Shown: positions 1 through 31,282 of the stretch, one piece after another
Layout of the letters: the number at the start of each line of letters is the position of its first letter
Numbering within the stretch: position 1 is the stretch's first letter
Source: a virus
Reading direction: 5' to 3' (one strand)
DNA: 31,282 bases
Virus record (IMG/VR): IMGVR_UViG_3300047328_000104
Location: 1-31,282 of that record
Program-made: the position numbers and the translations under genes
The notes under the pieces: generated by a model
What the model was told of the DNA's origin: nothing
The model's database searches: none
Seen by the model: the letters and a program-made list of their open reading frames with translations, nothing else

Positions 1-963
1 TCAGCGCTTTAACGAAAAGGTTGCCTGCGCACTCGCGCTTGCCGATGAGGGCACCGTCATCAAAAAGCATCCGCTGCCGATCACCCAGATTGCCTGGTTT
101 AAACCCGGGATCTCCCAAGCGCCGCGCACGGGTAAATCGGTGACCGCCGAGGGCGGCGGCCAAACGTAGACGCCGACCTGATTGACCGAGAACACCGAAT
201 CGATGCCGGTCACGGAGAACGCGCCAGTCGATGCCGATAAGATCGAGCCGAAGCCTTGCGAGAGCGCGGCGGCCTGACCGGCAAGGGAGAACTCGCCCGT
301 GGCACAGGTGAGCGTGGTCGTGGTCGCGGTGCCTAAATTGGCGATGCCGCCGGAGAGCGAGAAAACGCCCGGCTGGCAATTGAGCTGCAAATTGAACGCG
401 GCGCCCAACGTGGCATTGCCGCCGGCGAGCGTGAAGATTCCCGTGGAGGCCTGCAGGGTCGTCGAGCCGGCAAACGCGACCGAGCCGCCGGTGACGCTGA
501 AAACCCCGACCGCTGCGGCGAGCGACAATCCAAAGTAGGAAATCGCGCCGATCAGCTGGAAGATGCCGGCGTTCGCCAGCATCACGAAAGCCCCTACATC
601 ATCGTTCCCATAGTCATCCGCGAAAAACTCATCCGGATCATCGACCCAGTCCATCGCATCTTCGAAGATCTGCTGCGGGCCCGGCGCGGGCGTGCCGTTG
701 CTTTGCTGGTAGCCGGCAGCAACTGGCTGCGTGCCCCAATCATCCGCGTTGAAGTCCCACTCCGGATCCTGCGGCTGCGCGATGCTGATGATAAGGTTCG
801 CGCCGACCGGGCCGGAGGGCTCGGTGATCCAGCTCTCATCCTGAAGGTCTTCGGAGAAATCCCACGGGTCGATCGGGATCGGCGGCGGCGCATTGCTTTG
901 CTGATAGCCGCCCGTGATGATGAGCGCATCGAATTCATTATCGATCCAAAAATCCAGATCCAT
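1..963 (-). CDS. Tail-associated protein with FSLxGG repeats
   Basis: This 320-residue ORF is complete in the window, with its TGA at the very edge. The first 115 residues are acidic and proline/tryptophan-rich and contain GYQQSN twice. From about residue 125 the protein is built of degenerate repeats of about 20-25 residues with a core like 'GxFSLxGGxAxL' (for example GIFTLAGGNATL, GVFSLSGGIANL, GEFSLAGQAAAL). The same core recurs in the 453-residue protein at 4849-6210, which suggests a shared beta-structured virion module. It is the last gene of the leftward tail cluster in the window. No enzyme motif is visible. A structural tail or fiber role is inferred from position and repeat type only. 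Confidence 0.6.
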   Translation of the reverse strand: MDLDFWIDNEFDALIITGGYQQSNAPPPIPIDPWDFSEDLQDESWITEPSGPVGANLIISIAQPQDPEWDFNADDWGTQPVAAGYQQSNGTPAPGPQQIFEDAMDWVDDPDEFFADDYGNDDVGAFVMLANAGIFQLIGAISYFGLSLAAAVGVFSVTGGSVAFAGSTTLQASTGIFTLAGGNATLGAAFNLQLNCQPGVFSLSGGIANLGTATTTTLTCATGEFSLAGQAAALSQGFGSILSASTGAFSVTGIDSVFSVNQVGVYVWPPPSAVTDLPVRGAWEIPGLNQAIWVIGSGCFLMTVPSSASASAQATFSLKR

Positions 964-967
964 CGCT

Positions 968-1171
968 TTACGCCGCTAGCGGGGGCGCCCGGGCGCGCCT
1001 CGGGTGGCATGACAGACGCTTCGCTACCGGCGCGCGGTAGCAGTTCGACACGATGCGCAAAGTGGGCGCTCGAGAGCGTGGCTTCGAATCGCGCACCGGG
1101 GCGCTGTCGACCGTAGCCTCGCACACCATCTCATCGCTCATGGCCTCGGAAAAGCAGTCGAAGTCATCCAT
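968..1171 (-). CDS. Small ORF, possibly a degraded gene
   Basis: This is a 67-residue ORF that starts 3 nt after the upstream stop and ends 4 nt before the next start, which is the tight packing seen through the operon. The first 25 residues are acidic (MDDFDCFSEAM...). The rest is arginine- and proline-rich and looks like out-of-frame coding sequence. An intact gene, a frameshifted remnant of a longer gene, or a non-coding spacer are all possible. I do not recognise the family. Confidence 0.35.
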   Translation of the reverse strand: MDDFDCFSEAMSDEMVCEATVDSAPVRDSKPRSRAPTLRIVSNCYRAPVAKRLSCHPRRARAPPLAA

Positions 1172-1174
1172 GGA

Positions 1175-1915
1175 TCAGAAATACTCGGCCGATTCGAGCG
1201 GATAGGTCGCCACCGCCGGCGCCGTGCCCGCTTCTGCCACCATCATGCTGAAGATGCCCATGGTGTCATAGGAGTTGTTGTTCGAGGAAGTGGTGCCGAA
1301 GGTCGGCGCGTAGGAGCCTGTTGAGGTGACGCGGGTATCCTCCGAAACGAGAGTCGCTAGGGTCTGGCCCGTATTGTTGCCCGCCCACACCGCGGCTCGG
1401 CCGGTAAAGGCAATCGGCGAGGTTCCCGCGGTCGCGGGCGCGTGGCCTGAGTTGTTGAAATTCTCGCACACCGAAAACAGCATCGCCGGCACGTTCGATA
1501 CCGAGAGCGACCCCGAGGTGAGGGTGTTCGCTCCCGCGACCCCCCCAGCGTTGATCCCAGAAGCCGCTCCAGTGGCCAAGATCGCAGAGCTCGTGGCGAG
1601 CCCCGAATACTCCCAAAGGTCAGTGGAATACAAATCGGTGCCCGGGCTCGTCACAACAGGCGCGGTTGCGCCTCCTGCAACGTTTTGGGCGCAGTAAATG
1701 GCGAGCGATTGACCCGCGCCGCTGTTACAGCACCCCGCATACGACCAGGTGTCGCTCGTGCCCGTGATCGTCAAAAGGGACGCATTTGTGGTGTCGCAAA
1801 TCGCCGCCAGGATGAGGAAATTTCCCGCCGTGACCGTCGCGGACGGGTTCGTGATGGACGTCGAGGTCGTCGGTGACCCGGCGCTTGCCACCTGCTGAAC
1901 GAATGCGTAGGCCAT
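1175..1915 (-). CDS. Hypothetical virion protein, Gly/Ser/Thr-rich
   Basis: The 246-residue protein is rich in Ser, Thr, Gly and Ala, with alternating hydrophobic residues that suggest beta structure. It begins MAYAFVQQV, with no signal peptide or transmembrane segment. It has one CC pair (AGCCNSG). It lies between the long carbohydrate-active tail gene at 1917-4331, whose stop it nearly abuts, and the small ORF at 968-1171. Composition and position suggest a tail or appendage protein. I cannot assign a family. Confidence 0.6.
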   Translation of the reverse strand: MAYAFVQQVASAGSPTTSTSITNPSATVTAGNFLILAAICDTTNASLLTITGTSDTWSYAGCCNSGAGQSLAIYCAQNVAGGATAPVVTSPGTDLYSTDLWEYSGLATSSAILATGAASGINAGGVAGANTLTSGSLSVSNVPAMLFSVCENFNNSGHAPATAGTSPIAFTGRAAVWAGNNTGQTLATLVSEDTRVTSTGSYAPTFGTTSSNNNSYDTMGIFSMMVAEAGTAPAVATYPLESAEYF

Positions 1916-1916
1916 G

Positions 1917-4331
1917 TCAGTGGAAGGTCAACGAGTTGATGGTGGAGGCCTGGTTCTGGGCGCTCTGGGTGCCGTTGCCGATCATGATGAAGTTCTGTCC
2001 CGCGTTCAAAGTGACATTGCCCAACGTCGTGTTGCCTGAATTGACCGTCACGCCGGTGTAGAGGATCGTGCCGTTGACATTCACGTTCGTGAGCGCGGCC
2101 CCATCGCCGTTCGAGGTGTTGAGCGTGACTGAGTAGGTGCCGGGCGCCGTGCAGTTGATGAGGTACGGGATATAGCCGTTGGTGTACAGGTTCGGCGAGG
2201 TCTGATAGGCCCCGACATACCCCAGCGTGGGCGAGCCCGAAACATTGTCCGCAAAATTCGCCCCTGCGATTACGGAGCCGGACCCGGAGACCACGTTTCG
2301 CGTGAAAGTGACGCCGTTGGCGATAAAGCTTTGCAGCGCCAGGAGCGTGGGCGCACTTGAGAGCGCCGAATAATTGTTGGTGAATTCGTTCGTGGGCGAG
2401 AGGTTCCCTCCGGTGCCGGCGACACCCGCCGTGAAGTGCGTGATGAGGGTGTAGCCCTGATTCACGACCGTGTTGTAGTACGCTTCCATCGCCGGCGTCA
2501 TGCCGGAATCCAAGATCGCCAACCCCACGTTGGGGTTCGCCGAGTTGACCGCATTCCACTGGCCGCCGGACTCATAGCACACCAGCTGCAGCCCGTAGTT
2601 CAGCGCCATCACCGCGTAATTCTCATTCTTAGGCCCCGTTTGCCCTGCCGTGCTTGCGACCGTGTAGGCGGCCACATCGGCTTGGATGGTGGCGATCGAG
2701 TCGCCATTGCCGACGGTGGGGGTCACGTAGGGGGCTGCTGCCAAAAACTGCGCGTCGTTCGATGGGTTGCCATAGGTGCTTGCCATGTAGCTGAGCGCGT
2801 CGTAAATGCCACCCAAACCCCCGACCGTCTGCTGCCAGGCGAGCACAAGGCCGACCTGCTGACCTTTGCCGAAATTTGCGCCGAATTGGCTGCGGCACGC
2901 GGTGGCGAGCTGGTGCAGGCGATAGCCCAAGTACTGCGTCGCGCTTGCGAATCCGTACTGCAGGGCGAGCTGGATCAGCGTGTAGCGCGTGACGTAGTCG
3001 AAATTCCAGTTCTCATTGCCGATCTCGATCATGATCGGCGCGCCCGCAGGCATCCCGGCCGCGATCACTTGAAGGGCTGCGGCCGTATAGGAGCCTGCGC
3101 TGCCGTTCGGGCCGTCCTCGTAGATCGGGAAGTTAAACCATCCCCCCACCCCGCACGCGGCGCAGAAGGCAACCTGCCAGTCGATTGGGTAGCCTTCCGT
3201 GCTCATCAGCACATAAAGCGAGGTGGGGGTTGCGGTAAGGCCCCTCGTCCACTGAAAGAAAGTCTGCCCTTGCGTCATCTGACACAGGCGCGCCTCGTAG
3301 GAGGCTTCCTCGAAGGTGAGCGAGTAGTAACCCGATGGGTACGGCCAGGGGTTATCCAGATACCCTGAGGTGGCATTCGCGGTGATCCCCGAGGAGATCG
3401 CGATCGACTGCGCACCGTTCCAGCCCTGCTGACACTGCGTATTCGAGGCGCTGCGTCTGGTGGTGGAGGTCGCCTGCTGGCTGTTGTTGAGCGCGTTCGA
3501 GTGCTGCATCCAACGGATGTGGCGAAACTGGCTGTAGTGCGCGATCGACTCTGTCGTAAACGCAGAGGCGCTCACGGGGTTGTCGATCGTCGCTGCCGGG
3601 TATTCGGGCAGGTAGCAGAAGACGTTTGTCACCCCGCCCGTGGTGCCGGTCACCATAAAGCCGCAGGTGCTCGAGGCCGTGAAATCGAACGTGGTGTAGG
3701 CGCCCCCTGTGCCGTGCACGACGTTCGACACGGTGCCGGTGACCCCGGAAGGGATGCCGATCGTTTCGGACCCCGTACCAATGAAGCCGCACTTGAAGGT
3801 GCCTGCGGTCAGCCAGGCCGGCACGATCGAGCCTTCCCACACCACCACCGAGAAATCTACCGCCGGCCACCCGGCATTGGTGAGCGCGCACCACACCGAG
3901 ATGTTCGAGGCGACCGTGAATCCTCGAGACTCCCGGATGCGATTCTTGTAGATCGGGAAGTTCTCGTAACTGAGCGCCGACTCGCCCCCTGCGGCAAAGT
4001 TCACCCCAACGATGTTCGAACGCGTGCCCGAATTGATCGTGAAAGAGGCGCTCGCCACCGCGCTCGTCGAGAAGCCAGAAGCGATCGCGATAGCCTTGAC
4101 GGTCTGCGTGGTGGAAACCGTGATCGGCCCGCTATAGAGGGTGCTCGCGGTGGTGGGGGTCTCCCCGTTGACCGTGTAGTAGACCGAAGAGCCGGCGGTG
4201 GCGCTGCCAATGCTGACGCTTTTCGCGCTGGTGTACGTGCCCCCTGCGGGGGTGATCACCGGCGTCGCTGCAGGGGTGAGCGCAGGCGTCGATTTGGAGA
4301 GCGCCTTGTGGTAGCTCGAGATCCAGGTCAA
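1917..4331 (-). CDS. Tail protein with chitobiase-like and glycoside-hydrolase-like domains
   Basis: This 804-residue protein probably acts on surface polysaccharide during adsorption. Residues of about 20-100 (TPVITPAGGTYTSAKSVSI..., with YYTVNGETPT) match the chitobiase/hexosaminidase C-terminal beta domain (CHB_HEX_C type). Around residue 329 is a tailspike-type repeat (PWPYPSGYYSLTF) that also occurs in the 919-residue tailspike. The central part has IMIEIGNENWNF at about 433-444, in which E440 sits in an 'NE' context like the acid/base Glu of TIM-barrel glycosidases. The last 140 residues form a Gly/Asn/Thr-rich segment resembling a carbohydrate-binding module. Enzymatic activity is inferred; the second catalytic Glu was not located with certainty. 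Confidence 0.7.
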   Translation of the reverse strand: MTWISSYHKALSKSTPALTPAATPVITPAGGTYTSAKSVSIGSATAGSSVYYTVNGETPTTASTLYSGPITVSTTQTVKAIAIASGFSTSAVASASFTINSGTRSNIVGVNFAAGGESALSYENFPIYKNRIRESRGFTVASNISVWCALTNAGWPAVDFSVVVWEGSIVPAWLTAGTFKCGFIGTGSETIGIPSGVTGTVSNVVHGTGGAYTTFDFTASSTCGFMVTGTTGGVTNVFCYLPEYPAATIDNPVSASAFTTESIAHYSQFRHIRWMQHSNALNNSQQATSTTRRSASNTQCQQGWNGAQSIAISSGITANATSGYLDNPWPYPSGYYSLTFEEASYEARLCQMTQGQTFFQWTRGLTATPTSLYVLMSTEGYPIDWQVAFCAACGVGGWFNFPIYEDGPNGSAGSYTAAALQVIAAGMPAGAPIMIEIGNENWNFDYVTRYTLIQLALQYGFASATQYLGYRLHQLATACRSQFGANFGKGQQVGLVLAWQQTVGGLGGIYDALSYMASTYGNPSNDAQFLAAAPYVTPTVGNGDSIATIQADVAAYTVASTAGQTGPKNENYAVMALNYGLQLVCYESGGQWNAVNSANPNVGLAILDSGMTPAMEAYYNTVVNQGYTLITHFTAGVAGTGGNLSPTNEFTNNYSALSSAPTLLALQSFIANGVTFTRNVVSGSGSVIAGANFADNVSGSPTLGYVGAYQTSPNLYTNGYIPYLINCTAPGTYSVTLNTSNGDGAALTNVNVNGTILYTGVTVNSGNTTLGNVTLNAGQNFIMIGNGTQSAQNQASTINSLTFH

Positions 4332-4335
4332 GCGA

Positions 4336-4812
4336 TTACAGTTCGCGAATCTGGATGCGAAGGCTTACGTTCGAGGTGCCGCTGATCGAGCGCACTGAGA
4401 TGCTCGATGCGGCGTTGTTTCCGCCCGGCACGACGATCGCGTTTGAGTAGTTCGCCTCCGCGCGCCAGAAAACGCGCTGCCCGTTCGCATTGACCGCGAC
4501 GTTTTGGATGAGGTTTCCCAACGTAGGCTGCGTCGACCAGGCCGTGTAGACAAGCCCGGAGAAGGCGAGCGCGGGCGTGGTGCCGGTCAAATTCGGCGAG
4601 TCCACGGCGATCGGGGTCACGGCTCCCGAGCCGGTCACACCGGCCGTGGCCACGCGGTAGAAACCGAATTCGTTATAGGCCGAGGAGGTGCCATCGCCTT
4701 CGGCCTCGAACTCGGTGATGAGAAACGAGCGCGAGGCGCCGCCAATGATGGTCAGTAAGTCGGCCGAGGTTGAAAGGGCGACGTTGCTCACGCGCACGTT
4801 GTAGGGAATCAT
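4336..4812 (-). CDS. Minor virion protein, hypothetical
   Basis: This 158-residue protein begins MIPYNVRVSNVALS and is predicted to be all-beta, with many Ser, Thr, Asn and Val residues. It reads like a small base-plate or fiber-attached structural protein (TIIGGASRSFLITEFEAEGDG near the N-terminus, VSLRIQIREL at the end). It sits between two carbohydrate-interacting tail genes and is separated from the downstream 804-residue gene by only 4 nt. The upstream 36 nt contain AAGGATG just before its start (on the minus strand), a reasonable ribosome-binding site. The function is unknown. Confidence 0.6.
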   Translation of the reverse strand: MIPYNVRVSNVALSTSADLLTIIGGASRSFLITEFEAEGDGTSSAYNEFGFYRVATAGVTGSGAVTPIAVDSPNLTGTTPALAFSGLVYTAWSTQPTLGNLIQNVAVNANGQRVFWRAEANYSNAIVVPGGNNAASSISVRSISGTSNVSLRIQIREL

Positions 4813-4848
4813 TTACGCATCCTTTTTGAAGGGTTTGAGGAAGAAAAA

Positions 4849-6210
4849 TCAGGTCGCACTTAAAATGATGTTGTCGAAGAACCACGCGTTCGAAGAGGCA
4901 CCGGTTTTGTCCTGGAACGCGAATTTATAAAACGCGTTTTGCACCACCGGAGTCCCCGCGCCCGAGGGGCCGTAGTCGGTCAAAAAGGCAGACAGCGGAA
5001 TCTTGTAGGTCGCCCACTGCCCCACCACCGGCGCAGGCCCATAGTTCAGCGGGTTGATGCTGTAGGCGGTGCCGGTCGAGTCATAAAGTGAGTGATCCCC
5101 GGCTCGAAGCGCATACAGCGCGAAGGAGGGGTTCGCACTGGTCGTCTTCAAATCGATCGAGAGGTAATTAAACGCCCCGACCCACATGTTGAAGCTCGTC
5201 ACGAGGTTGCCTGCGTAGTAGAGCGTCTCCCCGTACTGCGCCGTCATCGACACCTTGATGTCAGACGTCGAGGAGCCGTTCGGCAATCCTGAGGTGTCGG
5301 CGAAGTTCGAGGTCTCGCCGTTGGCGAAATCCCCGCCCCAATTGAACCCGTTCTTGTAGATCTGAAACGCGGGCGCGGCGGACTGCGGCCCCTCATTTCC
5401 CAACGTGTCGACAGCGCTCACCAGATACACATAGCTGTTCGCCTGGTAATAAGGCGCCGTCGTGCCGGGCGTGCCGTTCACGCACGAGGTGGCGGCCGTA
5501 TCCGCGTAGGTGGTGCCGGTAATGCCGCTTGCATAAAGCGTGGGCGTAGCCCCGTTGACCCCGCGGTAGACCTTGTAGCTTGCGACCGGGTGACTGCCGG
5601 CCACGGCCGCCGTCCAGCCGATTTTCTGATAGTTCGGCGACGAGGGCACCGGCGGGCTCGGCGTGTTGTTCGCACTCGTCTGCCCTTGCAGCAAAAGCAG
5701 CACGTTTGCGGGCGCCGCGGGCAGCACGGTGCTCTGCGATAGCGTGGCGGCTTGGCCCGAAACCGTGAACGATCCCGAGTTCGCCACGATTGAGTAAGAT
5801 GAGCTGCCTTGGGAGGTGATCGCCGAAGGTGCGCCTTGAATTTGAAACACCCCGGGCTGCGCAATCATCACGAGCGGGGTTAAGTTAAAGCCGATCTCAA
5901 GCGTATATGAGCTGCCGCCGGGGTTGTTCTGCGACAGCGTCGCCGACTCGCCCGACAGGGAAAAAATGCCAGCGGCCGCACTGAGCTGCCCTTGGCTCGT
6001 GGAAAGCGTTGCAGCTCCCCCGGAGAGCGCGAAGATTCCGGCCGCGGCGGCAAGCTTCGGCGGACTGAAATAGATCGATACCGCTTCGCCTGCGAGCGAA
6101 AAGACGCCGCACGCCGCCGTCAACACCACGTTGTTTCGATCACCCCCATCGAAGGTCCATCGGGAGCTGTCGAAGGTGACTGTGGATGAATCGAAGGTGG
6201 GCGTTGTCAT
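4849..6210 (-). CDS. Tail protein: FSLxGG repeats, FN3-like and carbohydrate-binding-like domains
   Basis: The 453-residue protein starts with short repeats MTTPTFDSSTVTFDSSRWTF. It then has at least four copies of the 'GxFSLSGxxAxL' motif (GVFSLAGEAVSI, GIFALSGGAATL, GIFSLSGESATL, GSFTVSGQAATL) within the first 160 residues. These match the repeats of the protein at 1-963. Residues of about 175-275 resemble a fibronectin type III domain (IGWTAAVAGSHPVASYKVYRG ... YVYLVSAVDTLGNEG). The last 170 residues form a jelly-roll-like segment ending in NAWFFDNIILSAT, typical of carbohydrate-binding modules. Its stop overlaps the tailspike-like gene's 5' neighbour arrangement as TGATG at 6208-6212. It is probably a receptor-contacting tail component. 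Confidence 0.65.
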   Translation of the reverse strand: MTTPTFDSSTVTFDSSRWTFDGGDRNNVVLTAACGVFSLAGEAVSIYFSPPKLAAAAGIFALSGGAATLSTSQGQLSAAAGIFSLSGESATLSQNNPGGSSYTLEIGFNLTPLVMIAQPGVFQIQGAPSAITSQGSSSYSIVANSGSFTVSGQAATLSQSTVLPAAPANVLLLLQGQTSANNTPSPPVPSSPNYQKIGWTAAVAGSHPVASYKVYRGVNGATPTLYASGITGTTYADTAATSCVNGTPGTTAPYYQANSYVYLVSAVDTLGNEGPQSAAPAFQIYKNGFNWGGDFANGETSNFADTSGLPNGSSTSDIKVSMTAQYGETLYYAGNLVTSFNMWVGAFNYLSIDLKTTSANPSFALYALRAGDHSLYDSTGTAYSINPLNYGPAPVVGQWATYKIPLSAFLTDYGPSGAGTPVVQNAFYKFAFQDKTGASSNAWFFDNIILSAT

Positions 6211-8969
6211 CAGCCCGCCATCGTCGTGCCCTTGATCGACACCGCGAGGTTCACCGACCCGCCCGTCAACGTGCCGCCGATCGCGGCGAGCTGCAGCTGC
6301 ACGGGCCCGGAGTACGTGATCGGCGTGTGTGCGGGGATGAAGTAATTGGTGGCCGCGGTGCCGATCGCAATCGTGTTGCCGCCGCCATTGTTGATGAGCG
6401 CAGGCGTCGCCGCGGTGCCGAAGTTTAGGCCCGTAACGCCCGTTCCGGTCAGGGCGCCCGTGACATTGATTGCCCAGGAGTCGATTGCGTAGCCTGGGGG
6501 CAGCCAGATCGGCAGCGCAACGGTGGCGCCTGAAAGCGTGCCTTGAAAGTCCTGCACGTAAGTCTCGCGCATGACGTTGTTCTCGCAGATCGCGGTGTAG
6601 CTGTTGGTGGTGTCATACACCTCCAAGCGATTGCCGTAAGCCAAGCCGCCTTGGCTCGAAATGATGCGCGGCTTCATGTTCTGAAAATTCTGGCCGTTCA
6701 TCAATGAAATGCTAGCCACGTTCGACACCGATGCACTGAGCGCCGGGCTCCAAGTGATCGCCGTCTGGTTCGCAGTGAAGGTCACATAGCGCGTCTCGCC
6801 ATCGCTGAAGCTGACCTCGTAGGAGCCCGCCGGATAGGGGAACGGCGTTTGAAGCGTGCCGCCGGAGCCTGAGACCGAATTGCCCGTGAAAAGCAGCTGC
6901 GTCGCGCGCCAGCCGATGAGCGTGTACTTGAAGAACGACTGCACGGCGAGCGAGTTCTCTGCCGGGCCCACCTGAGTCTTCAAAGACGAGCAGTTGATGA
7001 ACGTGATGGTCGAATCCACGTTGATGTTCTGCCCACCCATCGAGAACCCAGGAACGTAGGTCTGCGCAAGCGGATAGTCCTGCACGACGCCTGAGCTTTT
7101 GATCGTCACGCCGGTGTTGCCGAACTGCCCGTCGCCGAAGAAGGGAAAGCCGATGGGAGATGGGGCGGTGTCGACCCACTCCACATTCAAGCTCACACCT
7201 TGAATGGGAGGCGCGGAAGGGAAACGCGCCACATAGGCGCACGCCTGGGCAGAGTTGACGATCGAGGCGGTCGCGGTTGCGGTGACCGCCGTGCTCCAAG
7301 TCGCGGTCAGCTGCCCAAATACGAGCGCCACGGATTGCGTCACGCCGTTGGAGAAGGTGACCGAGAATGAACCTGAAGGGTAGCGCCAAGGCAACGCGAG
7401 GGTGGCGCTGACAGCGCTTGAGAGCGCGGAGGCAAAGCTGATCGTCTGCTGCTGATACACCGCGCTGTTCAGCTGCACGTAGAGCTTATTGAACGACCCG
7501 TCGGCATTGCTGAATGACATGAAGTCAATGCCGCCGTGCGGGCGCAGGCTCGTGTAATGATTGATCGAGGAGCCGTTTGCTACCTCGATCTTCATCGAAT
7601 CGATGAACCCGGAGCCTGTGTTTCGCGTATTGATGCTGCCGACATACACGCCCTCATCGAAGACGCGGCCGATGTCGAACGTGCACGGGAAGTTGCCCGA
7701 GGCGTCCTGGGAGTGCAGATAGATCAAGTGCGGCGGGGCGAACCAGTTCTGCGACCACTGAACCGCAACGGTGGTTGAGTACGTCGCTGCGGGCAGCGTA
7801 GGCGAGCCGTTCTGGTAGGCGCTCAGAGTCACTGTCGCCGACCCTGCGGCGAAGGCGGCACTCATCGTGTAGCCGGTCGAGAAGGTGATCGCGGTGTTCT
7901 GGTTCTTGTAGGCCCAAGGCGCCTGCAGCGTGATGGTGGTGCCCCCGCTCAACGGCGCGGTCGCGAGCACCATCAAATCAAAACAGGTGCCACCTATATT
8001 GTTGCCATTGGCATCCTGAAGGTCCGAATACCGCACGCCGCGAAGATTGTTAATTTGCAGGTGCAGCGCTTCGTCGCAGATGCCCATCAGATACCCATCA
8101 AACAGGGCATCTTCGATGTAGACATGGCCCGGGCATGCCCCGCCATTGGAGTTTGTGGGCAAAGGGTTGCTGGTCATCACCGAACCCGGAGCCCAGTTCG
8201 CGTGACTTGAGATGCAAAACGGAATGAAGTTGCACGCCGGGGCGCCATCGGGGACGCGCATCTTGGTTTTGCCCAAAAAGCTGATCCGATCGCAGGCGGC
8301 GGAAATGTTGATGAGCGCGCACGCGTTGGTGGCCGAGGGTAGCCCGTAGGAGGAGCCGCCGCCGTTGAACGTCACCGGAGCCCACTGCTGGATGCCGCCG
8401 ATATTCGGCGCGGCCATGAAACCCTTGCCGTAGGTGTCGTTGTAGGTTCCGATCACGCCGTAGTTCGGCGTCATCTGGTTCTGCTGGTCGATTGCGGTCA
8501 CCCCAAAGGTGCCCACGTACAGGATGTCCAGATCGATGAAGGTCACATCGATCATGTTGATGATGTCAAAAAGGTGCAGCATGATGCAGTCGGTGATGAA
8601 GTACCCGACCCCAGGCATGCACTTGACCGTCATCCCGTTGCCCAAAAATAGCGTGCGCGCCGCATTTACGCCGATCGACACGCGCACCGGGCAGTCCACA
8701 TAGAGCACGATCGGCGTGCCCTCATTGATCTGCTGGGCGCAGTAGGCGATAGCCGATTGCAGCGCCGCCCAGCTATCGGTAATCCCTGTGGGATCGATGA
8801 AATTGCCATTCGAATCAGCCCAGCTTGAAAGCGCGAGCCAGTTGGTGCCGATGCCGTTGGCCACGGCGAGGCCTGCGTTGATATTCGGCGCGCCGGCAAG
8901 CAGGCTCGTGCCTAAGCCAGAGTTCGGCGGCGAATCGACCAAATAGCCGATTCGGTTGGGGTTTGGCAT
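6210..8969 (-). CDS. Tailspike-like protein (beta-helix type)
   Basis: At 919 residues this is the longest gene in the window. Residues of about 60-330 read like a pectate-lyase/beta-helix tailspike: TDSWAALQSAIAYCAQQ followed by ladders of short hydrophobic strands with Asn/Gly turns (LFLGNGMTV, DVTFIDLDILYVG). Repeats with the core 'PWxYPxGxYxVTFSxG...TxxxGQxTxTWSxxLxA' occur near residues 526 and 713, with a weaker copy near 353. One more copy is in the 804-residue protein at 1917-4331. The C-terminal 100 residues contain an adhesin-like beta domain. It follows the tail gene at 8980-9408. The role is inferred to be receptor binding or polysaccharide cleavage; no catalytic residues are assigned. 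Confidence 0.7.
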   Translation of the reverse strand: MPNPNRIGYLVDSPPNSGLGTSLLAGAPNINAGLAVANGIGTNWLALSSWADSNGNFIDPTGITDSWAALQSAIAYCAQQINEGTPIVLYVDCPVRVSIGVNAARTLFLGNGMTVKCMPGVGYFITDCIMLHLFDIINMIDVTFIDLDILYVGTFGVTAIDQQNQMTPNYGVIGTYNDTYGKGFMAAPNIGGIQQWAPVTFNGGGSSYGLPSATNACALINISAACDRISFLGKTKMRVPDGAPACNFIPFCISSHANWAPGSVMTSNPLPTNSNGGACPGHVYIEDALFDGYLMGICDEALHLQINNLRGVRYSDLQDANGNNIGGTCFDLMVLATAPLSGGTTITLQAPWAYKNQNTAITFSTGYTMSAAFAAGSATVTLSAYQNGSPTLPAATYSTTVAVQWSQNWFAPPHLIYLHSQDASGNFPCTFDIGRVFDEGVYVGSINTRNTGSGFIDSMKIEVANGSSINHYTSLRPHGGIDFMSFSNADGSFNKLYVQLNSAVYQQQTISFASALSSAVSATLALPWRYPSGSFSVTFSNGVTQSVALVFGQLTATWSTAVTATATASIVNSAQACAYVARFPSAPPIQGVSLNVEWVDTAPSPIGFPFFGDGQFGNTGVTIKSSGVVQDYPLAQTYVPGFSMGGQNINVDSTITFINCSSLKTQVGPAENSLAVQSFFKYTLIGWRATQLLFTGNSVSGSGGTLQTPFPYPAGSYEVSFSDGETRYVTFTANQTAITWSPALSASVSNVASISLMNGQNFQNMKPRIISSQGGLAYGNRLEVYDTTNSYTAICENNVMRETYVQDFQGTLSGATVALPIWLPPGYAIDSWAINVTGALTGTGVTGLNFGTAATPALINNGGGNTIAIGTAATNYFIPAHTPITYSGPVQLQLAAIGGTLTGGSVNLAVSIKGTTMAG

Positions 8970-8979
8970 CGGGGGTGCT

Positions 8980-9408
8980 TTACGAGTTCTGAATGATGCC
9001 GTTGGTCGGATCCAGCGCGATCGTGAAGGTCTGGGTCGCTGAGAGCGTCACGCTCGAGCCGTTGTCCCACCAGCCCATCAACGGCTTCAAGGGCGAGGTC
9101 GGGGTGGCGTCATAGAGCACCGCGTAGCGAAACGGGCCCATCGTGCCGGTTGCGGTCCAGGTCGGCGCCGGCAGCGAGCCCAAAAGCTTCTCCACCCCGC
9201 CGGTTTGCGAGGAGGATTGGCCCGTGATCTGCACGCCGCCTGCGGTGTAACCGGTGCCCGTGCCGATCTCGGTGATGTTCGCGAACACCGTGTTGGTGGC
9301 CACGGGCGCGGTGTTGGTGAGGGCGACGAAAATAGAGTCGGTGGCCAGGTCATGCACCCCGTTGGCCATATTTTGCACGAAGCAATTGAATTTATTGAAC
9401 GATGCCAT
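8980..9408 (-). CDS. Phage tail/connector protein, hypothetical
   Basis: This 142-residue protein begins MASFNKFNCFVQNMANGVHDL and continues ATDSIFVALTNTAPVATNTVFANITEI. That pattern belongs to a family of small phage structural proteins usually found just upstream of tail-fiber genes. The end is beta-rich (SSVTLSATQTFTIALD). It follows the gp10-like fragment by 29 nt and precedes the tailspike by 10 nt. The minus-strand sequence CACGAGGTAGTTC before its ATG offers a GAGG ribosome-binding site. The exact position in the virion is unknown. Confidence 0.65.
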   Translation of the reverse strand: MASFNKFNCFVQNMANGVHDLATDSIFVALTNTAPVATNTVFANITEIGTGTGYTAGGVQITGQSSSQTGGVEKLLGSLPAPTWTATGTMGPFRYAVLYDATPTSPLKPLMGWWDNGSSVTLSATQTFTIALDPTNGIIQNS

Positions 9409-9437
9409 GAACTACCTCGTGAAAAATGAAGATGGAT

Positions 9438-9623
9438 CTACAGGCCAACGGCGCTGGCGACTTGGATTAAGCCCGGGCACCCCAAAAGCGCGGTCGCGGT
9501 GCGCGCCCCGGCGGTGCGATCGAATTCGACATACCAGTTCACGCAGATTTGCCGGTCCTGGTAGGGGTCCGCGGCGGTGTAGGCGGGACCGACAAAAGCG
9601 AAGTCTTTTTGCTCGACGGCCAT
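9438..9623 (-). CDS. Short P22 gp10-like N-terminal fragment
   Basis: This ORF encodes only 61 residues. The stretch FVGPAYTAADPYQDRQICVN, then WY and ALLGCPGLIQV, looks like the N-terminus of P22 gp10-type packaged-DNA-stabilisation proteins, which are normally several hundred residues long. The reading frame ends in TAG 29 nt before the next gene, so there is no room for the rest of the protein. The start overlaps the stop of the gp4-like gene (TGATG), exactly where gp10 is expected in a P22-type module. It is either a truncated remnant left by a deletion or a short functional protein. Family recognition is from memory of the motif. Confidence 0.6.
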   Translation of the reverse strand: MAVEQKDFAFVGPAYTAADPYQDRQICVNWYVEFDRTAGARTATALLGCPGLIQVASAVGL

Positions 9624-10378
9624 CAGTGAAAGCCGCCATCTAAATACCAGCCCGCATCGCCGCGCCGTCCGTACATCAGTGACGGGTCGTATTTGCTCAC
9701 CGGCACCGGCAGGCGATTCAAGGTCTTAATCGCATTGACCGCATCCTCGGTCTGCTCTTTGATCGCCTCGGTGATCGGATACCCGTACTCCGAGCAGATC
9801 TCCTTCGCCAAGAGCCACTTCAGCGCGCGCGAGTACCCGGGCGGCAAGCTCACCGCGGTGTTCAAGGTCGCGAATGACTGCACGATCTGGTCGATCCACA
9901 GGTGCAGCTCTGCTGCGCTCGCGGGATTCGGGTAGAAGTACAGCGTGCCCAACGGGAACGTGGGGTTGTAATAAAGCGCGATCGGCCACGGCCCCGGGAC
10001 GTTTTTCAACGTCAAGTCGTTGTAGCGCTTCTGGTCCATCGTGACTTCCAACGGAAAGTCGATGCCGCCGGCCTGCGATGAGAGGCGTGTGAAGCCTGCC
10101 GTGATGCGGTTCGGGCGCGCGATGGGGTTGCCCGAGGTGTCGACCGAAAACACCCCGCCCGGCCCGATTGTGTATTGGTAGTCCAACGGCGAGAAATCCA
10201 CGATGGTCTCGATGCTGGAGAACACGTACGCTCTTTGCACCGCGAGCGAGTCCAGCAAGTCGTTGAGCACCTCGAGCCCGTCATTCGCATCCATCGCAGC
10301 CAACTGATCGCCCGACTGGAACGCGGTGATTTTTCGAAGCGCTGACTGGATGATCGACTGCGCGGTTTGAACGCCCAT
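9623..10378 (-). CDS. P22 gp4-like tail accessory / head-completion protein
   Basis: The 251-residue protein resembles the P22 tail accessory factor (gp4) family, which binds under the portal and closes the neck. Typical features are the helical N-terminus (QTAQSIIQSALRKITAFQSG), the segment GLEVLNDLLDSLAVQ, and later YNDLTLKNVPGPWP, which leads into LYYNPTFPLGTLYFYPNP and LHLWID. The helix PGYSRALKWLLAKEICSEYG is also characteristic. It lies between the decoration-like genes and the gp10-like fragment, which matches P22-type order. The length is larger than P22 gp4 but usual for relatives outside enterobacterial phages. Confidence 0.75.
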   Translation of the reverse strand: MGVQTAQSIIQSALRKITAFQSGDQLAAMDANDGLEVLNDLLDSLAVQRAYVFSSIETIVDFSPLDYQYTIGPGGVFSVDTSGNPIARPNRITAGFTRLSSQAGGIDFPLEVTMDQKRYNDLTLKNVPGPWPIALYYNPTFPLGTLYFYPNPASAAELHLWIDQIVQSFATLNTAVSLPPGYSRALKWLLAKEICSEYGYPITEAIKEQTEDAVNAIKTLNRLPVPVSKYDPSLMYGRRGDAGWYLDGGFH

Positions 10379-10379
10379 C

Positions 10380-10754
10380 TCAGAACAGGAGCCCTTCGCC
10401 TCGAGTGAAGATCACCGCGGTGTTCGTGCCGGGAGCTGCGCCTAAAATCACGCTCGCGCCGGAGACCTCCGAGTGCACGGAGAACGCCTTTTGCACGCCA
10501 GGCGGCACCGGCAGGCTTGCTGCGACCGTGGCGGCCGCGAGCGACCCCAGGACGCCAAAATTCACATACGCCCACGCGGTTGTGGTGTTGCTCACCAAAA
10601 TCTGCGCCATCGTGTTGGTCGAGGCTGGGCCCGGCAGCTGAGCGGATGGCGTGGCCGAGGCGTTGCTCGCCGTGACGGTGACGCTCGGTGCCAGGCCGCC
10701 CGTGTTGCCACCTAAGGCAGCCACATAGTTCGGTGCGAAGCTGCGCTTTTCCAT
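10380..10754 (-). CDS. Hypothetical virion protein
   Basis: This 124-residue Ala/Ser/Thr/Val-rich protein begins MEKRSFAPNYVAALGG and ends in a beta-rich stretch with VILGAAPGTNTAVIFTRGEG. It has no transmembrane segment or catalytic motif. It is packed between a decoration-like gene (4-nt gap) and the gp4-like gene (1-nt gap), so it is probably co-translated with head/neck proteins. A head-decoration or neck role is inferred from context only. Confidence 0.55.
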   Translation of the reverse strand: MEKRSFAPNYVAALGGNTGGLAPSVTVTASNASATPSAQLPGPASTNTMAQILVSNTTTAWAYVNFGVLGSLAAATVAASLPVPPGVQKAFSVHSEVSGASVILGAAPGTNTAVIFTRGEGLLF

Positions 10755-10758
10755 GGTG

Positions 10759-11103
10759 TCAGACGATCTGCGAGAGCACGGGCAGGTTGTTGACGACGTT
10801 GTCCGCTCGCTCGACCCCGATGATGAACGTGGTGCCGACGGGAATGGTTTGCGAGCCGCCGGTGGAGTTCATGAACTGCACGGAGAGCGTGTTGGGCGCG
10901 CTCACCCATTGATTCGTGGCCGAGATGCCGGCTACATGCGAGGTCTGATTCAGCTCCACCAAATCGCCCGGCAAAAGCCCGACGATTGAGAAGGTGGAAA
11001 TCGTGGAGGTTTGCGTCGTGACCGTGATCGCCGCGGTAGTCGTGAACTGCAACACGAACTCGTGCGCCATGTTGCCTTGCGCGTAGGTAGTAGGTCCCGG
11101 CAT
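10759..11103 (-). CDS. Head decoration-like protein, paralog of the neighbouring 11190-11594 gene
   Basis: The 114-residue protein contains GLLPGDLVELNQTSHVAGIS, then SAPNTLSVQFMN and IIGVERA. The same order of elements (GL..TDFVQV, ARVSAADTLTLQFVNPT, YTVNVLRP) is found in the upstream 134-residue protein, so the two look like diverged duplicates. Such beta-rich proteins beside a coat gene are often capsid decoration proteins. Its start is preceded by AAGGACATCTC on the minus strand. A rho-independent terminator lies between the two paralogs, so this copy may be made in lower amount. Confidence 0.6.
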   Translation of the reverse strand: MPGPTTYAQGNMAHEFVLQFTTTAAITVTTQTSTISTFSIVGLLPGDLVELNQTSHVAGISATNQWVSAPNTLSVQFMNSTGGSQTIPVGTTFIIGVERADNVVNNLPVLSQIV

Positions 11104-11118
11104 GAGATGTCCTTAAGG

Positions 11119-11143
11119 AAAAAAGGCCGCCAGTGGCGCGGCC
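11119..11143 (-). terminator. Rho-independent terminator inside the late operon
   Basis: On the minus strand GGCCGC is followed by a 7-nt loop, GCGGCC and then six Ts. The stem is 6 bp and GC-only. It lies after the 134-residue decoration-like gene and just before the next gene's ribosome-binding site, so it should reduce transcription of the neck and tail genes relative to the coat genes unless antitermination or readthrough occurs. Confidence 0.75.
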
Positions 11144-11189
11144 TTGGAAGGCGCGGCGTTCGTGAAGGGAAAAACGCTGCGCTAGGGGA

Positions 11190-11594
11190 TCACCAATCGA
11201 GCTGGTTGCCCGAGGCAGGCGCGGCCCAATTCGGTAGCGGCCGCAGCACGTTGACCGTGTAGATCGTGCTTGCCGTGGGCGTGATCGAGCTTGCCGTCGG
11301 GTTGACGAATTGCAGGGTGAGCGTGTCAGCCGCGCTCACGCGAGCGTTCGTCACCGCGCAGCCATTGGGCGCCGCGCACTGCACTTGCACAAAATCCGTC
11401 GTGAGCAAGCCGATGCCGGTTGCGGCAAAGGATTGCTCCACGGCCGAGGCGGCTGCTACCGCGACGGGCGACAGGGTGAGGGAAAACACGCCGACTTTTT
11501 GGACATTGCCGACGGGCGCTGCCGAGAAATCCGGTGTGTCGAAAGCGGGGCCCGGGTTCGAACCGCCGACGTTGTTGACTACGGGGTATGCCAT
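11190..11594 (-). CDS. Head decoration-like protein
   Basis: The 134-residue protein begins MAYPVVNNVGG. It has the segment GIGLLTTDFVQVQC, then TNARVSAADTLTLQFVNPTA and ITPTASTIYTVNVLRPLP, a pattern I associate with small phage structural proteins next to coat genes. It is 12 nt downstream of the gp5-like coat gene. The duplicate at 10759-11103 shares the layout. A strong intrinsic terminator follows at 11143-11119, making it the last gene before attenuation. The decoration role is inferred. Confidence 0.6.
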   Translation of the reverse strand: MAYPVVNNVGGSNPGPAFDTPDFSAAPVGNVQKVGVFSLTLSPVAVAAASAVEQSFAATGIGLLTTDFVQVQCAAPNGCAVTNARVSAADTLTLQFVNPTASSITPTASTIYTVNVLRPLPNWAAPASGNQLDW

Positions 11595-11606
11595 GACTGA
11601 GCTCCT

Positions 11607-12980
11607 TTAACCTTGCAGCCGGTAGCCGAGCTGCCGGTAGAGACTGGAAAAACCGTACAGGACGTCCATACGGGTCGGCTCCGCGTCGTTGTTCACGGTG
11701 TACTGCGTCACCATGCGGATCGACAGCCCTAAGTCGTCATCCTTCGCCCGCGCAGCCTCTGCCACCGAGCGCGGCAGCGGCAGATCAGCGAAGGCGAGCG
11801 CGAAGGCATCGCGGTAGAACAGAAGCCCCGCCACGCTCGAGGTGCCCGCCGCGGCGCCGCCGTTGATGATGAGCGCAGGCGTTCCGGTGAACGCCGCGCT
11901 CGCCACGCAGTTTTGGAACTGCCCACCGGTGATCGCGCATTCGGCGACCGTGATCGACAGCAACCCGCCCGCGGTCGAGGAATACACCCCAGTGGCGGCG
12001 TTGAAGGTGCCATTGGTTAGCGTGGCGGCAGCAAACTGCGGGCCGCCGGGCAACGCGGCGCCGGACATCGGCGCGTAGCCTGCAGGCGGGATCACGACGA
12101 ATTGCTTTAAGGCCGAGCCGTACTGGCCGCGGTTCTGCGGGTTCGCCGGATAGAGCCCCGTCACCTGGATGATGTCACCCACCGTGACGCGAGGGTTCGC
12201 CGATGCGGTCCAGCCCGAGGTGTTGAACACACCGGTCTGCGCCCAGCCCGAGGTCAAAAGCCCGGAGCCCGCCGCGGCGCTCGTCACGCCAGCGAGCACC
12301 GGCGTGCCGCCGCCGGCGCCCGTGGTCAGGCGCGGGATGTTCTGATCCTCGAACCAGTCGAAGCCCGCGGTCTTCATCGCGATCGCGCCCATCTCGTAGA
12401 TGTCGCTGATGCGAGCTTGCGGGTTGAACTGACCTTTTAAGGCATCGGCCATCGAGGACATCGACAAGGGGTCGAGCACAGCGTTTGGCGTCATGCCCTT
12501 GGGCGCGCCTTCAAAGGCCATGATCGCGCGCGCATCGGAGAACGCTTTGAAGGAGGTGGGCGCGGTGCCCCAGGTCCCGCCCGTCAAGCTCGTGTTCTGG
12601 TAGCCGAAGTACGCGCCATCGGAGTCGATACGATTGGCCACGGCCGCCATCGCCGGCTTAATGAAGCGCTCCTTGAAGTCATCGATCTGCAGCAAGAGGT
12701 CGACTTCTTGGAATTGCACATCGACGTGGAACTGGTAGTTCAGCGACACCGGGATATAGGTCTCGGTCGAGGGCTCCACATTTAGCGCAGGCCCAAAAGT
12801 GCCGAAGTACCGGGGCGGGCGGCGCACGTTGCAGGTGGCGCCGATTTTGGCGTTCTTCACCGCAAACTCATCGCTGTATTGGCGGTTGAATTTATCGGTG
12901 AGCACGCACTCGTTCGAGAGGACGGGCAGCGCCGTCTTCGTGATATAGCTCGTGGTCAGCAGTGTGTTAGGCACGGACAA
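11607..12980 (-). CDS. Major capsid (coat) protein, P22 gp5 family
   Basis: At 457 residues it has the expected length for the P22 coat family. The N-terminus (NTLLTTSYITKTALPVLSNE) and the following CNVRRPPRYFGTFG, VDVQFQEVDLLLQIDDFKER and FIKPAMAAVANRID are characteristic of this HK97-fold group. The middle (residues of about 210-370) is a Gly/Ala/Thr-rich insertion. The C-terminus LRIDVLYGF-like stretch (TRMDVLYGFSSLYRQLGYRLQG) is also usual. It sits downstream of the scaffold gene, matching the P22 order portal-scaffold-coat. The product assembles the procapsid shell with the scaffold and portal proteins. Confidence 0.85.
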   Translation of the reverse strand: MSVPNTLLTTSYITKTALPVLSNECVLTDKFNRQYSDEFAVKNAKIGATCNVRRPPRYFGTFGPALNVEPSTETYIPVSLNYQFHVDVQFQEVDLLLQIDDFKERFIKPAMAAVANRIDSDGAYFGYQNTSLTGGTWGTAPTSFKAFSDARAIMAFEGAPKGMTPNAVLDPLSMSSMADALKGQFNPQARISDIYEMGAIAMKTAGFDWFEDQNIPRLTTGAGGGTPVLAGVTSAAAGSGLLTSGWAQTGVFNTSGWTASANPRVTVGDIIQVTGLYPANPQNRGQYGSALKQFVVIPPAGYAPMSGAALPGGPQFAAATLTNGTFNAATGVYSSTAGGLLSITVAECAITGGQFQNCVASAAFTGTPALIINGGAAAGTSSVAGLLFYRDAFALAFADLPLPRSVAEAARAKDDDLGLSIRMVTQYTVNNDAEPTRMDVLYGFSSLYRQLGYRLQG

Positions 12981-13018
12981 TTGCTCCAGTCAAAATGGCG
13001 GTGGAGCGCCGCCTCACA

Positions 13019-14014
13019 TCAGTGCCGTTGGCGTCGATACGCCGAGGAGCGAAGTTTCGCTTGCTCGAGCTCGATCACTTCACGGGTCGTCATCTCGCGC
13101 GGGTCCTTTTGGACCGGCTCGGTGCCGCCGTTCAACGGGGTAATGGGGGGTGGCGCTTTGGATGATCGGGCGGAAGGGGCGCTCTCCTCGGTCTTTGCCG
13201 CAGGCGCACTTTCAGCCTTTTTCTCAAGTCGGGCTTCCAGTCGACCGAGTGCCGCGACTGCAAGCACGGGGTCTTTCGCTCCCAAGTTCAAGATGCGGGT
13301 GTATTCGCCGGGGTTTTTGCCGAAGTGATACATCACGGCGGCCGACATCTCGGACTTCATGATGTACGCCTGCATGTAACCCGGCGGAGCCTCTGGGTGC
13401 GCGGTGGCTAAGGCCTCGGCGGCCTCGGCCCAATCATCAACCGTCGCGGCGAAGGCCTTGTTGCGCTCGGCTCTCGCCTGATCCTCGCGCGCAGCCTCGG
13501 CTTTGGCGGCCTCCTCGCGCTGCTGCGCTTGGAACGCCTTGACCTTTTGCTCGGCGCGCCAGTCAATCTTTGCTTCCCAGAATTCCGCATCCGTCTTGAA
13601 ATTCTCTCGTACCGGCTCTTTAGCCGAATCATCCGCGGGAGCCTCGCGTGGGGGTTGCTCCGTCGACCGAGCCTCTAACTCTGCCAATCGCCTTTCGGCT
13701 GCCAGACGCGCCAAGTACTGCTCGTTGCCGAACGCGTCCGCATCCTTCTGTGCCTCAACCGCCTTTTTAGCTGCTGCGTCAGCCTGTTTCTGCTTGAACA
13801 GAAGCGCCGCGATTCGCTTTCGCGCGCGCTCGCCTAATTCTTGATCCTCGGCATCCAGCTCAATCTCAGGTGCGCCTGTCGCACCAGCCGGTTTCGCATC
13901 GGCGGCCGGCGTGGGCTTCGCCTCCGGTGTTCCTTTCTCAACCGGCGCGGCCTCTGCGACCTTCTCAACGTGCGTGCTGCCATCGCTCGCGCGGGTTTGG
14001 ACCTCGAGTGTCAT
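13019..14014 (-). CDS. Scaffold-like protein
   Basis: The 331-residue protein is very rich in Ala, Glu, Lys and Arg. It has a low-complexity Pro/Ala N-terminus (residues 1-50) and a long predicted coiled-coil stretch of about residues 55-200 (RARKRIAALLFKQKQADAAA, EEAAKAEAAREDQARAER). The C-terminus is basic (AKLRSSAYRRQRH), as in P22-type scaffolds, where a basic helix-turn-helix contacts coat protein. Its position between portal and coat fits this role. Assignment rests on composition and order rather than on a recognised conserved motif. Confidence 0.7.
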   Translation of the reverse strand: MTLEVQTRASDGSTHVEKVAEAAPVEKGTPEAKPTPAADAKPAGATGAPEIELDAEDQELGERARKRIAALLFKQKQADAAAKKAVEAQKDADAFGNEQYLARLAAERRLAELEARSTEQPPREAPADDSAKEPVRENFKTDAEFWEAKIDWRAEQKVKAFQAQQREEAAKAEAAREDQARAERNKAFAATVDDWAEAAEALATAHPEAPPGYMQAYIMKSEMSAAVMYHFGKNPGEYTRILNLGAKDPVLAVAALGRLEARLEKKAESAPAAKTEESAPSARSSKAPPPITPLNGGTEPVQKDPREMTTREVIELEQAKLRSSAYRRQRH

Positions 14015-14061
14015 GTCACATTGCTCCTAACCGCACCGAAAACCGGGTGCGAACGGGTTAC

Positions 14062-16218
14062 TTACGATTCAGCGGGCGCAGCTTTTTCAGCGCGCTCCGC
14101 GGCGGCGAGCTCGTCCTTGCGGGCGGCCTCGTCCTGGCGGCCTTTGACGTGCGTGTCGAGCAACGTGCCGGCCTTGTTGATCTCGGCGACCGCAATCGCC
14201 GTCTGCGCCTTGGTGTGCGTGTCCTCGGTGCGCACGAAGGCATCGGTGTGCGTATCGGCCTCGGCCCGCTGATCGCGCAGGTTCTCGATCTGAAGCTTCG
14301 TGGCCTGCTCGTGCATCGATTTGGTCAACCCGTACTTCAAATCCGCTTCGAGCTGCTGCACTTTGGCCTGCAAAGCCTGCGCCTGCTTTTGCATCGAGCC
14401 GATGATCGACTGCGCCTGTTCGGGCAGCTCCTTGATGACCTGGGCCATGCCATCGGCATTGAGCGGCACCAATCGATCCGCCAACTGATCGGCACCGGCG
14501 AAGTCCGCGTTGCGCACAATGAGATCGGCGCCCACCTTGGCGATCTCCTCGCCCAACGGGGTGCCGAGCAGGCTCACCATCCCCTCGAAGCCCTCTTGGC
14601 GCTTGGTGTCGTAGCCGGGGCCGGTGTCCATGATGATGTCGTACTCGCCGACGCTCATGTCGTTTTTCACCGAGCCGTCCGGCATGCGCTGATTTAACTG
14701 CACCATCTCAGGCGCGCCGTCCTCTTGGATGATGCGCTGCAGGCGCGCCCCGTCGTAGTAGTGCGGGTACAGGTCAACCAAAATGCGCCCGGTGAAGGCG
14801 ATCGAGAGCGTCACGTTGTCGTAGTAGTGATAGTGGCTGTCATCGGCGAGCGCCCGGCGCTGCTTGAGCGCCACACCGCTCACCACCTGGCCTTGCGCAT
14901 CCTGCTCAGGCTCATGCGGCTGGCCCGCGATGGCCATGATCATGTGCTCATAAGACTGGCTCATCTCAGCCCAGCCGGCCTCGACCTGCGACGGGGATTC
15001 GCGCTGCGGCGGCGGCAAGGTCTGCCCGTTGACCACCACCGGGTCATACACCAAAGCCGAGTAGGCCTTCGTGTTGGCATCGAACCACTCAGGGTGCTGC
15101 TCGATCTGTCCTGCCGCGGCCACCCAAGCGGCCTTCGGGGAGAGCGCGATCTTCTCCATCTTCATCGTTTCGGAGTAATTGAACAGCCGGCACGGCTCGG
15201 TCATGTTCTTGATCGCGCCGTGGCGCTTTTTCTCGCCGTTGATGTTGAGCTTGCAGCCCTCCACCGCAATGATCGGAATCCATTTGCCGGGTAGGTTTCG
15301 CCGATCGATGACCTTCGAGCCCGAGAGGCGAAACCATTGCACCTGGCGGGTCGCGCTTTTTCGCTCAACCGCGACGCGCCGGCCTTTCACATACTCGGTG
15401 GCGAAGCCGTGGCCGTCGGGGTCTGCGAGCGCGACTTTGAGCACCCCGGGGGCGAACTCGGACTCGAACTTCGTCGTGCCATCGAGCATTTTGAACAACC
15501 GCTCGGGCTTCTCGACAATGCGAAAATACTCAGCCAAGCGGATTTCGTAGCGCGACTCCCAGTTCGCATCATCATCGCCTTGGCCGCCATCGATGAATTC
15601 CACGTTCTCGGCATTCGGGTACTGCTGACGGAACTTGATGCGCGTCATTTTCTCGGAGATGAGGTAGCGCATCGAATCAGACCCATCGGGCAGCACGCTC
15701 ATCGGGTCGCGGTAGACCGTGAACGTGTTCTCGATCGGCTTGATCTTCAGCTCCTGATCGAAGCTTCGCTCGTTCAGGTACTCAGGCACGATTCGCCAGT
15801 ACCCCCAGCCGATGGATAACGCGCTCGAGGCGCCGGCATCGTAGGCCACGGGGGCTTGGGAAACCGCCTCGATGTGACGGGTCAAGCCGTTGATGAGCTT
15901 GGCCTTGTTCACATCGGCATCAACCACAGGGTGCGCCTTGATGCGCGGGCGCTGTTGCTTGATCGAGTTCTCGACGCGGGTTAGGAGCGTGTCGCAGTGG
16001 TTGATGGTGATCATCAGCCGCCCGTCTAGCTCGCGCGAGTTATACAGATCCTGCGGCCACTGATTGCCGTCGCGAAACTGCAGCCAGTTGACCGCCTTCG
16101 AGCGGTTATCGTTCTCGACGGCGATTACGGTTGACAGAAAATCTCGCGCCTCGCGGTAGATTTCCTTCTCATCGACCGCGTTGATGTCCCAGCGACGATC
16201 TTCGGGGGTTTCCATCAA
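14062..16218 (-). CDS. Portal protein, P22 gp1-like
   Basis: This 718-residue protein is about the size of the P22 portal (725 residues). The N-terminal region has WLQFRDGNQWPQDLYNSREL, then RLMITINHCDTLLTRVENSI and KQQRPRIKAHPV, typical of this family. The C-terminal 150 residues are helical and Ala/Glu/Gln-rich (AQALQAKVQQLEADL...), consistent with the long barrel of P22-type portals. The ATG overlaps the terminase stop by 4 nt (ATGA). It forms the dodecameric DNA channel at one capsid vertex and docks the terminase and the neck proteins. Confidence 0.85.
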   Translation of the reverse strand: MMETPEDRRWDINAVDEKEIYREARDFLSTVIAVENDNRSKAVNWLQFRDGNQWPQDLYNSRELDGRLMITINHCDTLLTRVENSIKQQRPRIKAHPVVDADVNKAKLINGLTRHIEAVSQAPVAYDAGASSALSIGWGYWRIVPEYLNERSFDQELKIKPIENTFTVYRDPMSVLPDGSDSMRYLISEKMTRIKFRQQYPNAENVEFIDGGQGDDDANWESRYEIRLAEYFRIVEKPERLFKMLDGTTKFESEFAPGVLKVALADPDGHGFATEYVKGRRVAVERKSATRQVQWFRLSGSKVIDRRNLPGKWIPIIAVEGCKLNINGEKKRHGAIKNMTEPCRLFNYSETMKMEKIALSPKAAWVAAAGQIEQHPEWFDANTKAYSALVYDPVVVNGQTLPPPQRESPSQVEAGWAEMSQSYEHMIMAIAGQPHEPEQDAQGQVVSGVALKQRRALADDSHYHYYDNVTLSIAFTGRILVDLYPHYYDGARLQRIIQEDGAPEMVQLNQRMPDGSVKNDMSVGEYDIIMDTGPGYDTKRQEGFEGMVSLLGTPLGEEIAKVGADLIVRNADFAGADQLADRLVPLNADGMAQVIKELPEQAQSIIGSMQKQAQALQAKVQQLEADLKYGLTKSMHEQATKLQIENLRDQRAEADTHTDAFVRTEDTHTKAQTAIAVAEINKAGTLLDTHVKGRQDEAARKDELAAAERAEKAAPAES

Positions 16219-17675
16219 AAAGCCCAGCCCGTGCGACGCGGGATTGGCGCTTTGGCAACGCGGTTTTGCACGACGAAGTGTCTTCGCATCATCATCGCGT
16301 AGCGTGTCGCTGACATCAGATCATCGCCCTTTTTGACGATGAGCCCGTCTTTGCGGTGATACAGGTTGAACTCCTCGAACCAATCGGCGAGGTGCGAAAA
16401 AACATACAGGCGCCCGGTCTGCATCCGATCGAGCATCTCCATCACGCCCGCCTCTACGCCACTCGTGCCGTCCTCGAACGTTGCGCGCGTGTCCATCATG
16501 CGAAGGCTTTGCTCGGCGTACTGCTTGGCGAGCTGCTCGCCCGACCCTTTGTCGTGCTGCAGGCCGTCATGGGGCCACGCCCAGGGCAGCCAGGTGCCCC
16601 AGGGCTTGACTGCGCCTGCAAAAAGAAGCGGGGTTTGCTCCCGAGCGCGAAACACGTGCGTGACGTAGAGCTTATCGGCGTCTCGGTCCCAGGCCAAGCG
16701 CACACCGGCGCTCGGGTGATCCCAGCCAAAATCAATGCCGCAGCCTTGCACCCAGTGCGCAGGGATCGCAAAGGGCTCACACGTGATATCGACTTGATCG
16801 ACGGGGAAGACGCGCCCGGAGCCTAATTGCGGGATGCCGCGTGTTCGGGCATCACGCTCAAATTTTGGATAGCTCGCGATAATCGCCGCGCGCTGCTCGG
16901 GGGTGTAGTGCTCCACATCGTGAATCGTCATCGAGGTCACGTGGGTGCCCGGCACTTTATCGACGATGAAGCGCTTGACGACGTTCGAGACACCCTGCAG
17001 GGGCGTGAAGGTGATGTACACCGGACACAGCCCCACGTTAGTGCGGGTGAGACCCTCAGTGTAGATGTCCTCGGGCGGCTCCTCGTCGAACCAGACAAGC
17101 CCGAGCGTGGGCCCTTGCCACTTCTCGCGTCCCTGGTCGTAGGACTTAAAGCCAATGATGCAGTCCCCGGCCTGCACATCACCTCCGCCGCCGAAGCGCA
17201 CCACCATGGTATCGAGTGCATCGGCAAGACCACGGCGGGGCGCTGTGTCCTTGATCGCATCGTGCGGGATCATGCCGGTGCCTGAGGCGCCTAAAGGCCC
17301 GTAGAGGATGCGCTGCGGGTTATCGCGCGTGGACTCCCCGGTCACGCCTGAGACCCAACACGCGAAAGGCTTGTCTTTGGTCAAGCCCGGCCAGTTATCC
17401 GGGTAGCGGCCCGTGACGTGCATCGCCGTCTCAGCGCCGGCCGAAAGCGTCTTGCCCAACTGGTTGCCGGCCATCAGCAGGCGCTCTCGAGCGGTGCGTC
17501 CGGCCGCATGGAACTCGAGCTGCTTACTGTAGGGTCGATAGTCCTCGAGGCGCGAGAGGCTCTTCAGTCGCTCCCGGCGCGCTATCAGGGCTTGCTGAAA
17601 GCTCCTCAAGTCGCGCACTGACAAGCTCGAGAAGTCGCTCGGTTCGCTCTCGGTCGACGCCTCCCAAGGGCTCAT
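16215..17675 (-). CDS. terL: Terminase large subunit
   Basis: The 486-residue packaging motor has a Walker A motif GNQLGKT at residues 70-76 and a Walker B LGLVWFDEEPP with D197, E198 and E199. The C-terminal nuclease half begins with GIDFGWDHPSAG (D315 a likely metal ligand) and ends with KKGDDLMSATRYA (D451/D452). The layout matches the P22 gp2/Terminase_6 type. The start used here lies 152 nt inside the small-subunit ORF, an unusually long overlap; the next Met is at residue 68, which would cut into the ATPase domain, so the upstream start is favoured. Its stop overlaps the portal start by ATGA. Confidence 0.88.
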   Translation of the reverse strand: MSPWEASTESEPSDFSSLSVRDLRSFQQALIARRERLKSLSRLEDYRPYSKQLEFHAAGRTARERLLMAGNQLGKTLSAGAETAMHVTGRYPDNWPGLTKDKPFACWVSGVTGESTRDNPQRILYGPLGASGTGMIPHDAIKDTAPRRGLADALDTMVVRFGGGGDVQAGDCIIGFKSYDQGREKWQGPTLGLVWFDEEPPEDIYTEGLTRTNVGLCPVYITFTPLQGVSNVVKRFIVDKVPGTHVTSMTIHDVEHYTPEQRAAIIASYPKFERDARTRGIPQLGSGRVFPVDQVDITCEPFAIPAHWVQGCGIDFGWDHPSAGVRLAWDRDADKLYVTHVFRAREQTPLLFAGAVKPWGTWLPWAWPHDGLQHDKGSGEQLAKQYAEQSLRMMDTRATFEDGTSGVEAGVMEMLDRMQTGRLYVFSHLADWFEEFNLYHRKDGLIVKKGDDLMSATRYAMMMRRHFVVQNRVAKAPIPRRTGWAF

Positions 17676-17886
17676 GGATCTCCAACTGTTTCGGAATGAT
17701 GGCCACCGCCGCCTTCACAAACTCGGACGGCTTATTCGCCGCCATTTGCAAAAGCGCATCGGTGCCGTATTCCTTCCAGGCGGCGTGGAAGTCAGCGAGG
17801 AAGTCCTCGGAGAGCTTGTTGCGAAGCCCCTTCGGGCGCCCCTTGGGGTTGCCTGACTGGCCGGGCTGGAATTTAGGGCTTGGCAT
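17524..17886 (-). CDS. Terminase small subunit-like protein (DUF5681 type)
   Basis: I chose the ATG at 17886 (120 residues) because MPSPKFQPGQSGNPKGRPKG is the normal N-terminus of DUF5681-type proteins, which often precede large terminases. A GAGG ribosome-binding site lies 8-10 nt upstream. The upstream in-frame extension to 17964 is Arg-rich and overlaps the zinc-ribbon gene in another frame. After the KGRPKG segment come a helical region (LADFHAAWKEYGTDALLQMA, FVKAAVAIIPKQLEI) and a Glu-rich tail that overlaps terL. It is expected to bind pac/cos DNA and feed it to the large subunit. Confidence 0.7.
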   Translation of the reverse strand: MPSPKFQPGQSGNPKGRPKGLRNKLSEDFLADFHAAWKEYGTDALLQMAANKPSEFVKAAVAIIPKQLEIHEPLGGVDRERTERLLELVSARLEELSASPDSAPGATEEPLAPRGLSTLQ

Positions 17887-18031
17887 GCTGCCTCGGCGGC
17901 TCCTTCGTTGGCGGCGGCGCAGGCCTAGCTTGCGGCTCGCCACAGCGCGTGCAGCGCTCCTCATCGAACTCGATCGAATACCGCATCACCCCGGCCCCAC
18001 AGCGCCGGCACGGCGGCTCGTAGCGCCTCAC
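17873..18031 (-). CDS. 52-residue zinc-ribbon protein
   Basis: This short gene starts with GTG at 18031, overlapping the GroES-like stop as GTGA, and ends with TAA at 17873, overlapping the small terminase start by 14 nt. The product is VRRYEPPCRRCGAGVMRYSI, then EFDEERCTRCGEPQARP and a Pro-rich tail. Two CxxCG pairs 19 residues apart form a plausible single zinc ribbon. The coupled start and knuckle cysteines support it as a real gene. A DNA- or protein-binding accessory role near packaging genes is possible; the function is unknown. Confidence 0.65.
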   Translation of the reverse strand: MRRYEPPCRRCGAGVMRYSIEFDEERCTRCGEPQARPAPPPTKEPPRQHAKP

Positions 18032-18441
18032 TCGTGCACCGCCACCACATCCTGCTCGCTCGTCAAGATATGCAGCTCGCCATCGATGAAGACCTGATTG
18101 AGCGCATAGCCGCCGATCTCCATGCCGCCAAATTCCACGACCTGGCCGACTTTGACCTCCGTGGGGCGAAAGACTTTGGAGATGCGGATCTCGTGAAATG
18201 GGACCGGCTCCCCATTCACCCCGGGGCGGGTCCCTCGGGTGTGAATGTTCGGGTATCGGCCAGGGCCTGCGGCCACCACCACGCCCAGCACAGGCTTGCC
18301 GGCCCAGTTGGCGATCACGGAATCTGAGAGCTCCTTGGTCATCACCTTGACCAGGATCTTATCGCGCAAGGGTCGCAAGCGCGTGCCCGCAAGCGGCGCA
18401 TCGTAGCGCGGCCGCTCGAGCACCCAATGTGCATCGCTCAT
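18028..18441 (-). CDS. GroES-like co-chaperonin protein
   Basis: The 137-residue product carries cpn10/GroES-fold signatures in order: LRPLRDKILVKVMTKE near residues 22-37, VLGVVVAAGPGRYPN near 51-65, KVGQVVEFGGMEI near 96-108, and ILTSEQDVVAVHE at the C-terminus. Between them is an insertion (residues of about 66-92) where GroES has its strand and roof elements. The mobile loop region is IANWAGKPV-like rather than the canonical GGIVLTG. Phage co-chaperonins such as T4 gp31 replace host GroES during coat folding, and this gene sits just upstream of the head genes. Specific partnering with the coat protein is inferred. Confidence 0.7.
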   Translation of the reverse strand: MSDAHWVLERPRYDAPLAGTRLRPLRDKILVKVMTKELSDSVIANWAGKPVLGVVVAAGPGRYPNIHTRGTRPGVNGEPVPFHEIRISKVFRPTEVKVGQVVEFGGMEIGGYALNQVFIDGELHILTSEQDVVAVHE

Positions 18442-18569
18442 CGGCGCGCCTTCTGGGCTTTGAGCTCCTGATACGTGAGCCGCGGCTTGACGACCTTCAC
18501 ACCCAAGGCGCGCTTTAAAAACGCGGTCATGGGTTCGGGCTTAGCAGGGGGTTTGGCAGGGGCGCTCAC
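18438..18569 (-). CDS. 43-residue basic protein
   Basis: This small gene starts with GTG at 18569, which overlaps the TAG of the upstream regulator gene by one base, and its TGA overlaps the GroES-like ATG (ATGA). The product begins MSAPAKPPAKPEPMTAFLKR and continues ALGVKVVKPRLTYQELKAQK, ending ARR. It is very basic with a Pro/Lys N-terminus. Coupling on both sides supports translation. I do not recognise the family. Confidence 0.55.
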   Translation of the reverse strand: MSAPAKPPAKPEPMTAFLKRALGVKVVKPRLTYQELKAQKARR

Positions 18570-18958
18570 TAAAAATACCTCACCGAGGTAATCTTTTGGT
18601 GGGCAAATTCGCCATGCTCGCGGCTTTGTAGTCGATTTCTGACGACTCCGTCAAGCTCTGAATGCACATACCACTCCGCGTGCCGCAACCGCCCGATCAG
18701 TGTCGTGCGTGCAATGTCGAGCGCGAGCGCTTTATCGGAGAACGAGCCTGCGCGCGTGTAGACCTGCAGAAGCACCGCCCGATCGAAGGGCTCGCCACGA
18801 CGTACGATCAGATCGACCTCGAGCACGGCCGCCGGCGTCACATCGCTATCGCGCGCACCTAAACCTAATATCGCGCGAAACATCGAGGCCAGGGCCGGCT
18901 CCCCGCCGCGGGCCCACAACCCCCACGCTTTCAGTCGCAGTCTCGTATCGGCAATCAT
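18569..18958 (-). CDS. Q-like late-gene regulator, tentative
   Basis: The 129-residue protein has an N-terminal TRLRLKAWGLWARGGEPALA segment and a C-terminal predicted helix-turn-helix (SDKALALDIARTTLIGRLRH, then AEWYVHSELDG). Both resemble phage late antitermination or sigma-region-4-like regulators. It sits directly before the packaging and structural genes in transcription order, the usual place for a Q-type regulator. Its ATG overlaps the upstream small HTH gene (ATGA). An unrelated DNA-binding protein is possible. Confidence 0.45.
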   Translation of the reverse strand: MIADTRLRLKAWGLWARGGEPALASMFRAILGLGARDSDVTPAAVLEVDLIVRRGEPFDRAVLLQVYTRAGSFSDKALALDIARTTLIGRLRHAEWYVHSELDGVVRNRLQSREHGEFAHQKITSVRYF

Positions 18959-19128
18959 GATTTAGGCCGCCTCCTCTGGCGCGCGATGTACTGACTCATG
19001 GTCGATGGATGCACCCCGAAACGCTTGGCGAGGGTGGATTGCGGCACACCCCACGCGTAGAGCTTCATGCACTCGATCTGCTGCTCTTCGGACAAGCGTC
19101 GCTTCGGAATGTGTCGGGGCTTGCGCAT
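18955..19128 (-). CDS. 57-residue HTH protein
   Basis: The product, starting MRKPRHIPKRRLSEEQQIEC, contains a homeodomain-like helix-turn-helix (YAWGVPQSTLAKRFGVHPST, then MSQYIARQ), as in resolvase or transposase-type DNA-binding domains and small phage regulators. The ATG at 19128 directly follows the TGA of the zinc-ribbon membrane gene at 19129, and its TGA overlaps the next ATG (18958) by 4 nt. The basic termini fit DNA binding. It probably regulates phage genes or assists terminase; the target is unknown. Confidence 0.6.
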   Translation of the reverse strand: MRKPRHIPKRRLSEEQQIECMKLYAWGVPQSTLAKRFGVHPSTMSQYIARQRRRPKS

Positions 19129-19398
19129 TCACTGCAAATGTTTCCAATCAGAGGCCAGCGACACCGCGCGGCACGAGTAGCAGCGCTTCAATCCCGACGC
19201 AGCACCGCTGCCGTAGAGCGCGCCCTGACCCACGAAATAATCGATGCCCCCGCATTTGGGGCACACCATCAGATCCTCAGGCACTGAGCGCGTCTCATCG
19301 AAGGCCTCGAAGTCAAAAAAGCCGAGCATCTTCAAAATCGCCACCACGAGCGAGACCAAGATAAAACCGGCCGCATACCCGAAATAGCGCGCGCTCAT
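19129..19398 (-). CDS. Membrane-anchored zinc-ribbon protein
   Basis: I used the ATG at 19398 (89 residues), which overlaps the upstream stop (ATGA). Residues of about 5-25 form a hydrophobic segment (YFGYAAGFILVSLVVAILKM), so the protein is probably anchored by an N-terminal helix. CPKC at about residue 46 and CYSC at about 71 form a zinc ribbon. The longer upstream frame extension is an out-of-frame shadow of the nuclease-like gene. No known function. Confidence 0.6.
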   Translation of the reverse strand: MSARYFGYAAGFILVSLVVAILKMLGFFDFEAFDETRSVPEDLMVCPKCGGIDYFVGQGALYGSGAASGLKRCYSCRAVSLASDWKHLQ

Positions 19399-19784
19399 AG
19401 CTCCACCTCCCGCAGCACCCAGCGCCCGGCCGCGTTCTTGCGCCATCCATGCACGACGACGCGGATTGCCTTGCAGACCAGCGGCCAGTTCTCGTGCTCG
19501 ACGATTTTGGTGACGCGCGCGGCCATATTGGCGCTCGAGGTGGTTTGCACGCCGATGATGTCCTCGCCCTTGATGGCCAGGATATCGATGAAGCCAAACA
19601 GATCCCGCGTGATGAACACGCGCGGCAGGCGCTTCTCGACGACCTCGCACAAATACCCTTGCTCGCGCAGGTGCTTCAAACTTCGCGCCGCCGGCGAGGC
19701 GGAGCTCGCTTTGCGCCGCGGGCGAGCGGTGAGCGTCGCCGCGGGCAGATCGGAGATGCCGAAGGCGTTGACCTGGGCGTCCAT
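19395..19784 (-). CDS. PD-(D/E)XK nuclease-like protein, active site degenerate
   Basis: The 129-residue protein has a core like small phage endonuclease-fold proteins: ARSLKHLREQGYLCEVVEKR, then RDLFGFIDILAIKGEDIIGV and QTTSSANMAARVTKIV. The Asp of FIDILAI matches the first metal ligand, but the usual E-x-K appears as G-V-Q, so classical catalysis is doubtful. The last part carries VVVHGWRKNA. The start overlaps the upstream HTH gene by one base (TGATG). It is probably a nucleic-acid-binding or inactive nuclease-fold protein; catalytic function is uncertain. Confidence 0.6.
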   Translation of the reverse strand: MDAQVNAFGISDLPAATLTARPRRKASSASPAARSLKHLREQGYLCEVVEKRLPRVFITRDLFGFIDILAIKGEDIIGVQTTSSANMAARVTKIVEHENWPLVCKAIRVVVHGWRKNAAGRWVLREVEL

Positions 19785-20008
19785 CAGCTCGCCTCCTCAG
19801 GTGGCGAAGGCTCCGCGGCCGGCGATGGGCCCTCGTGCGCGCGACGGTAGCGCTTTATCTGCACGCCGGCCTTTTGCAAGATCTGACTGATGCGCGCGGT
19901 TGAGACGTGAAAGTCCCGGGCGAGTTCCTTGTAGGTGGCGCCATGAGCTCGCAGGCGCACGATCTCGGCGTTGCGCTCGGCCAAATCCGGGGGTGTTTCA
20001 TTCGCCAT
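19784..20008 (-). CDS. Small HTH DNA-binding protein
   Basis: The 74-residue product from ATG 20008 has a textbook ribosome-binding site (AAGGAGG) 6 nt upstream. The helix-turn-helix is RNAEIVRLRAHGATYKELAR and DFHVSTARISQILQKAGVQI, similar to sigma-region-4/Trp-repressor-like motifs. The C-terminus is Pro/Glu/Ala-rich. The frame stays open upstream to 20161 and carries a different conserved-looking sequence (see 20009-20195), so a fused longer protein is possible. It probably controls neighbouring phage genes. Confidence 0.6.
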   Translation of the reverse strand: MANETPPDLAERNAEIVRLRAHGATYKELARDFHVSTARISQILQKAGVQIKRYRRAHEGPSPAAEPSPPEEAS

Positions 20009-20195
20009 CGCTGTCCTCCTTGAATGGTCGCCGGACTTCATCCAGCGCAGAAAAGTTTTTGCCTGGCATTCCAAATGCGCATCGCCGCCGCGCGAATAAA
20101 TCACGTGCCCATTGCCCACCGCGAGCACCCATCGATGGCGGCCGCCGGCAACGTAGTGCACGCCGGGTGTGATCGGGGGGGGGATTGCGACTCAT
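20009..20195 (-). pseudogene. Coupled ORF apparently frameshifted at a C9 tract
   Basis: ATG 20195 overlaps the upstream stop as ATGA and begins MSRNPPP, then meets nine Cs (plus-strand G9, 20175-20183). With nine Cs the frame becomes an Arg-rich 65-residue product ending at 19998. With eight Cs it would read MSRNPPPITPG and join VHYVAGGRHRWVLAVGNGHV, then IYSRGGDAHLECQAKTFLRW, a far more protein-like sequence, which is open from GTG 20161. The gene is therefore either shifted by an indel, phase-variable, a sequencing error, or started at GTG 20161. Its end runs into the frame of the HTH gene at 20008. Confidence 0.5.
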
Positions 20196-20476
20196 GCATG
20201 GGACGCCGCCCGACGTTTGCGTGTCGATGCATACAGCGGCTCGCCAAAGAGCCGCAGGAAGGCTTGTTCGTAGGTTTCGCACTTGCCATCGGGTGCGCGC
20301 CCGATCACCGTGCAGTCGAGCTTTGCGCCGATCAGGTGCGCACGCAATTGCTCCACGTGGAACGCACCTGCTTGCGCGAACGGCTTGCCGTGCTCGGCGC
20401 AGCGTTTGGCGAAGTACTCGAGGGCGCTGTTCCCTTTCTGCTGAAACAACATTTCGCGCTGGGTCATGGCGCTCAT
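20192..20476 (-). CDS. 94-residue hypothetical protein of replication region
   Basis: I chose ATG 20476 because it overlaps the upstream gene stop (ATGA); the longer open frame is a shadow. The product, starting MSAMTQREMLFQQKGNSALE, has YFAKRCAEHGKPFAQAGAFH and KLDCTVIGRAPDGKCETYEQ. The pattern suggests a small alpha/beta protein. It is co-transcribed with the replication genes and its stop overlaps the next start (ATGA). No function is assigned. Confidence 0.6.
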   Translation of the reverse strand: MSAMTQREMLFQQKGNSALEYFAKRCAEHGKPFAQAGAFHVEQLRAHLIGAKLDCTVIGRAPDGKCETYEQAFLRLFGEPLYASTRKRRAASHA

Positions 20477-21000
20477 CGGGAAAGCTTCTTGAGCGCGTAG
20501 GCGTGCCGCTCGGTATCCGCCAACATGTCGGCGACCATCACCCGAAAGCCCTCGCAGAAAAGCCCGGCGGGGATGGCGACTCCGACACACTCGGCGAAGC
20601 GTTTGCCATTCTCGCGCCACTCGCGATAGAGGTACGTCCACGGCAGCGCTCGCTGCCTGGCGCGATCGGGATTGACGTTGCCGGCATCGGCGAGCTCGGG
20701 GTGCGTGAGCATCACGTACTCGCAAAGCTGCGCCTGAATGCTCGGGCCGCTGTCGGGCTCGCGCGCGATGGGTGCGCTCTCGCGACGTCGCTGAACTTCG
20801 CGCAAGGATCCCACGGTGGGCATCGATTCGAACGTGGAATCCGTCAACGCCGAGTCGACAATTCGCAGGAATTCCGCCGGTGAAACCTTGCGAAACGCCT
20901 GCCAGTACGCGTCCTTTCGAGCCTGCGTCGGAGGCGTGTCGAAGGCTGCGCATAGCCTGGCGAATGCTTGCTCGAACGCTGGAAAATCAGCCAGTTGCAT
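20473..21000 (-). CDS. Replication-associated protein (helicase-loader-like position)
   Basis: The 175-residue protein is mostly helical, with FEQAFARLCAAFDTPPTQAR, DAYWQAFRKVSPAEFLRIVD and TDSTFESMPTVGSLREVQRR. The sequence pattern and position next to a DUF1376 replication protein resemble phage lambda P/DnaT-like or replisome-organiser partners that help load the host helicase. There is no Walker motif. It overlaps the DUF1376 gene by 14 nt and the next gene by 4 nt. The loader role is inferred from context. Confidence 0.55.
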   Translation of the reverse strand: MQLADFPAFEQAFARLCAAFDTPPTQARKDAYWQAFRKVSPAEFLRIVDSALTDSTFESMPTVGSLREVQRRRESAPIAREPDSGPSIQAQLCEYVMLTHPELADAGNVNPDRARQRALPWTYLYREWRENGKRFAECVGVAIPAGLFCEGFRVMVADMLADTERHAYALKKLSR

Positions 21001-21553
21001 GGGTCTCTCCGGTCGGCTCTACGCCGAGCAATTCCTCCTCGGTCGGCGGTGTCCAGGCTGGCTTTTCGCGAGATTTTCCATTTGCCCGCACACGCCCCCT
21101 CCCTTCGAGGGAGGGTTGGGGAGGGTGTGTGTCTGGTGTCTGGCTAGTGGAGTCTGGAGTCTGGAGTCTGGGAGGTGAACCAATCGACTTCGATTCGTCG
21201 CTTTCTGGTGAATCAATCGACGACGAACCGTTCACGCTTCGTTGACGGTTCGCAGCTATTCGCCGGTTCGTTTCTTGCTGTGCCTTTGCTTGGCGGATCT
21301 CCTCATCTGCTCGTTTGTTGTGCCACCCGTCGACCTGCTTCTCGAAGAACTCTTTCAGCACCTCATCGATCGCCTCACGCTGGGGCTTGGACTGCGCGCG
21401 GGTCAATCGGTACACCTGGCGCAGCTCGAGCGGGATGGGGCGCTCATCGCGGTAGTAGACCCGCAGCAGCCGCGTGTACGCCATGTCCTCGTCCCAGGAC
21501 AGGTGCATGGTCGCGCCGTCGTAGTCGCCTAAGTGGTGCTTGTAGAAGTTCAT
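20987..21553 (-). CDS. DUF1376 (YdaU-type) replication protein
   Basis: I used ATG 21553, giving MNFYKHHLGDYDGATMHLSW, because DUF1376 proteins usually start at this point; a GTG at 21568 would add five residues. The N-terminal 90 residues hold the winged-helix-like domain (DMAYTRLLRVYYRDERPIPL, VLKEFFEKQVDGWHNKRADE). The protein then becomes low complexity (Ser/Gln/Pro-rich) and includes an in-frame palindrome (TPDTHPPQPSLEGRGR) and AGTCTGG repeats. Such proteins in phages are thought to act in initiation of replication. No clear ribosome-binding site is seen before either start. Confidence 0.7.
   Translation of the reverse strand: MNFYKHHLGDYDGATMHLSWDEDMAYTRLLRVYYRDERPIPLELRQVYRLTRAQSKPQREAIDEVLKEFFEKQVDGWHNKRADEEIRQAKAQQETNRRIAANRQRSVNGSSSIDSPESDESKSIGSPPRLQTPDSTSQTPDTHPPQPSLEGRGRVRANGKSREKPAWTPPTEEELLGVEPTGETHATG
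21097..21115. repeat. REP-like palindrome inside DUF1376 gene
   Basis: A perfect inverted repeat of 8-bp arms (CCCTCCCT and AGGGAGGG) flanks TCG. Similar palindromes encoding 'PSLEGRGR'-like peptides are common dispersed REP-type repeats in proteobacterial genomes. Here it is kept in frame, in the linker of the replication protein. Confidence 0.65.
21131..21171. repeat. Short tandem repeats (GTCTGG / AGTCTGG)
   Basis: GTCTGG occurs twice at 21131-21143 and AGTCTGG three times in tandem at 21151-21171. They lie in the low-complexity linker of the DUF1376 gene, directly beside the palindrome. The 7-nt unit means that copy-number changes would shift the frame. Confidence 0.7.
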
Positions 21554-21756
21554 CGAGAACGAGGACACGGCTCGATACCGTCAGAAAATCCCCGCGCTGT
21601 GTGAGTGGGATACCGCACAGACGCGGCGCCAGGGCTTGACATGTACTCGCACGATAGGGGATGGCTGGCCGTGCGGTCGGCCCTGAAAAAGGCGCCCGCC
21701 CTGCCCCGTGCTAGATTTCGGAGGCGACAACGAAATTTCACACAGGAAGGGCGAGC

Positions 21757-22107
21757 ATGGAACGAACGATTTACGCAATTGTGATGATTGGTCTGTCCAC
21801 TTTGGGCTGCGTGGGCGCCTCGGAAATAGTGCCGATCGGTAAGGACACGTACCTGATTACCGGTCGGGCGCTCGGCGGCATCGAGGCCGGCCAAGGCATC
21901 ATCGCGGCGACAAAAAAAGCCGGTCAGTTTTGCTCCGACAAAGGACTGAACTTCGTCTTCGGCCACAGCCAATCGAGCGGAAACGCAGCCTTTGGCGGCG
22001 AATCGAACCAATTGGTCTTCAGCTGTCTTGCCAGCGACGATCCGGAATACAAGCGCATCAAAATCCGGCAGGACCCGACGACGGTGATCGAGGACGCGCG
22101 CCACTGA
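21757..22107 (+). CDS. Secreted or lipoprotein-like protein, antisense to the late operon
   Basis: The 116-residue product starts MERTIYAIVMIGLSTLGCVG, a signal peptide with a Cys at residue 18 and a weak lipobox (TLGC), so it is probably exported and possibly lipidated. The mature part is Gly/Ser-rich with two Cys (QFCSDKG, VFSCLA) that may form a disulfide. A strong AGGAAGG lies about 8 nt before the ATG. It is the only plus-strand gene amid leftward genes and resembles a 'moron', a gene carried for the lysogen. A function is not known. Confidence 0.7.
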   Translation: MERTIYAIVMIGLSTLGCVGASEIVPIGKDTYLITGRALGGIEAGQGIIAATKKAGQFCSDKGLNFVFGHSQSSGNAAFGGESNQLVFSCLASDDPEYKRIKIRQDPTTVIEDARH

Positions 22108-22121
22108 CGCCACAGCGGTCA

Positions 22122-22349
22122 TCATTTCGCAATCCCGGATCGGGGGCGCACGCAGTCCCCCAATCCCTCGCGGTGCAACAATTCCGCCAGTAGCCTGTGC
22201 TCCTCCAGTTTGTGGATAGCCCAGTCGTGCAGGATTTCGCGAGCGATTGCATTCATGTCGAGACCCCTGCGCTTCGCTTCCCACTCCAGCGCCACGTGCG
22301 ACTCGACAGTGATTTTTGGGCGGATCGCATCCCTGAGCTCCCGGGGCAC
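22122..22349 (-). CDS. Small ribbon-helix-helix-like protein
   Basis: The 75-residue product begins with GTG 22349, three bases after the stop of the Cro-like gene. PKITVESHVALEWEAKRRGL and DMNAIAREILHDWAIHKLEE fit an Arc/MetJ-type ribbon-helix-helix (strand, helix, turn, helix). It is co-transcribed with the Cro-like gene from the leftward promoter at 22593. The expected role is an early regulator that binds phage operators; this is inferred from size and position. Confidence 0.5.
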   Translation of the reverse strand: MPRELRDAIRPKITVESHVALEWEAKRRGLDMNAIAREILHDWAIHKLEEHRLLAELLHREGLGDCVRPRSGIAK

Positions 22350-22352
22350 AAG

Positions 22353-22556
22353 CTAGGCGTGTTCAGTCGGGTAAATGTCGGGGCGCAACTCGTGACGACT
22401 GACGCCAGTCACACGCTCGATAGCGATAACGCGCTCGGCGGGGACGCGAACGTTTTTTCGAGTCCACTTTTGAACGGACTGCTGGGTAACTCCCAATGCT
22501 TGGGCAAGACGAACTTGACTTCCCGCCGCCTGAATCGCGCGTTGAATGGCTTTCAT
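22353..22556 (-). CDS. Cro-like repressor (YdaS-type HTH)
   Basis: The 67-residue product MKAIQRAIQAAGSQVRLAQA, then LGVTQQSVQKWTRKNVRVPA, ERVIAIERVTGVSRHELRPD is a typical small Cro/YdaS-like helix-turn-helix protein. It faces away from the repressor gene. The promoter's -10 box lies 7 nt from its ATG, so the transcript should start at or just before the ATG and be leaderless. It is expected to compete with the repressor at shared ACTATCGGGTGT-type operators and promote lytic growth. Confidence 0.75.
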   Translation of the reverse strand: MKAIQRAIQAAGSQVRLAQALGVTQQSVQKWTRKNVRVPAERVIAIERVTGVSRHELRPDIYPTEHA

Positions 22557-22593
22557 GCGCGATAAATTACGACTATCGGGTGTATTTGGTCAA
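22557..22593 (-). promoter_or_regulatory. Leftward early promoter with operator
   Basis: On the minus strand TTGACC (22593-22588), an 18-nt spacer and TAATTT (22569-22564) form a strong promoter for the Cro-like gene. The spacer contains ACACCCGATAGT, the complement of ACTATCGGGTGT at 22572-22583. The 30-nt core matches the rightward promoter at 23264-23293 at 26 positions. A second partial half-site (GATAGT) lies at 22599-22604. Confidence 0.8.
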
Positions 22594-22632
22594 GCACTGA
22601 TAGTGGATCGACCCCACGGCAAACTACACCCT

Positions 22633-23097
22633 ATGACTGTATTTACCCGCGATGACATCAAAAACAGTTTCGCCGAGAGGTTGGCGCACGCCTGCGACCG
22701 CATAGCGGATTGCCCTAAAAAAAGGGGTCGTGCTGCTTGGCTAGCGCGTCAAATGGATCTGAATCAGAATTCGATCCTTAAATGGTTTTCCGGTATGAGC
22801 GTGCCCGATCAAACCAATGTGGTGCGCTTGGCAACGCTCCTGAGGGTTAACGCTCAGTGGCTACAGGTCGGCCCCGGCAGTGAAGTTATCCCAGATAACA
22901 ACGATGACTTTTGGGAGAAAATCAGGCCGCTTCTACCGCATTTGGACGAACGCGCGAAAACCGCCATCCTGCATTACGCGCAAATTGAAGCATCCAGCGC
23001 GCCGAAGATTCGCTTACCTGCGACGTTTCCAAATGAAAATGAACCAGAAGAGCCTGGTCTCGAATTGCCACCCTTTCGCGATCCGATTACTAAATAG
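22633..23097 (+). CDS. CI-like prophage repressor
   Basis: I chose ATG 22633 (154 residues) because residues 1-80 then form a clean helix-turn-helix domain (FAERLAHACDRIADCPKKRG, AAWLARQMDLNQNSILKWFS, TNVVRLATLLRVNAQWLQVG). The open frame to 22546 overlaps the Cro promoter. The remaining 70 residues (DDFWEKIRPLLPHLDERAKT and a Pro/Glu-rich tail) do not resemble an S24 LexA-type protease domain, so RecA-driven self-cleavage is not predicted. No Shine-Dalgarno sequence is visible upstream. It probably binds the operators at 22572 and 23247-23291. Confidence 0.75.
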   Translation: MTVFTRDDIKNSFAERLAHACDRIADCPKKRGRAAWLARQMDLNQNSILKWFSGMSVPDQTNVVRLATLLRVNAQWLQVGPGSEVIPDNNDDFWEKIRPLLPHLDERAKTAILHYAQIEASSAPKIRLPATFPNENEPEEPGLELPPFRDPITK

Positions 23098-23163
23098 TTC
23101 GTTCTTCTTCACTAGGTTGATCGGCATCACCCCCCCCTCGCTCGCGGTATTGAATTTTCTCTA

Positions 23164-23204
23164 TGTGCGTTACCGCACAGACATTTTGCGGTTTTTGCTG
23201 TGCG
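23164..23204 (+). terminator. Terminator with alternative hairpins after the repressor gene
   Basis: CCGCA (23173-23177), a 9-nt loop, TGCGG and five Ts form a rho-independent terminator on the plus strand. The same bases can also pair as TGTGCG/CGCACA (23164-23179) or as CGCACAG/CTGTGCG (23174-23204), so the three hairpins exclude one another. It separates repressor transcription from the early promoter. Confidence 0.6.
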
Positions 23205-23246
23205 TTATCATTACACCTAACAAAAGCGTTTGGTTGTAAAATTTTT

Positions 23247-23293
23247 ATTACTACTATCGGGTGTTGACTAACTACACCCGATAGTAGTAATGT
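23247..23293 (+). promoter_or_regulatory. Rightward early promoter inside an 18-bp-arm palindromic operator
   Basis: A perfect inverted repeat has 18-bp arms (23247-23264 and 23274-23291) and a 9-nt spacer. It contains ACTATCGGGTGT and its complement. TTGACT (23264-23269), an 18-nt spacer and TAATGT (23288-23293) form a promoter overlapped by the right arm, so a bound repressor should block it. It drives the early genes starting at 23329. Confidence 0.85.
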
Positions 23294-23328
23294 TCTCCCC
23301 ATCGGCCCCAAAACCGCATGGAGAGACG

Positions 23329-23658
23329 ATGATCGACGCCCGCGACACCATTCACCTGACCTGCGCCGCCCTGTTCGGCGAGCTGCACGCCCAGGTGACA
23401 TTTCACACCACTTGGGACTACGCCTGGGTCGTGCACGACATCGCGCTCTTCGCGGATGCTGCCTGCACAAACCTTCTGGCCGATGACATCCACCTGGATG
23501 ACTTCACGGCCGAGCAGCAGCGCGCGCTTCTGGCGGACCTGGAGGCCGCGGAGGCTGCGCGCCGGGCTCACTTTACCCGCCCGCTCGCGCCCACAAATTG
23601 GGACATGGCCACGGTGGTCGATGAGATGATGGAGCAGCTCGCGGGCACGCCGTCATGA
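23329..23658 (+). CDS. Early hypothetical protein 1
   Basis: I chose ATG 23329 (109 residues) because GGAGAG lies directly upstream and 23290 lies within the promoter. The product starts MIDARDTIHLTCAALFGELH. It is acidic with DYAWVVHDIALF and a helical C-terminal half (AEQQRALLADLEAAEAARRA). As the first gene after the early promoter it is probably a host-takeover or regulatory protein, but I do not recognise it. Confidence 0.6.
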   Translation: MIDARDTIHLTCAALFGELHAQVTFHTTWDYAWVVHDIALFADAACTNLLADDIHLDDFTAEQQRALLADLEAAEAARRAHFTRPLAPTNWDMATVVDEMMEQLAGTPS

Positions 23659-23831
23659 TCTTCACCTTCGTGGCGTTCTTCATGGGCTGCTGCATCGTCA
23701 TCGGCGCAGGTGTGCTTTTGCGCGATGCGTACCTCGCTTGGGCCAAGCGGCGCGAGCGAGCGAAGCGCGAGGCGCAGCTGCAGCGCTACAACATCATCGC
23801 GTTCAAGGGCACGAAGGAGCGCGCGCGATGA
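23655..23831 (+). CDS. 58-residue membrane protein
   Basis: The gene starts as ATGA overlapping the previous stop and ends as ATGA overlapping the next start. The product begins MIFTFVAFFMGCCIVIGAGV and continues LLRDAYLAWAKRRERAKREA, so it has one N-terminal transmembrane segment followed by a basic cytoplasmic tail. Such early small membrane proteins are common in phages. Superinfection exclusion is one possibility, but nothing specific supports it. Confidence 0.6.
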   Translation: MIFTFVAFFMGCCIVIGAGVLLRDAYLAWAKRRERAKREAQLQRYNIIAFKGTKERAR

Positions 23832-24031
23832 TTACGCTGTGCCTCGATCCCAACACCTACGCCGTCGTGCTCGCGGGCTTAAAGCTCTCAGCGTCCACCG
23901 CCGAGCGCCGCTGCGCGCCTGAGTTGGCCGAACGGTTTCGCACCGCGCAGGCCGAGGTCGAGCAATCCCATGCGTTTTTCTCCGAGCGCACGCTCGAGAT
24001 CACCCCGGCGCTGCTTCGGAGGCAGGCATGA
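23828..24031 (+). CDS. 67-residue hypothetical early protein
   Basis: The gene is translationally coupled on both sides (ATGA). The product MITLCLDPNTYAVVLAGLKL, then SASTAERRCAPELAERFRTA is a short alpha/beta protein with a helical centre and no recognised motif. The in-frame start at 23738 would overlap the membrane-protein gene, so ATG 23828 is favoured. Confidence 0.55.
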   Translation: MITLCLDPNTYAVVLAGLKLSASTAERRCAPELAERFRTAQAEVEQSHAFFSERTLEITPALLRRQA

Positions 24032-24879
24032 ACTCGATCGAATCCCGCGTCCCGCGCGAGGACTACGACGCCATCGAGGCGCTCTCGATGTCGCGCCTGA
24101 AAGAAATTCGCCGCTCCCCGCAGCACTACCGCTACGCCCTCTCGCACCGGCGCGAGACCGATGCCTTAAAGCTCGGCACCGCCGCGCACGTGGCCGCGTT
24201 GGAGCCCGAGCGCTTCGGCACGGAGTTTGCGATCTGGAACCGGCGCACCGAGTCCGGGCGCGCAGCTCCCCGCAATGGCAAGTGGTGGGATGCCTTTCAG
24301 CTCGAGCACAAGGGCCGCTCGATCCTGACCGAGGATGAGGCGATCGAGGCGACCTCCATAGCGCTTGCCGTGCGGCGCGATGAGACGGCGTCGAAGTACT
24401 TAGCGCAAGGTGATCCTGAGGTCACCATGCAGTGGCAGATCGATGGGCGCGCGTGTAAGGGCCGCGCGGATTGGCTCACCACGATCGAGGGCGAGCGGTA
24501 CCTCGTAGGCCTTAAAACGACCCGCGACTGCCGCCACTTCGCCTTCGGCAGCCAAGCGGCGAAGTTGGACTACGCCCTGCAATGGGCGTGGTACTTGGAC
24601 GGCTACGAGGCGATCACGGGGCACACGCCGCACCTGATTGAGATCGTGGTCGAGAACACCGCCCCGTATGCGGTTGCCACCTATCGCATCGAGAACGACA
24701 TCCTGCTGCAGGGACGCGATAACTACCGCGAACTCCTGAAAATCCTGCGCGACTGCGAGGCCGCGGGCGAGTGGCCGGGCCCGGTGGTGGGCGAGCAGAT
24801 ATTGACGCTCCCCTCGTGGTACTACCCTTTGAATGAGGCCGAGGATCTCGCGGATCTTGGCTTGGAGCCGATCTCATGA
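24028..24879 (+). CDS. RecE/Cas4-like PD-(D/E)XK exonuclease
   Basis: The 283-residue protein matches the exonuclease VIII/DUF3799-type family. It has LSMSRLKEIRRSPQHYRYAL, then DALKLGTAAHVAALEPERF in the N-terminal domain, E131 in PEVTMQWQID, D148 in CKGRADWLTT, K163 in YLVGLKTTRD, and the DYALQWAWYLDGYEAITG helix with conserved Gln and Tyr. The usual D-x-K is G161-L-K163, so one metal ligand is missing. It would resect double-strand ends in phage recombination with a ssDNA-binding partner. The start overlaps the previous stop by ATGA. Confidence 0.75.
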   Translation: MNSIESRVPREDYDAIEALSMSRLKEIRRSPQHYRYALSHRRETDALKLGTAAHVAALEPERFGTEFAIWNRRTESGRAAPRNGKWWDAFQLEHKGRSILTEDEAIEATSIALAVRRDETASKYLAQGDPEVTMQWQIDGRACKGRADWLTTIEGERYLVGLKTTRDCRHFAFGSQAAKLDYALQWAWYLDGYEAITGHTPHLIEIVVENTAPYAVATYRIENDILLQGRDNYRELLKILRDCEAAGEWPGPVVGEQILTLPSWYYPLNEAEDLADLGLEPIS

Positions 24880-25340
24880 TGACCGATGACGTCGATGCAC
24901 CGCGCAAGCTTAAAAAACCGACCGTGTTCGATCAGCTCTACGCCGGGCGCTTTTTGAAGGCCGGCGAGCTGCTTGGCAAGAAGGTCACGCTCACCATCAG
25001 CGATGTCGATCTCGAGGAGCTGCAGGGCGATGACGGTGCCAAGAAGGCCAAGGCGATCATATCGTTCCGCGAATCGGAAAAAAAGCTGGTCGCTTGCAAA
25101 ACCAATGGCCTGTGCATCAAAGAGATGTTCGGCAAAGAGCTGAAGGGGTGGCTGGGCAAACGCATCACGATCTTCGAGGACGTGTGGAACGGCGAGCCGT
25201 GTATCCGCATCTGGGGCTCGCCCGACATCGCGGCGGATTTTGAGGTGACGGTAACGTTGCCGCGGCGCCGGCCGTTCAAGAAGCCCATGCACAAGGTCGA
25301 TGTGCCCGCGCGCAGCCGCGAGCCCGGGGAGGATGGCTGA
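24876..25340 (+). CDS. Conserved phage protein beside the exonuclease
   Basis: The 154-residue product has KKVTLTISDVDLEELQGDDG, KKAKAIISFRESEKKLVACK, KGWLGKRITIFEDVWNGEPC and IRIWGSPDIAADF. I recognise it as a conserved phage protein of unknown function that often follows RecE-like nucleases. The strand-rich core looks OB-fold-like and could bind single-stranded DNA. The C-terminus is basic. It is coupled to the nuclease gene (ATGA) and to the next (TGATG). Confidence 0.6.
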   Translation: MMTDDVDAPRKLKKPTVFDQLYAGRFLKAGELLGKKVTLTISDVDLEELQGDDGAKKAKAIISFRESEKKLVACKTNGLCIKEMFGKELKGWLGKRITIFEDVWNGEPCIRIWGSPDIAADFEVTVTLPRRRPFKKPMHKVDVPARSREPGEDG

Positions 25341-25636
25341 TGGCCGCGAAGCTCAAATCTGCACCCGCGCAATGCAGTTTGCATGTAGTCGAAACAAACA
25401 CGCGCGACGCGATAAAGGATGGCAAGCGCACCATCGCCTATCTCGCGATCGGCGCCGAGGCTTGGGGGCCACTGCTGGCTGCTGCGCCTGAGCTGGAAGG
25501 GGCGCTCCATGACACGACTCAGGCTTTACAGGCGCTTTTTCGGGACGTCATGAAACAAGACTTTCCGCCGGAGGTGGCCGCTCATTACGCCCAAGTCATC
25601 AGCAAAGCTCGGGCGTTGCTGGAGAGAATCCGATGA
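25340..25636 (+). CDS. 98-residue hypothetical protein
   Basis: The product begins MAAKLKSAPAQCSLHVVETN and has a Gly/Ala centre (AIGAEAWGPLLAAAPELEGA) and a helical C-terminus. The start overlaps the upstream TGA by one base. It is part of the early operon, with no recognised domain. Confidence 0.55.
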   Translation: MAAKLKSAPAQCSLHVVETNTRDAIKDGKRTIAYLAIGAEAWGPLLAAAPELEGALHDTTQALQALFRDVMKQDFPPEVAAHYAQVISKARALLERIR

Positions 25637-25851
25637 GCGACCTCACCCCAATCGACCTCGAAGGCTCGATCGCGCGCCTGACCGAATCGGCCCTTGGCAT
25701 CATACGCGAGCGGGATCGGATGGAGCAGGCGCTGATTCACTTGTCGCGCGTCGCCGAGCTGCTGCTTGAGGGTGAAACGAATGTGTTCAACGCAGCGCTT
25801 CGCAGCCTTGCAACCAAAGTAAAGGCGACTGCGGATCGCGCGCTCGCATAA
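25633..25851 (+). CDS. 72-residue hypothetical helical protein
   Basis: The product MSDLTPIDLEGSIARLTESA, LGIIRERDRMEQALIHLSRV, AELLLEGETNVFNAALRSLA is predicted almost fully helical. The start overlaps the previous stop by ATGA. It is the last gene before the DGR, from which it is separated by 43 nt. Function unknown. Confidence 0.5.
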   Translation: MSDLTPIDLEGSIARLTESALGIIRERDRMEQALIHLSRVAELLLEGETNVFNAALRSLATKVKATADRALA

Positions 25852-25894
25852 TTTTTACGACCTGCCCGAACGGCAATCAACACAGGAAGTCCCG

Positions 25895-26317
25895 ATGACC
25901 AAATACACCAAACTAGATTCCACCGGCGCCGCGCTGCCGCCCAAAGCCGATGGCCATTTGGCCGTCCAGGTCGAGCACCCGCTTCTCGCCGCGCCGCTCA
26001 TCTTCACCGCGCACCGATCCCAGGCGATGACGCACAAGGAGGCGATCAAATGGGCGGCCGGCCTCGACATCAACGGCTGGTCTTGGAGGTTGCCAACCGT
26101 GGAGGAGGCGTTTTTCCTCGCCGACCGTTTGAAGTATCCGGCGCTCGACGTTACGTATTTCCCGGACTTCGACTACGAGTGGATTTGGACCAGCACCGTG
26201 GACGCCGAAGATCCCTCGGACTTCGCGTGGGGCGTCGCCCTCCGCGCTGGCGCCTCCGGTCGGCTTCTTCAGAGCTCTCACGGTCACGTCCGCGCGGTCC
26301 GCGCCAGTCAGTCCTAG
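25895..26317 (+). CDS. DGR target protein 1 (DUF1566-like)
   Basis: The 140-residue protein carries a DUF1566/Lcl-C-type C-type-lectin-like fold: SWRLPTVEEAFFLADRLKYP, LDVTYFPDFDYEWIWTSTVD and the C-terminal HVRAVRAS. Codons 106-138 are variable repeat 1; its diversified positions include Phe110, Gly113, Ala115, Arg117, Ala118, Ala120, Gly122, Leu124, Leu125, Ser128 and Gly130. An AGGAAG site precedes the ATG. It shares its N-terminal pattern (TKYTKLDSTG) with the second target. No signal peptide or membrane segment is seen, so its binding partner and location are unknown. Confidence 0.85.
   Translation: MTKYTKLDSTGAALPPKADGHLAVQVEHPLLAAPLIFTAHRSQAMTHKEAIKWAAGLDINGWSWRLPTVEEAFFLADRLKYPALDVTYFPDFDYEWIWTSTVDAEDPSDFAWGVALRAGASGRLLQSSHGHVRAVRASQS
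26212..26308 (+). repeat. DGR variable repeat 1 (VR1)
   Basis: VR1 aligns without gaps to the template at 27416-27512. All 19 differences are at template adenines (9 to G, 6 to C, 4 to T). The last 22 nt (26287-26308) are identical and GC-rich, the likely initiation-of-mutagenic-homing region. The first base after the repeat is C in VR and G in the template. Confidence 0.95.
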
Positions 26318-26352
26318 GTCTTTTGGTAACCCACTACCCAAGGAATAACGCA

Positions 26353-26928
26353 ATGAATGCATTTGCCAAAGACATCCGGAATTTGATCGCGCAGCGTCTC
26401 GCCGTGGCCGCCGATGACGATGTGATCCGCTTGGTCGCCGCGCTCTGCGCGAACGACCCAGTTGTCGAGAATGAGGCGGCCTATGCCGTGGCGGCCAGCA
26501 GCCGATATACGAAGATCGATGCGGCCGGTCGACCAGTCGCCCCTTCCGCTTCCGATTGGGTCGCGGTTGCCGATGCGCAGACCGGCCTGACCTGGACCCG
26601 CAAGGTCTTGGATTGCGGCGAGGTCGATCACGCTGATGCCATGAAGGCTGCCGGCGCCGTCAGGCTCTTTGGGGCGACCGACTGGCGCGCACCGACGATC
26701 CAAGAACAGCTGTCGATCATCGACTATGAGCGCTTCGATCCCGCGCTCGATACGACGTACTTTGATGGGCCGGCCGGGTGGACTTGGACCAGCACTCTGG
26801 CAAAGTCTCCCTCGGACTACGCGTGGAGCGTCGACCTCACCGATGGCGTCTCCCTTCGGAATCCTCAGAGCGCTCACCTTCGCGTCCGCGCGGTCCGCGC
26901 CAGTCAGCAATTGGTTTTAGGCGTCTAG
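26353..26928 (+). CDS. DGR target protein 2 (DUF1566-like)
   Basis: I chose ATG 26353 (191 residues) with AGGAATA upstream; the longer frame to 26050 is a shadow of target 1. Residues 1-50 are helical (FAKDIRNLIAQRLAVAADDD). After SSRYTKIDAAGRPVAP comes the DUF1566-like core GLTWTRKVLDCGEVDHADAM, DWRAPTIQEQLSIIDYERFD, TTYFDGPAGWTWTST. Codons 152-184 hold variable repeat 2, with diversified residues such as Ser159, Asp161, Thr163, Val166, Leu168, Pro171, Ala174, Leu176 and Arg177. The Thr-Trp-Thr and RVRAVRAS ends are C-lectin-like. It has no export signal. Confidence 0.88.
   Translation: MNAFAKDIRNLIAQRLAVAADDDVIRLVAALCANDPVVENEAAYAVAASSRYTKIDAAGRPVAPSASDWVAVADAQTGLTWTRKVLDCGEVDHADAMKAAGAVRLFGATDWRAPTIQEQLSIIDYERFDPALDTTYFDGPAGWTWTSTLAKSPSDYAWSVDLTDGVSLRNPQSAHLRVRAVRASQQLVLGV
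26806..26904 (+). repeat. DGR variable repeat 2 (VR2)
   Basis: VR2 aligns without gaps to the template at 27414-27512. All 13 differences are at template adenines (5 to G, 5 to C, 3 to T). The conserved 3' 22 nt are at 26883-26904. Twelve of the 13 sites are also changed in VR1. Confidence 0.95.
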
Positions 26929-26931
26929 GCG

Positions 26932-27357
26932 ATGTTCAATAGCCTGCCGCCCATCGCTCGACTTGCGCAGCGCATCCTCGCCGATATCGAGAATGCCGTG
27001 CGCCGGTTTCCGAGGTATCACAAATACACGGTGGGCAGCGACCTGCGGGCGCAGGCGATGGCGGTCGCGAGGTGCACGCATCGCGCCTGGCGGGATGCCG
27101 ACCGCAAGCTCGAGCGCGTCGAGCAGCTGGGTGAGGCAATCGATGATCTGAAGATTTCCCTTCAGTTGGCCAAGCAGGTAAACGCATTCGGAAGTTTCGG
27201 CGAATTTGAGGCCATCGCAAGGTCTGTCAACGATCTAGGTCGGCAGAGTGGCGGGTGGCGGAAACAGTTAGCTAATGGCCAGAATGGGAGGACGTCCGCG
27301 TCTTCCCAGCGTGCATCGACACTGAGTTCCCCGGTCGCCCACGAGGCAACCCTATGA
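26932..27357 (+). CDS. avd: Avd-like accessory protein of the DGR
   Basis: The 141-residue product has the four-helix pattern of DGR accessory variability determinants, including the typical motif RRFPRYHKYTVGSDLRAQAM at residues 24-43 and the helices RDADRKLERVEQLGEAIDDL and KISLQLAKQVNAFGSFGEFE. In known DGRs Avd forms a basic pentameric barrel that binds RT and template RNA. The C-terminal 30 residues (NGQNGRTSASSQRAST) look disordered. It starts three bases after the second target gene and ends as ATGA with the RT gene. Confidence 0.85.
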   Translation: MFNSLPPIARLAQRILADIENAVRRFPRYHKYTVGSDLRAQAMAVARCTHRAWRDADRKLERVEQLGEAIDDLKISLQLAKQVNAFGSFGEFEAIARSVNDLGRQSGGWRKQLANGQNGRTSASSQRASTLSSPVAHEATL

Positions 27358-28649
27358 CAACTCCGCGCTACCCATTAGGATGTGCGGAGAAGTCCCAAGT
27401 ATCTGGGATAGCGTCTCCCTCGGACTACGCGTGGAACGTCAACCTCAACGATGGCAACTCCAATCGGAATCATCAGAGCAATCACAATCACGTCCGCGCG
27501 GTCCGCGCCAGTGAGTGTCCAGCAACATTCCCTTCACTCCACTCTGCCTGGCGGCGTACGCGCCGCGGTAAACGCCCAAGTCCCGATCAGCTGACGTTCG
27601 ACAGCTATTGGATCGACAACCTGTTCGCGCTCCAGGCGCGCATCAACTCACTCACTTGGGAGCCCGGGAAGCCAACCTGCTTCATCGCGACCCAGCCGAA
27701 GGCGCGCGAGATCCATGCGCCGCCCTTCGCTGACCGGGTCGTCCACCATTGGCTCGTCCCGCAGCTTGAGGCGATCTACGAGCGCACGTTCATTCACGAC
27801 AGCTACTCGAACCGCGTCGGCAAAGGCACACATGCCGCGGTCGATCGCCTGAACGGGTTCATCCGCCAAGTCCACAGCGGCCAGGGCGGAGGCTGGTACC
27901 TGCAACTCGACATCGCGAATTTCTTCAACTCGATCAATCGACCGATTCTGTACGCGATGCTCAAGAAGCGGATGGAGCGCCACGGCATCCCGCTGGTCGC
28001 GCGCCGCGCCGCGCATGCCCTGCTGCGACGCTCTCCGGTAGCCGATGGGGTAAATTTCATCGGTTCCGAGGTTGAGCGCGCCCGGGTGCCTGCGCATAAG
28101 CGCCTCGAGAACGCGGCCGTGGGGTGTGGCCTGGCGATAGGGAATCTGTCCAGCCAGTTCTTTGCGAACGTGTACCTCAACGAACTCGACCAGTTCGTGA
28201 AGCACGAGCTCAAGGCCGAGCGTTACCTGCGATACGTGGATGATTTCGTGCTCGTCCATCGCGACCGGGGCCAGCTCCGGGACTGGCAACTCAAGGTCCG
28301 CGACTTTCTGCGCGGCCGGTTGTCGCTTGAGCTCAAAGCCGACATCAAATTGAAGCCGCTCGTCGCGGGGTGCGATTTCTTGGGCTACGTGGTGTACCCA
28401 ACCCACGCGGTCGTGCGGCGGCGAGTCATCAGCCACGCTCGAGCAAAGCTGAATGCTTGGGAACGCCGGCACATTGAAGGTCGCCGGATCCGTGCGAGCC
28501 GCGGCGAATTGGAAGGCTTGCGTTCTGTGTGGGCTTCTTACGAAGGCCATTTTCGTCACGCGCGCCACCACAAGCTGATTCGACGGCTGCATCAAGAATA
28601 CCCGTGGCTGCAGCCAAGTATTTCCATGCCTAAAGGGCCACTCGCATGA
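27354..28649 (+). CDS. DGR reverse transcriptase
   Basis: The 431-residue product (ATG 27354, coupled to Avd) has RT motif A WYLQLDIANFFNSI (D186), the DGR-type motif GLAIGNLSSQFFANVYLNEL (residues of about 259-278), YVDD at 294-297 as the catalytic pair D296/D297, and a thumb-like LVAGCDFLGYVVYP segment. RT-related sequence begins near residue 79. The template repeat encodes residues 21-53, and no ATG, GTG or TTG in the right frame exists between it and the RT domain, so the template is probably translated as an N-terminal extension. Start at ATG 27354 is chosen by the ATGA overlap; a CTG start downstream is possible. Confidence 0.92.
   Translation: MTTPRYPLGCAEKSQVSGIASPSDYAWNVNLNDGNSNRNHQSNHNHVRAVRASECPATFPSLHSAWRRTRRGKRPSPDQLTFDSYWIDNLFALQARINSLTWEPGKPTCFIATQPKAREIHAPPFADRVVHHWLVPQLEAIYERTFIHDSYSNRVGKGTHAAVDRLNGFIRQVHSGQGGGWYLQLDIANFFNSINRPILYAMLKKRMERHGIPLVARRAAHALLRRSPVADGVNFIGSEVERARVPAHKRLENAAVGCGLAIGNLSSQFFANVYLNELDQFVKHELKAERYLRYVDDFVLVHRDRGQLRDWQLKVRDFLRGRLSLELKADIKLKPLVAGCDFLGYVVYPTHAVVRRRVISHARAKLNAWERRHIEGRRIRASRGELEGLRSVWASYEGHFRHARHHKLIRRLHQEYPWLQPSISMPKGPLA
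27414..27512 (+). repeat. DGR template repeat (TR), inside the RT reading frame
   Basis: The template contains 25 adenines. In the RT frame eight codons are AAC or AAT, the design expected for broad amino acid diversity, since AAY randomisation gives 15 residues but no stop. The encoded segment reads SPSDYAWNVNLNDGNSNRNH then QSNHNHVRAVRAS. The likely initiation region is the last 22 nt. The base after the template is G, versus C after both VRs, which marks template from target ends. Confidence 0.95.
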
Positions 28650-29230
28650 CCATCGAAGCATACCCACTTACCTGGCCGCCGGGCTGGAAACGCACCGTGA
28701 GCCGAAAAGACGCCGCCTTCCGCGAGGGTGGCAGCCGCGGCCGGCGCCTTGAGCTCACCGACGGCGTGCGCCGCGTTTTCGACGAATTGAGCCGTCTCAA
28801 TATTCGCGAGGAGAACGTCGTGATCTCCTCAAATGTGCGCCCGACCTTGGGCGGCCGCGGCGGCGCGATCACCGTGCAGGACGCGGGCGTCGCGGTGTAC
28901 TGGACCGACAAACAGAAGCGCCAGCGCTGCATCGCGGTTGATCGCTACACGCGAGTCCCGGACAACCTGGCCGCGATCGCGGCGACGCTGGAAGCGATGC
29001 GCGCGATCGAACGGCACGGCGGTGCCGAGATTTTGGACCGCGCCTTCACCGGTTTCACCGCGCTGCCCGCCCCCGAGCAGCCGTTTGAGGTTTTGGGCGT
29101 GGGTGCGCACGCAAGCCGTGAGGAGATCGAGCGCGCCTATCGACTCCTTGCGTCAAAGCATCACCCGGACAAGGGCGGTGATCCGGACATGATGGCGCGC
29201 ATCAACGCCGCGCGCGAGGCGATGCTGTGA
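28646..29230 (+). CDS. J-domain protein
   Basis: The 194-residue product ends in a DnaJ-like J domain (residues of about 149-192): FEVLGVGAHASREEIERAYR, LLASKHHPDKGGDPD with H173-P174-D175 as the HPD motif, then MMARINAAREAML. The N-terminal 140 residues are not a known chaperone part and contain TYP-like PLTWPPGWKRTVSRKDAAFR. J-domains stimulate host DnaK. The gene is coupled to the RT gene by ATGA. It may assist phage protein folding or replication; its inclusion in the DGR transcript is notable. Confidence 0.8.
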   Translation: MTIEAYPLTWPPGWKRTVSRKDAAFREGGSRGRRLELTDGVRRVFDELSRLNIREENVVISSNVRPTLGGRGGAITVQDAGVAVYWTDKQKRQRCIAVDRYTRVPDNLAAIAATLEAMRAIERHGGAEILDRAFTGFTALPAPEQPFEVLGVGAHASREEIERAYRLLASKHHPDKGGDPDMMARINAAREAML

Positions 29231-29232
29231 CT

Positions 29233-29339
29233 GTCCATCGAGAGGGGTTTGAACCGACGACCTTCCCCTGCCGGGGCTGCTCTACCACACCTGCCGGTGC
29301 CTGGTTTGTGTATGCCAGGATACTGAGCTACCGATGGAC
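29233..29339 (-). pseudogene. tRNA-like remnant
   Basis: On the minus strand an 8-bp outer stem (GTCCATCG/CGATGGAC), TAGCTCAGT and later GGTAGAGC (D-stem parts) and GGTTCAAACCC (T loop) follow tRNA order. A T-C-G-A-T-G-G-A end gives an A discriminator. Faults: about 33 nt inserted in the D loop, containing a CCTGG/CCAGG hairpin; the T stem has two mismatches; CCCC/GGGG encloses only a 4-nt anticodon loop. It is probably not a working tRNA but a degenerate tRNA or a former integration-target fragment. Confidence 0.5.
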
Positions 29340-29372
29340 GGCTGAAGTTTACATCAAACACAGTGACCTATC

Positions 29373-29615
29373 ATGACCCACCGCGCCTCTTGCGCCTGCT
29401 ACCACGGCCACCCCTGCACCCGCTCTACGCGCTGCGCGGTCGAAGCGGTCGAGCTTGAGCGCGACCAAGCGCTTACCGAACGCACAGAGCTGATTGCCGC
29501 CCTGCGCGATCTGGTCGACTACACCGACCCCGCCAAGGACGTGAGCTTGGCCTCGGCCAGCGCGCGGGTTGAGCGGGCGCGGGCGCTGCTTGAGCGGTTG
29601 GGGGGGGTGATGTGA
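29373..29615 (+). CDS. 80-residue hypothetical protein
   Basis: The product begins MTHRASCACYHGHPCTRSTR with a Cys-rich N-terminus and continues as a coiled-coil-like helix (AVEAVELERDQALTERTELI, AALRDLVDYT, SARVERARALLERL). The four Cys may bind metal. Its stop overlaps the next start at 29612-29615. I do not know its function. Confidence 0.5.
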   Translation: MTHRASCACYHGHPCTRSTRCAVEAVELERDQALTERTELIAALRDLVDYTDPAKDVSLASASARVERARALLERLGGVM

Positions 29616-29878
29616 GCGAGCGCGCGGCGTTGAACGGCTGGCAAACGATGGACTCCGCGCCCAGGGACGGCACGCAAATCCTTGTCTGCACCGTGGTCGA
29701 TTTTGACGGCGTTGCCGCATGGTATTACTTCACCATATTTTGGACCGGTCTCAATTGGAGCCACCAACTGAATTGGCTGTTGCCGCCCCAGTATTGGCAA
29801 CCCATCCCGCCGCCTCCCTACACATCAACCGTGAACGCCAACGTTAGTGTGACGAACTACCCGAGGAATCCGACGTGA
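29612..29878 (+). CDS. Hypothetical Trp/Tyr-rich phage protein
   Basis: The 88-residue product from GTG 29612 has NGWQTMDSAPRDGTQILVCT and, near the end, LLPPQYWQPIPPPPYT. The 'GWQTMDSAPRDGTxIL' and 'W-PxPPPP' pattern is a common phage-encoded small protein (DUF551-like) of unknown function. It overlaps the next gene by GTGA. Confidence 0.6.
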   Translation: MSERAALNGWQTMDSAPRDGTQILVCTVVDFDGVAAWYYFTIFWTGLNWSHQLNWLLPPQYWQPIPPPPYTSTVNANVSVTNYPRNPT

Positions 29879-30198
29879 ACGACGACGTCATGAGCGTCGA
29901 GGAGGCGGCCACATTCTTGCGCTTAACGCCGCCGACGGTGCGCCAGATGGCAAGCCGCGGCATGATCCCCGGGCGGCGCTATGGCAAGCTGTGGCGCTTT
30001 TCACGCCGGCAGCTGCTGGCTCACATCGAGGCGGGTAACGCATGTCCCTCTACAAACGCTCCGGCTCCGGTCACTACTGGTGTCGATTCACGCTCGGCGG
30101 TCGACGCATTCAGCAATCTACCGGCACGTCGGACAGGAAGTGCGCCGAAGAATACGAGCAAAGGCTTCAAGGTCGTATCTGGCGGGAAACCCGGCTAG
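29875..30198 (+). CDS. Excisionase-like HTH protein
   Basis: The product from GTG 29875 (107 residues; ATG 29890 is an alternative) has a helix-turn-helix of the excisionase/MerR type in residues 6-52: SVEEAATFLRLTPPTVRQMA, SRGMIPGRRYGKLWRFSRRQ, LLAHIEAG. It would bend att DNA and steer the integrase toward excision. The last 50 residues are Ser/Pro/Gly-rich and overlap the integrase N-terminus in another frame by 157 nt. Confidence 0.7.
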   Translation: MNDDVMSVEEAATFLRLTPPTVRQMASRGMIPGRRYGKLWRFSRRQLLAHIEAGNACPSTNAPAPVTTGVDSRSAVDAFSNLPARRTGSAPKNTSKGFKVVSGGKPG

Positions 30199-31034
30199 GC
30201 GAGCGCACCGGCACGTGGGCGCAGGCCGTCAAGCGCTGGGAGTCCGAGCGCACCGCGCGCGCCTCGACCAGGCATCGCGATAAGGAAATAACCGACTGGT
30301 TGAGTTTAGGCATGGCGCGCCTGCCGCTCTCGGCCATCAACTCAGACGTGATCGAAGCCGCCCGCAAAAAGCTCCTCGACGGCCGCGCGCCGGCCACCGT
30401 GAATCGTTACATGGCGGTGCTGCGCGCGATTCTGCGCGCCGCGGTGACCTGGGGCTGGATCCAGTACGCGCCCAAAATCACGATCCCGAAGTTGAAGGAT
30501 GCCGAGCCGCGCTTCATTACCCGTGAGCAGTTCGCGCGCCTTCGGGATGCGCTGCCGCCGCACATGCGCCCGATCGCCGAGTTCGCCGTGCTCACGGGCC
30601 TGCGCACCGCGAACATCCGCGAACTCGTCTGGGGCCGCGTGGACTTAGAGCGCGCGCATCTGTGGGTGGGGTCGCTGTCGATGAAGGGAGGCCGTGCCGT
30701 GGGCATCGCGCTGTCGCCCGAAGCGGTGCGGGTACTGCGCGCCATACCCCGCCTCGCCGGCCAGGAGCGGGTGTTCCTTTATGAGGGCAAGCCGCTGATG
30801 CAGTCTTTCGGCAAACGCACTTGGCGTAAAGCGCGCGGGAAAGCCGGCCTTGAGGGATTGCGGTTCCACGACCTCAGGCACACGTGGGCGAGCTGGCTGA
30901 TGCAAGCCGGGGCGCCAAAGTATGCGATTCAGGCGCTTGGCGGTTGGGCGAGCCCCGCGATGGTGGAGCGGTACGCGCACTTGAGCCCGGAGCACTTGAA
31001 GGAATGGGCGGCGATGGCGAAGATCAGTGCATGA
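30042..31034 (+). CDS. int: Tyrosine site-specific integrase
   Basis: The 330-residue recombinase has an N-terminal arm-binding domain (SGSGHYWCRFTLGGRRIQQS), a SAM-like core-binding region (about residues 70-150) and a catalytic domain with R188 (TGLRTANI), K215 (SMKGGR), H276 and R279 (HDLRHTW), W302 in place of the second His (LGGWAS), and the nucleophile Y311 (VERYAHLS). It integrates and excises the phage at att sites. As the outermost recombination gene it marks the likely edge of the prophage; the att site should lie nearby. Confidence 0.92.
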   Translation: MSLYKRSGSGHYWCRFTLGGRRIQQSTGTSDRKCAEEYEQRLQGRIWRETRLGERTGTWAQAVKRWESERTARASTRHRDKEITDWLSLGMARLPLSAINSDVIEAARKKLLDGRAPATVNRYMAVLRAILRAAVTWGWIQYAPKITIPKLKDAEPRFITREQFARLRDALPPHMRPIAEFAVLTGLRTANIRELVWGRVDLERAHLWVGSLSMKGGRAVGIALSPEAVRVLRAIPRLAGQERVFLYEGKPLMQSFGKRTWRKARGKAGLEGLRFHDLRHTWASWLMQAGAPKYAIQALGGWASPAMVERYAHLSPEHLKEWAAMAKISA

Positions 31035-31282
31035 TCGAAAAATCGAAAATGACGATGGTTACGCCGCCGAACTTCGACATGAAGGGCATGACGATTGAGT
31101 TCAGCGATGGGTCGGTGGCGACGGTTGACGATGGCAACGGCACCGGCACCGAATATGAGGTGACTTTCTTGCCGTGGTGGCGGCAATGGCGTCAGTGGCT
31201 ACCGCGCTCGGCGGTGTGGCGAGGGTTCTGGTATGGCGTATTTCACCCGTTCTGGTGGGTCAAAAGCCTGGTACGAAAGTGA
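31031..31282 (+). CDS. 83-residue hypothetical protein
   Basis: The ATG overlaps the integrase stop (ATGA). The product has MIEKSKMTMVTPPNFDMKGM, TIEFSDGSVATVDDGNGTGT and a Trp-rich end (LPWWRQWRQWLP, VFHPFWWVKSLVRK) that could associate with a membrane. It ends with the window. Coupling with the integrase suggests it belongs to the phage. Confidence 0.55.
   Translation: MIEKSKMTMVTPPNFDMKGMTIEFSDGSVATVDDGNGTGTEYEVTFLPWWRQWRQWLPRSAVWRGFWYGVFHPFWWVKSLVRK

Follow-up and report, generated by a model that had tools for sequence, protein, structure and literature searches.

The DGR of this phage probably diversifies two small cytoplasmic C-type-lectin binding proteins that are made early, under repressor control, and work within the cell, not as virion components. 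The early, non-virion nature of the two targets is the more secure part of this reading, and we regard it as likely. The pattern is firm and the timing well supported; the function is one that we infer, and a counter-defence role, taken alone, is tentative. The DGR anatomy, the adenine-specific divergence, the packing of the operon, the operator-like sites, the apparent lack of export signals and the split between early- and tail-module DGRs on the RT tree were all read from the sequence. The whole stretch of DNA analyzed (hereafter the window) is a 31,282-base virus contig from IMG/VR, the ends of which fall at gene boundaries, consistent with a trimmed provirus.

An intact DGR with two short targets

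A three-copy repeat on the plus strand was resolved into one TR and two VRs (Table 1). All 25 TR adenines fall at codon position 1 or 2 in the target frame, and both VRs differ from the TR solely at TR adenines. At the 3′ end both VRs read GCCAGTCAG and the TR reads GCCAGTGAG, which appears to be the expected IMH/IMH*-type difference. Together with a DGR-type RT and an adjoining Avd, these features confirm, at the level of sequence, the presence of an intact DGR, and mutagenic retrohoming would be recognized here by its footprint of A-only divergence. Near-identical contigs sought for VR variation within populations (L019–L022 and L044–L047) carried other target types. PADLOC models gave no match to the targets and matched only the RT, generically as a reverse transcriptase.

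Table 1. Positions and supporting evidence for the DGR, the early operon and the late genes in the window.
Feature	Position	Strand	Evidence or remark
Pectate-lyase-like spike	6210–8969	−	No VR
Major head protein, portal, terminase	11.6–17.7 kb	−	
Cro-like HTH regulator	22353–22556	−	phrog_35 transcriptional repressor, E 6e-23
CI-like repressor, immunity region	22546–23097	+	phrog_2967, E 1e-8; phrog_4, E 1e-6
Operator-like site between cro-like gene and repressor	22566–22583	+	94% copy of the 23247–23264 arm; contains the 12-mer ACTATCGGGTGT
Operator-like palindrome	23247–23291	+	18-bp perfect arms, 9-nt spacer; inverted repeat 100%; overlaps PL-like promoter
Exonuclease-VIII/RecE-like recombination gene	24028–24879	+	phrog_412, E 1e-58; 4-nt overlaps with neighbors
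DGR target 1 (140 aa), single Lcl_C (C-type lectin) domain	25895–26317	+	PF07603, 51.5 bits (curated cut-off 34.9)
VR1 core	26212–26308	+	19/19 mismatches to TR at TR adenines (97-nt core; chance 2.5e-15)
DGR target 2 (191 aa), N-terminal helices and Lcl_C domain	26353–26928	+	PF07603, 85 bits (cut-off 34.9)
VR2 core	26808–26904	+	13/13 mismatches to TR at TR adenines (97-nt core; chance 1.1e-9)
Avd accessory protein	26932–27357	+	phrog_3206, E 3e-17; PF22296 bAvd, E 1.6e-6, under Pfam cut-off
DGR reverse transcriptase (RT)	27354–28649	+	phrog_1423, E 6e-96; start overlaps Avd stop (ATGA)
TR	27416–27512	+	Inside RT reading frame
J-domain protein	28646–29230	+	PF00226, E 1e-9; phrog_9210, E 6e-40; 4-nt overlap with RT
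Excisionase-like HTH protein	29875–30198	+	phrog_1840, E 1.8e-7
Tyrosine integrase	30042–31034	+	PF00589, E 1e-30

Both targets carry the VR at the C-terminus and match Lcl_C, which points to a C-type-lectin fold. The longest open reading frame for target 2, starting at 26050, was discarded, as it crosses target 1 in another frame and the start at 26353 aligns with relatives. The structure model of target 2 (mean pLDDT 84) comprised helices at residues 2–18, 21–33 and 41–47 followed by the lectin domain, and its best solved-structure match was the C-terminal domain (CTD) of Legionella Lcl (8q4e, E 5.7e-4), to which target 2 was also related by sequence profile (E 0.0013). Structure matches also included DUF1566 proteins and a jumbo-phage "virion structural protein". 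The model of target 1 was poor (pLDDT 63), the fold being too uncertain for a structure search. A protein search of the phages collection with target 2 gave no match, and a viral-contig scan with it recovered one relative.

The preliminary description held that neither target has a signal peptide or transmembrane segment, and none was detected by hydropathy (best 19-residue Kyte–Doolittle means 1.09 and 1.23), the export calls for the window targets and for relatives alike being made by this heuristic and not by SignalP or TMHMM. No known fibre domain was found in either target by PHROG and Pfam searches, no anchoring or trimerization domain was found in target 1, and profile searches and PADLOC revealed no STAND, TIR or protease effector domain in the targets or their neighbors.

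The foremost alternative, which we consider unlikely, is that the targets are virion adhesins or decoration proteins encoded at an unusual locus, attached via other proteins and serving receptor switching as in BPP-1. The C-type-lectin fold is a classic adhesin fold as well, the closest solved structure is that of Legionella Lcl, DUF1566-like domains are found in phage fibre-like and virion proteins, and the jumbo-phage structure match is a counterpoint to our preferred reading. For most phage DGR targets, moreover, both characterization and prediction point to tail adhesins (PMC8144416). Against this stand the lack of an anchoring or trimerization domain in target 1 and the presence in the window of its own spike-like gene free of a VR. 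Where a BPP-1-type tail adhesin would be a long target with a virion-attachment domain, the window encodes proteins of 140 and 191 aa.

The DGR lies in a putative early operon

From 23.3 to 31 kb, the plus strand encodes in order small genes, the exonuclease-VIII-like gene, three small genes, target 1, target 2, Avd, RT, the J-domain gene, further small genes, the excisionase-like gene and the integrase. As far as the J-domain gene, the junctions are overlaps of 1–4 nt or gaps of at most 43 nt, and a consensus scan revealed no terminator-like site on the plus strand before 28.3 kb. A PL-like promoter candidate at the palindrome (TTGACT, 18 nt, TAATGT) was read by eye and missed by the consensus scan. 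The 12-mer ACTATCGGGTGT has three exact copies in the window, all in the immunity region (0 in 100 shuffles). Repressor and cro genes with shared operators and a left operon form the layout of lambda OR/OL, and because the operator layout in the window matches it, the DGR most likely belongs to an early-left operon. The targets thus appear to belong to a tight plus-strand operon bounded by a repressor-type operator/promoter at ~23.25 kb and by the integrase. The J-domain gene, previously counted among the early genes, does lie in this plus-strand operon and counts as early only through its position. On the minus strand near the integrase, a tRNA-like hairpin with an 8-bp acceptor-like stem was observed (29231–29341); the tRNA call was dropped, ARAGORN and Rfam giving no match, and the hairpin is possibly a tRNA remnant or att-related.

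The targets had been proposed to be made in the lysogen or early in infection. The operator-like palindrome at the head of the operon is shared with the repressor/cro-like intergenic region, which makes expression in early infection or upon induction likelier than constitutive expression in the lysogen. The lysogen half of the proposal is accordingly less favored; leaky or alternative-promoter expression in the lysogen is possible.

Every recognizable structural gene is on the minus strand, in the stretch from 6 to 17.7 kb. Profile matches and strand therefore bear out the earlier placement of the targets on the plus strand beside early genes, including the integrase, with the tail genes on the other strand; neither target lies among or beside tail genes of the late strand, as it would in a BPP-1-type system, both being in the plus-strand early operon. 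The accompanying figure of more than 16 kb to the tail is 15.5–16.9 kb according to the gene counted, measured along a record that is a linear provirus. Once the genome is excised and circular, position 1, where the late operon ends, could lie ~5 kb from the targets, just as the lambda tail-fibre genes lie near att–int. Since the circle may bring the late operon near, linear distance is unsound, and it is strand and operon that carry the argument. Large minus-strand proteins of the late region at 1–963, 1917–4331 and 4849–6210 had no PHROG match; large proteins of this region carry repeated FSLAG-like motifs or a chitobiase-type C-terminal domain, and these three are possible fibre or spike proteins.

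Early-module and tail-module DGRs separate on the RT tree

RT relatives were drawn from viral contigs, annotated phages and bacterial genomes, and their TR/VR pairs were located computationally. With early and tail labels assigned by us from neighbors and target length, the 27 early-module and 17 tail-module DGRs on a 67-RT tree required 2 changes, compared with a mean of 13.8 for shuffled labels (0/500 as low). The sole exception (L027), a further counterpoint to our preferred reading, lies on a long branch in the same large RT clade, and its target, a fibre-like protein of 682 aa, is set in a tail context. Tail-side DGRs had single targets of ~316–492 aa, and early-module DGRs usually had 2–3 tandem targets of ~113–242 aa.

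To check the split independently, the genome neighborhoods were compared as aggregates of the 25 commonest families, several contigs being fragments. Top PHROG matches were DNA methyltransferase, integrase, ParB-like, helicase, repressor and RecE/RecT around early-type loci (84 and 78 proteins), and baseplate, tape measure and tail around tail-type loci (68 proteins). A same-strand downstream integrase was present in 21/51 early, 1/10 tail and 1/19 cellular loci. Terminase (phrog_2) and exonuclease VIII (phrog_412) were too insensitive as layout markers, being matched in 8/35 and 1/35 of the relatives' records, respectively. Among individual contigs, L004, L010, L028, L039 and L057 have a C5-cytosine methylase-like gene no more than a few hundred bases downstream of the RT, L005 and L009 have ParB-domain proteins, L014 has three targets, and L008 has a target downstream of the RT (VR at 11672).

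The early layout was present in five isolates, Magia, LPPA56, Cruim01, QDWS and Haboob, each with 2–3 VRs in short open reading frames; BPP-1, ACA1, VP58.5 and PE002 each have one VR, in a 381–492-aa target among tail genes. The early type spans isolated phages of Burkholderia, Pseudomonas and Shewanella as well as many Xanthomonadaceae and Rhodanobacteraceae prophages, and in the QDWS neighborhood one gene is annotated as a host nuclease inhibitor. The same cassette occurs in a phage described as a myophage, Magia (PMC7883833), and in one described as a siphovirus, Cruim01 (PMC11256456), which suggests that the early layout is independent of tail type. The RT tree, the neighbor families, the number and length of the targets and the five isolates together support the earlier claim that the targets travel with early genes and not with the tail. 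They also weigh against virion adhesins, given an early operon on the opposite strand, a cassette that occurs with different tail types and an RT clade apart from tail DGRs. In the literature covered, which was incomplete, we found no description of early-module phage DGRs as a class.

The Burkholderia phage Magia, LPPA56, Cruim01, Haboob and the Shewanella phage QDWS share with the window short lectin-fold targets, Avd, TR and RT in an early module. As in the window, the early module of the Magia group also contains recombination genes and an integrase, with structural genes on the opposite strand. The group differs in that its RTs are 35–37% identical to that of the window and form a separate subclade, and its targets fall under the Pfam Lcl_C cut-off. 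The accessible part of the Magia genome announcement mentions a DGR and two short target genes, naming only genes 47 and 57, and does not discuss early placement as a class (PMC7883833). Magia gp46 (L077, 11242–11332), unlisted in that part of the announcement, also carries a VR, with 11 A-only mismatches.

Prophage and cellular relatives

The nearest chromosomal relatives (RT identity 53–65%), from Xanthomonadaceae, Rhodanobacteraceae and some Burkholderiales, adjoin integrases, CI-like repressors and methyltransferases, and their targets, a few of them uncertain ORF picks, are 113–234 aa long and lack export signals. The next relatives (RT identity 41–53%) are chromosomal DGRs whose targets mostly have a signal-peptide-like start. 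Unlike these cellular sisters, the 25 prophage-like loci have targets without such a start. On a 106-RT tree, the window's clade (38 rows, SH-aLRT 99) was sister to the cellular exported-target DGRs, and the Magia/LPPA56 clade was separate from it. This distribution suggests that loss or avoidance of export accompanies the move into phage early modules, and, together with the early/tail split on the RT tree, it favors early, cytoplasmic, non-virion targets. Proteobacterial chromosomal DGRs (L108, L109, L113 and others) have the closest non-phage RTs to that of the window, and differ in their signal-peptide-like targets and in having no Avd/RT ATGA junction before the TR (0/20).

A DGR from candidate division KSB1 (L164) has two VR-bearing targets, at 11466–12527 and 7217–9073, one a TIR-Lcl_C protein and the other an Lcl_C protein that also matches nSTAND3, weakly and under the cut-off. 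By its domain composition, this locus resembles DGR-diversified immune sensors and offers a possible precedent for the same variable domain working inside the cell. It bears on a second alternative, ranking below virion adhesins, in which the targets are made in the lysogen and benefit the host, for instance by acting as variable sensors or in superinfection exclusion. In its favor, putative immune sensors are diversified by cellular relatives (PMC10907252; L164), and prophage copies are common in Xanthomonadaceae and Rhodanobacteraceae. However, the window targets lie downstream of an operator-like, repressor-type promoter, have no effector domain fused to them and have no export signal for surface exclusion.

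The TR lies within the RT reading frame

The RT frame opens at the ATG at 27354, overlapping the Avd stop, and over 27354–27530 it takes in the whole TR; in the window, no further ATG, GTG or TTG occurs in this frame ahead of the RT core. The same ATGA junction and open TR were found in the viral relatives checked singly (L004–L010, L012 and L014), and an in-frame upstream ATGA with a frame open through the TR was found in 25/25 prophage-like loci (L085–L107, L116 and L126), compared with 0/20 ATGA junctions in cellular sisters. The TR frame in the RT is the TR frame in the targets in the viral relatives, except L007. Given this open frame from the ATGA through the TR, the TR may be translated as the RT N-terminus in the window's clade. 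In L015–L018, RT start codons lie within the 3′ part of the TR. We found no description of a TR translated as part of the RT in the literature covered, which did not include the main DGR survey.

Discussion

We propose that the operon is mostly silenced in the lysogen and that, upon infection or induction, it would be transcribed early, the targets, Avd and RT being made together. Mutated cDNA would then replace the VRs in replicating genomes by retrohoming, and each packaged variant genome would be tried in the next cell via its own early targets, thereby linking genotype to phenotype without a virion component. The most likely use would be to bind and neutralize variable host or resident-prophage proteins. 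Methyltransferases, recombination genes and host nuclease inhibitors are the usual company of counter-defence genes, and it is because methyltransferases, recombination genes and the QDWS host nuclease inhibitor are found nearby that counter-defence is our leading guess. Binding of host or rival-phage proteins, as suggested in the preliminary description, fits the cytoplasmic lectin architecture and the cellular TIR/STAND-like relatives, and the partners are putative. A more specific picture, about which we are doubtful, is one of self-mutating cytoplasmic inhibitors in a temperate-phage lineage, tracking variable intracellular defence or prophage proteins as a phage counterpart of the DGR-diversified sensors proposed for bacteria, with the TR of the window's clade also translated within the RT.

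The least probable alternative is that the cassette is cargo that entered a permissive accessory slot of the early operon, its position being uninformative on function. In lambdoid phages, accessory genes are often found between the recombination genes and the integrase, and neighbors vary among the relatives. Against this, early placement recurs over three RT subclades and several phage types with VRs still adenine-specific, and both the linkage to Avd/RT and the pairing of short targets are conserved.

Compared with known systems, the mtd/brt DGR of Bordetella phage BPP-1 shares the RT, Avd, TR, C-terminal VR and adenine mutagenesis, and differs in having one 381-aa target beside tail genes, an intergenic TR outside brt and an RT ~31% identical to that of the window. 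For the clade 5 cellular DGRs, which occur in multicellular bacteria, a role in diversifying putative antigen sensors for intracellular recognition has been proposed (PMC10907252). They share C-terminal C-type-lectin targets, sometimes with a short lectin-only target paired with a longer one (PMC10907252). In these systems the lectin domain is joined to, or neighbors, a STAND, TIR or protease effector, whereas that of the window is free-standing and phage-borne, with no such effector in the targets or their neighbors.

Receptor switching is the role assigned almost automatically to phage DGRs. A distinct RT lineage whose targets are short, usually paired, not exported and encoded in repressor-controlled early operons implies a second, intracellular use of targeted hypermutation in phages, one that is testable with phages already cultured, and the presence of a DGR alone is no basis for predicting host range. 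The arrangement extends beyond this phage to a whole prophage lineage. If our preferred reading of early, intracellular targets is true, it would connect the DGRs of phages with those cellular ones by which putative immune sensors are diversified.
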